Assembly: GCA_035495615.1 (NCBI GenBank)
Contig: DATJFP010000099.1
Location: 1-57,886, forward strand
Direction: 5' to 3'
Length of the DNA stretch: 57,886 nt
Origin: Verrucomicrobiia bacterium
GTDB taxonomy: Bacteria > Omnitrophota > Omnitrophia > Omnitrophales > Aquincolibacteriaceae
Positions 1-57,886 of the stretch are shown in pieces; positions within the stretch are counted from its first letter, which is position 1; each line of letters starts with the position of its first letter. The notes under the pieces were generated by a model. That model was not told the DNA's origin, did no database searches, and saw nothing but the letters and a program-made list of their open reading frames with translations. The position numbers and the translations under genes are program-made.

Positions 1-1
1 C

Positions 2-3000
2 CGGCCCGCGGTCGCCAGGATCAACACGACCGAAGACGAAGCCGCCTTTTATTACGGGCTTCCCGAAGAATTCGTCTACCGGGTGGATGCGGCCGAAGAC
101 TTCAAAGAGCAGGGGCCCCGCGGAGAAATGCGGGCCGCGGCGGAGGAAATCCCGGCGCCGGCGTCGCACCGTTCGAGCGGCATCGACTTCACCCGGACCC
201 AGCCCGTTTCCGCGACGGGGAAGAACAACGCGTTTTTCGGGGAAGAAGCCCGTTCCTCGCAGAAATCATCCGACCAGATCGAACGCGAGCTCGACGAAAT
301 GGTGGGTGCGTCTCACGAAAGAATGGGCCGCGAATACGGCTTCCTTGCGCGGGACAAGTCGCCGGAGATCACGAGGGTTTACGAATCCTTCGACCGGCTC
401 GTGGCCGGCTACAACAGACTGGCGCAAATGCAGGGCCTGCCGCTTTACCGCGGAAAGCTCTTCATCGTGGATTCCGAAGACGTGAACGCGTTCGTCTACG
501 CCGGCCATGACGACGTGTATTTCCACATGGGCATGCTGCGGGCCATGGAACGCTACACGCAGCTTCCCGGTGTTACCGCGAAAATGACCGAAGAGCTGGT
601 GGCCAGCGTGCTCGCGCACGAACTCAGCCACGTCATGCAGCTCAGTTCCTACGAAGGGCTCAGTGTCGCCAAAGGACGCGGCCGGGAGGAATCGGCGATG
701 TTCGCGCTGAAGCGCAATGCGGAGTACGACGCGGACCGCAACGCGATCACGGTCATGACGCTCGCGGGGTATTCGCCCCGCGAAATGGTGACAGCCCTCG
801 AATTTCTCGCGCGCATCACCCCCGAGAGCACGGCCGAGCATTCCCTGTCCGATCATCCGCACCCGAAGCTCCGGCTGCGCGAATTGCAGCGCCACATCCA
901 GGATGCGCGGCTTGTCACCGCGACCTGGGGGCTTGCGCTTCATCCCTTCGAGCGGCCGGGCGCTTTTACGGATTTGAAAACCGGGCACCTGGCGCCGTCC
1001 CTGCCGAACACCGCGGCGCAGCTCGACGAGGCCGCCGGCCGCGTGTCGTCGGCGCGTGAGCTCACGGAAGTCGGCCGCGTCGCGGACGAAAAGGCAAGGC
1101 TCGGGCGCGTGCGCAAAATCGCGGACACGCCTTCGGGCCGCGACCTCTTTTCTTTCTTCGTGTTCGCCGGCAACATGATGAACGCGGCCAACGATCTCGC
1201 CATGCGGCTTGCGTACAACGAAAACCGGGAAAGCGCGCCCGCCATCAAGATGGACCCGATCGGCGCGCACATCCTCGAAGACCTCAAGCCCGAAGACCTC
1301 GCGCTTCTCACCAAAGACAGCGGCGATCTGACCAGTAAGGAAAAAGACAAAATCGCGGAGCTTTGGAAAATGACGGCGGCGGGCGCCGCACGCGTCCTGG
1401 GGGTCATGAAAACGCAGCTGCTTTCCGGCGAGACGACGTCTCAGATGACGGCGGAACGGCGCGAGGCCGCCATTAAGGCCCTGACGCTCATGGCGGACCA
1501 CTTCAAACGGGCGACGTCCGTGTTCGCCAATCATGTTTGGGATACGGCCGCGGAACCGCCGACGCAGGCCCAGATCACCGACATGTTCCTGGACGGCCGC
1601 AGCGCCGAAGCCATCCAACTTCTGACGCGGGTTCCGGTGGCCGTTTACGCGACGGTGGGGCGCACGACGCTGGATGAAGCCGCGAGCGTGAGCCGGAGCG
1701 GCGTGACCGTGAGCGGCCAGCTCGAGCGCGGGGATTCCGCGTTTTACCGGCAGAATGTAAGCCTGGATTCGACGGCCACGCCGGCCGACCGCCAGCGCGC
1801 GCTGGATGCGGCGCGCTACGCGTGGATGGCGGAAGTCATGACGAGCGTGGTCGGCAAGGTTCACGCCGGAATTTTCCGCGAGAAATGGGCCGACAAGCTC
1901 GAATCGCTGCTGCCGGAGCTGCCTGCGCCGCTTACCACCGGAGAAACGGCCCGCGACGGAGAAACGCTGACCCAGGCCCGCGCCGTGACCCGCGGCTTTT
2001 TCATCAACAACAAAGTCAGCCGCGGCAAGGATGCGGATTTATTTTTCGCCTACGCGGGGCCGGTCCTGCTGCCCGAAGCTTCGCAGATCCGTTCTCCGAT
2101 CTACCAGGCTGAAAAAGGACTCCGCGATCCGACGCTGGTGCTGGGGCGCCGGGAAGGCCTGGAGCGCCAGGACCCTTACTTCGAGATGATCAACAACGCC
2201 GACGTTCCCGGCGAAATTCTGATCCGGGAATGGGAAGAGCGGGGAAGCGCCGCGGGCTTTGATCTGGCCGAACTCTTCCGGCGGCACCTGGCTCCGTACA
2301 GCCGCTCCTTCCGCAAAAAAATCATTTCGGAAATGATGTATTCGATGACGCAGTCCGTCCGTTACGACCAGCGCCGCGCCGGAATCCTTTTCGACATCTT
2401 CCTGGAAAACGTGGGTTCCGCGGATGCCTACGCGCTGATGAGCGAATACCTGTCTGTCGTGGAGCCTTCCGAGTTCAAGAGCACGCGCGTCTCGAAATCC
2501 AAGGAGGCGTCGCTGGAGTGGCTTCGCGAGATCGCGGATACTATCAAGAACAAGCTGCTGCCCATGCGCGCGCCCGGCGGCAACATGATCAGCGCCACGC
2601 TGGCCGAGCATTATCTCACGGCCGTGACGGCCATCCTCGAGCTCGAAGGGCGCACGCCGGAATCCCTCACGCCGGACGAGGCCTTCGGCATCATCGAGCC
2701 CCTGTCCCGGCACGTGCTGCTTTCCATGGAGGTCACCAAGCCGCAGACGGGCATGCGGGACCCGTACGCCAAGGAAGAGCACGATCCCCGCCTCGGCCTT
2801 TATTCGCGCGAGTGGACCGCGCCCAATGACGTGATGCCGGCCAAAATCGATACGGCCAACATCGACGAAATGCCGGTGGCGTTTTTCAAAGGGCCTTCTT
2901 CGGTTTTCGCGCAGCGGCTTTTTTCGCAGACGCTGAAGCTGGACCGGAAGAAGCTGCAGCAGATCGCGCGGAACCAGACCGATCTCCTGGAAAACGCTTC

Positions 3001-6000
3001 GAACTCCCCGGTGCGCAAGGTCGGAAGATTTGCCGTGCCCCGGATCGGCGAGGCCGCCGGTTTCCTCACGCTGCTGAATGGAACCATCGCCGCGAAAATC
3101 GCGGCGGAATTGCTTTCGCTTCCCGCCGCGAATTTCCAGAGCGGGCTCCGGTTCACGGCGGAAAAACAGCCCATGGCGACGCAGCGGGTCAATGCCGAGG
3201 TCAAAAAACTCACGTTCGAGGAGTTCGCGGCGGACATCCAGCGCAGCGCGGCGGGACGCGAGGACGCGTTTTATCCGGCTTTTTACCGCGCCTTGTCGGA
3301 AGGATTCGTCAAAGTCAACACGCTGCTGGGCGACGAACGGGAAGGCAGCAACCTGTTTTTCTGGCGCCTGGCGGCCGGCCGTCCGGACGATTTCCCGCTT
3401 TACCGGGACATGATGGACAGCCCGCCCAACGTCAATACCAATCCGGACCTGCGCAAGGCGCGCCCCAATCCGGAATCGTACCTGCGCGCGGCCTCGCGCT
3501 TTTTACCGTTCCGCGGCTCCAAAGACCGCCTCTTTAAAGCTTATCTCCGGGCGCATGCCGGGGACCGGCAGACGCTGCTGCGCGCAGACCGCCATCCCGA
3601 CCCTGCGGCCATGGTGGGGCAGCTTGCGGAAACTCTCGACAGCGCCACGCTCTTCCGCGACGGCTTCCTCGACCTGTGGGAGCGCCAGCTGTTTCCGGAG
3701 ATGCATGCCAATTCGTCCATCACCTCCTCGCGCCTGGCCGACCTGCCGAACGATTTCAGCGACGAAAAGGCCGACGACTTCATGTCGGACAGCATCGTGG
3801 AAGTGCCTTTGGAATGGGCGAACCTGGCCAAGACCGATTTCCGGAAATTCGACAGGGCGCGCGGGCAGAAGCTCCTGGAGTTTTATGCCGCGGCCATCCC
3901 GCTGATCATGGACCCGCAGCGCCAGGCGCGCTTCGGCGCGACGGCCATGAAAATCTGGAAGGCGCTGAATCCGGACGCGGGATTCCAGGAAGAAGCGGGC
4001 GCCATCCAGCGTTTCCTGCCTCAGCCTTCGCAATTCCGGGACGAGGCGCTGGACGCGCTTTTCAACCATCACGACATTCCGAGCGTCAGTGTGCCGCACT
4101 CCGCCATCGTGCAGGCGCAGCGGCTGTACTCGTATTACCACAAGCTCGAATACGATGCGGAGCTGACGAATGCGGACGCCCTGTACCAGGCGCTGCAGAG
4201 CCTGCTGAGCCCGTCTAGCCGCCAGGATCGCAAGGACCTTTTTCTGTGGATGCTCTCCAGTAAATCTCCGGTGCCTTCCGTGGTGACGGGCGCGCGCGAA
4301 AAGTACAACGTTGTCTTCGACGATCTGCCCGAGCACCGGCGGTACGCACCGAAATCGGTGCAGCGGGAAATGGTGCTGAACATGTTGACCGGCGAGAATG
4401 GACTTCTGCGGCCGCGCTCGCAGCAGGACGTGGAAACACGGCGCGAATTCCTGGGCTCGCTGTTCGACCATTTCTTCCCCGTGTCGGAAAACCGCCCGCA
4501 CAAGTCCGGGATTTCCAACGAGGTGCTCGCGCTCGTGCGGCGCATGTTCATCCTTTCCATGGAAGCGCATGACGAAGGCCGCGGCGCCGCGATCATCCAG
4601 GACCTGATGGAAATGGAAAACCGCCTCGAATTCATGCCTTTTGGGGAAAGGCTGGCCGTCCTGCTCGGGACGCTCGGGCCGGTCGGCATCAAGATCGGGC
4701 AAATTCTCTCCGAAAACGAACGGCTTGTCCCGAACGCGCGGCTTCGCGAACAGCTCGGCCATTTGCGCGGCAATGCTCAGGAGCTGAGCAAAGTCGCGGT
4801 CCTGGAAGCGCTGCTTGCCGCGGGCCTGAGCCTCGACCGCATCCGCCTCGGCCGCCGGCTGGGCTCGGCGTCCATGAAACAGGTGCATGCGGGGCAATAC
4901 CTGGACGACAACGGCGTCTGGCAGGACGTGGTGTTCAAAGTGCTGCGGCCCGCGCTCACACGCACGGTGGAAAGCGACCTGAACGTCGTGGCCGCGGTGC
5001 TCGCGGACGCCGAAGTGCTGGCCGGCATCCGGACGCTGATGCCGGAATTTTCTCCGGACGCGATCGTCGCCAAAATCCGCCTCATGATCGAACAGGAAAA
5101 GAACCTGGTGCTCGAAGCGGAAAATACGGACAAGCTGGACCGCGCCGTTCGTTCCTATGCCGGGCCGTCGCGTCTCGGGGCTTTTGTGCCGGGAATCCTC
5201 GTCCATACCGAAAGCGTGATCGTCGAACAGCGGGTCCAGGGCCTCGAGATGAGCGCCTGGCCGAGCGGAGGATTCTTCGAATCCTGGCGCGTGGGACGCG
5301 AGCTGGGCCAGCGCGGCATCGCGCGGGACGCGGCACGCCAAATTCAGAAATTGACGCGCGGGGCCATCGTGAAAGAACTTCGCCGTCGCTTCCTGGACCA
5401 GGTTTTCGTGCAGGGCGTTTTTCACGCGGACCCGCACGCGGGCAACATCATGGTCAGCGCGCAGGGGCTTGCGTTTATCGATACCGGATTAATCGGAACG
5501 CTGAATCCGGCCCAGCGTGAAGGCGCGAAAGAACTGACCAAGGGCATTCTCCTGCAGGACGAAGACCGCACGCTTGCGGCCGTGCGGGCCATTCTCGCGG
5601 CCGAAGGCGCGGCCATGTCCGATCCGGACCGCACGCGCGAGGCCGTGCGCCGCGCGTTCAAAACCCATGGCCGCGATCTCGCGGGCCTCTTGAACAGCCT
5701 TGCCGCGATCCTTGCGCGCGAGGGAGGCGACGCAGGCAAAACCGTCGCGGCCTTCCTCAAAGCGTTCACGCAGGGCCTTTGGTTCATGCCGATTTCTCTC
5801 GGGACGCTGCGAGACATTGCCGCGGCCACGGGCATGACTTCCGGCGAATTTTACCGGGCGGCATGGTCGACAGGAGTGTCCAATGCCGTCGCGTTTCCCG
5901 GCCGCGTGCTTTCGGAAGCCGGGAAAGGCCTGGTCAACGGGTGGCGGGCCGTGCAGGAAAAGGCCGCCGAGATGTTCCAGCAAAGGCGCGGCCTCACGCT

Positions 6001-9000
6001 GATGCGGCGGACGCAAAGCGGGCTGCGCGGCGTGCTGGGAGTTTTCAGAAAGTCCGCCGAAGAGCCGGCGCCGCAGCTGCTGAAGAACAACATTACGCCC
6101 CAGGCGAAACTCTTGCCGGTGCCGGCGGCGGGGCAGACTGTTTTCAAGCCCGCGGCATCGCTCAAAATCCAATATTCCAAGGTCACCCTCGGAGAAGTCG
6201 CCGAGGATTTTCCAATTCCTGAGGGCGTGCGCGTGGACCAGCTGCACGATGCCCTGGGTTTGTTTTCGAAATATTATGCGGCGGTTTCTTCCCTGGACGA
6301 GAACAGGGAAGGGGCATGGACCGTGCCGTATCCCAGCGAGAATGAGTACAACATGCTGCGTTCTGTCCTTCTCGCGCAGGGCGCGGCGCTCGGCAAGCCG
6401 CCTTCCAGCGTCTCCCAGAAACGGTACATGAGCCGGGACATCGTGGCGCGCACCCTGACCGCGAGGCAGCTGGAAAAACTCGGAGGCGCGGAGAACTTGA
6501 TCCTGGCCGGCTTATTTCGTTTTACCGCGCCCCAGGCCGCGGAAGCCGCGGACCGGCTTACGGACCTCTACCTGAAAGGGCTGGAGTTCGAAGACGCGCT
6601 GAACCCGCTCGATTCGCCGGAGGGCACGCCGCCTGAGCCGCGCGCCAGCGCGCTCGAAAACAATTTTACCGTGACGCCGAAGGCTAAACCCAGGGACTGG
6701 GCCGACGATGACCGCAAAATCGCGCTTCCCACACGGCCGGCGCAAAACGTCCGGTGGATCCAGCAGAAAGAAGAAGGCGAGGTTCCCGAATTCGCGCTGA
6801 CGCCGAGCCTTCGCGGCCAGCTCGCGCAGTATGCCGACATGCTGGACCTGCGGCAGCCGGGAACCGCCGTCAACCTGTTCGACCCGGGCACAGGACAGCC
6901 GCAATCGGGCATCGTGGCCATCCGCGAAAAGTACAGCCGCGACGAAAACGCGCTCACGATCCGCATCGAAGTCCACCACGAAAGCGGGCAGTCAGTCGTG
7001 ATGCGTTTCACCGACAAGGGCTATGCCGAATTCATCAAGCAGAACAGCCGCTCGAGGCCCGCGGCTTTCGAGGTCACGCGCTATGCCGCGGCCTCGGCGC
7101 GCGCCGAACTGCGGCAGGATGAAGGGCTGTCCGTCCTCACGGACGAAGAAGCAAACCAGAAAGCTCAGCCGCGCCCGCTGGACGCGTCCGAGCTGTCCGT
7201 GCGCGATCAGATTCTTGCCATCAGCCGATATTGGGCAGAAAAACTGGGCGTGTCGCTTTTCAGGCAGACCGACTACGACAAGGTCATCAACCGGGACACG
7301 CAAAAATTGAGCCGCGTGGCCCTGGCCGGGAACAAAGTGCTGGGATTTATTCTCGTGACGCCGCTCAAAGATGGGCCTTCGATCCATTGGGATGCGTCGG
7401 TGAGCGCGAGGCCCTTCGGAGGAACGGCGGTTTACGGATGGAATTTCATGAAACATCCGGCCAATGCCAACGCCCGTTTTGGAAGAGACATGTTCCACGA
7501 GCTTGCGAAAAATATCCTGGCCGACAACGCGGTCCTGGACAAGCGTTTCGTGGGAGACGTGGAAGACATCCCGTCCAACCAGCCGCTCCTGGCTTATTAT
7601 CGAAGGCTCGGTCTTGAGCGCGTGGGGGAAATCGAAGAGGGCGGACGGCGGTTCATCCGCGTGGCCGTGGATGCGGACACGCTGCTTCGCAATACCGCGC
7701 CCGTGCGCGCGGAACTCCGGTCGGATTCGGCCGTGCCCGCTCAGGCGCCGGACGTGTCGCAGCGCCTCCCCGAGGCCTTGCGCGGCGTGCCGCTGGCCTT
7801 GGATCAGGGCTTCTGGAGCAACTTCCGCGGCGAATCGTGGCTGGCGCAGCTCTTCGAAGGGGATTTGTCATGGATGAAAAGCCCGGGCATCCAGAGGTTC
7901 CTCGGCGATCCTGCGCGCGCGACTTACGCGCTGCTGGACGACGGCGAGCGGGATGTTTTCCGGCAGCATGCGGGCGAACTTTATGAACGCATGCAGCGGC
8001 TCACGCTCGAGCATTTCGATAACGCCATGGGCTCCGGCGATGAAAATCTTTTTCTTATGCTTCTGGCCACGGGACGCGACACCTTTTTCCTGGAGAACGA
8101 ACAGCGGGCCGAAGATCTGGACCGCGCCGCCGCGGCTGTAGGACGCGCCTTCCAGGCGGTGCAGGCGCGCCACCCGGGATCGGTCCTTGTCGGCATCGGC
8201 GCTTATCCGGCCTGGATCTTGAAGACGCTCGAACTGACCGAGCCGTCGCTCGGCTATGGGATCCGGGAGCTCGCGTTTTCCGGCGACGACGTCCCGTCGC
8301 CGGAAGCTTTGGAACAATACGCCTCTTACCTGGACAACGAAGTCCGGCTCGACCTCGAAGCGATCGTGAAGTCGAATGCGAAGATCGTGCTGGCCGACAC
8401 GGTTCTCCAGGGCCGCGCGGCCAAAGTCATCATCAAAGACGTCTTTGCCAAGATTCTCGCTCGCCGTTCCGGAATGTCCGAGGCCGAGGCGCTGGCCGCA
8501 CTCAACGGTAAGATCGAGCTGATCAACATCAGCGACGACAGTTTCACGCGACCCGAAGCGCTTCAGTATCTGGAAAGAGAAGGCATCCGCATTCCGTCCA
8601 CCGTGGTCAATGTCGGGCGCCAGCTGCAGACTTATCTGGACCACAATCCATTTGCCGACCGCCTTGTCCCGTATTACGCCGCCGGCCAATGGCTGAAGCC
8701 TCCGGCGAAAGGCGTTTCGATCATGGGATCGGTCATGCAATTTCTCCTGATGGACGTCCTGATCGAAAGAGGACGCGCGGAACTGCGCTCGCAGCAGGCC
8801 TCCACGCCCGCGCCCGGCGCCTATTCCAAAGAGTGGTACGCCGCCCAGGGCATTGACTTCCATTCGATCGTGACCTCGCGCGCCAGCGGAAATTATCAGG
8901 ACCGCCACGGCACGAGGGAAATCAAGGTGGAAGGCATTCCGCACGGCAAAGGCCGCCTGCTGTTCGTGGCCGACGGCTTCGGCGGCAGCGAAAAAGTTTC

Positions 9001-12000
9001 CGAATGGGTCCGCGACCGTCTCATGAATACCGATATTTTCGAGGAAATGCTGAAGCGCAATCATGGAGATCTGCAGAGGGCGCTCCTGGAACTGATTCTG
9101 AATCTGGGGCAGGAAGCCGCCGATGTCGTGGCGCAGCTGGGCATTCCTGACGGAGACAAGGCCCCGGGGTCCACGCTTTCGATCCTCTACCTGCCTTCGG
9201 ATGAAGCCGCGGCCTATACCGCGGTGCTGGGGGATTCGCCGATCGTGATTCTCGACCAGAACCGCGACCGCATTTTCAGTTCCGTGAAGCAGTCGATGCG
9301 GAACGTGCTGACTCACTTCCTGGGCGGCAGCTCGGCCTCGAACCCCAAGCATCATTCGGCCGCCATCGACCGCATCGACATTCCGGACGCGGCCTCTTTC
9401 TTCCTGCTGGCAAGCGACGGTATTTATAACCGGGACGAGACATCCTACACCGTCAATCCCGGCACGCCGTCCGAAGCGTCTTATCATGACCTGCTGCAGG
9501 CCTCGGGCATGCATTTCGAGACCCAGGATGCTTCCCAGGTTTCCGCGCAGGCCGTGGCCGAGTTCGCGCGCAATACCATCGGAAGCATCGACGATATCTC
9601 CGTGCTGATCCACGAAGCGAAATTGCCGGAAGGCCTTGCGCCGCAGGCCCCGGTGCCGGGCGCTCCGACCGCCCGCGAGATTTTCCTGAAATTCGAGGCC
9701 CTTAAAAACGAAGCCATGAGCAAGAAGATTTCAAACCTCAAAGCCGAGGCCGAAGAATTGCGGCGCCTCGCCGGCCAGATCCGGGCGCTTGGAGATGAGA
9801 CCCGGTATAAGGATGCGGCGCGTCTGGTGGAAGTCCGCGCGGCGCTTTTCGAGGCCGGAGAAAAGGACGATCCCGAGGCGGAGGTCCAGGCGCTCTTCCG
9901 CGAAGCCCAGATGCTCGGTTCTCCTCTAAGTTTCCTAGAAGAATTCGAAAAAGTCCAGGCGAGCGTTGTCGGCCAGGGAAAGGCCGCAAAAATCGTGAAA
10001 GGAATTGAGGACAAAAACGCGGCCATCACCGCGGACACGACCCTCGCGCAGCTCGTCGAGCAGACGGCGGGCTGGATCGTGACGGGAAGTGTCAGCTTCA
10101 GCAAGGACCAGCTGGTGCGTCTCCATCAGATCTGGGAGGAGGCTTTCCGGCCCCGGATCAATCTTCCGGAAATGACGCGCCAGCCCGTGGGCGCGGCCGA
10201 GGCCGGATACCTTGTCGCGGGGCAGGTCCTGGAAGATGCAGACGGAAACATTTACGTGGTCCGTTCCGTTGTCCCTCGGGCTGACAACACAAAAGCCTAT
10301 GTCCTCCAAGATTCCCCGATATCAACGAAGAACATCAGCGAGGCCATCGCGGCGACGCAGGGATTTACCGTCATTGTTCCTCCCGGCCAGAAAGTCGACT
10401 TGACCGAGTTCGGCAAGCTCGCGCGTGATCTTCTCGGCGGAAAGCAAGCGGAGTCCCAGCGCAATGAGACTTTGGCCGAAGCTCTGGCCCGCGTACAGGC
10501 CCGGGACTACTCCGATTTCAAGCTCGGAAAAGGGGCATCGATGGCAAGTGAAACCCAGATCCTGGATCAGTTCGTCGGGCTGATGCAAAAGGCGGGGGAA
10601 GTCTTCGTTCAGGGGGACGACGCGAAGTCCGCGGCAGAATTCGAGAAAGTCCTGAGTTTCTTTGAATTCGCCGTCCACCTGTCGGGCATCGAAAATGCCG
10701 TCATTCTCGGCAAGCTCCTTACCGCAGTCAAAAAGGTGCCGCCCGCGGAAAAATTCAAGGGGACGTGGAGCCAGCGCCTTTTTGCCGCCATTGCCAACGG
10801 CCGTGAGGGGGAGCCGGTCGACTCGCGCGTCGAAAGCTGGCACGAATATCTGGATACCTCCAAGGTCAGGATCATGTTCGAAGGCGCAACCTTTAAAGCC
10901 AAGCCCGAGCTCCGGACTTCGAGTCCTGAAGGACAGAAGCAAGCTCGTGCCGAGCTCAGGGCGGAAGAGCCGCACCGGGAAGTGGAAGTGGAGCTCGATT
11001 CGGCGGCCTTTATCCAAGAGATGCGCGCGGCCTGGCGCGCGGAAGCGGTCCCTGTGGCGGAGCGTAAACGGCTGACCAGCCTGGCCGAAAGGCTGCGCAT
11101 CACGGTGAGCGTGCCGCAGAGCCAGACCCAGAATCCCACGCCGGAAGACCTGAAGAAAATGCCCGCGTACATCATCCTGCGGGATCTTTTCAGCCCCATC
11201 CTGCCGGAACAACGCGAGGAGGGGAAACCGGTTTCGCGCCTGCTGAACCTGTTGTCCAATGCGCGGAACGAGCCCGGCCTGCCCGAACCGCAGTCGCTGC
11301 ATTACCGCGTGCGCGAATTCGGGATGGAATATCTCGGCGAGGGCATGCACCGCGTCGTGGACCAGATCGCAGTCACGGAAACCAACGGAAAAACAACGGC
11401 CTTTACCGCCAGCTATTATCACGAGGTGAACGGCGACGAAGTCCAGCGCGCGGAAAGCGAACAGGACGACCTCAAGCTGATCTTCAACGAGCCGGCGCTG
11501 CAGGGTCTGCGCCCCCACTTCCAGAGGCCGCTGGGCGTTTCGCTCATCATGGGTGAAGAGGAAAACCGCCTGGTCGCCTACAAGCTTTACAAAGAAGGCC
11601 GCGCTTACGTGGATCTCTTCGGCCAGTATTTGAGCCCGGCGCAATTCGGCGAAGCGGAAAATGCCGAGGCGCGGCTGCTGCGCGATCTTTTCAGGCAGCT
11701 TGGGACGCTGGCCGCTCGGGTTGCCGTGGATTCCCAGGGCGGCTATCTGCCGGACAACCATCTGGGCAACACGGTCGCGAAGGTGAGCGATTTCAAGGCT
11801 TCGGGTGTCGCGGTCGTCGACTTCGAAGGCGGGCTGATACGCACGAAAAAATTGGCCCAGCGCGCGGATCTGGTCCTGGAGCCGGTGCTGTCGCTGCGGC
11901 GCCGCATGATCATGGCCAAAGCACCCGAATCAGACCGGCAAAAAACGCAGCCGCTCGCGGTCGCTTATATCACCGCGTTCCTGGCGTCGTTCTATGAGGT

Positions 12001-15000
12001 GAAAGCCGCGGACGTGCAGCCGCTCGTCGAGTCGGCCTATGCCGCCGCGCGCGTGGCTCAAGCCGAAAGCTCCCAGGATTTCGACAAGGCCCTGAAACAG
12101 GCCTTCAACACCGTGGACGTCAGGCTTGCCGGGACCCAGCGGCTCAATCAACTGACAGGCCAAAAATCCGAATTGCGCGCGGAGCCTCCCAAGGATACGG
12201 GCGTATTCGTAGGCAAAAGCAGGCTCCGCTATGCTCCGGACCGCGCCGCAAAAAACAGCGAGATTCAAACCCCGCAGGAAATCGAGGACGCGCTGCAGGC
12301 TTTGCAGGACAGTCTGATCGATCAGGAATACCCGCGGGATTCCGACCTCTCGCGCAACCGGGAGATCCGCGATTACCTGAACCGCCATCAGGGAGGCGTG
12401 GCTGAAGTAGCCATTTTCCTCGCGGATATCTACGGCCTTGATGCCGAGGAGACTCAGCTGCTCGGTGTGGCCGCGCTCTTTCACGACATCGGCAAAGTCT
12501 TCATGCCTTACAGCACCGTGTTCAGCGAACGGCCGTTCAACACGCTGACGGAAAAAGAAAAAGTCAACCTGGCCGGGGAAATGAGCAATCACGTTCTCGA
12601 AGGCGTGCTGATGCTCAACGAGTTCCGCGCGACTCTCGCGAATAAGATCGGACAGGACCGGATGGCGCAAATCATCGACGCCGTGAACGACCACCACGAA
12701 AACTGGAACGGCACCGGCTATTTCGAACGTTCCGGCGAGAAAGGCGAGATCAGCCGCTGGGGATCGCTGCTCAGGATCGCGGATACCGTCCAGGCCATGC
12801 GCGAGGAGCGCCTGTACCAGACCGAGCAGGACCGCAGCGCCAACCAATATGGGGACGGCCGGTATTATCCGGAATTCATTTTCAAAGTGCTGCTGGGGCC
12901 CGCCTACGAAAGGCCGCGTGTCGAGGCGTTTCTCCGGAAAATCGCGCGCGGCGACGACGCGGCCCGCCAGCTTGCCTACGCCCTGCATTTCGAAGGAAAA
13001 GAAATCGACCGCTTCATCAAGGCCGCCGCGGCCGCCCTGAACCCCGCCCCTAAGTCCGAATTGCGGCAGGTGGAAGCGGAATCTCCCGCGGGTAAAGTCA
13101 TGCTTACGCTCGACAACGGCGGCATTCTCGAAAATATCCACCAATTGGGAGTGCAGTACAACGTCGCCGTGGCGTTCGCGGGCGGCACGGCGCGCCGCAT
13201 GCTGCTCGGCAAAGATCCCCTGACGCGCCATTCGGATGTCGACCTCATGATCATGCCGTCTCCCGGCGATCCTCACGAAGTGGACGACCGTATCAAGCTT
13301 TTTCAAAAGGCGTTGTCCGAAAAGTATCCGGACTTGAGTTTCGATATCCTGAATTTTACGAAGGAGCAAAGGTTTTCGCCGCCGTTCAATCGTTTCGTGC
13401 AGGAAAGACCCGCGACGCTCGACCGGTTTTATGCGGTCAAAGGGACCCGCGGCTGGTCCGCCGGCGATGAAGCTCGCGGCGCCTACTTTTCCGACCTCCG
13501 GGAGGGCCGGCTTCGCTTTGTCGGCGCCACCCCCCGCAACCACTTGAATAATGACACGCTGCTGCGGTTCATGCGCCTCGCGGCGGAATATCCCGAGATG
13601 AAGATTGATCCGGATTCGTGGCAGGAAGTGCTGCAATTTGTCGCGGAAACGCATCCGGACAACAAATTTCAGAAGCTGTCTGCATCTCTGGACCAGTTCT
13701 TCGGGCGTCTTGACATGGACTTTGTTTCACGCAAAGGCTCTCCGGAATTCAAGACGCTCGTCAAAATCTTCAAGCACGCGCGTTCCCCGCAGGATGCCCT
13801 GGATGTTCTCAAGCGGGCGGGAACGCCGGAAAGAAATCTTGCCACCATTTTCGGCCAGTACGTGGACTTGGAGGCTCTGGCCGCCCTGTACCAGAAGGGG
13901 ATGCCGGACCCGGAGCCGGCGGCCTTCGACCGGATTTTCAAAGGAGATTTCCTGCAGCATCCCTACGCGCGGCCGGGAATAACGTCCAAGGAGTTTGCCG
14001 TCTTCAAGAGCGGCGACTTGTTTTCGGGCAAGACAGACGAGAAGTCGCTCCGCGTGAGGCAGGCCCTCGCCGTTTTCCTGGAAAGGGAAACGGGCGCCTG
14101 GCTGAAGAAGAGCGACGACCTCCGCGCGGATGAAAGGGCTTTTTACCGGTTTGAATTGACTCTGATCATCAGCGGCCTTCGGGATATGTGGTCAGGGCGC
14201 GAAACCCGGTGGCTGCTCAATCTGAAGCCGTATGTTTCCGAGGCCTTCTACCGGCATCTTGAAACTCACACCGGCCAGATCGCGGAAGCCATCGACAAGG
14301 AAGTTTATGAAAATCTTCTTGATTATTACATGCGCTCGGGATGGGAAGGCGCGGCGGCGCAGCCGGGACAGCGGCAGGAATTGCGCGCGGGCACGCAGGA
14401 TTCGCGGCCGCAAAACCTCAAGCAGGCGCAGGCGCTTTTCACCGAGGCCGAGGGAATCGATTTGATGTCGGAGGAAGCCGGGGGACGCGTCGGGCGGCTG
14501 AAGGAGATCGTCGCGGAAATGAAGAAGCTCGCGCAGTCGGGCCGGATTCTTGAAATGGGCCGCATCCTCGAAATCCGCGTGGAAGCTTATGACGCGATCG
14601 CGGCCCTCGATCTCAACAAGATCGCACGCCTCTATGGAGAAGCCATTCAGCTAGGCGCCAAACAAAGAGTCCTGGATGAGATTTCCTATCAAAACCGGCG
14701 GGCTCTGGCCGGCATCAATAAGAAAGAAAGGGCCGAGGAGGCGGCCCAGCCCGCGGTCAAAGCCAAGCCCGCGATCGAAGATCCCGCCGTTTTCCTCGAG
14801 GAATGGAATGGCATCCGGGGGCATGCCGCCGAACCCGCGGTGAGTCTTGCGGACCTGGTCGCGGAAATGGACGCCTGGCAGAAAAAAGTGCTCCAGCATC
14901 CTCATTTCAAGGACGGCGAAGTGCGCGGCCGCATCGAGACAGAATGGCAGGAAGCGCTGGCCGCCAAAATCAGCCAGCCCGGTTACACGCGTCAGCCGGT

Positions 15001-16444
15001 GGACGAGACGATTCTGCCGGCGATCCAGCCCCGGGACGTGCTCGTCAATCCGAGCGGCAGGATTTTAATCGTGATGAGCGTGGAAACCCGCAAGAGCGGG
15101 CTCATCTTCTTCCTTCGCGACAGCCAGTACAATTTTGACATGACGCAGGCCGCGAAGCTGGCGAGCGGGTACGACCGCATCATTCCGGAGCCGCGCGGCG
15201 AATTGCGCGCGCAGGAAGCTCAGAAAGAACCGGCCGAAGGGAAAGCCCCGCAGCCCGCGGCCGTTCCCCGGCAGCAGCAAGCGCCCCGGAACGAATTGAG
15301 GCCGGCGGCGCAGGAACAGGACCTGCTGCCGCTTTTCCTGCCGGGGACCGATGTGGCCCAGGTGGTGGGGGAAAAACTGAGGCAGCATTCCGGCATCAAG
15401 CAGATCGAAGAGGAATTGTCGGCCAAGGCAGGCCTGGAACGAGACAAGGCGCAGGAACTCGTCGCGGCATTCCTGGCGGAAGTCAATCAGGCCATGACGG
15501 TCACGCCCACGCTGGACGAACTGGTGGAAAAAGTTTTCGAAGGCCGCTTCACCAATCGCCTCGAAGCCCTGCTGCGCGAGAAGCGCGACGAAATGGCAAA
15601 GACGAGTCCCGCGCGGGCCCTGGACGCGTCCGCGGCGCGCGCCTTGTCCGCGCAGATCGTGCCTCAGCTCGTGGAACGGCTGCGGGGCGTGATCAGCTCC
15701 GGGCTCATGGCCGGCGAAGTGCTGGCCGGAGGACGTCCCGGAATTTCGCTTACGGCCGCGACGCCGGAAGTGCGGTTCCTTTTGAACGCGCGAGATCCGG
15801 CCTTTTACAACGCGGCTTATCAGGAACTCCGGCGGAAGAATCCGTCGCTGCCCGCGGGCAACCTGGTTTCGGAAACCTTCGGCGCGAACGAGGCGTGGTA
15901 CCTGTCCGCGGATTATCTCAAGGCGGGCACGGCTGCGGAAGAGGCTTTGGTCAAGCGCGACCTGCAGGAACAGTTCGACGCGCGCGGCGTTCCGCTCACC
16001 ATTGGCTACACGATCGGCACGCCGCAGGAAAAGATCGCGATCCAGCTCGCCAAGATTTTGTCCAAGGCGCTCGCGGTCGGGCGCCGGTTCGGCGAGACCA
16101 TGCAGTCGCGCAAGCTGGGTTACGACCTGAAGACCGCGGAAAATCCGCGGCTGCTCATGACCATGGACGAGCATCTGCAGCTGTCGACCCGCGACAATCT
16201 GGAAAAGGCCAAGGCCATGGTGGGAAGCGAGGGCTATATCAGCGCCGAGACGCTTTCGCGGAAAGAGTACCTCATGCTCGCGGAGCTGGTCTTCAATTCC
16301 GCGTACCTCTACAAGCAGCTGAAAGAAAAGGACGGCTACGCCTTCGGCGTCATGGACGAGGAAGTCTTCAACGGCTTCATGGCCTTCCTCCGGGACCTCG
16401 GCAATACCGAAATTGCCCGCGAGCGCGTGAAGGCCGCGGCGTAA
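2..16444 (+). CDS. Giant multidomain protein with [K/R]xELR linkers (5' end outside window)
   Basis: This is the 3' part of a gene of at least 5480 codons. The frame is open to the left edge; a GTG at 83 is available but the reading frame continues upstream of it, so the true start is outside. Visible domains in order are: an M48-type metallopeptidase (HELSH at 617-631), a long helical region, a UbiB/ABC1 kinase-like domain (4640-5900), a GNAT-like domain, a possible phosphoribosyltransferase fold, a PPM phosphatase, a repeated unnamed module, a kinase-like fold, an HD-GYP-like domain, a nucleotidyltransferase, the second module copy and an unrecognised C-terminal domain. Segments are separated by [K/R]-x-E-[L/M]-R motifs at 119, 7100, 7706, 8774, 10901, 10946, 12164, 13052, 14372, 15194 and 15287. 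No membrane segment or cell-wall anchor is obvious. A role as a polyprotein or multi-enzyme assembly is inference. The reading frame is intact throughout, with no frameshift seen. Confidence 0.93.
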   Translation, partial: RPAVARINTTEDEAAFYYGLPEEFVYRVDAAEDFKEQGPRGEMRAAAEEIPAPASHRSSGIDFTRTQPVSATGKNNAFFGEEARSSQKSSDQIERELDEMVGASHERMGREYGFLARDKSPEITRVYESFDRLVAGYNRLAQMQGLPLYRGKLFIVDSEDVNAFVYAGHDDVYFHMGMLRAMERYTQLPGVTAKMTEELVASVLAHELSHVMQLSSYEGLSVAKGRGREESAMFALKRNAEYDADRNAITVMTLAGYSPREMVTALEFLARITPESTAEHSLSDHPHPKLRLRELQRHIQDARLVTATWGLALHPFERPGAFTDLKTGHLAPSLPNTAAQLDEAAGRVSSARELTEVGRVADEKARLGRVRKIADTPSGRDLFSFFVFAGNMMNAANDLAMRLAYNENRESAPAIKMDPIGAHILEDLKPEDLALLTKDSGDLTSKEKDKIAELWKMTAAGAARVLGVMKTQLLSGETTSQMTAERREAAIKALTLMADHFKRATSVFANHVWDTAAEPPTQAQITDMFLDGRSAEAIQLLTRVPVAVYATVGRTTLDEAASVSRSGVTVSGQLERGDSAFYRQNVSLDSTATPADRQRALDAARYAWMAEVMTSVVGKVHAGIFREKWADKLESLLPELPAPLTTGETARDGETLTQARAVTRGFFINNKVSRGKDADLFFAYAGPVLLPEASQIRSPIYQAEKGLRDPTLVLGRREGLERQDPYFEMINNADVPGEILIREWEERGSAAGFDLAELFRRHLAPYSRSFRKKIISEMMYSMTQSVRYDQRRAGILFDIFLENVGSADAYALMSEYLSVVEPSEFKSTRVSKSKEASLEWLREIADTIKNKLLPMRAPGGNMISATLAEHYLTAVTAILELEGRTPESLTPDEAFGIIEPLSRHVLLSMEVTKPQTGMRDPYAKEEHDPRLGLYSREWTAPNDVMPAKIDTANIDEMPVAFFKGPSSVFAQRLFSQTLKLDRKKLQQIARNQTDLLENASNSPVRKVGRFAVPRIGEAAGFLTLLNGTIAAKIAAELLSLPAANFQSGLRFTAEKQPMATQRVNAEVKKLTFEEFAADIQRSAAGREDAFYPAFYRALSEGFVKVNTLLGDEREGSNLFFWRLAAGRPDDFPLYRDMMDSPPNVNTNPDLRKARPNPESYLRAASRFLPFRGSKDRLFKAYLRAHAGDRQTLLRADRHPDPAAMVGQLAETLDSATLFRDGFLDLWERQLFPEMHANSSITSSRLADLPNDFSDEKADDFMSDSIVEVPLEWANLAKTDFRKFDRARGQKLLEFYAAAIPLIMDPQRQARFGATAMKIWKALNPDAGFQEEAGAIQRFLPQPSQFRDEALDALFNHHDIPSVSVPHSAIVQAQRLYSYYHKLEYDAELTNADALYQALQSLLSPSSRQDRKDLFLWMLSSKSPVPSVVTGAREKYNVVFDDLPEHRRYAPKSVQREMVLNMLTGENGLLRPRSQQDVETRREFLGSLFDHFFPVSENRPHKSGISNEVLALVRRMFILSMEAHDEGRGAAIIQDLMEMENRLEFMPFGERLAVLLGTLGPVGIKIGQILSENERLVPNARLREQLGHLRGNAQELSKVAVLEALLAAGLSLDRIRLGRRLGSASMKQVHAGQYLDDNGVWQDVVFKVLRPALTRTVESDLNVVAAVLADAEVLAGIRTLMPEFSPDAIVAKIRLMIEQEKNLVLEAENTDKLDRAVRSYAGPSRLGAFVPGILVHTESVIVEQRVQGLEMSAWPSGGFFESWRVGRELGQRGIARDAARQIQKLTRGAIVKELRRRFLDQVFVQGVFHADPHAGNIMVSAQGLAFIDTGLIGTLNPAQREGAKELTKGILLQDEDRTLAAVRAILAAEGAAMSDPDRTREAVRRAFKTHGRDLAGLLNSLAAILAREGGDAGKTVAAFLKAFTQGLWFMPISLGTLRDIAAATGMTSGEFYRAAWSTGVSNAVAFPGRVLSEAGKGLVNGWRAVQEKAAEMFQQRRGLTLMRRTQSGLRGVLGVFRKSAEEPAPQLLKNNITPQAKLLPVPAAGQTVFKPAASLKIQYSKVTLGEVAEDFPIPEGVRVDQLHDALGLFSKYYAAVSSLDENREGAWTVPYPSENEYNMLRSVLLAQGAALGKPPSSVSQKRYMSRDIVARTLTARQLEKLGGAENLILAGLFRFTAPQAAEAADRLTDLYLKGLEFEDALNPLDSPEGTPPEPRASALENNFTVTPKAKPRDWADDDRKIALPTRPAQNVRWIQQKEEGEVPEFALTPSLRGQLAQYADMLDLRQPGTAVNLFDPGTGQPQSGIVAIREKYSRDENALTIRIEVHHESGQSVVMRFTDKGYAEFIKQNSRSRPAAFEVTRYAAASARAELRQDEGLSVLTDEEANQKAQPRPLDASELSVRDQILAISRYWAEKLGVSLFRQTDYDKVINRDTQKLSRVALAGNKVLGFILVTPLKDGPSIHWDASVSARPFGGTAVYGWNFMKHPANANARFGRDMFHELAKNILADNAVLDKRFVGDVEDIPSNQPLLAYYRRLGLERVGEIEEGGRRFIRVAVDADTLLRNTAPVRAELRSDSAVPAQAPDVSQRLPEALRGVPLALDQGFWSNFRGESWLAQLFEGDLSWMKSPGIQRFLGDPARATYALLDDGERDVFRQHAGELYERMQRLTLEHFDNAMGSGDENLFLMLLATGRDTFFLENEQRAEDLDRAAAAVGRAFQAVQARHPGSVLVGIGAYPAWILKTLELTEPSLGYGIRELAFSGDDVPSPEALEQYASYLDNEVRLDLEAIVKSNAKIVLADTVLQGRAAKVIIKDVFAKILARRSGMSEAEALAALNGKIELINISDDSFTRPEALQYLEREGIRIPSTVVNVGRQLQTYLDHNPFADRLVPYYAAGQWLKPPAKGVSIMGSVMQFLLMDVLIERGRAELRSQQASTPAPGAYSKEWYAAQGIDFHSIVTSRASGNYQDRHGTREIKVEGIPHGKGRLLFVADGFGGSEKVSEWVRDRLMNTDIFEEMLKRNHGDLQRALLELILNLGQEAADVVAQLGIPDGDKAPGSTLSILYLPSDEAAAYTAVLGDSPIVILDQNRDRIFSSVKQSMRNVLTHFLGGSSASNPKHHSAAIDRIDIPDAASFFLLASDGIYNRDETSYTVNPGTPSEASYHDLLQASGMHFETQDASQVSAQAVAEFARNTIGSIDDISVLIHEAKLPEGLAPQAPVPGAPTAREIFLKFEALKNEAMSKKISNLKAEAEELRRLAGQIRALGDETRYKDAARLVEVRAALFEAGEKDDPEAEVQALFREAQMLGSPLSFLEEFEKVQASVVGQGKAAKIVKGIEDKNAAITADTTLAQLVEQTAGWIVTGSVSFSKDQLVRLHQIWEEAFRPRINLPEMTRQPVGAAEAGYLVAGQVLEDADGNIYVVRSVVPRADNTKAYVLQDSPISTKNISEAIAATQGFTVIVPPGQKVDLTEFGKLARDLLGGKQAESQRNETLAEALARVQARDYSDFKLGKGASMASETQILDQFVGLMQKAGEVFVQGDDAKSAAEFEKVLSFFEFAVHLSGIENAVILGKLLTAVKKVPPAEKFKGTWSQRLFAAIANGREGEPVDSRVESWHEYLDTSKVRIMFEGATFKAKPELRTSSPEGQKQARAELRAEEPHREVEVELDSAAFIQEMRAAWRAEAVPVAERKRLTSLAERLRITVSVPQSQTQNPTPEDLKKMPAYIILRDLFSPILPEQREEGKPVSRLLNLLSNARNEPGLPEPQSLHYRVREFGMEYLGEGMHRVVDQIAVTETNGKTTAFTASYYHEVNGDEVQRAESEQDDLKLIFNEPALQGLRPHFQRPLGVSLIMGEEENRLVAYKLYKEGRAYVDLFGQYLSPAQFGEAENAEARLLRDLFRQLGTLAARVAVDSQGGYLPDNHLGNTVAKVSDFKASGVAVVDFEGGLIRTKKLAQRADLVLEPVLSLRRRMIMAKAPESDRQKTQPLAVAYITAFLASFYEVKAADVQPLVESAYAAARVAQAESSQDFDKALKQAFNTVDVRLAGTQRLNQLTGQKSELRAEPPKDTGVFVGKSRLRYAPDRAAKNSEIQTPQEIEDALQALQDSLIDQEYPRDSDLSRNREIRDYLNRHQGGVAEVAIFLADIYGLDAEETQLLGVAALFHDIGKVFMPYSTVFSERPFNTLTEKEKVNLAGEMSNHVLEGVLMLNEFRATLANKIGQDRMAQIIDAVNDHHENWNGTGYFERSGEKGEISRWGSLLRIADTVQAMREERLYQTEQDRSANQYGDGRYYPEFIFKVLLGPAYERPRVEAFLRKIARGDDAARQLAYALHFEGKEIDRFIKAAAAALNPAPKSELRQVEAESPAGKVMLTLDNGGILENIHQLGVQYNVAVAFAGGTARRMLLGKDPLTRHSDVDLMIMPSPGDPHEVDDRIKLFQKALSEKYPDLSFDILNFTKEQRFSPPFNRFVQERPATLDRFYAVKGTRGWSAGDEARGAYFSDLREGRLRFVGATPRNHLNNDTLLRFMRLAAEYPEMKIDPDSWQEVLQFVAETHPDNKFQKLSASLDQFFGRLDMDFVSRKGSPEFKTLVKIFKHARSPQDALDVLKRAGTPERNLATIFGQYVDLEALAALYQKGMPDPEPAAFDRIFKGDFLQHPYARPGITSKEFAVFKSGDLFSGKTDEKSLRVRQALAVFLERETGAWLKKSDDLRADERAFYRFELTLIISGLRDMWSGRETRWLLNLKPYVSEAFYRHLETHTGQIAEAIDKEVYENLLDYYMRSGWEGAAAQPGQRQELRAGTQDSRPQNLKQAQALFTEAEGIDLMSEEAGGRVGRLKEIVAEMKKLAQSGRILEMGRILEIRVEAYDAIAALDLNKIARLYGEAIQLGAKQRVLDEISYQNRRALAGINKKERAEEAAQPAVKAKPAIEDPAVFLEEWNGIRGHAAEPAVSLADLVAEMDAWQKKVLQHPHFKDGEVRGRIETEWQEALAAKISQPGYTRQPVDETILPAIQPRDVLVNPSGRILIVMSVETRKSGLIFFLRDSQYNFDMTQAAKLASGYDRIIPEPRGELRAQEAQKEPAEGKAPQPAAVPRQQQAPRNELRPAAQEQDLLPLFLPGTDVAQVVGEKLRQHSGIKQIEEELSAKAGLERDKAQELVAAFLAEVNQAMTVTPTLDELVEKVFEGRFTNRLEALLREKRDEMAKTSPARALDASAARALSAQIVPQLVERLRGVISSGLMAGEVLAGGRPGISLTAATPEVRFLLNARDPAFYNAAYQELRRKNPSLPAGNLVSETFGANEAWYLSADYLKAGTAAEEALVKRDLQEQFDARGVPLTIGYTIGTPQEKIAIQLAKILSKALAVGRRFGETMQSRKLGYDLKTAENPRLLMTMDEHLQLSTRDNLEKAKAMVGSEGYISAETLSRKEYLMLAELVFNSAYLYKQLKEKDGYAFGVMDEEVFNGFMAFLRDLGNTEIARERVKAAA
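350..900 (+). other. Domain: M48-family zinc metallopeptidase-like
   Basis: The segment contains the zinc motif HELSH (617-631) in a hydrophobic helix, followed about 30 residues later by EYDADRNA (starting 722), which matches the third-ligand ExxxD helix of M48 peptidases. A DHPHPKLRLREL stretch near 855-885 resembles the 'HP....R' element that closes M48 domains. The catalytic residues look intact. As the only protease recognised in the giant protein, it is the obvious candidate for cutting the linkers, but nothing in the sequence proves that. Confidence 0.8.
4640..5900 (+). other. Domain: UbiB/ABC1 (AarF)-type atypical kinase-like
   Basis: The UbiB-specific KxGQ motif is present in GIKIGQILS (about 4683-4710). 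It is followed by a degenerate nucleotide loop (LGSASMKQVHAG, near 4860), a catalytic loop FHADPHAGNIM (about 5418-5450) and a metal-binding FIDTGLIG (about 5474-5497). These are hallmarks of the ABC1/ADCK/UbiB family, normally a membrane-associated protein for ubiquinone synthesis. A UbiB domain inside a giant chain without adjacent ubiquinone genes is unusual; its substrate is unknown. Confidence 0.85.
7115..7705 (+). other. Domain: GNAT-like N-acetyltransferase
   Basis: This 197-residue segment lies between two RAELR linkers. It has a VALAGNKVLGFILV strand pair followed by a C-terminal NQPLLAYYRRLGLERVGE element near 7580-7630, which matches the 'N..a..fY.klGF' end of GNAT folds. The acetyl-CoA pyrophosphate loop is not obvious, so activity is uncertain. 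Confidence 0.5.
7721..8773 (+). other. Domain: possible phosphoribosyltransferase-like fold
   Basis: A 351-residue segment between two RAELR linkers. The strand-loop SVLVGIGAYPAWILKTLE (near 8180) and the later KIVLADTVLQGRAAKVI (near 8384-8434) have the spacing and look of a PRTase fold, the second resembling a PRPP loop (hydrophobic strand, acidic residue, T/G loop). The loop is not canonical, so this is a weak structural guess. Confidence 0.3.
8860..9640 (+). other. Domain: PPM (PP2C)-type protein phosphatase
   Basis: All main PPM motifs are visible in order: RLLFVADGFGGSE (metal-binding Asp and GG, about 8957-8990), GSTLSILYL (about 9169), YTAVLGDSPIVIL (about 9215), FFLLASDGIYNR (about 9400-9430) and SIDDISVLI (about 9583-9610). 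The metal-coordinating aspartates appear conserved, so a Mn/Mg-dependent Ser/Thr phosphatase activity is plausible. Confidence 0.85.
9661..10400 (+). repeat. Internal protein module, copy 1
   Basis: A helical region followed by a mixed alpha/beta region that is repeated in diverged form at 14411-15190. Shared anchors, copy 1 versus copy 2, are ARLVEVRAALFEA / GRILEIRVEAYDA, LFREAQMLG / LYGEAIQLG, LAQLV / LADLV, TRQPV / TRQPV, GNIYVVRSV / GRILIVMSV and VLQDS / FLRDS. I do not recognise the module. Similarity is at protein level only. Confidence 0.65.
10961..12163 (+). other. Domain: protein-kinase-like/phosphotransferase fold
   Basis: A 401-residue segment between ELR linkers. A glycine-containing start (FGMEYLGEGMHRVVDQIAV, about 11310-11370) and a catalytic-loop-like YLPDNHLGN (about 11747-11772) followed by VAVVDFEGG (about 11807-11833) match the D...N and D-F-G-like elements of kinase-like phosphotransferases. 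The beta-3 lysine is not clear. The substrate is unknown. Confidence 0.5.
12179..13051 (+). other. Domain: HD-GYP-like phosphohydrolase
   Basis: A 291-residue segment between KSELR linkers. It carries FHDIGK (about 12479-12496), a downstream NHVLEG histidine (about 12587), DHHENWNGTGY (about 12689-12721) close to the HHE..DG.GYP signature, and RIADTVQAMR (about 12773). This is the HD/HD-GYP metal-dependent phosphohydrolase pattern with GTGYF in place of GxGYP. A cyclic-di-nucleotide substrate is possible but not shown. Confidence 0.75.
13067..14371 (+). other. Domain: nucleotidyltransferase-like
   Basis: A 435-residue segment between linkers. AFAGGTARRML (about 13170-13203) followed by HSDVDLMI (about 13231-13254) is the GG...DxD signature of the polymerase-beta-type nucleotidyltransferase fold, as in minimal NTases or CCA/poly(A) polymerases. 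The rest is helical and unrecognised. Confidence 0.6.
14411..15190 (+). repeat. Internal protein module, copy 2
   Basis: Second, diverged copy of the module at 9661-10400, with the same order of helical then alpha/beta parts and the identical TRQPV core. It occupies a segment of its own between linkers at 14372 and 15194, so its boundaries define the module better than copy 1 does. Confidence 0.65.
15302..16441 (+). other. C-terminal domain of giant protein, unrecognised
   Basis: The last 380 residues after the final RNELR linker. They are largely helical, with a compact motif region LTIGYTIGTPQEKIAIQLAK (about 15995-16053) and a tail ending in VKAAA. No sorting signal, hydrophobic tail or known catalytic motif is visible. 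Confidence 0.4.
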
Positions 16445-16448
16445 CCGA

Positions 16449-16499
16449 CGGCGGCTTCCTTGCCGCCGCGAGTTACGTACTCAGCCAACCAGGCTGAGT
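16449..16499. terminator. Two hairpins between convergent genes
   Basis: Stem 16449-16455 with 16462-16468 (7 bp, loop TTCCTT), then stem 16479-16486 with 16492-16499 (8 bp, loop AACCA). They lie just after the stop of the giant gene and before the convergent antiporter gene. There is no T-run, so intrinsic termination is uncertain. Confidence 0.4.
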
Positions 16500-16521
16500 G
16501 CCCAACCCTACGATTACGACA

Positions 16522-17805
16522 TCATCCCCTGAAAAAAATCCACCCAATCACGGCAAGGATCGGCAGCAGGATGGGCAGGCTGAAATTCAAAACGTACGCG
16601 AAGAAGCTCGGCGTTTTGACCTTGGCCTGATCGGCCATGGATTTAACCAGGAAATTGGGTCCGTTTCCAATGTACGTCATGGCCCCGAAGAAAACTGAGG
16701 CTACGCTGATGGCCTCTATATAGATAGGATGCTGTGCCAGGAGATAAGCCACTTCATGGCCCGCTGTCCCATGAACGGCCGCGCCGCCTTCCGCGGCGAA
16801 TATCCCGAGCGCCGCGCTGAGAAAATTCAAGTAGGTGGGCGCGTTGTCGAGGACGCTCGAAAGAATGCCGCTTCCCCAATAGAATTGCCCGGGGCTGTGG
16901 ATGCCGAGCTGGTCCGCGTAGCGTTCCAGCCATTCCAGCGCCGGAATCATGGTGGCAAAAATACCGACGAAAAGAAAGCCGACTTCTTTGATCGGCCCGA
17001 AACTGAAATCGTTGCTTTCGTGAATTTGTTTGGAAGTCATCTTGTAGGACAGCGCGGCCGCGGCGAGCATGATCGTCTCGCGCAGGAAAACCGGATGGTT
17101 CACGAAAACCGACCCGAGAATCATCAGGAGAAAAAAGACGTTTTGCCCGCCTTCGAATTTCCATTCTTCACCACGGCCCGTTTCCTTCGCCTGGACGTCC
17201 CGCGGGGCGCGGGCGAAATTGACGGCATCGAAGACAAAGAACACGGCCAGGAGAATGCCAAGTGCCAGCAGCCAGATCGGCCAGATTGCATTCATGACCC
17301 AGAAAAAAGGAACCCCTTTGAGATACCCGAGGAAGAGCGGGGGATCGCCAATGGGGGTGAGCCCGCCGCCCACGTTGCTTACGATAAAAATAAAGAATAC
17401 GACGTGAAACGCGGTGAGGCGGTATTTATTCATGCGCAGCCAGGGGCGGATCAGCACCATGGAGGCGCCTGTCGTGCCGAGAACGTTCGCCAGGACCGCG
17501 CCCACCATCAAAAAAAGCGTGTTGGCCAGCGGGGTGGCTTCGCCTTTGACCCGGATGTGGATGCCTCCGGACACGACAAAGAGCGATCCGATCAGGGAAA
17601 TGAAACTGAAATATTCATGCGCCGTGTGGAGAAGCGGCGACGGGTTGCGGAGCTGGAAAAGGTAATGCAGCACGACGATCAGACCGAGGCCGCACGAAAG
17701 AAAAACAAAGTTCTTTTCCCACCAGTGTTTCTGCGCCAGGGGAAGAATGGCGATGCAGCCGAGAAGGGTAACAAACGGAAGAGCCCAGAGAAGTTCGATA
17801 AGCAC
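16522..17805 (-). CDS. Sodium:proton antiporter/ion-transporter superfamily membrane protein
   Basis: A polytopic membrane protein of about 427 residues with roughly ten or more hydrophobic segments. It resembles the ion-transporter superfamily (NhaD/CitMHS-type): paired conserved elements such as GAVLANVLGTTGASMVLIRP and SNVGGGLTPIGDPPLFLG in the first half, and SSVLDNAPTYLNFLSAALG plus FFGAMTYIGNGPNFLVKSMA in the second half, give the typical inverted two-domain arrangement. It probably exchanges cations or carboxylates for protons across the inner membrane; the substrate is not decided by sequence. I chose the GTG at 17805 because an AAAGGTG ribosome site lies just upstream. A longer ATG start at 17874 would overlap a TATAAT box at 17864-17869. 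It is a single gene, convergent with the giant gene and divergent from the glycosyltransferase at 17910. Confidence 0.82.
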   Translation of the reverse strand: MLIELLWALPFVTLLGCIAILPLAQKHWWEKNFVFLSCGLGLIVVLHYLFQLRNPSPLLHTAHEYFSFISLIGSLFVVSGGIHIRVKGEATPLANTLFLMVGAVLANVLGTTGASMVLIRPWLRMNKYRLTAFHVVFFIFIVSNVGGGLTPIGDPPLFLGYLKGVPFFWVMNAIWPIWLLALGILLAVFFVFDAVNFARAPRDVQAKETGRGEEWKFEGGQNVFFLLMILGSVFVNHPVFLRETIMLAAAALSYKMTSKQIHESNDFSFGPIKEVGFLFVGIFATMIPALEWLERYADQLGIHSPGQFYWGSGILSSVLDNAPTYLNFLSAALGIFAAEGGAAVHGTAGHEVAYLLAQHPIYIEAISVASVFFGAMTYIGNGPNFLVKSMADQAKVKTPSFFAYVLNFSLPILLPILAVIGWIFFRG

Positions 17806-17863
17806 AAGAACACCTTTGTCGACGAGTTGATGAAAACAGGTGCAAAAACAGGGATGCAGCCGT

Positions 17864-17869
17864 ATTATA
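17864..17869 (-). promoter_or_regulatory. -10 box for the antiporter gene
   Basis: A perfect TATAAT on the minus strand, with TTGTTT 19 bases upstream as the best -35. It would start transcription near 17857, about 50 bases before the GTG at 17805, and argues against the upstream ATG. Confidence 0.4.
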
Positions 17870-17909
17870 GGCAAAACGTCCCGAACGCAAACAACTTTTG
17901 CGAGGATCG

Positions 17910-19295
17910 ATGGACTTTCCCCCCTTTCGAACCGCGGCTATCGTGACCTGTCACAACTACGGCGCTTTTCTTCCCGTATGCCTCGAAAGCCTTCTGAGGC
18001 AAACCGTTCCTTTTTCCGAAATCATTCTCGTCGATGACGCGTCGTCTGACGACACGGCCGCGGTGGCTTCGAGGTTCGCGGACCGCGTGCGTTATGTCCG
18101 TGTGGCGTTCCGGAATCCGGCGCTGGCGCGGCAAAAAGGCTTCGAGGAAAGCACGGCCGAATTCGTCGTCATGATCGACGCCGACGACTGGCTCGTGCCC
18201 GAGTTCAACGAAAAGCTGGGCGGCGCGCTGGCCGCGGATCCTTCGCTCGGATTCGCCTACTGCGGGGCGCATTACGCGGACCCGGAAGGCAAGTCGTCGC
18301 TTTATCCCGGCCGCGGCGAGTTTCCGCTGCAGCCGTATAACCCGCGCCTCCTGCGCTACCAGAACTACATCCCCAATTGCTCGCTCGTGCGCCGCCAGGC
18401 CTGGCTGGGCCAGGACCCGGCGCTTCCGTCCCTGGAGGACTGGGACCACTGGATCCGCATGGAGGCGCGGGGCTGGAAGGGCGCGCTTGTTCCGGAGAAG
18501 CTTTTCTATTACCGGCTGCACAACCGCAACCGCTCGCAGGAACGCTACTCCCTGAACTCTTCCGACGACCACTGGCGGGTGCGGGAAAAATATTTTTCCT
18601 ACGACCTTACGGTGATGTCGTTTTTTGAGCGCCCGGACTACGATGCCGCGGAAGTTTTCATTCGCGGCCTGGAGCGCATGCAAAAGCCCGCCTCAACGCA
18701 ATGGCTCTGGATCGACAATGCCCGCGACCGGGATTTCCACCACTTCCTCAAAGCGCGAAATCCGGGGACGCTGGTTTTTCCGCATGAGCCGCATTTCAGG
18801 TTCGGGAGAAAAGGCCATCGGCCGGGCATCGCGCGTCCCGAACACCGTTCGCGTCTCCTGCGGTTTGCGAGCAATTTCGTGGAAGGCCGTAAAATCCTTC
18901 TGATCGACGCCCGTTTCGTTCCCGACCCCGGGGCTCTCACGCAGCTTTTGGAGCATGCCGAGGCCTGGTCCGCGGACCTCCTCTGCGGGTGCTTTCAAAA
19001 GGCCGGAAGGGCGGGCGTGTTTCAGGAGGTTTCGCACCAGCCCGGGGAAAAGATCAAGAATTGCCGCGTGGATTCGGAGCGCTGGATGGTCTTTGCCGCG
19101 GGGATGGATTTTTTTCTGGCCGACACGCGGCTTTTCATGCAGTTTCCGCTGGCGCTGGAATGGCAGCGTTTTTCTTTCGGGGATTTGCCGGAGAGGACCG
19201 GGGCCTGGCTGTGGGAGAAAAACCTGCGCTGTTTCGTCGACGGTTCCGCGGTGGCGCGCGAAATTCCGTCGCTCGCTTTTTCGCGTCTGACCTAG
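17910..19295 (+). CDS. Family 2 glycosyltransferase with a second GT-A-like half
   Basis: The N-terminal half is a standard GT2 (GT-A fold): [34 protein letters not shown] and the metal-binding VMIDADDW, followed by [13 protein letters not shown] in the acceptor-side region. The C-terminal 200 residues contain [10 protein letters not shown] and [20 protein letters not shown], which look like the nucleotide-sugar strand and DxD-like region of a second, degenerate GT-A domain. It probably transfers a sugar during surface polysaccharide assembly at the cytoplasmic face. The ATG at 17910 has GAGG a few bases upstream; a TTG at 17898 is in frame but less likely. Its stop overlaps the convergent ABC ATPase stop (shared CTAG). 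Confidence 0.87.
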
Positions 19296-20038
19296 CCCTT
19301 ATTTTCCAGGCAGAATTCCTGGAACTGCCCGATCGTCTCTTCCGGTGCCCCGTCAATTTTGATCCGGCCGCTGTCCATCCAGATCACGCGCGTGCAATGC
19401 CGTGCGATGAATTTCATCTCATGGCTCGCAATGATGACGGTCCTTTCCGAGTCCATGAGGCGGTCAAAATAACCTTCGGCTTTTTTGCGGAAGCTCATGT
19501 CCGCCACGGTCGTGGATTCGTCGAAGGCAAGGAAGTCGGCCGCGGTCTGGGCAAAGACCGAAAAGAAAAGCCGCTGTTTCTGCCCCGCGGACAAATCTTT
19601 GACCTGCATGTAAAGAAGCTCGCGCAAGCCGGAAAATTCCACGATTTCTTCGATGTGGTTCGTCACTTCCGAGACCAGGATGCCGTGCACGGCGCCAAGC
19701 AGGTAAATGTTGTCGAGGACCGGCAGGTAAGGATTGAGCCCCAGGCTGTAATTGAAAAGCACGCTGAGCGGGGAGCGGACCTCGACCGAGCCTGCCGTGG
19801 GGTCCAGGATTCCGGCCAGCACGCGCAGCAGCGTAGTTTTGCCGCACCCGTTCTTGCCGATGAGGCCGATCTTTTCCCCGCGCTTCACTTCCAGGGAAAC
19901 CTCGCGGAGCGCCCAAAGCTCGCGTTTCAGCGGCACGCCGCCGAGGAGCGATTGGCCCAGTCGAAAAAGCGTCTTATGCTGCTGGTAGATCTGGAAGCAT
20001 TTGCTGACCTTGTCCAGCCGGACCAGAGGTTCGTTCAT
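19292..20038 (-). CDS. ABC transporter ATP-binding protein, polysaccharide export (Wzt/KpsT type)
   Basis: A 248-residue ATPase subunit. It shows Walker [10 protein letters not shown], a signature LSAGQKQR (one change from LSGGQ), Walker B FLAFDEST and switch histidine in ASHEM. The segment [23 protein letters not shown] is typical of Wzt/KpsT/TagH proteins, which energise export of O-antigen, capsule or teichoic chains. It lacks the C-terminal carbohydrate-binding domain found in Wzt proteins that recognise a capped chain end. Start ATG 20038 overlaps the TGA of the permease gene by four bases (ATGA), indicating translational coupling. Confidence 0.92.
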
Positions 20039-20814
20039 GACATTTCGACGCCCCGCTTTTCGAACCTCTTGAAGCAGGAATAACCGCTCACAAAGGCGAT
20101 CGTCATGTAGGCCGCTCCCTGGACCACCGTATACACGCTGAAATAGGGCGCCGCATGCCCGAGCATCAGGCTCTGAAATGCAAGCACCACAGGCGTCAGG
20201 GGGTTGAGATTCAGGACCATCAGGCGCGCCCAGGGAGAGAGCATGTCGACCGTATAAAAGGTCGGGGTGATGAAGAGCATCATGGGCCACAGCACGGTCC
20301 AGATTTCCATGACATCCCCGGCCAGCGTGCTGAGAATGAGAAAATGCAGGGTGATTCCGAAGACCAGCAGGATGAACCCGATCGCGGTCAGGTAAAAGAG
20401 CGGCAGGCTTGTGAGATGCAGGACGCCGAAGGCCAGGCCCGCCACGGCGCAAAGCGAGATCTCGACGGCAAATTTCAGCGCGGGAACGAAAAGCGACGAC
20501 ACGAGCAGGATTTCCGCGGGCACGTGGGAATTCAGCAGGAAGTCCCGGTGCTTCTCGAAAAAGCGCATGCCGTGGGTCATCATGTTGTTGAAAAAAGTGA
20601 GGGGGATGATGCCCACCAGGAGATGAAGCGGGAAATCCGGGATGCTTTTCCCGAAGCGCGCCTCAAAAATGCAATAAAGCACCACGAAAGCCGTGAGCGG
20701 GCCGATGAAGCTCCAGAGCGCGCCTCCGATGGACTTGTAATCGCTCGTGCGGAAATACATTTTGACCAGCACGCCGAGAAGGTTGAGATTTTTTTTGAAG
20801 CGGGGTGAGGCCAT
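20035..20814 (-). CDS. ABC-2 type permease, polysaccharide export (Wzm/KpsM type)
   Basis: A 259-residue membrane protein with about six hydrophobic segments. The N-terminal part, [20 protein letters not shown], is the typical amphipathic entry of Wzm/KpsM/TagG permeases, followed by [12 protein letters not shown] and a conserved loop [18 protein letters not shown]. It forms the channel with the ATPase encoded immediately downstream, probably exporting an undecaprenyl-linked glycan. It starts directly after the stop of the glycosyltransferase at 20815 with no gap, so the three minus-strand genes form one operon. Confidence 0.92.
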
Positions 20815-21759
20815 TTATTTGATCAGCAGGTTTTTGAGGCCGATGTGGCCGAGAAAACGCAGCGCGTGCAGCGGTTCTCGCAGAATCCCGCCGGCATGGC
20901 GCAGGAGCCCCTTTCGTTCGGCAAGGGCCGCGTAAGCGCGCAGCCGCGCGCGGCCGCGGGCAAGGCCGGCCTTGTCCGCGGCCGGTTCGCGTTCCAGGGA
21001 ATCGTAGAGCCGGGAAAGGAACTGCTGCAACGCCTGGAAAGTGCTTTGGGTGAAAGGGCCGAAGTTGGCGCTTTTTTCGTGGATACGCCAGCGCACGAGC
21101 GGCTCCGGAAGAAAGAAGAAGGCGCCGCGCGGGGCCAGATGCGCCAGCGTCCACCAGTCGTAAAAAAGTTCGCGCGGCGCGGCTTCCGGGATTTCCGCGA
21201 GCAGGCGGCGGCGCGTCACAAAATTGGAAAAGGTGGCCACGGGATTGCGGCGGAGCAAAAAGGGCAGCGCGGAAAACGGACGGCGCCGCGGTGTTTCCGC
21301 GGCCGTCAGCCAGCGGTAGGTGTTCCAGAAAAAGGCGCCGCGCGCGTGGCCGAAAGGCCGGTAGCCGGAATAGACCGCGGAAACCGCGGGAAAGTCCCTG
21401 AGAGCGCGGATTTTTTTTTCGAGATTCTCCGGTTCCCACGCATCGTCGGCCTCGAGAAAAGCCGTGAATTCTCCGCGGGCATGAGCGAGCGCAAGACGGT
21501 AGGACGCCGCGAGTCCCTGATTGGCGCGGCCGGGATGAGTGAGCAGGCGGATTTTTCCGGGAAAGCGGGCCCGCCAGGATTCCAGGATTTCGACCGAGCC
21601 GTCCCGCGAGCCGTCATCCACGGCAAGAAGTTCGAAGTCCCGGAACGTTTGGGCCATGACCGATGCAAGAGCCTCGGGAAGCCAGCGCGCGTAATTGAAA
21701 CTGGGCATGAGCACGCTGACCGCGACGGACGCAGAAGCCGAGCTGTTTTCCGGAGTCAT
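20815..21759 (-). CDS. Family 2 glycosyltransferase
   Basis: A 314-residue GT2 enzyme. It shows VSVLMPSFNYARWLPEALAS, LLAVDDGSRDGSVEIL and AFLEADDAWEP, i.e. the nucleotide-binding DDGSxDGS and the DxD-type metal motif. An acidic-aromatic FYDWWTLAHLAPRG lies in the acceptor region, followed by a basic helical tail. It is first in the minus-strand operon with the ABC exporter genes. The ATG at 21759 is preferred; a perfect TATAAT (21767-21772) ends seven bases before it and no ribosome site is visible, suggesting a leaderless transcript. A longer in-frame start at 21876 would lie upstream of that box. Confidence 0.87.
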   Translation of the reverse strand: MTPENSSASASVAVSVLMPSFNYARWLPEALASVMAQTFRDFELLAVDDGSRDGSVEILESWRARFPGKIRLLTHPGRANQGLAASYRLALAHARGEFTAFLEADDAWEPENLEKKIRALRDFPAVSAVYSGYRPFGHARGAFFWNTYRWLTAAETPRRRPFSALPFLLRRNPVATFSNFVTRRRLLAEIPEAAPRELFYDWWTLAHLAPRGAFFFLPEPLVRWRIHEKSANFGPFTQSTFQALQQFLSRLYDSLEREPAADKAGLARGRARLRAYAALAERKGLLRHAGGILREPLHALRFLGHIGLKNLLIK

Positions 21760-21766
21760 GGGCCGG

Positions 21767-21772
21767 ATTATA
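21767..21772 (-). promoter_or_regulatory. -10 box directly upstream of the ATG at 21759
   Basis: TATAAT on the minus strand followed by seven bases and ATG. No convincing -35 hexamer is seen. If used, transcription would start at or next to the A of the ATG. Confidence 0.4.
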
Positions 21773-21904
21773 ACGATTTCTCCATGCGGCCACCACAGGT
21801 TTTGTGGCGGAAAAACCGGGCAAAGGCGGATGTAAAATCGCGCCGGATATGATATAACTAGGCATTTCCCATTCAACGGACCGTCAATTTTTTTCAGGAT
21901 TTTC

Positions 21905-23467
21905 TTGGACGAGACCCGGAATATTTCTAGGAATAAAACCGCTGTTTTAGCGGGAGCCGTCTGCCTGGTGCTGGCGGCTTTTATTGTTTTTGGAAGGTCG
22001 GTTCAGTACGACTTCGTGAACTGGGACGATGATCTCTACGTGACGCGCAACGCTTCGATACGGGAGCTGAACGTCCGCAATCTCGAAGACTGGTTCGTCC
22101 ATCCTTACGTCTCCCTCTACGTGCCGCTGCCCATGCTGAGCTATGCCTTGAACTACAAGGCCGCGGGGCTGGACCCTTCCGCGTATCATGTGACCAACGT
22201 CATCCTTCACGCGGCGAACGGTGTCCTGGTTTTTCTGCTTTACCTGGCCTTTTTCCGCGACGCGCCTCTGTCTTTCCTCGGCGCTCTGGCGTTCGTATGC
22301 CATCCCGCGCAGGTCGAAACCGTGGCCTGGATCTCGCAGAGGAAAAGTTTGCTTTGCGCTTTTTTTCTGATCCTCGGCGTGCTGTTCTACAACCAGGGCG
22401 CGGCGGCGGAACGCGACCGCAAACGCACGGCGCTTGCCTGCGTCTTTTTCGTGCTGGCATTGCTGTCGAAAGCCACGGCCGTGATCGTGCCGCTCTTGCT
22501 GCTGGCCTACGATTATTTTTACCGGGGAACGGTGGGCAAGCGCAAAGGCCTTCTGCTTTCGCTTTTTCTCCTCGTGCCGGCCACGGCCATGGTTTTTTTC
22601 ACGCTGGCGCTTTATCCGGAGGTGCTCGCGAAGTTCCACGGCACCCACGTCGTCGATTATGTGCTGGGGCAGGGGAAGACCCTTTTGTTTTACGCCAAGC
22701 ACGCGGTCCTGCCCTGGCCGCAGGACCTTGTCTACGAAGGATTGACCGAGATCGGGCCGGGCGTGAAGGAGAGGCTGGGGCTTGCGCTGCTGGGCACTGT
22801 GGTTACGGGCCTCCTCTTCGCCGCGAGCTGGCGCAAAGAACGCTACGGATTCTGGCTGGCCTGGACGCTTCTCTTCCTGCTGCCGGTAGTTAATGTTTTC
22901 CGCGTGCCCGTTTCCGACCGGCATTTGTACCTGCCGCTCGTCGGCTTTATCGGGACGCTGCTCTGGCTTTTTTCGCGCTGGAAAAAAACCGGCATCCTTT
23001 TTTTGACGGCCTGGACGGCCGGACTGATCCTGCTTTCCTGGCATCGGCTTCCGGTCTGGCAAAACAGCGAGACCTTGTGGAACAGCGTGACTTCCAGGCG
23101 CGGCATGATGTTTGTCGCCAGAATGCAGCTTGCGGGGTATTATGAGGACCGGGGGGATCTGGAAAAGGCGTCCCGCGGGTATTGGGACATCATCGCGATC
23201 CAGCCCCAGCTGCCTTACCCGTACCTGAATCTTTATAATCTGTACACGCAGCACGGCCAAAAGGCCAATGCGGCCACGGTCGCGGAATTTTATGCGCAAA
23301 ACTATTCGCAGCATTTTCCTCTTCCGGAACTTTACGAAAAGCTCGTGCGTTCGAAAAATGAGCCCGGCCGCGTCCGGGAACTGGTGCATCAAGTGATCGA
23401 AGACCACGACGACGGCAAAATGCAGGAAGATTACTGGGAAGAATTCCAGTCGCAAAGGCCCCTATGA
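21905..23467 (+). CDS. Polytopic membrane protein, GT-C/TMTC-like with C-terminal TPR-like region
   Basis: A 520-residue protein with about ten hydrophobic segments and then a soluble tail. The first loop, YDFVNWDDDLYVTRN, is an acidic motif like the one in GT-C enzymes and TMTC/PMT-type proteins that use polyprenyl-phosphate sugars. VCHPAQVETVAWISQRKSLL is typical of bacterial homologues annotated as O-GlcNAc-transferase-like or TPR proteins. The last 130 residues (FVARMQLAGYYEDRGDLEKA and onward) look like two or three TPR helices, probably periplasmic. The start is TTG at 21905, with AGGA eight bases upstream. Its stop overlaps the next ATG (ATGA), so it is coupled to the flavoprotein gene. 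Confidence 0.78.
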   Translation: MDETRNISRNKTAVLAGAVCLVLAAFIVFGRSVQYDFVNWDDDLYVTRNASIRELNVRNLEDWFVHPYVSLYVPLPMLSYALNYKAAGLDPSAYHVTNVILHAANGVLVFLLYLAFFRDAPLSFLGALAFVCHPAQVETVAWISQRKSLLCAFFLILGVLFYNQGAAAERDRKRTALACVFFVLALLSKATAVIVPLLLLAYDYFYRGTVGKRKGLLLSLFLLVPATAMVFFTLALYPEVLAKFHGTHVVDYVLGQGKTLLFYAKHAVLPWPQDLVYEGLTEIGPGVKERLGLALLGTVVTGLLFAASWRKERYGFWLAWTLLFLLPVVNVFRVPVSDRHLYLPLVGFIGTLLWLFSRWKKTGILFLTAWTAGLILLSWHRLPVWQNSETLWNSVTSRRGMMFVARMQLAGYYEDRGDLEKASRGYWDIIAIQPQLPYPYLNLYNLYTQHGQKANAATVAEFYAQNYSQHFPLPELYEKLVRSKNEPGRVRELVHQVIEDHDDGKMQEDYWEEFQSQRPL

Positions 23468-24870
23468 GCACGCCCAAAGCCCTTATCCTCGGGGCCGGAC
23501 CCGCGGGACTTTCCGCGGCGCACGAGCTTTCCAATCACGGCGTGTCCTGTCACGTGGTGGACCGGCACACCCAGGTGGGAGGCCTTTGCCGCACGCTGGA
23601 CTTCGAGGGATACCGCTTCGACATCGGGGGGCACCGCTTTTTGTCGCGCAGCGTCGAGGTGAATGACCTGTGGAAGAACGTCCTCGGCCAGGAACTGCTC
23701 ACCAAGTCCCGCAAGTCGCGCATTTATTTCCGCGGGCAGTTTTACGATTATCCGCTGCATCCTTGGAAGACACTGCAAAAACTCGGACCGGTCGAGGCCG
23801 CGCGCTGCATCGCGAGCTACCTGGGCGCCCAGTTATCCGGCGGCACGGATTCCGGCTCGTTTGAAAACTGGATGATCCGGCGTTTCGGGCGCCGCTTGTA
23901 CGAGAATTTTTTCAAGTCCTACACGGAAAAAGTATGGGGCATCCCATGCTCCCGCTTGTCCAGCGATTGGGCCGCGCAGCGCATCCAGGAGTTGTCGCTT
24001 CAAAAGGCCATCCACCAGGCTTTTTTTTCCGACCGCGAACGGAAAATCAAGACGCTGAGCGACAGGTTTTACTACCCGCGGCTTGGGCCCGGCCAATTCT
24101 GCGAGAGGCTGAAGGCCATCTGCGAGACGAAGCACGTGAATTTCCATCTGGAACGCGAAATCGCGGAAGTCCAGACCCAGGGGCGGCGCGTCCGTTCGGT
24201 CATCTCCGCATCCGGCGGGCGGAAGGAAAACCATGAGGCCGATTACTTCCTATCCAGCATCCCGCTGCCAGTGCTGGTGGAAAAACTAAGCCCGCGTCCG
24301 CCGAAGGAAATCCTGGAGGCTGCCGCGTCGCTTTCGTTCCGCAGCTTCATTTCGGTGAACCTGATTTTCAACTCGCCCGATCTCTTCGACGATCACTGGA
24401 TCTACGTGCATTCCCCGGACGTCAAGGCGGGGCGCGTGCAGAATTATAAAAATTGGAGCCGGGAAATGGTGCCGGACGACCAAACGACTTCGCTCGGCGT
24501 GGAATATTTCGTGTTCGAGGGAGACGAACTCTGGAATAAATCCGACGAAGCCTTGATCCGTTTTGCCGCGGACGAACTGGCTGTCCTCGGCCTCGCGGAC
24601 AAGAGCCGGCTCGTCAAAGGTTTCGTCGCTAAAATTCCGAAGGCTTATCCGGTTTACGGTCCCGGCTACAAGAATTCGGTCCGCATCCTCAGGGATTACC
24701 TGGCCGGATTCGAAAACCTGCAGGTCATGGGGCGGGCGGGCCTTTTCCGCTACAACAACAGCGACCATGCCATCCTGACAGGGCTTTTCGCGGCGCGCAA
24801 CGTCCTCGGCGAAGGCCACGACCTTTGGACCGTGGATCCTGACCGCCACTTCGTCGCGGCCCTGGATTAA
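23464..24870 (+). CDS. FAD-dependent oxidoreductase, UDP-galactopyranose mutase/amine-oxidase-like
   Basis: A 468-residue flavoprotein. The N-terminus has the dinucleotide motif ALILGAGPAGLSAAHELS and VVDRHTQVGGLCRTLDFEG, followed by RFDIGGHRFLSRS, which matches the UDP-galactopyranose mutase/protoporphyrinogen oxidase-like family. NFFKSYTEKVWGIPCSRLSSDWAAQRI is a block common in polysaccharide-locus members. The C-terminal FAD contact is FRYNNSDHAILTGLFAARNVLG. It may isomerise or oxidise a nucleotide sugar for the surface glycan; the exact substrate cannot be read. It sits between the membrane protein and a GT2, all on the plus strand. Confidence 0.85.
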   Translation: MSTPKALILGAGPAGLSAAHELSNHGVSCHVVDRHTQVGGLCRTLDFEGYRFDIGGHRFLSRSVEVNDLWKNVLGQELLTKSRKSRIYFRGQFYDYPLHPWKTLQKLGPVEAARCIASYLGAQLSGGTDSGSFENWMIRRFGRRLYENFFKSYTEKVWGIPCSRLSSDWAAQRIQELSLQKAIHQAFFSDRERKIKTLSDRFYYPRLGPGQFCERLKAICETKHVNFHLEREIAEVQTQGRRVRSVISASGGRKENHEADYFLSSIPLPVLVEKLSPRPPKEILEAAASLSFRSFISVNLIFNSPDLFDDHWIYVHSPDVKAGRVQNYKNWSREMVPDDQTTSLGVEYFVFEGDELWNKSDEALIRFAADELAVLGLADKSRLVKGFVAKIPKAYPVYGPGYKNSVRILRDYLAGFENLQVMGRAGLFRYNNSDHAILTGLFAARNVLGEGHDLWTVDPDRHFVAALD

Positions 24871-24882
24871 TTTTTTTGAGCT

Positions 24883-25920
24883 ATGGCGAACACCGGACAA
24901 TTCAGCGTGATCATTCCCGCGCGCAACAGCGGCCGGACTCTCGGCCGCGTGCTGGAAGCGGTTTGCGCCTCCTCGCTTCTGCCCGCGGAAGTGATCGTCG
25001 TCGACGACGGCTCGACCGACAACACGGCGGAGATCGCAAGAAACTTTTCCTGCCGCGTGGTCCCCGTTGCGCTGGGCCGGGGCCCCATGCAGCCGCGCTT
25101 TAAGGGCGCGGCGGCCGCGCTTTTTCCCTTGCTCGTCTTCCTGGATTCGGACGTTTGCGTCAAACCCGACACGTTCGGGAAACTCACGGCGCATTTCTCG
25201 GACCCCGGCATTCATGCCGTGACCGGCCTTCTTGCCGCGCAGGCGCCTGTCCGCCGTTTTGCCAGCCATTACAAAAACGAATACATGAATTTCATTTTCC
25301 GGAAGAAGCCCCGCGAATCGGATTTTCTCTACGGGTCGCTGTGGGCGGTGCGGCAGCGCGACCTCATCATCTTCGAGCCGGTGAGCGAACCCTTCGGCAG
25401 CCTGGTTTCCGATACGGAAATGGGGATGCGCCTGAGGGCCTCGGGGAAGCGCGTGCTGCTCGACGCGGGCCTGGAAGTGGAGCATTTGAAAGAGTACGGC
25501 ATTGCCGGCCTCCTCAAAAATGATTTCGTGATTCCGTTCATGTTCGCCCGCATTTTTCTGCGGTACGGCAGGCAAAGCGATTGGACCCGCAAAAGGGGAT
25601 TCTCGCATGCGTCGCTGGCCCAGACCGCGGCCACGGCCCTGGCCTTTTTCTCGCTTACGGGCCTCACGGCGTTTGCCTTTTCCGGACGTTTTTTTTTCCT
25701 GACGGGTTCTCTTCTCCTGGGCGCGGCCTTTTTCGCGTACTGGCGTTCTTTTCTCGCGCGTCTTTTTAAAACGCGCGGCGTGGTGTTCGGCCTCAAGGCC
25801 GCGCTGCTCGAGCCGTTCGATGCCGCGGCCATGTTCTGCGGATTGTGCTCGGGGTTTGTTTATTCGGTGTTCCGCCCGCATCGAGAGCCCTCGTCCCGGC
25901 TCGCCGTGGCGGCGGCATGA
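24883..25920 (+). CDS. Membrane-associated family 2 glycosyltransferase
   Basis: A 345-residue GT2 with FSVIIPARNSGRTLGRVLEAV, VIVVDDGSTDNTAEI and the metal-binding VFLDSDVCV. LVSDTEMGMRLRASG fits the acceptor/catalytic base region. The C-terminal third has two or three hydrophobic segments (AATALAFFSLTGLTAFAFS, FFLTGSLLLGAAFFAY), so it is anchored in the inner membrane like polyisoprenyl-phosphate glycosyltransferases. It starts 12 bases after the flavoprotein gene, and its stop overlaps the next ATG (ATGA). Confidence 0.88.
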   Translation: MANTGQFSVIIPARNSGRTLGRVLEAVCASSLLPAEVIVVDDGSTDNTAEIARNFSCRVVPVALGRGPMQPRFKGAAAALFPLLVFLDSDVCVKPDTFGKLTAHFSDPGIHAVTGLLAAQAPVRRFASHYKNEYMNFIFRKKPRESDFLYGSLWAVRQRDLIIFEPVSEPFGSLVSDTEMGMRLRASGKRVLLDAGLEVEHLKEYGIAGLLKNDFVIPFMFARIFLRYGRQSDWTRKRGFSHASLAQTAATALAFFSLTGLTAFAFSGRFFFLTGSLLLGAAFFAYWRSFLARLFKTRGVVFGLKAALLEPFDAAAMFCGLCSGFVYSVFRPHREPSSRLAVAAA

Positions 25921-28391
25921 AGCCGGCGGCGTCCAGCGCGGGAACGCTGCGGAAAATTTTTTTGACCCCCATTCCCATTCCTCCTCCGTTGAAGCGCGCC
26001 TTCTGGGCCGCGGCCTTCGTGGTGCTCTACATCAAGATTTTCTTTGTCAGCGGCTCGATGCCGGCCCGCGCGGAACTCGAATCGTCCTGGCATCTTGCCC
26101 TGGAATATGCGGCCCTCCACGGCATCCCGCACGGCTCCTGGATCCTCCACAGTTTCGGACCTCTGGGCTATCTGGCCTCGGATTCCAGCATGGCAGTCTT
26201 TGCGCCGGCGCGCGTGCTGTTTGCCTGGTGCTGGACCTTCCTGATCTGCACGGCCATTTTCGAGATCGGCCGTTTGACCGGACCGAGGATCAAGCTGCTG
26301 CTCATTCTGGCCGCGTTTTTTATCTTCAACCAGGTGAACGCCTACGATCATGAGATCCAGCCGTTGACGCTTGTCCTTTACGGCGTTTACCGGGTCCTGG
26401 AACCCGGCGCGTCGTCGTGGCTGAAAGAAGCGCTTCTTGCCGCGGTCATCGGCATCCTCATCTGCATGAAGTTCTCGTTTTTTATGTTCGGGACGGGCCT
26501 GCTGGCCGTTCTGGTCCTCGTCCGTCTGGCGGAGCGCGATTTCGGCGGGGCCGCGCGCCTTGCGTTCTTGTTTGCGGCCGCGCTTGCAGGGGTATGGATG
26601 TTGTCCGGACAAAGGCTGCAGGATCTCGCGCCGTGGATCACGGACAATATGGACTTCAGCGCCGGGTATCTCTCGTCCGCAGGGATGAAAGGAAATCCGC
26701 TGGTTCTGCGTCTGTGTCTTGCCGCGGCCGGGCTTTTCGGCGCGCTCCTTTTGATGCTTGCAGGCCGCCTCCGGCCGGGTCCGCGCGCGCGGGGCTTCCT
26801 TGTGGTTCTGGCCGGGCTTATGGTGTGGAAATGGAAGCATGGCTTTGTCCGGGCGGATTTGCACACGCTCTATTTTTCCAGGATGATGCTGACTGCGGCG
26901 AGCCTTTTGTATCTTCCTTATTTTTATCCGCGTCTCGAGGAAAGAGCGGCAAAATTCTTTCACCATGCGGTGTACGTGGGCATCGTGGGACTTTGCCTGG
27001 CGGCGGGGCATCTCCAATTGCCCTACCGTTTCCTCCCCGTACGGGACAATGTCGTCGCGCCGTTTCTCTGGAAGCTCGACATGTTTTCGCGGAGCGTGAC
27101 CGGAAAGAAGATGGATTCGTTCGGAAGAACAGAATGCCTGTCCGTGGAAGACTGCACCCTGCCCGAAATCCGGAAAAGGGTGGGCACCGAAACGATCAAC
27201 GCGATGAATTACGACCAATCGCTTCTCATCATGAACGCATTGAATTACCGGCCCAGCCCCATGGTGCAAAGCTTTGACACATTGACGCCCAAGACCCTGG
27301 CGCGTGACCTCGAATTTTACCGCGGGCCGCTGGCGCCGCGGTTCGTGGCGCTGCACGTTTCCACGCTCGACGGCCGCCTGCCCTCGGAAGACGATGCCCT
27401 TGTGCTGCCTTATCTTTTCCAGCATTATGTCCCCGTGCTGCGGGAATCGAAATTCCTGCTTTTTGAAAAGTCCGGCGGTCCGGATACGGCCTGGCCCGCG
27501 ACGGAAACGCTCCTCAAAACCCGGGTCACGTTCCGGCAAATCCTTGATTTGACGGCATGGAACGGCAGGCCTTTGTGGATCAAGGCGCGCTTCAAGAGGA
27601 GTCCGCGGGGCAAATTGAGGCTTTGGGCTTTCCGCGCGGTCCCGCCTCAGATCTGCGTGAAATCAGGCAGCTCCGCGTATCTTCTTTACCGGCTGGTGCC
27701 GGGCATTTCGTCTGAGGGGTTTCTTCTGAATCCCATGCTCGAGACGAACAAAGACGCGGCGAACCTCATCCATCCGGAGAGGTGGAAAAAAGCGGACAAG
27801 ATTTATTTCGAGGCCATGGGCGGGGAACGCGACTTCGAGCCGGAAATCGAAGTGGAAATCGACGCCTTGAAAGAGGGCTGGATCAACGAGGCTGAGTGGC
27901 GCCGTGCGGAGGAAGTGCGGCAGCGGCGGACGCTGGAAAAAGTTTTCGGCCCGGGGCCTTTGCAAGTCGAAGCCGCGCGGCCTTTGGAAGAAGGGGAGCT
28001 ATGGGACTATCCAGCGGTTCTGGCGTTTCCGCCCACGACGATCAGGGTACCGGTTCCCTCAGGCATGCATTTTCTCGAAGGCGGATTCGGCATGATGAAA
28101 GAATCGTATAGGGGAGGCAATGCCTCCGACGGCGTGAGGTTTATCGTCGAAGTCGAAGACGGGGCCGGCAAATGCAGGCGGGTGCTGGACCGCATCATCA
28201 ACCCTCACGCTTTTACGGCGGCGCGATGGCAAAGTCATTACCTGGTCAAGCTCGACCCTGCGGTGGACAAAAATATCGTTCTGAAGACTGATCCTGGTCC
28301 CGCAGGCAATTCCAAGGCGGACTTTGCGGTCTGGACCAAGATGAAATTCAAATCCGACGTCCCTAAAAGGTGGCAATATCTCTATGTCTGA
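25917..28391 (+). CDS. Large membrane protein, GT-C-like, with C-terminal beta-sandwich
   Basis: An 824-residue protein of unknown function. Residues up to about 380 hold roughly ten hydrophobic segments. The first loop, ARAELESSWHLALEYAALHG, and SFGPLGYLASDSSM resemble uncharacterised GT-C-type polyprenyl-sugar transferases. The C-terminal 440 residues are soluble, probably periplasmic. The last part (IRVPVPSGMHFLEGGFGM to FAVWTKMKF) looks like a jelly-roll, carbohydrate-binding-type domain of the kind seen in NPCBM folds. The ATG at 25917 overlaps the previous TGA; an in-frame upstream start at 25845 would run deep into the previous gene. It likely acts on the surface glycan; the assignment is by context and topology only. 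Confidence 0.7.
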   Translation: MKPAASSAGTLRKIFLTPIPIPPPLKRAFWAAAFVVLYIKIFFVSGSMPARAELESSWHLALEYAALHGIPHGSWILHSFGPLGYLASDSSMAVFAPARVLFAWCWTFLICTAIFEIGRLTGPRIKLLLILAAFFIFNQVNAYDHEIQPLTLVLYGVYRVLEPGASSWLKEALLAAVIGILICMKFSFFMFGTGLLAVLVLVRLAERDFGGAARLAFLFAAALAGVWMLSGQRLQDLAPWITDNMDFSAGYLSSAGMKGNPLVLRLCLAAAGLFGALLLMLAGRLRPGPRARGFLVVLAGLMVWKWKHGFVRADLHTLYFSRMMLTAASLLYLPYFYPRLEERAAKFFHHAVYVGIVGLCLAAGHLQLPYRFLPVRDNVVAPFLWKLDMFSRSVTGKKMDSFGRTECLSVEDCTLPEIRKRVGTETINAMNYDQSLLIMNALNYRPSPMVQSFDTLTPKTLARDLEFYRGPLAPRFVALHVSTLDGRLPSEDDALVLPYLFQHYVPVLRESKFLLFEKSGGPDTAWPATETLLKTRVTFRQILDLTAWNGRPLWIKARFKRSPRGKLRLWAFRAVPPQICVKSGSSAYLLYRLVPGISSEGFLLNPMLETNKDAANLIHPERWKKADKIYFEAMGGERDFEPEIEVEIDALKEGWINEAEWRRAEEVRQRRTLEKVFGPGPLQVEAARPLEEGELWDYPAVLAFPPTTIRVPVPSGMHFLEGGFGMMKESYRGGNASDGVRFIVEVEDGAGKCRRVLDRIINPHAFTAARWQSHYLVKLDPAVDKNIVLKTDPGPAGNSKADFAVWTKMKFKSDVPKRWQYLYV

Positions 28392-30975
28392 GATGGAAAA
28401 AGGGAAGGCATGGACTCCTCCAGGCGGCACCGTCCAGGTTTCCGACCTGCGGCGGGCCTCGCGCGCCGGCACCATGGCGGTTTGCACGGTGGCGTCCAAA
28501 AATTATCTCGCCTACCTGCGCGTCTTCAGCAGGAGTTTCCGGCACCATCATCCGGACATCCCCATCTACGTGCTGCTGACCGACCAGATCGAGGGGTGCT
28601 TCAACCCCGCCGAAGAACCGTTTGAAATGATTCCCCTTCAGGCCTTGGACAATATCCCGGATCCCTGGACTTTCTTTTTCAAATATTCCGCGCTCGAGCT
28701 GAACACGGCGGTGAAGCCCTATTTCTTCGAAACCCTTTTCCGCCGTTACGGCCTTCAAAAACTCATTTTTTGCGATCCGGACATGGTCTTTTACTCCTCC
28801 ATGGATGAGGCCTGGCAGGCCCTGGAAGACCATCCTTTGCTTCTGACGCCGCATATCACGGTTCCCTATGGAGATACGTCTTATCCAGGGGAGTTGGAAA
28901 TCAGCCGGGCAGGCCTCTTTAACCTGGGATTTCTGGGGCTTTCTAATTCATCCAAAACAATGGATTTTTTGGGATGGTGGCAACATAAGCTCTACGATCA
29001 ATGTTATATGGACCCCACCCAAGGCCTTTTTGTAGACCAAAAGTGGGCTGGCTTTGCCATGGTGTTGGTCGAGGGCACCCAAATTCTCCGGAACCCTTCC
29101 TATAATATGGCTTATTGGAACCTCCACCAGACCCAGCATCAAATGGACTTCCGGGGCGGGCGGCTTTTCTGGCAGGGGAAACCTGCCGTGTCCTTCCATT
29201 TCAGCGGGTTTGACCCTTTGAAGCCCGGCCCCATTTCCCGGCATCAGAACCGCTTCCACCTCAACGATGTGCCTCAGCTCCGGCCTTTGTTCGAGGATTA
29301 TGCGGCGCGCCTGTGCGAAGCCGGGTATGCCGAGTCCAGCGCCTGGCCCTATGCCTTCGGCTATTTCGAAAACAACGTGCGCATCCCTCAGGAAGCCCGG
29401 AGCCTTTACCGGGACCTCGGACCCAAGGCCGCGGTTTTTGGAAATCCTTTCCGGACCGGCCCGGGAAGTTTTTTCGAATACCTGAACGAATCCGCCGAAG
29501 GAAGAAAACCTTCCAAGCCAGGGATGACGCGTTTGGTCCAAAAAATTTACGCGTCCCGAAACGATGTGCGCGAAGCTTTTCCCGAAGCCGGGGAACGCCC
29601 CGGGGGCGGTTTTTTTTCCTGGCTCAGGGATGCCGGAGCGCGGGAACACGGGCTCGACGGCGCGTTTGTGGAAGCGGCCGTGGGCGGGTACCGACCGTCG
29701 TGGGGCGAGCGCGTCCGCGCGTTTTTCAAAACGCGCCTGACGAAGAAGCAGATTTTTATTTTCCTATGGACCGCAAAACGCGATGCGCTGCAACTTGTCC
29801 GTGATGCGGCCGACGCGGCCGCGCGCCGCATCCAGGCGCGCCGGATGGAATGCCTGCCTTTCGGCGCCAATCTTGCCGGCTATTTCCAGGGTGTTTTCAG
29901 CACGGCCGAAATCACGCGCTCGTCGGTCGAAGCGCTGAAGGCCGCGGGCATTCCGCATGTCCTCACCAACGTCTCCGAAGCCCGCCATAATCATGGGGAC
30001 AGGACCCTCAGCCATTTCCAGGCGTCCAACCCGTACCGGTTCAACCTGGTTTTCGCGAACGCGGACATGGCCACGCATTTCTGGCGGGGGAGGCCCGTCC
30101 AATTTTCCGCGGCGCGGACCAACATCGCGCTTTGGTTCTGGGAGCTTCCGCGTTTTCCGGCCCGGTGGAGCCGGAGTTTCGATTATTATCAGGAGATCTG
30201 GACGCCGACCACGTTTTGCCTGGAAAGTATTTCGCGCGCGTCCGCTGTTCCCGTTTTGAAAATGCCCACGCCTGTCATCATGGAAAAACAGCCGGACCAG
30301 CGTGAAGCCTTTGGCTTTTCGCGCGGGGACTTTGTTTTTTTGTTCTGCTTTGATTTTCTGAGCGTGCTCGAGCGCAAAAATCCTTCGGCGCTGATCCGCG
30401 CGTTCCGGCTCGCGTTTGGAGACCGTCCCGGGATCCACCTGCTGATCAAAACGATCAATTCCCATCATGAACCGGAGAAAATGCGCCGCCTTCAGGACGA
30501 AGCCCGCGGAGGGCGCATCCGCCTGCTGGACGCGCATCTGGCCAAGGCGGAACTGAGCAAGCTCATGAATTCCTGCGATGCCTATGCCGCGCTTCACCGC
30601 TCGGAAGGCTTTGGGCAGGCGATCGCCGAGGCCATGCTGCTCGAAAAGCCCGTGATCGCAACCGGCTACTCCGGCAACATGGAGTTCATGACGCGCGAGA
30701 ACAGTTTCCCGGTGCGCTATGCGTTGACGCCGATCCCCCAGGATTATGATCCCTACGAGAAAGGCCAGGTCTGGGCCGATCCGGACGAGGCTCATGCCGC
30801 GGAGCTCATGCGCCAGGTCCATGAAGACAGGGGGCTTGCCGCGCAAAAAGCGGAAAGGGCAGCCCTCGAGATCCGCCGCGCCATGAGCCCGGAGGCCTGC
30901 GGCCGGGCCATGAAAGAAAGACTGCTCGAGTTGTCCCGCTCCTCATCCCCCCAAAAGAAACGGCCGATAAACTAG
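28384..30975 (+). CDS. Bifunctional glycosyltransferase: GT8-like N-domain and GT4 C-domain
   Basis: An 863-residue protein with two glycosyltransferase halves. The N-half (residues about 30-300) contains VCTVASKNYLAYLRVFSRSF, QKLIFCDPDMVFYSSM (DxD-type) and FVDQKWAGFAMVL, as in GT8-like retaining enzymes. The C-half (about 490-850) is GT-B: LWFWELPRFPARWSRSF, FLFCFDFLSVLERKNPSALI, LLDAHLAKAELSKLMNSCDA and the GT4 EX7E-type EGFGQAIAEAMLLEKPVIAT. It overlaps the preceding gene by eight bases and ends the plus-strand polysaccharide run. Part of the N-half (28921-29040) is clearly lower in G+C than its surroundings. Confidence 0.85.
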   Translation: MSEMEKGKAWTPPGGTVQVSDLRRASRAGTMAVCTVASKNYLAYLRVFSRSFRHHHPDIPIYVLLTDQIEGCFNPAEEPFEMIPLQALDNIPDPWTFFFKYSALELNTAVKPYFFETLFRRYGLQKLIFCDPDMVFYSSMDEAWQALEDHPLLLTPHITVPYGDTSYPGELEISRAGLFNLGFLGLSNSSKTMDFLGWWQHKLYDQCYMDPTQGLFVDQKWAGFAMVLVEGTQILRNPSYNMAYWNLHQTQHQMDFRGGRLFWQGKPAVSFHFSGFDPLKPGPISRHQNRFHLNDVPQLRPLFEDYAARLCEAGYAESSAWPYAFGYFENNVRIPQEARSLYRDLGPKAAVFGNPFRTGPGSFFEYLNESAEGRKPSKPGMTRLVQKIYASRNDVREAFPEAGERPGGGFFSWLRDAGAREHGLDGAFVEAAVGGYRPSWGERVRAFFKTRLTKKQIFIFLWTAKRDALQLVRDAADAAARRIQARRMECLPFGANLAGYFQGVFSTAEITRSSVEALKAAGIPHVLTNVSEARHNHGDRTLSHFQASNPYRFNLVFANADMATHFWRGRPVQFSAARTNIALWFWELPRFPARWSRSFDYYQEIWTPTTFCLESISRASAVPVLKMPTPVIMEKQPDQREAFGFSRGDFVFLFCFDFLSVLERKNPSALIRAFRLAFGDRPGIHLLIKTINSHHEPEKMRRLQDEARGGRIRLLDAHLAKAELSKLMNSCDAYAALHRSEGFGQAIAEAMLLEKPVIATGYSGNMEFMTRENSFPVRYALTPIPQDYDPYEKGQVWADPDEAHAAELMRQVHEDRGLAAQKAERAALEIRRAMSPEACGRAMKERLLELSRSSSPQKKRPIN

Positions 30976-30997
30976 TCTGAAAAATTGCCGGGACGCC

Positions 30998-31026
30998 TTT
31001 AAACTTCCTGGAACACCGTCTATACT
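30998..31026 (+). promoter_or_regulatory. Promoter of the histidine kinase gene
   Basis: TTTAAA (30998-31003), 17-base spacer, TATACT (31021-31026). The transcript would have a leader of about 80 bases containing the palindrome at 31077-31092. Confidence 0.45.
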
Positions 31027-31076
31027 TTTGTAAGGTATGGGAGTTTTTTCAGTCTTTTTTCAAACATCCTCATAGC

Positions 31077-31092
31077 TTACCGTTTACGGTAA
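31077..31092. promoter_or_regulatory. Palindrome upstream of the histidine kinase
   Basis: TTACCG TTTA CGGTAA, a perfect 6-bp inverted repeat 20 bases before the ATG at 31112. It could be an operator or a short leader hairpin next to the ribosome site (GGGAG). Confidence 0.4.
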
Positions 31093-31111
31093 AGGACTGT
31101 CGGGAGAATCG

Positions 31112-32971
31112 ATGAGCGAACCTACGGAATCCGGCGTCAAGGTTCCATCCATCGCCGTGTCCGCCGAAAAAATCACAGTGCTGGCCATCGAGGATGACCC
31201 GACCTACGTCGAGCTTCTGAAAAAGTTCCTTTCCCCGCTTCAGCGGCCCGCTTACGAAATCGATCATGTGTCCACGCTGGCCCAGGCCATGGAAGTCCTG
31301 GCCAAGGGCGGGCATGACGTGATTCTCGCGGACCTGATGCTTCCCGACAGCGAAGGCGTCGCAACCTTCGAAAAAATCCACGAAAAATTTCCGAGCAAGC
31401 CCATCATCGTCGTCACCGGCATGGCCGAGGACGAAGTCGCGCTCGAGGTGATGCGCAAGGGCGCGCAGGACTTCATGACCAAAAGCGCGCTCAATACCAA
31501 GCTGCTCGCGCGCGCGATCCCTTACGCGATCGAGCGCAAGAAAGCGCAGCACGACGCCTTCCTCGTCAACGAAAAATACCGCACGATTTTCGAGAACTCC
31601 GCCGTGGCCATCATGATGGCCGACCCGCAGGAGCGGATCATCTCCTGGAACAAGTTCACGGAAAACTTTTTAAAGATGACGCCAAAGGACCTTTGCCTGA
31701 AGCCGGTCAGCTCGCTGTATTCGGAAATGGAATGGCGCCGCATCCGCTCGTACAACATCCGCGAAAAAGGCGTGCAGCACACGCTCGAGACGCAGGTCAT
31801 GCGCAAGGACGGCGTGGTCCTGGACGTAGACATTTCGATCAGCGTGCTCAAAGACGAAAACGGCAAGATTACCGGATCGATCGGCATCCTGAAGGACATC
31901 TCCGAGCGCAAGCGCGCCGCGCGCGACATCCAGCGCGCTGAGGAAAAATACCGCACGATTTTCGAAAACTCCGCGGTCGCCATCACCGTGACCGACGAGG
32001 AGGAACGCATCGTGTCCTGGAACAAATTCGCCGAGGATTTCCTGGGCATGACGTACGAGGACCTGTACCTGCGCCCCGTGGGCTCGCTTTATCCCGAAGA
32101 AGAATGGACGAAGATGCGTTCTTACGACATCCGCCGCAAAGGCATGCAGCACGTCGTCGAGACCCGTGTCTTCCGCAAGGACGGAAGCCTGCTCGACGTG
32201 GACATCTCGATCCGCGTGCTCAAAGACGCGCACGGCAAGATCACCGGTTCCATCGGCATCATGAAAGACATCACCGAACGCAAAAAGCTTCAGCACCTCA
32301 AAGACGAATTTGTCAGCACCGTCAGCCACGAACTGCGCACGCCGCTTTCCATCGTGCGCGAATCCATTGCGCAGGCCGCTGAGGGGATCCTGGGCCCGAC
32401 CACGCCGGAACAGCAGAAAGTCTTCCGCATGTCCGTGGCAAGCGTGGACCGGCTGACGCGCATCATCAACGACCTCTTGGACGTCTCGAAAATCGAGGCC
32501 CAAAAGCTGACGCTGTACAAAGAGCGTTTCGACCTGCTGGATGCGCTGCAAATCCTGAAAGCCGAATTCTCGGGCCGCGTGCGGGAGAAAAACCTGAAGC
32601 TGGACATTTATGCGCCCACGGAAAAACTCGAGGTCTATGCCGACAAAGACCGCGTGATCCAGATTTTCACCAACCTGATCAGCAACGCGGTCAAATTCAC
32701 GGACCAGGGGCAGATCACGATTTCGTGCCAGGACGCGGGCGGACTCGCGGAATGCTCGGTCACGGATACCGGATGCGGCATTCCGGAAGAATATCTTCCC
32801 AAAATCTTTTCCCGGTTCGAGCAGTTCGGCGCTCCTAAGAGCGGCATCGAAAAAGGCACCGGCCTCGGGCTTTCGATCTGCAAAGGCATCGTTCAGCTCC
32901 ATGGCGGCGAAATCCGCGTCGAGCCGAACAATCCTCAGGGCACCCGCGTCATCTTCACGCTTCCTCGCTGA
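31112..32971 (+). CDS. Hybrid sensor histidine kinase: REC-PAS-PAS-HisKA-HATPase
   Basis: A 619-residue soluble kinase without membrane segments. The receiver domain comes first ([14 protein letters not shown], phospho-acceptor in [11 protein letters not shown], switch lysine in FMTKS). Two closely similar PAS domains follow (each starting [13 protein letters not shown] and ending ITGSIGI.KDI.ERK). Then come the HisKA phospho-histidine motif [14 protein letters not shown], the N-box [10 protein letters not shown], the G1 box [13 protein letters not shown] and the G2 box [18 protein letters not shown]. An N-terminal receiver suggests that it is itself a target of another kinase. No output regulator is adjacent, so its partner is elsewhere. 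The ATG at 31112 has GGGAG six bases upstream. Confidence 0.93.
31571..32314 (+). repeat. Tandem duplication of the PAS domain
   Basis: The coding unit at 31571 recurs at 31943, an offset of 372 bases (124 codons). The opening GAAAAATACCGCACGATTTT is identical at both positions, then the copies diverge mainly by substitution. Confidence 0.8.
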
Positions 32972-32988
32972 TCCGGGAAATCTTCCGG

Positions 32989-33017
32989 TTGCGGCCTTTC
33001 TTGCGATCCCGTACACT
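32989..33017 (+). promoter_or_regulatory. Promoter of the DUF255 gene, leaderless arrangement
   Basis: TTGCGG (32989-32994), 17-base spacer, TACACT (33012-33017), then six bases and ATG at 33024. No ribosome site precedes the ATG. Confidence 0.5.
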
Positions 33018-33023
33018 GTCCGC

Positions 33024-35198
33024 ATGACGTCCGGCACAAAACCCAACCGTCTCATTCGTGAAAAAAGTCCGTATCTTCTCCAGCACGCCATGAATCCCGT
33101 GGATTGGTATCCGTGGGGGGAAGAGGCTTTTGAAAAAGCGCGCCGCGAGCAAAAGCCGGTTTTTCTTTCCATCGGCTATTCCACCTGCCACTGGTGCCAT
33201 GTCATGGAAGAAGAATCTTTTTCCGATCCCGCGGTCGCGCAGATCCTGAACAGTGCGTTTGTGCCCGTGAAGGTCGACCGCGAAGAGCGGCCCGACGTGG
33301 ACCATGTTTACATGGATGCGGTCATGGCCATGACCGGTTCCGGCGGCTGGCCGCTCAATCTTTTTCTCACGCCCGAACTCAAGCCCTTTTACGGCGGCAC
33401 TTATTTCCCGCCGCGCGATGCCTACGGCCGGCCGGGTTTTGGCACGATTCTCCTCGCCCTCGAGGAAAAATGGAAAACCGAGCGCGAGGGCATTGAAAAT
33501 GCCGGCCAGGGTCTGGTTCAGGCGCTGCAGGCCCATGCCGCGGGCGAAGGCGCGGAAAGACAGGCGCTCGCCCCGGGGCTTCTGGACCGCGCCGCGGGAG
33601 AAATGCAGGAGCGCTTTGACGACGAAAATGGGGGATTCGGCGAGGCCCCGAAATTTCCGTCCAGCCATGGACTTTCCTTCCTTCTTTATTATGGAAAGAA
33701 CACGGGGCAGACCGTGCCGCTGCGCATGGTGGAAAGGACACTCGCGGCCATGGCGCGCGGCGGGATATGGGACGCTTTAGGCGGCGGCTTCCACCGTTAT
33801 TCCACCGACGAACGCTGGCATGTGCCGCATTTTGAAAAGATGCTTTACGACCAGGCGCTGCTCAGCCGCACTTACACCGAAGCCTTCCAGGTCACGTCCA
33901 AACCGCTGTACCGCGACGTCGCCATGAAGATTTTCGATTACGTTCTGCGCGATCTCCGTTCGCCTGAAGGGGGATTTTATTCCGCAGAGGATGCGGACAG
34001 CGTTCCCGGCGTCGAGCCGGGAAGGTCTTCGCAGTCCCGGCCCGACGGGGACCGGGGCAGCCTGCCTGCTGCCGATGCGACGAAAAAAGTCGAAGGCGCT
34101 TTTTATGCGTGGAAGGCGGCGGAACTGAGCAGCCTTCTCACGGAAGAGGAGATGAACCTATTTGCCGCGGCTTACGGCGTGGAAGACAAAGGCAATGTCT
34201 CGCATGATCCGTTCGGCGAATTTGCCGGAAAGAACGTGCTTTATCAGAGCGCGCTCGAAGAGGGGCTGGCGCAGGACACGGGCAAAACAAGAGAGGAAGT
34301 GAAAGAAATTCTGGAACGCGCATCGGCTAAGCTGTTCGCGGCGCGCGCGAAACGGCCGCGTCCGCACCTCGACGACAAGATCCTCATGGATTGGAACGGC
34401 CTCATGGCCGCGGGTTTTGCCTATGCGGCGCGGGTTTTCAAAGACAGCCGCCTCGAAAAAGCGGCACGGGAATCCGTGGACTTCATCCGGACGCGCCTGC
34501 GGCAAAAAGACGGGCGCTACCTCCACCGCTGGCGGGAAGGCGAGGCCGCGGTGCCGGCCTTTCTCGACGATTATGCGTTTTTCATCCACGCTCTCTATGA
34601 ATTGTACGAGACTACGTTCGACGCCGCTTATTTAAAAGAGGCGCTGCATGTGGCCGAAGACATGATCCGCCTTTTCGTCGATCCGGACAAAGGTGGATTT
34701 TTTTTCACGGGCCGCGACGCGGAACCGCTATTTTCCCGTCCAAAGCCGGCTTACGACGGCGCGATCCCGTCGGGCAATTCCATGGCCATCTGGGTCCTGG
34801 CCAGGCTCGGCAATCTGACGCTGCGCCAGGATTTGCGCGACGCCGCGTCCAAGGCGCTGGAAGCCTTGTCCTGGCAGATCAGCGCGCGGCCTTCGGTTTA
34901 TCCCGTGTCGCTCTGCGGCCTGGACATCCTCATGGGGAACGCCGAGGAAATCGTCATCGCGTCCTCCAGTGAAGAAGAGGCCCGGGCCTGGGCGGACGAA
35001 GCCGCGAAGATCCTCGCGCCGGGCCGCGCCATTGCCCTGAGCACGGGAGAAAAAAATGCCGAAGAATGCATTCCTTTCCTTCAGCAGCAGGTGCCGCTGC
35101 AAGGCAAGACCACGGCGTACTTTTGCCGGAACGGCGCTTGCCGCCAGCCGGTCCAATCCCGCGACGAATTCCTGAAACTTCTGCAGGAGCCCCGCTAG
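33024..35198 (+). CDS. Thioredoxin-domain protein of the DUF255/YyaL (SPATA20) family
   Basis: A 724-residue cytosolic protein. The N-terminus [24 protein letters not shown] and the redox-like [14 protein letters not shown] (CxxC) identify the family. It continues with [20 protein letters not shown] and [24 protein letters not shown], and then a helical (alpha/alpha)6-barrel-like region with [22 protein letters not shown]. The biochemical role of the family is not settled. An insertion of about 25 residues ([19 protein letters not shown] region, about 34000-34080) interrupts the usual AEDADS...EGAFYAW block. The ATG at 33024 matches the family's usual N-terminus; the frame is open further upstream into the kinase gene. 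Confidence 0.92.
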
Positions 35199-35201
35199 AA
35201 C

Positions 35202-35798
35202 ATGGACGGGCGCATGATGGAATTCGTGATGCTCCTCGAAAAGTTTTTGCCGTGGGCGCTTGTCCTTTTGGGGGCTTATCTTGTCCTGGGGCGCGTGTCG
35301 CCGGAGCTGGCGCCGCAAAAAAAATGGATGCTGCGCAGTGCGGGCGTGCTGCTGATTTTCGCGGGAATCGCCGGCCCCTGGCTCGGCGGGAAAAAAGCCG
35401 GCGTCGAATGGATGCCGTACAAGCCCGGCATTCTCGAGCAGGCCGCGGCCGAAGGGAAGCCCGTGATCCTTGATTTTGCCGCGGCATGGTGCGAGCCCTG
35501 CCATGATCTCGACCGCTACACCTACACGCATCCGCAGGTCGTGGCCGCTCTGGCGCCGCTCAACCGGATCAGGGCCGACATGACGGACATGGAAAAGCCC
35601 GAGAACATCGAGCTGACGCTGAAGTATCACATCGAAGGGCTTCCGACGCTGCTTTTTCTGGACGGCGGGGGAAATGAAATCGAAGGCAGCCGCGTCATGG
35701 GCTTCATCGGGCCGCTGGAGCTGGTCATGCACGTGAAGTCGCTCGCGGCCAAGGCCGGCGCGTCTTCGCAGTCCGGCGCGGCAAAGCCGGCTCAGTAG
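35202..35798 (+). CDS. Membrane-anchored thioredoxin-like protein (DsbD C-terminal type)
   Basis: A 198-residue protein with two N-terminal hydrophobic segments (FLPWALVLLGAYLVLG and SAGVLLIFAGIAGPWLG) followed by a thioredoxin fold. The redox motif is WCEPC in ILDFAAAWCEPCHDLDRYTY, and the cis-proline is in IEGLPTLLFLDG. This resembles the gamma domain of DsbD and related thiol:disulfide proteins, with the active site probably periplasmic. It starts three bases after the DUF255 stop, so the two are co-transcribed, which suggests a shared redox role. Its 3' end overlaps the convergent deaminase gene by seven bases. Confidence 0.87.
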   Translation: MDGRMMEFVMLLEKFLPWALVLLGAYLVLGRVSPELAPQKKWMLRSAGVLLIFAGIAGPWLGGKKAGVEWMPYKPGILEQAAAEGKPVILDFAAAWCEPCHDLDRYTYTHPQVVAALAPLNRIRADMTDMEKPENIELTLKYHIEGLPTLLFLDGGGNEIEGSRVMGFIGPLELVMHVKSLAAKAGASSQSGAAKPAQ

Positions 35799-36259
35799 AC
35801 TTTTTTACTTCCGGTTTCGTTAAATCCTTTGAAGAGGCGCAGGCACTCGGAACGCATGAAGGGGCCGATGATCTGGATCCGGCTCTTTCCGAGTGACTTG
35901 ATCTGGCGATTGGAAAGCCTGAGCTCGTTGAACCCGATGCTTTTCGCGTCCGCGATCGTGGCGCCGTAAAAAATCCGCGACACCCGCGCCCAATGGAGCG
36001 CGCTGAAGCACATGGGGCAAGGCTCGCACGTGGAATAAATGTCGCAGCCCGTGAGGTCGATCTGCTTTAATTTTTCGCAGGCCTTGCGGAGAGCGTGGAC
36101 TTCGGCATGGGCGGTGATGTCCGTGCTTTTCCAGACCACGTTGTGCTCGCAGGCAATGACTTTGTCGTCTTTGACGATGCAGGCGCCGAAAGGCGTCTGT
36201 CCTTTGCGGATGCCTTCGCGGGCTTTTTCCATGGCCAGGCGCATGAACTTTTTTTGCAT
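35792..36259 (-). CDS. Nucleoside/guanine deaminase, CDA-fold zinc enzyme
   Basis: A 155-residue deaminase. Zinc ligands are in HAEVHALRKACEKL and CEPCPMCFSALHWARV, the H(A)E...PCxxC signature of the cytidine/deoxycytidylate/guanine deaminase superfamily. PFGACIVKDDKVIACEHN and a C-terminal FNETGSKKVY are like guanine deaminase (GuaD/YfhC) and TadA relatives. It probably acts in purine salvage. The ATG at 36259 gives the usual family N-terminus (MQKKFMRLAMEKAREG); an open frame continues upstream to 36445 without similarity. Confidence 0.9.
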   Translation of the reverse strand: MQKKFMRLAMEKAREGIRKGQTPFGACIVKDDKVIACEHNVVWKSTDITAHAEVHALRKACEKLKQIDLTGCDIYSTCEPCPMCFSALHWARVSRIFYGATIADAKSIGFNELRLSNRQIKSLGKSRIQIIGPFMRSECLRLFKGFNETGSKKVY

Positions 36260-36378
36260 AAAGTCGTTTCCTCGCTGGGAAAGGTATCCCGTGTGTCCCG
36301 CCTTGTCAAGCGGAGGAAAAGGAAGAAATCCGGCCGGCTGCGGTTTTTTATTGAAGGAATCCGCGCTTTGACCGTCAA

Positions 36379-36409
36379 TTAACGGTATTGTTGTGTCCTG
36401 CGGTACAAT
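36379..36409 (+). promoter_or_regulatory. Promoter of the YHS-domain gene
   Basis: TTAACG (36379-36384), 19-base spacer, TACAAT (36404-36409). A small inverted repeat ACCGT/ACGGT (36371-36386) overlaps the -35 region. Confidence 0.35.
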
Positions 36410-36443
36410 AGAGCATTGAGAATTCCAACCTCGAGGAGGAAGC

Positions 36444-36770
36444 ATGAAATCGTTTGCGATCGTATTGGCTCTTGTTTTTTCCGCAACCGGCGCCCTTGCG
36501 CCCGCTGCGCTGGCTGTAGGCGAGGAAGCCGGCGGCGTTCTCGACGTCCAAAATAAGTTTTGCCCTGTAGATCACAAGCCCGTGGACCAGGAGCATTCCG
36601 TGGTTTACGACGGCAAACTGTACCATGTCTGTTCGGCCCGCTGCGAATCCAAGTTCAATAAGGATCCCAAGACGTATGCGGCGAAAGTCATTCTGCCTTC
36701 TCCGGGCGGCCAGCCGGGCGTGAATGCGGACTCTGCGCAGGAAGCTAAGAAGCTTACCGAAGGTCAATAA
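36444..36770 (+). CDS. Exported small YHS-domain protein
   Basis: A 108-residue protein with a clear signal peptide (MKSFAIVLALVFSATGALAP, cleavage probably after ALA). The mature part is a YHS-like domain: NKFCPVDHKPVDQEHSVVYDGKLY then HVCSARCESKFNKDPKTYAAK. The spaced cysteines of YHS domains are thought to bind metal. The tail is hydrophilic. A strong ribosome site GAGGAGGA lies seven bases before the ATG. It is likely a periplasmic metal-related protein. The gene is followed by a series of RNA hairpins and a 43-codon ORF. Confidence 0.82.
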   Translation: MKSFAIVLALVFSATGALAPAALAVGEEAGGVLDVQNKFCPVDHKPVDQEHSVVYDGKLYHVCSARCESKFNKDPKTYAAKVILPSPGGQPGVNADSAQEAKKLTEGQ

Positions 36771-36771
36771 A

Positions 36772-36886
36772 CCCTCAATGAAATGAGGGGGTTGGCATGA
36801 TGTATGCCTTTAGAAAGGGGTGCGGAAAGCTTGGCGGTTAAAACCGCTTTCCGCCCCACAAAAAGGTCGTTTCTTTGACTTTTTTG
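36772..36886 (+). terminator. Three consecutive hairpins after the YHS gene
   Basis: Hairpin 1: CCCTCA/TGAGGG (36772-36789). Hairpin 2: GCGGAAAGC/GCTTTCCGC, 9 bp (36822-36854) with an alternative inner CGGTT/AACCG fold. Hairpin 3: 36859-36868 with 36877-36886, 10 bp including one G-U, A-rich on one side and T-rich on the other. They may terminate or process the YHS transcript, or regulate the small ORF downstream. Confidence 0.45.
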
Positions 36887-36908
36887 TTACAAATTCAAGG
36901 AGGCCGTC

Positions 36909-37040
36909 ATGCAGAAGATTTACAAGAGCATCGAGAGCCGTATCCGTCTTTGGGTTTTTGAAGAAGAGCGCCGTATCCTGAGCTCCCTCAAAACCCCGCA
37001 GAAAAACGTGCAAACTGCCCGCGTTATGAAGGCCGCTTAA
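36909..37040 (+). CDS. Small 43-residue protein with strong ribosome site
   Basis: ATG at 36909 with a perfect AAGGAGG (36897-36903) five bases upstream. The product is 43 residues, rich in Arg/Lys/Glu, with an amphipathic helix around RIRLWVFEEERRILSSL. There is no signal peptide and no recognised family. The TAA stop lies in the loop of a 7-bp hairpin (37029-37047), which would terminate immediately after translation. The tight ribosome site and flanking hairpins make it likely to be translated; its function is unknown. Confidence 0.6.
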   Translation: MQKIYKSIESRIRLWVFEEERRILSSLKTPQKNVQTARVMKAA

Positions 37041-37047
37041 CGGCCTT
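37029..37047 (+). terminator. Hairpin overlapping the stop of the small gene
   Basis: AAGGCCG / CGGCCTT with loop CTTAA containing the stop codon. Only a short T-containing sequence follows, so it is a weak intrinsic terminator or mRNA 3' end. Confidence 0.4.
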
Positions 37048-37065
37048 TCAAAACCTGGTTTTTGC

Positions 37066-37094
37066 TTGGGATTCTCGTTAAACGCGGATACAAT
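37066..37094 (+). promoter_or_regulatory. Promoter of the small lipoprotein gene
   Basis: TTGGGA (37066-37071), 17-base spacer, TACAAT (37089-37094). The leader to the GTG at 37154 is about 50 bases. Confidence 0.5.
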
Positions 37095-37153
37095 GCTCCC
37101 GTTTCGAAGTCGTATCAACCCGCTTGACCCGTCAATAGAGATAGGAGACCGCT

Positions 37154-37357
37154 GTGAAAACGAAGACCAGGATCCTCGCAGGGGTGGTAGGCCTGTGCGC
37201 CCTTGCTCTCGCCGGATGCGCTTCCAGCAAAGAACCGCAAACCATCGACGTTGCCGACCGCATTGCCCAGGCCCGCGCGAATTATCATAATCCCGCGGTG
37301 AGCGCCGGACCGACGGCGACCGGATATTCCGGCTCGAGAAAAGCCTACATCAAGTAA
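37154..37357 (+). CDS. Small lipoprotein
   Basis: A 67-residue protein beginning with GTG and a TAGGAG ribosome site. The signal sequence ILAGVVGLCALALAGC ends in the lipobox LAGC, so the mature protein is about 46 residues, lipid-anchored and hydrophilic (SSKEPQTIDVADRIAQARAN and onward). It has no recognised domain. It is followed by a strong intrinsic terminator, so it is monocistronic and probably abundant. Confidence 0.78.
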   Translation: MKTKTRILAGVVGLCALALAGCASSKEPQTIDVADRIAQARANYHNPAVSAGPTATGYSGSRKAYIK

Positions 37358-37378
37358 CTCCGATTTTCCTTCCTGACG

Positions 37379-37413
37379 CCCGGCCCGGATATTCCTTCGG
37401 GCCGGGTTTTTTT
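37379..37413 (+). terminator. Intrinsic terminator after the lipoprotein gene
   Basis: 9-bp G+C-rich stem CCCGGCCCG/CGGGCCGGG with a 10-base loop, followed by TTTTTTT (37407-37413). Confidence 0.9.
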
Positions 37414-37549
37414 CCCAAAAAAGCCTCGACTGAACCCCGCCCTCCGCGTTGCAAGCGGCCATGCAGAACGCCAAGGAAAGTAGATCAGCACGCGGCCCCG
37501 AGTGCGCCGGATTTTTCACACGGGCCAGGCCGGGGGGGCCGGCGGGCAG

Positions 37550-37681
37550 ATGACCGCTTTTATTTCGGCCTTGGCCGCAATTATGCTAGTCTGGACGGGG
37601 TTTTCCATGACGTGGCGCCGTTTTTTCAAACGGGCCGCCCGAAAACGCTTTCAACGATCAAGACCTGATTTCATATCCTAA
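37550..37681 (+). CDS. Possible 43-residue single-span membrane protein
   Basis: An ATG-started frame between the terminator and exbB: a hydrophobic stretch (AFISALAAIMLVWTGFSM) followed by a very basic tail (RRFFKRAARKRFQRSR). The stop is 11 bases before the exbB start. No clear ribosome site is present, so it may be chance. The rest of 37414-37549 shows no gene that I can support. Confidence 0.28.
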   Translation: MTAFISALAAIMLVWTGFSMTWRRFFKRAARKRFQRSRPDFIS

Positions 37682-37692
37682 AGGAGGATAGT

Positions 37693-38322
37693 ATGCTTCA
37701 GCTCTTTCAAAAAGGCGGGCCCGTCATGTGGCCGCTGCTCACGGCTTCGCTGATTGCCACGACACTCGTCATCGAAAGAATTATTTTCATGACGCGGGCC
37801 AGGTTCCGCGAAAATCCCGCTCTCAGGAGGAAGATCTTCTTCCTTGTGGAGTCCGGCGATATCGAGCAGGCCAAGGCCGTCGCCGAGAAATCGCAGGACC
37901 CCGTCGTGCGCATGATGCTCGACGGCCTGCGCAACAAGGAACACCTGCAGACCGCGCTGATGACGTCCGCTTCCGCGGAGCTGAAAAAATATTCGCGAGG
38001 CATCACGGTCCTGGACACGATCATCACGCTGGCTCCGCTGCTCGGCCTGCTCGGCACCGTGACCGGCATGATCGGCGCCTTCGGCATGCTCGGCGGGCAG
38101 GAACTGGGCGCGCCTTCGGCCATCACGGGCGGCATCGCGGAAGCGCTGATCGCCACGGCCTTCGGTCTCGGCATCGCGATCACGTCGCTCATCCCGTTCA
38201 ACTGGCTGAACGCCAGCGTTGATGAATTGCGGCACCAGATGGAGCAGTCGGGCTCGGCTCTCGAAGTGCTGATCTCAAAACTGGAGAAGGAATACTATGA
38301 AACTTCAGCAAACGTCCGTTAG
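37693..38322 (+). CDS. exbB: ExbB/TolQ-type proton-channel protein
   Basis: A 209-residue inner-membrane protein with three hydrophobic segments. The N-terminal segment GGPVMWPLLTASLIATTLVIERI, the family block TLAPLLGLLGTVTGMIGAFGML and the third span ALIATAFGLGIAITSLIPFN are typical of MotA/TolQ/ExbB proteins. It uses the proton gradient with ExbD to energise TonB. AAAGGAGG is placed ideally before the ATG. It overlaps exbD by 26 bases, and tonB follows, so the order exbB-exbD-tonB supports a TonB rather than a Tol role. Confidence 0.93.
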   Translation: MLQLFQKGGPVMWPLLTASLIATTLVIERIIFMTRARFRENPALRRKIFFLVESGDIEQAKAVAEKSQDPVVRMMLDGLRNKEHLQTALMTSASAELKKYSRGITVLDTIITLAPLLGLLGTVTGMIGAFGMLGGQELGAPSAITGGIAEALIATAFGLGIAITSLIPFNWLNASVDELRHQMEQSGSALEVLISKLEKEYYETSANVR

Positions 38323-38761
38323 GCGCAGGGCCAGGATCGAGATCATCCCGCTGATCGACATCATCTTTTTCCTTCTCGCCACCTTCGTCATGGTTTCGCT
38401 GTCCATGATCAAGAACGACGGGATTTCCGTGAAGCTTCCCAAGGCCGCGACGGCGACGGCGCAGGAGCGCGATCTTTCCGCCACGATCACGGTCAAGGAA
38501 AACGGGGAGCTCTATCTCAATAAAGAAAAAATAACGGCCGAGAACCTGCTTGGGCGTCTTACGGAAATGAAAGCCAAGGAGCCTGAAACCCGTGTCTTCG
38601 TGAACGGCGACGAGCTTTCTTATTTTGGCGACGTCGTCACGGTGCTCGACAAGATCCGCCAGGCCGGCATCGACAAGATCGGCATTCAAACGCAAGGCGT
38701 GAAAAACGCGCCGGCCGCGCAGGTCCCGGCCCCGCCGGACGCGGTGACCGAGGTCCCGTGA
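38297..38761 (+). CDS. exbD: ExbD/TolR-type protein
   Basis: A 154-residue protein with one N-terminal span that carries the proton-relay aspartate (IIPLIDIIFFLLATFVMVSL), followed by a periplasmic domain with the family strand pattern TITVKENGELYLNKEKIT and VTVLDKIRQAGIDKIGIQT. The C-terminus has a short Pro/Ala-rich tail. It is translationally coupled to exbB (26-base overlap) and to tonB (GTGA overlap). Confidence 0.93.
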   Translation: MKLQQTSVRRRARIEIIPLIDIIFFLLATFVMVSLSMIKNDGISVKLPKAATATAQERDLSATITVKENGELYLNKEKITAENLLGRLTEMKAKEPETRVFVNGDELSYFGDVVTVLDKIRQAGIDKIGIQTQGVKNAPAAQVPAPPDAVTEVP

Positions 38762-39474
38762 TCGAAACCGAGAAGCCTTCCTTTATTAAAGCGCTTCCCA
38801 AGGACTGGCTTGCCAGCGGCTCGCTGGCGCTGCTGGTGCATGTCCTTCTTTTTTTCGGAAGCGGCTTTGCTTTCGTGAAGGCGCCGGAGTTCGGCGTGGA
38901 GGCGGCCTCCGGCGGCATTGAAGTGAGCCTGATCGCGGCCCTGCCCGCGTCGTCCGATGCCGCAGCCGTAAGACCGCAGTCCGAGCCTGAAAAAGACGAG
39001 GCCGGTGAAACCGTGCCCAAGTCCGAAGAGCCGAAGTCTCAGAAAAAAACCATCCCCGCCGAAAAAGAGGAAAACAAGACGCCCGGCCTTGTCAATGAGA
39101 CGCCGTTTGTCGGCGACGGCAGTTCGGCCGTTCCGGGCCAAAGCCGGACCACGTTTTATTCCCCCGGCGGCGGAAGCACGGAAGAAAAGGCGAGTTATCT
39201 CAAGAATCCGCCGCCGCCTTATCCGCAGAGCGCCGTGGACCGCGGGGAGGAAGGCCTTGTCCTCCTGAGCGTTCTCGTGGACAAAAGCGGCCGGCCGCAA
39301 TCGGTCGAGCTCAAACAGAGTTCGGGATCCGAGCTCCTGGACGAGTCCGCCTTGAAAACGGTCCGGCGCTGGAAGTTTCATCCTGCCCGCATGGGCATGA
39401 TGAAGGTCGAATCCCGTGTCGACATTCCGATCCGTTTCGTGCTGGAAGAAGAACTCAAGCGGCATTCGCGCTGA
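38758..39474 (+). CDS. tonB: TonB-like energy transducer
   Basis: A 238-residue protein: N-terminal span (LALLVHVLLFFGSGFAF), then a Pro/Glu/Lys-rich periplasm-spanning linker, then a C-terminal TonB domain (YPQSAVDRGEEGLVLLSVLV, SVELKQSSGSELLDESAL, VRRWKFHPA). The domain would contact TonB boxes of outer-membrane receptors; no receptor gene is in this window. GTG at 38758 overlaps the exbD stop. It is the last gene of the exb-ton operon. Confidence 0.92.
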   Translation: MIETEKPSFIKALPKDWLASGSLALLVHVLLFFGSGFAFVKAPEFGVEAASGGIEVSLIAALPASSDAAAVRPQSEPEKDEAGETVPKSEEPKSQKKTIPAEKEENKTPGLVNETPFVGDGSSAVPGQSRTTFYSPGGGSTEEKASYLKNPPPPYPQSAVDRGEEGLVLLSVLVDKSGRPQSVELKQSSGSELLDESALKTVRRWKFHPARMGMMKVESRVDIPIRFVLEEELKRHSR

Positions 39475-39632
39475 TCCCTCCGGTTTTTTCGCGTGTAAAA
39501 TCCCTGTAACCCGGTTGAAGGAATGCCGAAAATTCATTAATCTATGAAATCTTCCCCACGGCTTGCGGAAAGAAGGATTAAACCTTGGGCGGTTTTCGCG
39601 CGTCTTAAGAGTAGAAAGGTGCGCTTTTATCT

Positions 39633-40949
39633 ATGAAAGGCATAAAGACAGGGCCGTGGGGTTTGATTGCGCTGCTGGGGCTTGCGGGCTGCCTGAGCGT
39701 GCGCCTGCCCAAGGCGCAAATCCGCCCGCTGGAAAGTGAAAAAGTCGTGGGCTGGCAGGGGATGGTAGGCGAAGCGCTAGAAAACAATCCGGACCTGGAC
39801 TCGGCCCGTTTTGCGTTGGAATCGCGCGCGCGCGCCCGGGACATCGCTTTCGGCGATTATCTGCCGTCGGTTTCCGGGAACCTGGACAAGGGCCGTGCCC
39901 GTTCCTCGGGTTCTCCGGCGCATGACAGCCTGAGCCTGTCCGTCGAAGCGGACCAGGCGCTTTTCACGGGTTTCGAAACGACGGGCAATTTTATCAGCGC
40001 GCGCAAAGATCTGGAAGCCGCGCGCTTTGATTACCAGGACACGAGCGCGAATGTGCGCTTCCGGCTGAGGTCCGCCTACATCGAGCTTCTGAGGCTGAAA
40101 GACCTGCTCGATGTGAGCAAGAGGATCGAACAGCGGCGGCGCAATAACGCGGAGCTGATCCAGCTGCGCTACGAAGCCGGGCGTGAGCATCTGGGTTCGT
40201 TGATGCGCGCCAAGGCCATTGCCGAACGCGCCGCGTTTGTCGTGAGGCAAACCGACCGGCGCATCGAAACGCAGTCACTGCGCCTCGAACGCGAAATGGG
40301 CGGGGAGTTCGAATTGCCGCTGCAGGTCGAAGGCACGCTGGACACGATGGTCCCCGTCATCTCCGGCCTGAAGCCCGATCCCGCGGAGCTGGCGGAAGAA
40401 ACGCCCGCCGTGCAAAGGGCCATGAAAACCGCGGAATCGTTCAAGGCGCTTGTCCTATCCTCGCAGGGCGAGCTTTGGCCGCATGTCGACGGTTCGTACG
40501 ATTATGAGGACAGCGGCACGCGCGCTTCGGATTTGAAGAGCGGTTCGTTTCTGGGGCTGCGCGCGAGCGTCCCTTTTTTCAACGGCGGCAAGAACGTGAA
40601 CGGCATCCGCCGGGCCGAGGCCAATTACCGGGCCGCCCGCGAGGACGCCCGCAGCGTCCGGGACGAAACCCTGACGCAGCTCGCGGAAGCCTGGGCGCAG
40701 CTGACCGATGCCGTGGAATTCGTGGAAGTGCAGAAAAATTTTCTCGAGGCCGCGCGCAAGCGTTCGGAGATCGTGCGTTCGGAATACACGGCCGGCCTCG
40801 TGAACTTCCAGGATTTTGACATTGCCGAGCAGGACCTGGCCGATTCGGAAAACAATTACGTCGAAAGCCTGGCCGCGGTTCTTTCGCGGGAAGCCTCGTG
40901 GCAGTTGGCCCGCGGCGCCACTTTGGAGGATGCAGCGCGTGAAATTTAA
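39633..40949 (+). CDS. TolC-like outer-membrane efflux lipoprotein
   Basis: A 438-residue outer-membrane factor. The signal sequence ends in LLGLAGC, so it should be lipidated. Two repeated OEP halves are visible: residues about 40-240 (GEALENNPDLDSARFALESR, RLRSAYIELLRLKDLLDVS) and 250-435 (PAVQRAMKTAESFKALVLSS, ASVPFFNGGKNVNGIRRAEA, RSEYTAGLVNFQDFDIAEQD). Long helical coiled-coil parts would form the periplasmic tunnel. It is immediately followed by adaptor and MacB genes, making a complete tripartite pump or exporter. Confidence 0.9.
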   Translation: MKGIKTGPWGLIALLGLAGCLSVRLPKAQIRPLESEKVVGWQGMVGEALENNPDLDSARFALESRARARDIAFGDYLPSVSGNLDKGRARSSGSPAHDSLSLSVEADQALFTGFETTGNFISARKDLEAARFDYQDTSANVRFRLRSAYIELLRLKDLLDVSKRIEQRRRNNAELIQLRYEAGREHLGSLMRAKAIAERAAFVVRQTDRRIETQSLRLEREMGGEFELPLQVEGTLDTMVPVISGLKPDPAELAEETPAVQRAMKTAESFKALVLSSQGELWPHVDGSYDYEDSGTRASDLKSGSFLGLRASVPFFNGGKNVNGIRRAEANYRAAREDARSVRDETLTQLAEAWAQLTDAVEFVEVQKNFLEAARKRSEIVRSEYTAGLVNFQDFDIAEQDLADSENNYVESLAAVLSREASWQLARGATLEDAAREI

Positions 40950-41949
40950 TCTTCGTTCCGGAAAAATGTTGGAGACTCTTTTCACGGCCGGCCTGGCCGC
41001 CGCGCTGGCGATGGGAACCGGCTGTTCCAAGTCCGGGTCCTCGCTCGAAGTGATCCGCATGGTCAAAACTCGAAAAGGCGACATGAACGTGACCGCGGCG
41101 GCCACCGGTGAAGTGAAACCGTACAACCGCGTGGAGATCAAGCCGCCGATCGCGGGCCGTGTCGAGGAGGTGCTCGTCAAGGAAGGCGACTCGGTCACAC
41201 AGGGACAGGTGCTTGCCTGGATGAGTTCGACCGAAAGGGCCGCGCTTCTGGACGCAGCGCGCTCGCGCGGTCCCGAGGAATACCAGAAGTGGCTGAATTC
41301 CTACAAGCCCGCGCCTCTCCTCGCTCCGCTCGACGGCAAAATCATCGTGCGCGCGGTCGAGCCCGGGCAAACTGTGACGCCGACCGATCCCATTGTCGTG
41401 ATTTCAGACCGCCTCATCATCAAGGCGCTGGTCGACGAAACAGATCTGGCGCAGATCACGCTCGGCCAGAAAACCCAAATCCATCTGGATGCGTACCCGG
41501 ACAAAATCATCGACGGCAAAGTCGATCACATCAGCTACGAGAGCCAGCTTGTCAACAACGTGAATGTCTACGACATCGACATCCTTCCGGATGAAATTCC
41601 GCCGGCTTTTCGCAGCGGCATGACCGCGAACGTGACGTTTCTGGTTTCCGAACATCCCGATGTCCTGCTGCTTCCTTCCGAAGCGATCGTGGAATGGCCG
41701 CGCAAGGTCAAGCGCCCCGAAGGTGCGCAATTTGCCGTGTATAAAAAAGATTTCGGGCGCCTCACACCCGTGCCCGTACAGATCGGCGCAAGCGACGGAC
41801 GCATGACGGAAATCACGAGCGGGCTGAAGCCGGGACAGGAAGTGGCGATCACCCGCAAGAAACAGTCCCAGACCGGCTCCGCATTTTCGCCCATGGGCGG
41901 CGGGCGGCAGGGCGGTGGCGGCGGATCCGGATCCCGCGGCCGCTCATGA
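40939..41949 (+). CDS. macA: MacA/HlyD-type periplasmic adaptor, short-hairpin lipoprotein
   Basis: A 336-residue membrane-fusion protein. The GTG at 40939 has GGAGG nine bases upstream; an ATG at 40930 lies too close to the ribosome site. The signal ends in a lipobox-like MGTGC. The lipoyl halves are NRVEIKPPIAGRVEEVLVKE with GDSVTQGQVLAW, and APLDGKIIVRAVEPGQTV; beta-barrel and membrane-proximal domains follow, and the tail is Gly-rich. Between the lipoyl halves there are only about 30 residues, so the long helical hairpin of MacA/AcrA is nearly absent. It overlaps the outer-membrane factor gene by 11 bases and macB by four. Confidence 0.88.
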   Translation: MKFNLRSGKMLETLFTAGLAAALAMGTGCSKSGSSLEVIRMVKTRKGDMNVTAAATGEVKPYNRVEIKPPIAGRVEEVLVKEGDSVTQGQVLAWMSSTERAALLDAARSRGPEEYQKWLNSYKPAPLLAPLDGKIIVRAVEPGQTVTPTDPIVVISDRLIIKALVDETDLAQITLGQKTQIHLDAYPDKIIDGKVDHISYESQLVNNVNVYDIDILPDEIPPAFRSGMTANVTFLVSEHPDVLLLPSEAIVEWPRKVKRPEGAQFAVYKKDFGRLTPVPVQIGASDGRMTEITSGLKPGQEVAITRKKQSQTGSAFSPMGGGRQGGGGGSGSRGRS

Positions 41950-43907
41950 AGCTGCTCGAAGCCGAAAATCTCACCAAAACCTACCGCATCGGCGAAATCG
42001 AAATCCGCGCGCTTCAGGGCGTCTCGCTCTCGATCGAAGAAGGCGAATTCGTGGCGCTCATGGGGCCGTCGGGCTCGGGCAAGTCCACGCTCATGCACCT
42101 CCTCGGCTTCCTGGATTCGCCGGACAGCGGGCGGCTCAGCCTGGCGGGCAAGGATGTAAGCAAACTCGCGGAAGACGAAGCGGCCTTCCTGCGAAACCGG
42201 CTCGTGGGTTTTGTCTTCCAGCAGTTCAACCTGATGTCGCGCTCCACGGCGCTCGAAAACGTCGCATTGCCGCTCCTTTATTCCGGCAACCGGGAGAAGG
42301 AAGAAGAAACGGCCGGGCATCTGCTCCAGCGCGTCGGGCTGGGAGATCGTGTGGGCCACCGGCCCAACGAGCTTTCCGGCGGCCAGCAGCAGCGCGTGGC
42401 CATTGCGCGCGCGCTCGTCAACAAGCCGCTTCTCATCCTTGCCGACGAACCCACGGGCAATCTCGATTCCAATTCGGGCCGCGAGATCATGGGCATTTTT
42501 AACGAGCTGCACGAGAAAGGCATGACGCTTGTTCTCGTCACGCATGACGAAAACGTAGGGCAGCAGGCCGAACGCATCATCCGCATGCAGGACGGCAAAG
42601 TGGTCAGCGACGAGCGCAAGGCCAAACCGCGTTCGGCATCCTCGGGTTTGGGAGCGGTTTCGTTTGAAAAGGGAAGAGGCCCGCGGTATCCGGTCAAAGA
42701 ATTCCAGGAACATTTGCGCCAGGCGCTGCGCATGATCCAGTCGAACAAGATGCGTTCCTTTCTCTCCATGCTGGGCGTTCTCATCGGCGTGGCCTGCGTC
42801 ATTACCATGCTGGCTCTAGGCCGCGGCGCGAGGGAATCAATCACGGAACAGCTTTCACGGCTCGGCTCCAATCTTCTTTCCGTGCGCCCGGGCTCCGCGA
42901 AAGTCCGCGGCATTTCAAGCGACGCCACCGCCACGCGCTTCACCTTCGAAGACGCGCGCGCGATCAAGGAAAGCGTGGGATCGGTCAAAGCCGTCGTGCC
43001 GCAGGTCTCGGGTTCCGCCCAGATGGTGAACGGCGACAGGAACTGGACAACGCGCGTGACGGGCGTGACGGCCGAGTACGTGGCGCTGCGTAACCAGGAG
43101 CCCATCATGGGAAGGTCGTTCACCGAAGAGGAAGATTCGTCGCGCCAGCGCGTGGTGCTGCTCGGGCAGACCGTCATGCGGGAACTTTTCGGACGGGAGA
43201 ATCCCGTGGGCCAGTCCGTGAAGATCAACCGCATCAATTTCCAGGTCATCGGCGTTTTGCCGTCGCAGGGCTCGAACAGCTTCCGCGATCAGGACGACGT
43301 GGTCATGATGCCGCTGATGACCGCCATGAAGCGTGTGCTCGGCAAAGAATACCTGGACCAGATTGACGTGGAGATCACCGACGCCGATCAAATTCCCGTG
43401 GCCGAGGACGAGATTAAAAGGCTCATCATCCGCAGGCAGCGCCTTCCGCCGGAGCGACAGGACAGCTTCAACGTGCGCAATTACGCGGACGTGCAGGCCG
43501 CGCTTTCCAGTACGACGCAGACTTTTTCAATCCTGCTCGGATCGGTCGCGGCCATTTCGCTTGTCGTGGGCGGCATCGGGATCATGAACATCATGCTGGT
43601 GTCGGTGAAGGAGCGCACACGCGAGATCGGCTTGCGCAAGGCGATCGGAGCCACGCCGCGCAACATCCTGGAGCAATTTCTGGTCGAGGCCGTGACGATC
43701 ACGTTTATCGGCGGAGGCGCGGGCATCGCGCTTGCGGTTTTCGTTTCCTGGCTGATTTCCACGATCGTCCACTGGCGGACCGCGATCACGCTCGGATCGC
43801 TGCTTCTCGCCTTCGGATTTTCCGCATTCGTGGGAATTATCTTCGGACTTTGGCCGGCCAAGCAGGCTTCCGAACTCGAGCCCATCCAGTCCCTGCGCTA
43901 CGAATAG
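41946..43907 (+). CDS. macB: MacB-type ABC transporter (ATPase fused to FtsX-like permease)
   Basis: A 653-residue protein. The N-terminal ATPase has Walker A GPSGSGKST, Q-loop VFQQFNL, signature LSGGQQQR, Walker B LLILADEPTG and H-loop THDE. After a linker comes the permease: first span (MLGVLIGVACVITMLALG), a large periplasmic MacB_PCD domain (GSNLLSVRPGSAKVRG and onward) and the C-terminal FtsX block (SLVVGGIGIMNIMLVSVKER, TREIGLRKAIGATPRNIL) with three spans. With the adaptor and TolC-like genes it forms a MacAB-TolC-type mechanotransmission exporter for peptides, lipopeptides or drugs. Start and stop overlaps indicate one operon. Confidence 0.95.
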   Translation: MKLLEAENLTKTYRIGEIEIRALQGVSLSIEEGEFVALMGPSGSGKSTLMHLLGFLDSPDSGRLSLAGKDVSKLAEDEAAFLRNRLVGFVFQQFNLMSRSTALENVALPLLYSGNREKEEETAGHLLQRVGLGDRVGHRPNELSGGQQQRVAIARALVNKPLLILADEPTGNLDSNSGREIMGIFNELHEKGMTLVLVTHDENVGQQAERIIRMQDGKVVSDERKAKPRSASSGLGAVSFEKGRGPRYPVKEFQEHLRQALRMIQSNKMRSFLSMLGVLIGVACVITMLALGRGARESITEQLSRLGSNLLSVRPGSAKVRGISSDATATRFTFEDARAIKESVGSVKAVVPQVSGSAQMVNGDRNWTTRVTGVTAEYVALRNQEPIMGRSFTEEEDSSRQRVVLLGQTVMRELFGRENPVGQSVKINRINFQVIGVLPSQGSNSFRDQDDVVMMPLMTAMKRVLGKEYLDQIDVEITDADQIPVAEDEIKRLIIRRQRLPPERQDSFNVRNYADVQAALSSTTQTFSILLGSVAAISLVVGGIGIMNIMLVSVKERTREIGLRKAIGATPRNILEQFLVEAVTITFIGGGAGIALAVFVSWLISTIVHWRTAITLGSLLLAFGFSAFVGIIFGLWPAKQASELEPIQSLRYE

Positions 43908-43925
43908 AGGTGAACCGGCCTCTCA

Positions 43926-44219
43926 TTATTTGGCGAGCCGGTAATAGACTTCGGCCTTGAGCCTGGGGAAAAAACGGCTTTTGGCCGGAGAAGGGGATTC
44001 GGAAATGACGAGCAGCTGGCTTGTCAGCCAGACCAGTGCTTTGTGGAATTCTTCGATGTCGTCGATCGCAGCGTGCTTTTGAAGGGCCTCGGCCGCGAGA
44101 GGCGATTGCCCCTTGAGAGCCCTGTAAATCTTGCCCGCATTCACACCGGTGGTGCCGGAGTCCTGCGGTTCATGGCTCAGCCGGAATTTTCTTTTAAGAC
44201 TTCGGGTCCTGTTTTCCAT
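43926..44219 (-). CDS. Small winged-helix protein (DUF2582-like)
   Basis: A 97-residue protein. GVNAGKIYRALKGQSPLAAEAL followed by IEEFHKALVWLTSQLLVI has the pattern of the short winged helix-turn-helix family DUF2582 (NAGKI..AL...., L.WL...G.I). The N-terminus is basic, and no ribosome site is evident. It overlaps the upstream PilZ-like gene by 26 bases and is probably translated from the same mRNA. A DNA-binding role is suggested by the fold only. Confidence 0.6.
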   Translation of the reverse strand: MENRTRSLKRKFRLSHEPQDSGTTGVNAGKIYRALKGQSPLAAEALQKHAAIDDIEEFHKALVWLTSQLLVISESPSPAKSRFFPRLKAEVYYRLAK

Positions 44220-44628
44220 AGCGGAAGAAAAGATACTTTTCTTTGACCTCTTTCAGCCATTGAATGAGGCGTTCGATTTCCTTCAAATCCTCCGGGTCCG
44301 CCGGCGCCTGAAAAACGCAAACCGTCCTGTGGCGTTTCTGCTTGGCGTGCCGTTTGCTCTCGATGACCGTCGCCTTCATTTTGACCGAACGCGTTTCCGT
44401 GTAGTTGTAAGAAAAGCGAAGAGTCAGATCCAGGACGGTATTTTTTTTGAACTGCTGGAAGGCGGCGAAACGGATGCTGTCGACGGAAATGTCCAGGCCT
44501 TCGCCGTCTCCGGACTTGCCCGTGGACGGGTCCAGAAAATCGACGTAAAGCGTTTCGAAAGTACGCGTTCTTTCGTAACGTTCGGGAGTTTGAAACCACC
44601 GGAGGACGGTGCGAACCAGCTTATTCAT
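44194..44628 (-). CDS. PilZ-like domain protein, degenerate c-di-GMP motif
   Basis: A 144-residue protein. GLDISVDSIRFAAFQQFKKN followed by TVLDLTLRFSY resembles the D/NxSxxG turn and following strand of PilZ domains, with a basic patch RYERTRT upstream where the RxxxR motif would be. The glycine position after DISVD is not conserved, so c-di-GMP binding is doubtful. The C-terminus is a charged helix. It is first of two minus-strand genes. Confidence 0.5.
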   Translation of the reverse strand: MNKLVRTVLRWFQTPERYERTRTFETLYVDFLDPSTGKSGDGEGLDISVDSIRFAAFQQFKKNTVLDLTLRFSYNYTETRSVKMKATVIESKRHAKQKRHRTVCVFQAPADPEDLKEIERLIQWLKEVKEKYLFFRYGKQDPKS

Positions 44629-44693
44629 GGCTTATAGTAACGGAACGGGACGGCGTTTTCTGAATGGGTGCGGCTTTGCCCGTCTTTTTTGAC

Positions 44694-44722
44694 TTGATTT
44701 CGGGAAAACGGTGGGCTATCTT
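44694..44722 (+). promoter_or_regulatory. Promoter between the divergent genes
   Basis: TTGATT (44694-44699), 17-base spacer, TATCTT (44717-44722), pointing toward the gene at 44852. Confidence 0.35.
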
Positions 44723-44747
44723 CGATTCGTCCAATCAACGGCCTGAG

Positions 44748-44802
44748 CTCCGAATCTCAAGTTCGGAGGGTTTTCTCGGTGCCGGACTCAAAGGAGTCCG
44801 GC
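44748..44802 (+). promoter_or_regulatory. Two strong hairpins in the leader of the gene at 44852
   Basis: CTCCGAA/TTCGGAG (44748-44754 with 44762-44768, 7-base loop) followed by GCCGGACTC/GAGTCCGGC (44781-44789 with 44794-44802, loop AAAG). TTTT lies between them. They could form an attenuator-like leader; no known riboswitch is recognised. The rest of 44629-44851 shows no gene. Confidence 0.45.
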
Positions 44803-44851
44803 GCGGCCCCCCGCGATTCCAGGCCCCAAGCCAATCAATGGGACTGCGGTC

Positions 44852-45196
44852 ATGACGACTCCCATCCGGGAAATCAGCGAACCCCAGGCATGCGCCATCG
44901 CGCTCGAAGCTGTCGGATATCCTGCCGAAGAAAAAGAACGCGTTTACGCCGTCCATGAAGGGACCACCGAGGATACCCGTTTCGGAACCGAAACCGTGGA
45001 GCTGGACGAAGGGGAATCCGATTTCTGCTGGATCGTGGCGCTCCGCCCGCTGGAAGAGCGGGGCTATTCTCCCGACGGCCCGGAGTACGTCATCTGGATC
45101 GATTCCAGGACCGGCAACATCTTGAAAGTCCTCCGCAAAAAAACCGCGCGTTACGATCTCGAAGATCCCCAGGGGCGCGAAGACGGGGACAGGTAG
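44852..45196 (+). CDS. Small cytoplasmic protein, PepSY-like
   Basis: A 114-residue acidic protein without signal sequence or membrane span. The C-terminal FCWIVALRPLEERGYSPDG, EYVIWIDSRTGNILKVLRKK resembles the strand pattern of PepSY or immunity-35-type folds (W.V.......Y.V.VD..TG.IL). The family assignment is weak. It is preceded by two hairpins (44748-44802). Confidence 0.5.
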   Translation: MTTPIREISEPQACAIALEAVGYPAEEKERVYAVHEGTTEDTRFGTETVELDEGESDFCWIVALRPLEERGYSPDGPEYVIWIDSRTGNILKVLRKKTARYDLEDPQGREDGDR

Positions 45197-45249
45197 CGCA
45201 GTCCCGAATCACAAGTGCGGTAATGCTGTAGTTCAATTTCTCTCCGGCC

Positions 45250-45255
45250 GATAAT
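45250..45255 (+). promoter_or_regulatory. -10-like box just before the ATG at 45263
   Basis: GATAAT, seven bases, then ATG. No ribosome site and no clear -35 are present. Same geometry as at 33012 and 21767. Confidence 0.35.
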
Positions 45256-45262
45256 CCTACCC

Positions 45263-46372
45263 ATGGAATTCGAAAGAAAAACGCCTTTGTCCCGGATCTT
45301 TTTCGGCTTCCGTGTCCGCCGGCTCGGGGCCCTGCTTTGCCTGTCTTCGCTTTCCGGCTGCGTCATGTCCCGCCCGCAGTCGGAATTCCTGACCATGAAA
45401 ACCGCCATGACGCCGGGCCAATATTTCGCGCAGGAATACGTCGTTCCCAACAAAGATCTTTCCCCCTATCACAAAGTGCAGGTGAAACTCGTCGGGCTGA
45501 AATACCTGGATCCTGAAATCAATTACAACTGGCAGGAGATCCGCACGCTGCGCGATCATTTCCAGGGAATCCTGGAAACAAAACTCACGGAAGGCTATCT
45601 GCTTCTCGACCGCGAAGCGGACACAGACGCGGAAACGATCGTCATCGAACCCATGCTTGTCTTTCTTTCGCCCGCGCAGCGGTATGTCAAAGTCGACGGC
45701 AGGCGCCATGGCACCGCGGGCATTCCCATGGCGACCGGCATGGCCGCTTTCGAAGCCAAGATCCTCGACGGGCGCACAGGACATCTTCTGGCCGAAGTTT
45801 CCGAACAGCAGAACGACGGCGGCAACCTGAAGGCCGTCACCTACGATGCCTTCAAGCGGTACGCGAACACCGAAGCGGTTTTCCGCAAATGGTCCGACCA
45901 GATGCTGCGCATGCTCCGGTCGCTGACGGGCGACAGGCCTTTCCACGAAGATTTCGGTTCCGACATGTCCGGACTTCTTATCCAGGACGTGCAGGCCATC
46001 CAGGAAATCCATAAAACCTGGCGCGAAAAGGAATTGGCCGGGAAATCGCAGGAACTGCTGGACCTGTGCGCGGACGACGTCACCTGGATTCCGCCTCAGG
46101 CCGCGCCGATTCTGGGCAAGGCCCAGGTCGCGGAGCATCTCCGGGAAACAACTCCCGAAGTTTCCAGCATCATGGTGACCGACCGCGCGATCCGCGGCGG
46201 CGGTTCGGTCGCTTATCTGACCAGCCATTATTCCAAGGTATTCCGTCCGCCGGGCGCGGTCCTGTCGCAGACCGTCATGGGCGAAAATCTCTGGGTGCTC
46301 CGCAAATTTCCGGGCCAGGGCTGGAAAGTCGTCGTCGTCAGCTGGAATCAGGTCCCTGTCGAACTGGCCTGA
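45263..46372 (+). CDS. Lipoprotein: DUF3313-like domain fused to SnoaL/NTF2-like domain
   Basis: A 369-residue protein. The signal sequence ends in SLSGC (lipobox). Residues about 55-220 resemble DUF3313-type lipoproteins (YHKVQVKLVGLKYLDP, TIVIEPMLVFLSP, AAFEAKILDGRTGHLLAEVS). Residues about 245-367 form an NTF2-like domain (IQEIHKTWREKELAGKSQEL, DDVTWIPPQAAPILGKAQVA, WKVVVVSWNQ) like SnoaL/DUF4440. The NTF2 part could bind a small ligand. Both parts would be periplasmic. The N-terminus is unusually long and basic before the hydrophobic segment. Confidence 0.68.
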   Translation: MEFERKTPLSRIFFGFRVRRLGALLCLSSLSGCVMSRPQSEFLTMKTAMTPGQYFAQEYVVPNKDLSPYHKVQVKLVGLKYLDPEINYNWQEIRTLRDHFQGILETKLTEGYLLLDREADTDAETIVIEPMLVFLSPAQRYVKVDGRRHGTAGIPMATGMAAFEAKILDGRTGHLLAEVSEQQNDGGNLKAVTYDAFKRYANTEAVFRKWSDQMLRMLRSLTGDRPFHEDFGSDMSGLLIQDVQAIQEIHKTWREKELAGKSQELLDLCADDVTWIPPQAAPILGKAQVAEHLRETTPEVSSIMVTDRAIRGGGSVAYLTSHYSKVFRPPGAVLSQTVMGENLWVLRKFPGQGWKVVVVSWNQVPVELA

Positions 46373-46380
46373 ATAAAAGA

Positions 46381-46409
46381 TTGACGCGCCCGTCCACGAA
46401 GTATTAAAT
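46381..46409 (+). promoter_or_regulatory. Promoter of the coiled-coil protein gene
   Basis: TTGACG (46381-46386), 17-base spacer, TTAAAT (46404-46409), followed by GGAGG and the ATG at 46426. Confidence 0.45.
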
Positions 46410-46425
46410 AACCCGGAGGGTCGCC

Positions 46426-46806
46426 ATGAAAAAAATCCTATTTGTCTTTGCCTTCATTCTTCTTCTTTCTCCCGCTGCTTTTTCCGCGGAAAAAACGGAC
46501 GGCTCCATCGGCGAGACCGCGGGCAAGGCCGTCGCCGAGATGAAAGACCGACTGGACGAGTCGTATAAGACCGCCCAGGAAAAGTCGGAGACCGCCAAAA
46601 AAGACCTGGAAGTCATGAGACAGCAGATGCAGTCCGCGCTTGACGACTTCAACAAGCAGGCCGCGAAAACGCTTGCGGATCTGAACACCCAGATCAATTC
46701 CATCCGCGGCACCATGGAAGCCGAAATCAAGAAGTTCAACGACACGCTCGCGGCGGCGGAGGCCGAAAAAAAGGCGGCGTCGCCCGCGCCCTCGGTCCAG
46801 CCCTGA
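46426..46806 (+). CDS. Exported coiled-coil protein
   Basis: A 126-residue protein with a signal peptide (MKKILFVFAFILLLSPAAFS). The mature part is one long charged coiled coil (KAVAEMKDRLDESYKTAQEK, LDDFNKQAAKTLADLNTQIN) with an Ala/Pro tail. It is likely periplasmic. There is no lipobox, and the function is unknown. It has a good ribosome site (GGAGG) and is followed four bases later by the SRPBCC gene. Confidence 0.72.
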   Translation: MKKILFVFAFILLLSPAAFSAEKTDGSIGETAGKAVAEMKDRLDESYKTAQEKSETAKKDLEVMRQQMQSALDDFNKQAAKTLADLNTQINSIRGTMEAEIKKFNDTLAAAEAEKKAASPAPSVQP

Positions 46807-46810
46807 CGCG

Positions 46811-47308
46811 ATGCGGGCTTCTCCGGATGCCAGGCGCGCGCATGATTACGAATTCTCCAGCCGTTGGGAAATTTCCGCGCCCGTGGAAATTCTTTACCGC
46901 CTCCTTGAAGATCCCGCCGGATATCCGGAGTGGTGGAAAGGCGTCCGGCTGCGCGTCCAAGTGACCGAGCCGGGGCGGCCGGACGGCGTGGGCAAGACGG
47001 CCTCTTTTGAAATGCGGGGCTTTTTCCCTTATACTTTGAAATGGCAGCTGCGCTGCGTCGAAGCCGTGAAGCCCTTCCGCATCCTTTCGGAATCCACGGG
47101 GGATTTGGAGGGAACCGGGCTTTGGCTCCTGGAGCCGCGGGGCAGGATAACGGTGGTGCGTTTCCAATGGAACGTCCGGGCCGTGAAACCTTTGCTTCGA
47201 TACGGCTCCTTTTGGTTCCGGCCTTTATTCATTGCCAATCACGACCGCGTCATGGCGTTGTGCGGGCAAGGGTTGGAAAAGGCCGCGGCGCTTGCCCCTA
47301 ACATATGA
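46811..47308 (+). CDS. SRPBCC/polyketide-cyclase-like ligand-binding protein
   Basis: A 165-residue protein. YEFSSRWEISAPVEILYRLLED, YPEWWKGVRLRVQV and the following strands are the usual START/SRPBCC entry, and the C-terminal RYGSFWFRPLFIANHDRVMA helix with catalytic-pocket-lining residues completes the fold. It is a probable small hydrophobic-ligand binding or cyclase protein. It overlaps the next gene by ATGA. Confidence 0.78.
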   Translation: MRASPDARRAHDYEFSSRWEISAPVEILYRLLEDPAGYPEWWKGVRLRVQVTEPGRPDGVGKTASFEMRGFFPYTLKWQLRCVEAVKPFRILSESTGDLEGTGLWLLEPRGRITVVRFQWNVRAVKPLLRYGSFWFRPLFIANHDRVMALCGQGLEKAAALAPNI

Positions 47309-47967
47309 CCGCGCTGAAACACTCGATACGCCCTGAAGAGGCCTTGAGGTCGCTTTACGGCAAGACTTCGGTGGAACTCGGCATGTCGGAAAAACGCCGG
47401 GACGAAGTCATTGCCGCGGCTATTTTCACCTGTTTCCGCAACCAGGAATTCGGAACGCGCTTTCATCTCCCGCCGGATTACAAGAACAGCAATCTCACCG
47501 AAGACGCCCAAGGCATCGACATGGCCGTGACGGATACCAGCGGCCGCAAGAAAAATCTCCAGATCAAAGGCATCCACATCCAGCGCTCCATCGAACGCCG
47601 CCGTCTTCACAAGACCCGCGGAGGCGCGATCATTCTCGGCCGCAAGACACAGCGCCAGATGCGCCGCGACTCTGAGGAGCTGACGCGCATCATGAAAGGG
47701 GAGCTTAATAAGATCGTGCAGGATTACAGCGGGATCATCTTGCTCATCCACGTGATCGCGGATCTTGCCACGCAAACCAGCCTCGACATCGCCATCAAGC
47801 AAAGCCAGAGCATCGTGCAGCACCTGAAATCCAAAGAAGTCTGGTTCCTGCGCAACATTCCCGTCCGCGTTCTTGCCGGCCAAAAGACCCTTCTTTCGTG
47901 CTATTGCTACAAGATCATCCGGGTGGCGCCGGACCGGCAGACGTATGTGTTTACCTTTGCCGTTTGA
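47305..47967 (+). CDS. Uncharacterised protein with possible PD-(D/E)XK nuclease core
   Basis: A 220-residue basic protein without signal peptide. EDAQGIDMAVTDTSGRKKN followed by LQIKGIHIQRS has the spacing of a PD-(D/E)XK core (GxD, two strands, QxK), with Gln in place of the usual Glu. Preceding helices (KRRDEVIAAAIFTCFRNQEF) and a basic middle (RLHKTRGGAIILGRKTQRQM) would suit nucleic-acid binding. The C-terminal half is alpha/beta. It is translationally coupled to the SRPBCC gene and ends before a strong terminator. Confidence 0.5.
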   Translation: MTALKHSIRPEEALRSLYGKTSVELGMSEKRRDEVIAAAIFTCFRNQEFGTRFHLPPDYKNSNLTEDAQGIDMAVTDTSGRKKNLQIKGIHIQRSIERRRLHKTRGGAIILGRKTQRQMRRDSEELTRIMKGELNKIVQDYSGIILLIHVIADLATQTSLDIAIKQSQSIVQHLKSKEVWFLRNIPVRVLAGQKTLLSCYCYKIIRVAPDRQTYVFTFAV

Positions 47968-47986
47968 GCGGGGAAATGGGGAAAAT

Positions 47987-48020
47987 AAAAAGCCCTCCGG
48001 GAAGCTCCGGAGGGCTTTTT
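47987..48020. terminator. Intrinsic terminator, probably bidirectional
   Basis: 14-bp stem 47987-48000 with 48007-48020, G+C core GCCCTCCGG/CCGGAGGGC flanked by an A-run and a T-run. Confidence 0.92.
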
Positions 48021-48030
48021 AACGAAAAGG

Positions 48031-48050
48031 AGCCTTTGAGAACAAAGGCT
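48031..48050. other. Second hairpin downstream of the terminator
   Basis: AGCCTTTG/CAAAGGCT, 8 bp with tetraloop AGAA. It has no T-run. It may be a transcript end-stabilising element or part of the upstream region of the heme operon. Confidence 0.4.
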
Positions 48051-48141
48051 TGAGTGGGCGCACAGTTTACCATAGCCCCCCGCATTTCCCAAGTTCAAAA
48101 TCCCGGCCGGATAATTTTTTATGGCTAACCCTAAGTCAAAC

Positions 48142-48150
48142 TGTTACAAT
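48142..48150 (+). promoter_or_regulatory. Extended -10 promoter of the heme operon
   Basis: TGTTACAAT is an extended -10 (TGn plus TACAAT at 48145-48150); the -35 region is poor, as is common for this class. The leader to the ATG at 48186 is about 30 bases and A+T-rich. Confidence 0.5.
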
Positions 48151-48185
48151 GATTTAAATAAAAATTCCACGGGTGAAGAGCTCCT

Positions 48186-50135
48186 ATGAGTGATTTCAAC
48201 GGAAGGACCGTTGTCGCTTTCGAAAGCCGTCTGGCGGAGATCATGTCGGAATCTATCCGGCGCCACGGAGGTCATCCCCTGGTTGCCCCTTCCATGCAGG
48301 AAATCCCTCTCGAGAAAAACCCCGAAATTCTGGCTTTCGGCGAGAAATTAATGGCCGGGGAGATCGACGTGGTCGTGCTGCTCACTGGAGTCGGGGTCAG
48401 GATCATGATGCGCCTTTTGGAAAGCCATTCCCCGCGCGAAGCGCTGGTGAAGGCTTTTTCCCGGGCGACCACGGTGGCCCGCGGACCGAAGCCCGTGCGG
48501 GCGCTTTCGGAATTCGGCATTCCCGTCACCCTGAACGTTCCGGAGCCGAACACCTGGCGGGAAATCCTGGAAGTCCTGGATACAAGCAAGCGCAGCCTGG
48601 ATTTGAAAGGGAAGACCGTGGCCATCCAGGAATACGGAGAATCCAACGAGGCTTTGATTGACGGGCTCAAGAAAAGAGGCGCGCGCGTGATCCAGGTCCC
48701 GGTTTACCGCTGGGCCTTTCCCGACGATACGCGGCCGCTCGAAAGCGCGATCGCCGAAATCATCGGAGGAAAAGCCGCGCTGGTTTTTTTTACGAGCGCC
48801 ATGCAGGTTCGCCACGTGCTGCGCCTGGCCACGGAAAAGGGATTGGACTCGGCGCTCATGGCCGCGCTCAAACAAACGGTGATCGCTTCCATCGGCCCGA
48901 CTTGCTCGGAAACCCTCCGTGAGTACGGCCTCCCGGTCGACTTCGAGCCCACGCATCCAAAAATGGGCCATCTCGTGGCCGAATCCGCGCGCCAGCTCCC
49001 GCACCTTCTCGAAGAAAAAGCGCAAGCGCCGCAATTTCAGCTGGAAAAGCGCGGCGCGGACCCCGCGGACGGGAAGCGTAAACGCGAGCAAAGTCTTTTT
49101 CTGAAGGCCTGCCGCCGCGAACCTACGGACGTGACGCCCATATGGCTCATGCGCCAAGCCGGACGTTACATGAAGGAATACCGGCGCATCCGCGACCGCG
49201 TCGGATTTCTCGAGCTTTGTAAAAACAAAGAGCTTTGCGCCCAGGTGGCGATCGAGGCGCAGGAAAAGATCAAGGCCGATGCCGCCATTCTTTTTTCCGA
49301 TATCCTTCTGATCGTGGAGCCGCTGGGCTTTGGTTTGGAATATGCGCAGGGCGACGGGCCGGTCATTTCCGGCGGCCTTTCGTCACGCGCTCACGTGGAT
49401 AAAATCCCGGAAGCGGATCCCCGCGATTCCCTGGCGTATGTCATGGACGCGGTGAAGCTCACGCGTGCCTGCCTCAAGCCCGAAATTCCGCTGCTTGGAT
49501 TTTCCGCCGCGCCTTTTACCCTGGCGGCTTACATTCTCGAAGGCGGGAGCTCCAAACTTTTTCTGCAGACGAAAAAATTCATGGCCCGCGACGCCGGCGC
49601 ATGGCATGCGCTCATGGAAAAAATGTCGCGGCTGCTGGGACGTTACCTGAACGCGCAAATCGAAGCCGGCGCCGACGCCGTACAGATTTTCGACAGCTGG
49701 GTCGGCTGCCTCAGCCCTTCGGATTACCGTGAATTCGTGCTGCCGCACACGCAGCGACTGATCCGCAGCGTGACGCCGGGCGTGCCCGTCGTTCATTTCG
49801 GCACGGGGACCGCTCCTTTTCTCGAACATCTCCGCGAAGCGGGCGGCGACGTCATCGGCGTGGATTTTCACGTTGAGCTGGACCACGCCTGGACGCGGCT
49901 CGGTCATGACGTGGGCATTCAAGGCAATCTGGACCCCGCGGCGCTTTTTGGACCGCGGGAAGTGCTGCAGGAAAAAGCGCGCCGCATCCTCGACCAGGCG
50001 GGCGGCCGCCCCGGGCACATTTTCAATCTCGGACACGGCGTGCTGCCCGGAACGCCGGTCGATAACGTGATCGCGCTGATCGATTTTGTTCATAACGCCA
50101 GCGCAAAGGCCCGCACGGGCCAGGCGAGGACCTGA
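48186..50135 (+). CDS. hemE: Fusion of uroporphyrinogen-III synthase (HemD) and uroporphyrinogen decarboxylase (HemE)
   Basis: A 649-residue protein. Residues 1-270 are HemD-like: [53 protein letters not shown] and [20 protein letters not shown]. After a charged linker (about 280-305), residues 310-640 are Hem[17 protein letters not shown] (substrate-binding arginines), [46 protein letters not shown] and [16 protein letters not shown]. The two enzymes act in sequence (hydroxymethylbilane to uroporphyrinogen III to coproporphyrinogen III), so fusion could channel the product. Its TGA overlaps the next ATG. Confidence 0.95.
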
Positions 50136-51577
50136 TGAAGAAAAGAAAAGTAGTCGTCATCGGCGGCGGCATTTCCGGTCTTGCTGCCGCGCACCGGCTT
50201 TTGGAGGCGAATCGCGAAGCGGAACTGGGACTTGAAGTCGTCCTGCTGGAACGAGGCTCGCGGCTCGGCGGTGTCATCTCATCGATGCGGGAAGAGTCCT
50301 TCGTCATGGAGGGCGGGGCGGACGCCTTCCTTACGGAAAAACCTTGGGCGCTGGATTTGTGCCGCAGACTGGGACTGGAAAATGAATTGATCGGGACCCA
50401 TTCCGCGAATCGCCGCAGTTTCATCCTCCAGGACGGACGCCTGAAAAAAATCCCTGCCGGATTCTATCTGATGGCTCCGGTCGACGCGCTGCGGTTTGTC
50501 GCTTCGGACCTGCTGTCTTGGCCCGGTAAGGTGCGCATGCTGTCCGAATTTTTTATCCCGCCGCGCCGCGCTCGTGCCGATGAAAGCGTGGCGTCCTTCG
50601 CGCGGCGGCGTTTCGGCCGTGAGGCATTCGAAAAAATCGTGGAACCCATGGCCGCGGGAATTTATTCCGCCGACGCCGAACAGCTGAGCATGGCCGCGGC
50701 CTTTCCTAAATTTGCCGCCCTGGAGCAGCAAGACGGAAGCGTTTTAAAGGGGCTGCGCCGCATGCGCGCCGATGGCGCCGTGAGCGCGGCTTCGGGACCC
50801 CGTTACGGGCTTTTTGTAACCCCGCGCACGGGCATGGAGCGTCTGGTCGAGGCGCTTCGCGCGGACATGGAGGAACTTGAAGTGATCACGGAGTTCCCTG
50901 TCTCGCGCCTCGAAAAATCAGCTTCGTGGAAAATCCATGGAAAAAACGGCGCATGCCTCGAGGCCGACGCCCTTTGCCTTGCGCTCCCGGCTTTTGAAGC
51001 GGCTCGGCTGCTGGAAGGCATTGACCGCGTTCTGGCCGCAGAATTGAACGCGATTTCCTACGAATCCGCGGTGACGGTCAACCTTGCCTACCGGAATATT
51101 CCGAACGTCAAAGGTTTTGGGTATGTGGTTCCGCCGCGTGAAAAAAGACCGCTTTTAGGATGCACTTTCACCAGCCAGAAGTTTGAAGGGCGCGCGCCTG
51201 AGGGAACCACGCTTATCCGCGCGTTTTTGGGCGGACCGTCACTGCGTGAGGTGATGCGGGAAAGTGACGCGGATATTCTGGAGCGCATTCAGGCCGAACT
51301 CCGGTTCACGCTCGGGATCAAGACGGGTCCGATCCTCGCCCGGGTGACGCGGCTTCCAAGGGCCATGCCTCAATATCATGTCGGCCATGCTGTGCGCGTC
51401 GCGGCCATCCGGCGCCTGGCGGCTTCGCATGCCGGGCTTTTTCTCGCGGGGAATGCTTACGAGGGAGTCGGCATTCCCGACTGCATCCGCGTGGGCGAAG
51501 AACAGGCGGTCCATCTTTTGCGTTTTCTTGAAGGCCTCTCGAGCCCGCGCGATACCCGGGTGCGAGTGGGGTCATGA
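50135..51577 (+). CDS. hemY: Coproporphyrinogen III/protoporphyrinogen IX oxidase, HemY type
   Basis: A 480-residue FAD enzyme. The FAD-binding start is KVVVIGGGISGLAAAHRLLE; the block VISSMREESFVMEGGADAFL, the segment EPMAAGIYSADAEQLSMAAA and the C-terminal FLAGNAYEGVGIPDCIRVGE are diagnostic of HemY/PPOX. The order hemE-hemY-hemH without hemN fits the coproporphyrin-dependent route (HemY oxidising coproporphyrinogen), though sequence alone does not settle the substrate. It overlaps hemE by one base and hemH by four. Confidence 0.93.
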   Translation: MKKRKVVVIGGGISGLAAAHRLLEANREAELGLEVVLLERGSRLGGVISSMREESFVMEGGADAFLTEKPWALDLCRRLGLENELIGTHSANRRSFILQDGRLKKIPAGFYLMAPVDALRFVASDLLSWPGKVRMLSEFFIPPRRARADESVASFARRRFGREAFEKIVEPMAAGIYSADAEQLSMAAAFPKFAALEQQDGSVLKGLRRMRADGAVSAASGPRYGLFVTPRTGMERLVEALRADMEELEVITEFPVSRLEKSASWKIHGKNGACLEADALCLALPAFEAARLLEGIDRVLAAELNAISYESAVTVNLAYRNIPNVKGFGYVVPPREKRPLLGCTFTSQKFEGRAPEGTTLIRAFLGGPSLREVMRESDADILERIQAELRFTLGIKTGPILARVTRLPRAMPQYHVGHAVRVAAIRRLAASHAGLFLAGNAYEGVGIPDCIRVGEEQAVHLLRFLEGLSSPRDTRVRVGS

Positions 51578-52515
51578 GTGAAGCGCCTTTCGACCACGTG
51601 CTGATCGTCGGCTTCGGCGGGGCCACGAACCTCGAAGAAGTCGAACCGTTTTTGAAGCATGTGGCCGAGGGCGGGGAAGTTCCCGAAGAGCGCATCAACC
51701 TGATGCGCCTGCACTACGAAGCCATCGGAGGCCGCTCGCCGTATAACGATTACGTGAAGACCCTCGTCCAAAAGCTCAAAGAAGACCTCGCGGGCCGCGG
51801 TATCACGGTTCCCGTGTTCCTGGGCATGCGGCATTGGCGGCCTTTTCTGGACGACGCGTTGAAAGAGATCCGGGACCGCGGGCTCAAGCGCGGGCTTTGC
51901 CTCGGGCTGGCGGCACAGCGCTCCGCGCTCAGCCTCGCGCGGTACAAGCAGGCGATCCAGGATTCGAAAGCTGCGTCTGGCGCGGAAAGCGTCGAGCATG
52001 TTTACCTTCAAGGCTGGTACGATCATCCTTTGTATATCGAAGCCCAGGCCGACGAAGTGCGCCGGGCCATGAAGGGGCTTGCGCCGTGGAACCGCTGGCG
52101 GGCCCATCTTTTGTTTTCCTCCTCTTCGGTGCCGCTTGACCGCGTGGGGGATTGCCCGCATTGCGACTATAACGGGGAATTCCGGGTTTCGAGCCACCTC
52201 GTCGCGGCCGCCCTGGGCCAAAAAAAATGGTCGCTTTCCTTTCAATCCATGACGGGCCGCGCTTCCATGCCGTGGGTAGAGCCGGACGTGAATACGATGC
52301 TGGGAAATCTCGCCGCGGAGAAAAAGAAGGTCGTGGTCTGTGTTCCGATCGGGTTTTTGTTCGATACGGTCGAGGTGCTGTACGACTTGGACATCGCGGC
52401 CAAGGAGCGCGCCCGGGAGCTCAAAATCAAATACGTACGCGCGTCCACGGTGATGGCCCACTCCAAATTCATCGTGATGCTGGGCCAGCTTATCGAGCAA
52501 AAAATCCGAGGCTAG
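51574..52515 (+). CDS. hemH: Ferrochelatase homologue lacking the catalytic histidine
   Basis: A 313-residue HemH-type protein. Family landmarks are LHYEAIGGRSPYNDYVKTLV, VPVFLGMRHWRPFLDDALKE, GWYDHPLYIEAQADEVRRAM and VVVCVPIGFLFDTVEVLYDL, and the length is normal. However, the usual SAHSLP motif reads SSSSVP, with Ser184 (codon 52123-52125) where the metal-inserting histidine should be. The usual APHFS reads AAQRS, and the DHLE of the second site reads DTVE, keeping only the glutamate. A CPHC pair follows the altered motif. It is the last gene of the heme operon. It may be a chelatase with another active-site chemistry or metal, or a non-catalytic heme-binding partner. Confidence 0.85.
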   Translation: MSEAPFDHVLIVGFGGATNLEEVEPFLKHVAEGGEVPEERINLMRLHYEAIGGRSPYNDYVKTLVQKLKEDLAGRGITVPVFLGMRHWRPFLDDALKEIRDRGLKRGLCLGLAAQRSALSLARYKQAIQDSKAASGAESVEHVYLQGWYDHPLYIEAQADEVRRAMKGLAPWNRWRAHLLFSSSSVPLDRVGDCPHCDYNGEFRVSSHLVAAALGQKKWSLSFQSMTGRASMPWVEPDVNTMLGNLAAEKKKVVVCVPIGFLFDTVEVLYDLDIAAKERARELKIKYVRASTVMAHSKFIVMLGQLIEQKIRG

Positions 52516-52651
52516 ACTTTTAATGAATAGTCCTGCTTTGTTGAGCGTCCGATAAAATTATTTTTCCTCATTTTTTGTGAAATTCTAATCCCTTTAAATA
52601 ATTAGAGTTAGGACGCCATTTTAGAGCGTCGATCACTTTTAAACAGAATGC

Positions 52652-52680
52652 TTGCAAGAAAAATCATAAACCATTATCAT
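52652..52680 (+). promoter_or_regulatory. Promoter of the inositol-phosphate synthase gene
   Basis: TTGCAA (52652-52657), 17-base spacer, TATCAT (52675-52680). The leader is about 80 bases. The preceding 52516-52650 is A+T-rich and holds an inverted repeat TCTAAT/ATTAGA (52584-52606) and two GAGCGTC copies (52543, 52624), but no gene. Confidence 0.6.
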
Positions 52681-52768
52681 AGGCCCCAATTTAGAGAGGC
52701 CCCCGCGGCTTCCGGATGGCGTCAGTCTTTTTCCAAAAATCATCTGAAAATCTCTTCGGGAGGGATGT

Positions 52769-53917
52769 ATGTCTAAAATCAAGATCGCGATTGTCGGTGT
52801 CGGCAATTGCGCCAGTTCGTTAATCCAGGGTATTTATTACTACGCTGATAAGAGCGAGAAGGATGCCATCGGTCTCATGAACTGGGACATCGGCGGCTAC
52901 AGGCCTTCCGATATCGAAGTCGTGGCGGCGTTTGACGTCGACAAGCGCAAGGTGGGCAAGGATGTCAACGAAGCCATTTTCGCGGAACCGAATTGCACGG
53001 CGATTTTCTGCGCCAGCATTCCCGCGAGCGGCACCAAGGTCACGATGGGCAAAGTCCTGGACGGCGTCTCCAAGCACATGGGGGATTATCCCGAAAAATT
53101 CACCTTCGTGCTCGCGGACCAGAAACAGGCGGAGAAGAAGGACGTCCTCGACGTGCTGAAGAAATCCGGCGCCGAGATCCTGATTAACTACCTGCCCGTA
53201 GGCTCCGAAGAAGCCACGAAGTTTTATGCCGAATGCGCGCTTGAAGCAAACCTCGGCTACATCAACTGCATGCCGGTCTTCATCGCCAGCAATCCGGCGT
53301 GGGCGGAAAAATTCGAAGCCAAGAATCTCCCGATCATCGGCGACGACATCAAGGCCCAGGTAGGAGCCACGATCACGCACCGCGTGCTGACGGACCTCTT
53401 CAACAAGCGCGGCGTGAAGCTCGAGCGTACGTACCAGATCAACACGGGCGGCAACACGGACTTCCTGAACATGCTGAACCGTGACCGTCTCAACTCCAAG
53501 AAGATTTCCAAGACCGAAGCCGTGCAGTCGGTCGCGGCCGAGCGCCTCGATTGGGAAAACATCCACATCGGCCCGAGCGATTACGTTCCGTGGCAGAAGG
53601 ACAACAAGGTCTGCTTCCTTCGCATGGAAGGCAAGCTTTTCGGCGACGTGCCCATGAACATCGAACTGCGCCTTTCTGTGGAAGATTCTCCGAATTCCGC
53701 GGGCGTCGCGATCGATTCGATCCGTTGCTGCAAGATCGCGCTCGAGCGCGGCCAGGGCGGCATCCTCTTTGGCCCTTCGGCTTATTTTAAGAAGCATCCG
53801 CCGAAGCAGTTCACGGACGACGAAGCTTACGAGATGACGCAGAAGTTCATCGAAACCGGCTACAATCAGCCCCGGCCCGTTTCTCAGGCCGAAGCTGCCG
53901 GCGCGGTCATCGCCTAA
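52769..53917 (+). CDS. ino1: Inositol-3-phosphate synthase, mycobacterial/archaeal type
   Basis: A 382-residue NAD-dependent enzyme converting glucose 6-phosphate to 1L-myo-inositol 1-phosphate. The NAD-binding start is IKIAIVGVGNCASSLIQGI. The family blocks are IEVVAAFDVDKRKVGKDV, LINYLPVGSEEATKFYAE, CMPVFIASNPAW, GDDIKAQVGATITHRVL, YQINTGGNTDFLNM, and the active-site lysine region SKKISKTEAVQS. The length matches the short prokaryotic form. It has its own promoter and terminator, so it is monocistronic. The product could feed phosphatidylinositol-type lipids, inositol-based solutes or thiols; no downstream enzyme is in the window. GGGAGGGATGT precedes the ATG. Confidence 0.95.
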   Translation: MSKIKIAIVGVGNCASSLIQGIYYYADKSEKDAIGLMNWDIGGYRPSDIEVVAAFDVDKRKVGKDVNEAIFAEPNCTAIFCASIPASGTKVTMGKVLDGVSKHMGDYPEKFTFVLADQKQAEKKDVLDVLKKSGAEILINYLPVGSEEATKFYAECALEANLGYINCMPVFIASNPAWAEKFEAKNLPIIGDDIKAQVGATITHRVLTDLFNKRGVKLERTYQINTGGNTDFLNMLNRDRLNSKKISKTEAVQSVAAERLDWENIHIGPSDYVPWQKDNKVCFLRMEGKLFGDVPMNIELRLSVEDSPNSAGVAIDSIRCCKIALERGQGGILFGPSAYFKKHPPKQFTDDEAYEMTQKFIETGYNQPRPVSQAEAAGAVIA

Positions 53918-53934
53918 GTCCGAAAGTTTTATCC

Positions 53935-53968
53935 AAGCGGGGAGCTTTTGCTCCCCGCTTTTTTTTTG
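53935..53968 (+). terminator. Intrinsic terminator after ino1
   Basis: 11-bp stem AAGCGGGGAGC/GCTCCCCGCTT (53935-53945 with 53950-53960), loop TTTT, T-run to 53968. Confidence 0.93.
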
Positions 53969-54072
53969 CCTTCTCCCGATTTTCCCCTCCGCTGTTTTTT
54001 GTCAAAATCCTGCGCCTTTCCAAACTAGTAATGTCGATCAGGGCCTAGTGTGATGCAACTGCTTTACCGGCT

Positions 54073-54103
54073 TTGTTTGGCGCTTTTAGAAAGCTCGTGT
54101 AAT
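54073..54103 (+). promoter_or_regulatory. Possible promoter of the right-hand giant gene
   Basis: TGTAAT (54098-54103) with TTGTTT (54073-54078) 19 bases upstream or TTGGCG (54077-54082) 15 bases upstream. Both spacings are imperfect. The region 53969-54157 otherwise shows no gene. Confidence 0.3.
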
Positions 54104-54157
54104 CTCTACAAACCAAATCATTTCAAGGGAATAGCTCGGTTTCGAACCCAATCCAAA

Positions 54158-57100
54158 ATGACGAAAAGAAAATCCGTCTTCTTTAAACTAACGGCGGCGT
54201 TTTTGACGTTCTTCCTGATCGCGGGAGACGTGTGCAAATTCGCCGAAGCTTCGCCGGCCGCGGAACCTTCTTCCTCGTCCCGCGTCCCGGTTCCGTCCGG
54301 AAAATCCCTGCGGGATTTTTTTGAAGCGCCGGGCGCATCGCTGCACGGAACTCTAGAGGAAACGTACGACGGCGCCGGCGGCGCACCCTTTGTCCTGATC
54401 CTCAAAGACGCGCACGGCTCCGGCGATGCGCAAAAGTCGCTGGCCGGGCTCATCACGCGTCTGTCGGCGGAATACGATTTCCCGCTCGTGGCTTTGGAAG
54501 GCGCGGACGGGCCTCTGGACCTGACGCTGTTCCGCGCGTATCCCGAGCCATCGCAGGCCAAAGCCCTATTCGAAGACCTGGCCGGCCGCGGCGAGATTTC
54601 AGGCGCGGCCCTGGCCGCCGTGCAAGCGCCGGAAACGACGGCGTTTTACGGCGTCGAAGATGCCGCTTTGTACCGCCAATCCGTGCAGGCCTTTTTGGAC
54701 GGCTTGAAACCCTCCGGCTTCGAAAAAGAACTCGCCGGTATCCAAAAAGATTTGCAGGCCGAGAAAGAAAAAAATTACGGGCCGCTGCTTCTTGAACTCG
54801 ACCGGCGCCGGGAAAAACTTCGGGATCCCGCGAATTCCCTCGAACCGCTGTTTCATTTTTTTGAGCAGCTTCCCGCGTCTTTTCGCCTTCGGAATTTTTC
54901 GGACCGCTATCCTCGTCTTCTTCTCGTTGCCTCGGAGCTCGAGAAAACGGGCGAAGACCGCAAAATTCAGCTTTTGACCCGCGTTTTCGAAAAGCGCGTA
55001 AAACGCCTCCTTGCCGGCCGCGGCACACTGCGCGAATTTCACGCCTTGAAACAAAAATACCAGACGGGCCAGATGAGCGATGCGGAATATGCGGAACAGC
55101 TGGCGCGGCTTGACTCCGAGAAGACGGCCTTGCCGCAGGCGCTTGCCGCGAGCGTCCAAAGGAGCCGGGAGCTGCGGGCCTTGAAAGGGGAAGAGTTCTG
55201 GCGCGAATTGAATGCTTACCTCGACGCTCTCATGAATGCCCTCGCGGTCACGGAAAAGGAAAAAACACTCCGGAATTTGTCCGCGCAGGCGCGGCGTCTG
55301 GAAGACTTGATTCATTTCCGGCTCAGCCGATCGGACTGGAATGCCGTCGCGGCTTGGGCGGAGCCTTCCGGAATTTCCGGCCTGGCTCAGCGCGTCCGCG
55401 ACTTTTCGAACGAGACTCTTTCGGACCGGCGGCCTTTTGCTCTGTTTTACCGTCTCGCGGAAAAAAGGGACGGTGTTTTCGCCGAAAAAATCCAGGCCCG
55501 CATGACCGAGGCGCGGGCCAAGGCCGCGATCTTCGTGACCGGAGGATTTCACGCGGAATCATTGGCGCGGCTGCTGAAGGAGCGTGGTTATTCCTATGCC
55601 GTGGTGTCGCCGGCCGTGCAGGAAATTCCGGATGACCGCGTTTATCTGGATTGCATGAGAGGCCGCGTTTCCTGGAGTCGTTATTTTCAAGTCCGCAGCG
55701 GCGCCCTCGACGTTTATGACGCGTTCCTGCGCGCGGGCACGGAGCGTCTGATGCGTGCCGGTCATTTTCCCGCCGGGCAAAAACTCAAATCCTGGCGCGA
55801 CGCCGTCCTCAAAAAGCTGGCGCGGGAAGGCCGCCTGGATCGGGCCGCTTCCTACACGGCCATCCTGGACGCTTACGCGGCAAAATCGTCCGACGATCCC
55901 GGTACCCGCGCGCTGGAACAGGCGTGGATGGAGCGGGTGGCGGCTTTTGTGCAAAACCTGAAAGGCCTGGAACGCCGCGGAACGCTGACGCCCGAAAAAA
56001 TCATGGGCCTCACGAGCGCGGTTTCGACCAATCATTGGCCCGCCGTGATGAGCTTCGTACCCGGTTCGCGCGTGCCCGCGGCGTGGCTGGATCTGGAACG
56101 GAATCCCGTAGAGAGTGTCCGCGCGGAACTCAGGACGGACGAATTCGATTTTTCGAACCTCTCCGAAGTGCGGAAAAAAATCGGCGACTTTGAAATCCGC
56201 TTGAAGGATGCCGACGCGGAGCATCTTCCGGCGGTGATGGCCGAGCTCGTGGCTTTTCAAAACGATTTTTATGCGCATTGGAAAACCAAAGACCGCAGCC
56301 GGGTCGAAGGCCTGCTGGAAGAAATGAGCGGGCTGCATGCGGCGGCGCGCAAGCGCCTGGAGCCTCTGGCCCCGGCTCCGCGGTTTGCCTCAGAGCTTGT
56401 CACGATGCGGACGCTGGACGAAAACGTACTGACGCCGCCGGACCGTTACCCGCCGGACGACATGGACCTGCTGCTGCCTAACGAAGCTCTCGGCAGCGTC
56501 CGCCAATGGACCGCCGAGCAGCTCCACGAACGCGATCCCGGCGCGGAATTTCATCCGGTGACCGGACAGGTTATCAAAGGCGGCGGGTTCTCGCAGATTT
56601 TCCTGATGGACCGGGTGCAGGACGGTGAAACCACGCGCCTTGCCGTGGAAATCCCGCGCTTCGCGGACATTCCGCCGTTCTCGTTTCCGCCCGCGGGATC
56701 GCCGGGATCGCTTGCCGGGACGGTCGCGCGCAACGGCGAAAATTTCCGCGCCTTTCATGAAGCGGGGCGCACGCGCTTTGTGCCGAAACCTTTCGAGCTG
56801 CTGACCTATCCCCTGGGACGCCGGGGCAGGGGCGTGGGCGCGCTTCCGGTTTCGGTGCACGAATATTTCGCGGGCACGGAAGAATTGAGCCCGGCTTTCG
56901 GCAGCCTCCGCCGCTGGGTGATCGATCCCGGCACGCGCGAAAGCCGCTTCGAAGCCCTGACGCCGGCAGAAGCCGGAGACGTTTTATCCGAAATCGCCGC
57001 GATCATGACCTACCACTACGATCCCCTGAAAGCCGGCGGCACCACGATCAGCGAAGTCCGCCTGGGGAACGGCGACGTGGTGATTCCTGCCGCGGGTCCG

Positions 57101-57886
57101 GAAGGCCTGCGCCGGAATGCGGACGGATCGCTGGGCTTGAAACTGATTACCGCGCGCGATCTGAGGACCCGGATTTCGATTCCGGAATTCATCCGTTCTC
57201 TGATCCAGATGCAGGCCAACGAACAAATGGCGGAAGACCGCGACAAGATCGATCCCGCGCAATCAGAGGTCATTGCCTTGTCGCTGCCCGCGCTTTTTTC
57301 CAATCCGGCCATCGCGTTTGAAGGGCTGCGGCGCGGGCTTTACTATCTCGCGCTCGATACCGAAGGGCTTGCGCCGGAGGCCGCGCGGGAAAAGGCCTCG
57401 CGCACGGCCCTGGATTGGATCTCTCAATTCGAGGCCTCGTCCTTCGGCAAGCCGTACGCGCCGTTCCTCCGCGCCTGGCGCGAGCACGGCGGCTTCAGCC
57501 AGGGAACGCCGGTTTTCGGCACGGAGCCGGGAGAAGGGCATCCGATACGCGGAAATTTTACGCATCTGCGAAACCAGCTCCTGGACAGCTTTTCCGCCGA
57601 CGGCACGCCGGAAGGAATTTCTGACGGCCCTGCATCGCGTTCTTACGCTTTTCTCGATCGCAGGGAAGCCCTGATTCCGGAGCGTCCCGAGCTCCGTTCC
57701 GAAGAGTTGTCACCAAAAGATACCGCGCGTCTTTCCGCGCTTCTGGAAACGCACGAATCCATTTTCGGCAAATCCGCGGACGTCGTGGCGCTCGGTCCGG
57801 CAAGGGCGGATATCGGTGCGCATGTCGACTATCCCACGTTTCCGTCGGACGGCTCCGCGCAGAATTATTCGCTGGTTTTCGCGCTG
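54158..57886 (+). CDS. Second large exported multidomain protein with ELR linkers (3' end outside window)
   Basis: The frame is open for 1243 codons and runs off the right edge. The N-terminus is a signal peptide (basic MTKRK, hydrophobic LTAAFLTFFLIAG, possible cleavage after AEA), so the product is exported. Residues about 60-540 resemble the TraB/ChaN/EreA-type fold: LKDAHGSGDAQKS, VALEGADGP, and IFVTGGFHAESLARLL followed by YAVVSP. A linker RAELR (56120-56134) leads to a segment of 516 residues with a kinase-like glycine/beta region (KGGGFSQIFLMDRV, TRLAVEIPRFA). A second linker RPELR (57683-57697) precedes a galactokinase-like start (ALGPARADIGAHVDYP). The ATG at 54158 is preferred for the signal peptide; the frame also allows an ATG at 54053. 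Confidence 0.85.
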   Translation, partial: MTKRKSVFFKLTAAFLTFFLIAGDVCKFAEASPAAEPSSSSRVPVPSGKSLRDFFEAPGASLHGTLEETYDGAGGAPFVLILKDAHGSGDAQKSLAGLITRLSAEYDFPLVALEGADGPLDLTLFRAYPEPSQAKALFEDLAGRGEISGAALAAVQAPETTAFYGVEDAALYRQSVQAFLDGLKPSGFEKELAGIQKDLQAEKEKNYGPLLLELDRRREKLRDPANSLEPLFHFFEQLPASFRLRNFSDRYPRLLLVASELEKTGEDRKIQLLTRVFEKRVKRLLAGRGTLREFHALKQKYQTGQMSDAEYAEQLARLDSEKTALPQALAASVQRSRELRALKGEEFWRELNAYLDALMNALAVTEKEKTLRNLSAQARRLEDLIHFRLSRSDWNAVAAWAEPSGISGLAQRVRDFSNETLSDRRPFALFYRLAEKRDGVFAEKIQARMTEARAKAAIFVTGGFHAESLARLLKERGYSYAVVSPAVQEIPDDRVYLDCMRGRVSWSRYFQVRSGALDVYDAFLRAGTERLMRAGHFPAGQKLKSWRDAVLKKLAREGRLDRAASYTAILDAYAAKSSDDPGTRALEQAWMERVAAFVQNLKGLERRGTLTPEKIMGLTSAVSTNHWPAVMSFVPGSRVPAAWLDLERNPVESVRAELRTDEFDFSNLSEVRKKIGDFEIRLKDADAEHLPAVMAELVAFQNDFYAHWKTKDRSRVEGLLEEMSGLHAAARKRLEPLAPAPRFASELVTMRTLDENVLTPPDRYPPDDMDLLLPNEALGSVRQWTAEQLHERDPGAEFHPVTGQVIKGGGFSQIFLMDRVQDGETTRLAVEIPRFADIPPFSFPPAGSPGSLAGTVARNGENFRAFHEAGRTRFVPKPFELLTYPLGRRGRGVGALPVSVHEYFAGTEELSPAFGSLRRWVIDPGTRESRFEALTPAEAGDVLSEIAAIMTYHYDPLKAGGTTISEVRLGNGDVVIPAAGPEGLRRNADGSLGLKLITARDLRTRISIPEFIRSLIQMQANEQMAEDRDKIDPAQSEVIALSLPALFSNPAIAFEGLRRGLYYLALDTEGLAPEAAREKASRTALDWISQFEASSFGKPYAPFLRAWREHGGFSQGTPVFGTEPGEGHPIRGNFTHLRNQLLDSFSADGTPEGISDGPASRSYAFLDRREALIPERPELRSEELSPKDTARLSALLETHESIFGKSADVVALGPARADIGAHVDYPTFPSDGSAQNYSLVFAL
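54335..55630 (+). other. Domain: TraB/ChaN/EreA-like
   Basis: A histidine in VLILKDAHGSGDAQKS (about 54395), a glutamate in LVALEGADG (about 54490) and GGFHAESLARLLKERG (about 55540) reproduce the H...GxE...GxxH pattern of the TraB/Tiki/ChaN superfamily. Between them is a long helical, charged insertion. Catalysis (proteolysis or metal binding) is possible but not shown. Confidence 0.5.
56120..57697 (+). repeat. [K/R]-x-E-L-R linkers in the second large protein
   Basis: RAELR at 56120-56134 and RPELR at 57683-57697, both at domain boundaries, identical in form to those of the left-hand giant protein but in an independent gene. Confidence 0.75.
57698..57886 (+). other. Domain: start of a galactokinase/GHMP-kinase-like domain
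   Basis: After the RPELR linker, FGKSADVVALGPARADIGAH followed by VDYP matches the galactokinase N-terminal signature (A.GRVNLIGEHTDY) with conserved GxH.DY. The nucleotide-binding part lies beyond the window. Confidence 0.6.

What the first reader, a model, noticed from the sequence alone, without database searches (positions are those of the whole stretch)
2..16444. One chain with peptidase, two kinase-like folds, phosphatase, HD-GYP-like, nucleotidyltransferase and acyltransferase-like domains
These activities usually occur in separate signalling or modification enzymes. Joining them in a single >5,400-residue protein without membrane anchors or adhesin repeats is unlike the common giant surface proteins. 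It may be a store of effector-type enzymes or a multi-enzyme machine. The gene is incomplete on the left, so more domains are likely.
Basis: partly seen in the sequence, partly recalled or inferred. Interest (0 to 1): 0.85.

Follow-up and report, generated by a model that had tools for sequence, protein, structure and literature searches.

The report
Punctuated giant enzyme polyproteins of Omnitrophota
The window carries part of one of about 28 enormous, apparently exported bacterial proteins in this genome that string many enzymes together, separated by a short repeated peptide that differs between lineages like a private punctuation mark, which suggests that the bacterium makes its enzymes as one chain and then cuts them apart.

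Summary
The open frame is real (5,480 aa in the window) and continues through an overlapping contig to at least 9,210 aa; its start is not recovered. M48 peptidase, ABC1 kinase and HD-GYP-like domains are confirmed. PP2C and nucleotidyltransferase matches are weak; the acyltransferase and second kinase lack profile support. It belongs to a large, apparently undescribed family in Candidatus Omnitrophota: about 28 genes in this genome, up to 23,964 aa. Shared features: (1) signal-peptide-like N-terminus; (2) conserved ~550-residue N-module; (3) unrelated enzyme modules separated by a five-residue motif, R-[SA]-E-[hydrophobic]-R ([KR]xE[LM]R here), roughly 10 to 70 times commoner than composition predicts, with none inside recognised domains (7.5 expected); (4) a C-terminal amphipathic helix ending -[AS]A. 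The motif's codons vary freely, its flavour is genome-specific, and one clade uses A-x-S-[LM]-G instead at the same place. I read these as exported polyproteins cut at the motif by an unidentified protease. Uncut scaffolds with docking linkers remain possible. Cleavage is inferred, not shown. Clostripain, caspase-like and S41 families are unlikely as the universal reader. The papers held here do not describe this architecture.

The parts
2..16444 (+). C-terminal 5,480 residues of a giant protein (at least 9,210 aa with contig C3)
119..133 (+). punctuation motif RGEMR
410..670 (+). M48 metallopeptidase domain, HELSH at residue 206
   Evidence: E 3.8e-11, motif
4859..5572 (+). ABC1/UbiB-type atypical kinase domain with KxGQ and HxDxHxxN
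   Evidence: E 4.4e-27
7100..7114 (+). punctuation motif RAELR
7115..7705 (+). module that looks GNAT-like; no profile or significant PDB match
   Evidence: inference; negative
7706..7720 (+). punctuation motif RAELR
8774..8788 (+). punctuation motif RAELR
8963..9280 (+). PP2C-like phosphatase region (weak)
   Evidence: E 0.003
10901..10915 (+). punctuation motif KPELR
10946..10960 (+). punctuation motif RAELR
11753..11770 (+). kinase-like catalytic string DNHLGN
   Evidence: motif only
12164..12178 (+). punctuation motif KSELR, in a low-confidence linker
12383..12826 (+). HD-GYP-like domain, folded in the model between two motif-bearing linkers
   Evidence: E 1.4e-13
13052..13066 (+). punctuation motif KSELR, in a low-confidence linker
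13124..13294 (+). nucleotidyltransferase-like region (weak)
   Evidence: MdcG E 0.0048; no relative of the module in 46 other genomes of the order
14372..14386 (+). punctuation motif RQELR
15194..15208 (+). punctuation motif RGELR
15287..15301 (+). punctuation motif RNELR
16352..16441 (+). conserved C-terminal tail, amphipathic helix ending RVKAAA
54158..57886 (+). start of a second giant of the same family, running off the window; cargo after the first motif
54158..55690 (+). signal-peptide-like N-terminus and conserved N-module (DAH, EG, GxED, GGFH)
56120..56134 (+). first punctuation motif RAELR of the second giant, right after the N-module
57683..57697 (+). second punctuation motif RPELR of the second giant

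Best explanation
The gene encodes an exported polyprotein. Shown by sequence: a signal-peptide-like start and a conserved N-module (on the members whose start is known), a string of otherwise unrelated, mostly intact enzyme modules, a short lineage-specific peptide motif in the linkers, and a conserved C-terminal helix ending -[AS]A. Inferred: the Sec machinery takes the chain out of the cytoplasm, the C-terminal helix is a sorting or maturation signal, and a dedicated, still unidentified protease cuts at R-[SA]-E-x-R (or A-x-S-L-G in one clade), releasing the separate enzymes and freeing the N-module. More speculative: since many modules need ATP, NAD, PEP or acyl carriers, their working place is probably the cytoplasm of a partner or prey cell, so the polyproteins would be a way to package and deliver enzymes.
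For: Motif enrichment: 11 vs 0.6 in shuffles for the window giant; 174 vs 10 expected in 17 giant pieces of this genome; 230 vs 3.4 in N-module ORFs of 80 named Omnitrophota loci, against 9 vs 2.5 in other ORFs under 1,500 aa of the same loci. It was also the top pattern in an unbiased search in several genomes, for example R.E.R 48 vs 2.8. Placement: first motif typically 55-180 aa after the GGFH of the N-module and almost never before it; none inside 25 recognised domains where 7.5 were expected, P 0.0006; fewer than expected inside homology blocks, 21 vs 38.5; AlphaFold places both KSELR copies around the HD module in low-confidence linkers. In relative G014 a UDP-glucose dehydrogenase with its catalytic Cys begins 3-4 residues after RSELR. 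Selected as a peptide: 37 of 44, 69 of 75 and 60 of 69 copies have distinct codon strings. Trans-acting reader: position 4 is genome-specific across different giants (identity 0.76 vs 0.24, permutation p 0.0005), and one clade replaces the motif with A-x-S-[LM]-G at the same place (33 copies, about 1 expected; 31 distinct codon strings). C-tail: 36 of 40 giants of 2,000 aa or more end [ASM]A vs 11 of 452 other ORFs; leave-one-out profile without the last two residues, median 8.4 vs -22.2 bits.
Against: No cleavage product has been observed and no protease identified: Peptidase_C11 is in 0 of 56 genomes, C14 in 3 of 56, and S41 was not found in this genome and about half of the others. Some N-module genes carry no motif, and N-module genes of four genomes from other classes have shorter frames with no clear motif. 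Distances between motifs run from about 10 to over 4,000 aa, so some segments hold several domains. Export rests on a predicted signal peptide of relatives; the N-terminus of this particular gene is missing. A few motifs lie inside homology blocks.
Confidence: 0.55

Rival explanations
1. Uncut secreted scaffold: the giants stay whole, and the linker motif is a docking site by which a surface, coat or chaperone protein binds the chain at many points. The clade-specific motif would follow the partner's binding site.
For: Explains motif placement in linkers, genome-specific flavour and the wholesale switch to A-x-S-L-G equally well. Giant Omnitrophota proteins have been proposed to form coats or adhesins (PMC10066038).
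Against: The modules are enzymes with intact catalytic residues rather than adhesins. The motif consistently separates the N-module from the cargo, which a cut explains more simply.
Confidence: 0.22
2. Multi-enzyme machine that works as one uncut chain in the cytoplasm or periplasm, the linkers being only flexible spacers.
For: Intact enzyme domains joined in one frame.
Against: Flexible spacers do not need a strict five-residue peptide that is kept at the protein level and differs by genome. No pathway logic links the modules, and the window's nucleotidyltransferase module has no relative in 46 other genomes of the order.
Confidence: 0.12
3. The motif is the in-frame translation of a mobile or recombinogenic DNA repeat that spreads into linkers and shuffles modules.
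For: A few linkers do carry near-identical DNA-level repeats, such as ELRASSAEGVLGAGLKGARPELR in contigs C14, C3 and C99, and repeated linkers in G041.
Against: Most copies share no DNA sequence beyond the encoded peptide, with no fixed flanks.
Confidence: 0.06
4. Assembly artefact joining separate genes.
For: The window is one of many contigs of a draft genome and the gene crosses a contig overlap.
Against: Collinear paralogue, complete giants in independent assemblies, in-frame overlap of 141 bases.
Confidence: 0.01

Closest known systems
Giant ORFs of Omnitrophota, including the 39,678-aa protein of Ca. Velamenicoccus archaeovorus (Seymour et al. 2023, PMC10066038)
   Same: Same phylum, giant size, few recognised domains, host-associated lifestyle
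   Different: That paper describes transmembrane helices, adhesin domains and poor conservation; the passages read mention no shared N-module, linker motif or common C-terminal tail. Whether the V. archaeovorus protein has them was not tested here.
MARTX toxins (multifunctional autoprocessing RTX; PMC3153235)
   Same: A giant secreted chain carrying several enzyme modules that are released by cleavage between modules
   Different: MARTX toxins have flanking repeat regions and an internal InsP6-activated cysteine protease that cuts at leucines. No such domain was recognised by the Pfam scans here, and the processing agent is unknown.
Viral polyproteins (general knowledge)
   Same: Many enzymes in one frame, separated by a short recurrent cleavage-like motif that differs between lineages
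   Different: Cellular, apparently exported, about 28 loci per genome, no identified encoded protease; cleavage not shown
EreA/ChaN/TIKI-TraB-like superfamily (N-module)
   Same: Invariant His and Glu, GxED, and a late GGFH resembling GX2H; the best plausible structural matches are erythromycin-esterase-like folds
   Different: Structural match not significant (best relevant E 0.27, probability 0.35); no Pfam match

Membership tests
Omnitrophota giant N-module/punctuated family (defined here) | Conserved N-module with signal peptide | tested here: inconclusive
   Missing from the window giant because the contig is truncated; met by the second giant in the window and about 27 other genes of this genome
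Omnitrophota giant N-module/punctuated family (defined here) | [KR]x-E-hydrophobic-R motif between modules above chance | tested here: met
   11 vs 0.6
Omnitrophota giant N-module/punctuated family (defined here) | C-terminal amphipathic tail ending [AS]A | tested here: met
   ...EIARERVKAAA
MARTX toxins | Autoprocessing InsP6-activated cysteine protease domain (CPD) | tested here: not met
   No CPD among the Pfam matches of the giants scanned; parts of some giants were not scanned
MARTX toxins | Flanking glycine-rich/RTX repeats | tested here: not met
   No such repeats recognised by Pfam in the scanned giants
Cleaved polyprotein | Mature products with termini at the motif | not testable with these tools
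   Needs proteomics
Adhesin-type giant surface protein | Tandem adhesin repeats and membrane anchors | tested here: not met
   No adhesin domains or hydrophobic anchors in the window and C3 parts
EreA/ChaN/TIKI superfamily (N-module) | Fold and metal-binding His/Glu | tested here: inconclusive
   Invariant H, E and GGFH but weak fold match

The most novel reading that the evidence does not exclude
A class of Omnitrophota makes a large part of its extracytoplasmic enzyme arsenal as exported polyproteins of up to about 24,000 residues, cut by a lineage-specific protease at a five-residue punctuation code that has switched completely at least once, with a near-universal C-terminal sorting tail.
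Probability: 0.45. Interest if true: 0.95.

Novelty: categorically new. Interest (0 to 1): 0.86.

Why it matters
The function of the giant genes of Omnitrophota is an open question (PMC10066038). A shared architecture with a readable punctuation code turns these frames into lists of modules with predicted borders. That makes expression of single modules practical, predicts exact protein termini that existing proteomes could confirm or refute, and points to an unknown reader (protease or docking partner) and an unknown C-terminal signal. If cleavage is real, it is a cellular polyprotein strategy on a scale not described in the literature held here.

Tried and rejected
The left end of C3 overlaps no other contig, so the N-terminus of this gene was not recovered; whether it continues the C14, C49, C63 or C10 giant cannot be decided. 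Clostripain (C11), caspase-like (C14) and tail-specific S41 proteases were tested as the universal reader and are unlikely on distribution. Search of the N-module model against the PDB gave nothing significant. The first alignment was too divergent for the named-genome scan; a 31-row alignment worked. The nucleotidyltransferase module had no relatives in the order and folded poorly. PDB sequence searches of two modules gave nothing significant. Papers: no hit for Omnitrophota with polyprotein; the V. archaeovorus paper is not held.

Full report
1. The observation. The frame at 2..16444 is open for 5,480 aa and runs off the left end of the window. The window is contig C99 of a 3.16-Mb, 106-contig genome. 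Its first 141 bases are identical to the last 141 of contig C3, and the same frame runs through all 11,330 bases of C3, giving at least 9,210 aa. No contig overlaps the left end of C3, so the start is missing. The chain is not an assembly accident: residues 59-2373 match residues 3058-5409 of a paralogue in contig C14 end to end, and complete relatives sit inside single contigs.

2. Domains. Solid: M48 peptidase, ABC1 kinase, HD_5, each with its catalytic motif. Weak: PP2C and nucleotidyltransferase. Motif or look only: the second kinase and the acyltransferase-like module. The C3 part adds a weak histidine-kinase-type ATPase match and another HD domain. The window and C3 parts contain no hydrophobic helix above threshold.

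3. Punctuation. The tripeptide ELR recurs at module borders. The fuller form [KR]xE[LM]R occurs 11 times in the window giant against 0.6 in shuffles, and in no other ORF of 150 aa or more in the window and C14 apart from the giants, including the second giant that starts at 54158. Codons vary freely. In relatives the linkers hold RSELR (G014), R[SA]E[AV]R (G041, G028) and similar forms. An unbiased search for gapped tripeptides returns R.E.R, RS..R or RSE as the top pattern in most motif-rich giants; in some giants, including the window's own, it is not the top pattern, partly because the first residue varies between K and R. Over 21 giants there are 353 copies with P/S/A-rich, hydrophobic-poor flanks.

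4. Who has it. A search of named genomes returns only Candidatus Omnitrophota among the 80 loci kept. In those loci, ORFs containing GGFH (used as a proxy for the N-module) hold 230 strict motifs in 177,802 aa (3.4 expected), while other ORFs under 1,500 aa hold 9 in 165,344 aa (2.5 expected); some of these are truncated ends of giants. The N-module is found in 143 of 285 genomes of the phylum, including all genomes sampled from the same class, and about 28 times in this genome, with frames up to 23,964 aa. In 17 giant pieces of this genome there are 174 motifs against 10 expected.

5. Placement. The first motif typically comes 55-180 aa after the GGFH of the N-module and lies before it in one of 230 cases. 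No motif falls inside 25 recognised domains (7.5 expected). In AlphaFold models the stretch leading to the first motif of the second giant has pLDDT below 50, and both KSELR copies around the HD module lie in such stretches while the module itself folds. In G014 the UDP-glucose dehydrogenase begins 3-4 residues after RSELR.

6. A changing code. Position 4 is more alike between different giants of one genome (0.76) than between genomes (0.24; permutation p 0.0005). In three genomes, Omnitrophus fodinae among them, the R-E-R form is absent and A-x-S-[LM]-G is enriched instead (33 copies, about 1 expected, 31 distinct DNA strings), and the first copy again lies 74-185 aa after GGFH in every N-module ORF examined. 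This is what a trans-acting reader with drifting or replaced specificity would leave.

7. C-terminal tail. 36 of 40 giants of 2,000 aa or more end in [ASM]A, against 11 of 452 other ORFs. Counted from the C-terminus without gaps, hydrophobic residues sit at -22, -19/-18, -15 (89%) and -5 (82%), with no Pro or Gly in the last seven residues. A profile that leaves out the last two residues separates giants from others (leave-one-out median 8.4 against -22.2; the highest-scoring 'others' lie at locus ends or carry motifs and look like truncated giants). The tail is also present in several giants of the A-x-S-L-G clade.

8. Mechanism. A signal-peptide-like start, conserved N-module, linkers with a selected peptide, intact enzymes and a common tail together fit an exported polyprotein that is cut at the linkers. 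Cutting, the protease and the destination are inferred. The best alternative is a whole chain whose linkers are docking sites. Clostripain, caspase-like and S41 proteases do not have the distribution of a universal reader. The N-module, possibly EreA/ChaN/TIKI-like, is a candidate protease but is also present in other classes without a clear motif.

9. Novelty. Giant ORFs in Omnitrophota are known (PMC10066038), and inter-module cleavage is known in MARTX toxins (PMC3153235). I found no description of this architecture or punctuation code in the papers held. Preprints and most subscription journals are not covered, so the novelty claim has that limit.

10. Caveats. Expected counts are from composition or shuffles. 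Relatives share ancestry. The tail set was chosen by its last residues, so -1 and -2 are not independent there. GGFH as a string admits a few false carriers, which makes the contrasts conservative. Pfam scans covered the main giants but not every fetched one.

Noticed in passing
window 54158-57886: Second giant of the same family starts here with an intact N-module and runs off the right end; its last visible residues (GPARADIGAHVDY) resemble a GHMP-kinase signature.
   Followed up: partly
G000 contig C88:18416-90307 (L215-L218): A 23,964-aa frame of the same family with about 19 predicted hydrophobic helices, most of them in its middle, unlike the soluble window giant.
   Followed up: partly
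L006, L005, window aa 3634-3653; L035-L037: A few linkers carry DNA-level repeats in frame (ELRASSAEGVLGAGLKGARPELR in this genome; KGDRQLL...MPVPFL in G041), possibly REP-like elements tolerated in linkers.
   Followed up: no
window 48186-52512: HemD-HemE fusion followed by a flavin amine-oxidoreductase-type gene and ferrochelatase: a compact haem-synthesis cluster.
   Followed up: no
window 16729-17943, 20845-21849, 21905-23464, 25845-28388: Long ORFs near glycosyltransferase genes with no Pfam match.
   Followed up: no
G000 genome: No S41 (tail-specific/C-terminal processing) peptidase was found in this genome or in about half of its relatives, although the family is common in bacteria.
   Followed up: no
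G014:C7:15002-74998: Three giants of the family lie in a row on one contig.
   Followed up: partly
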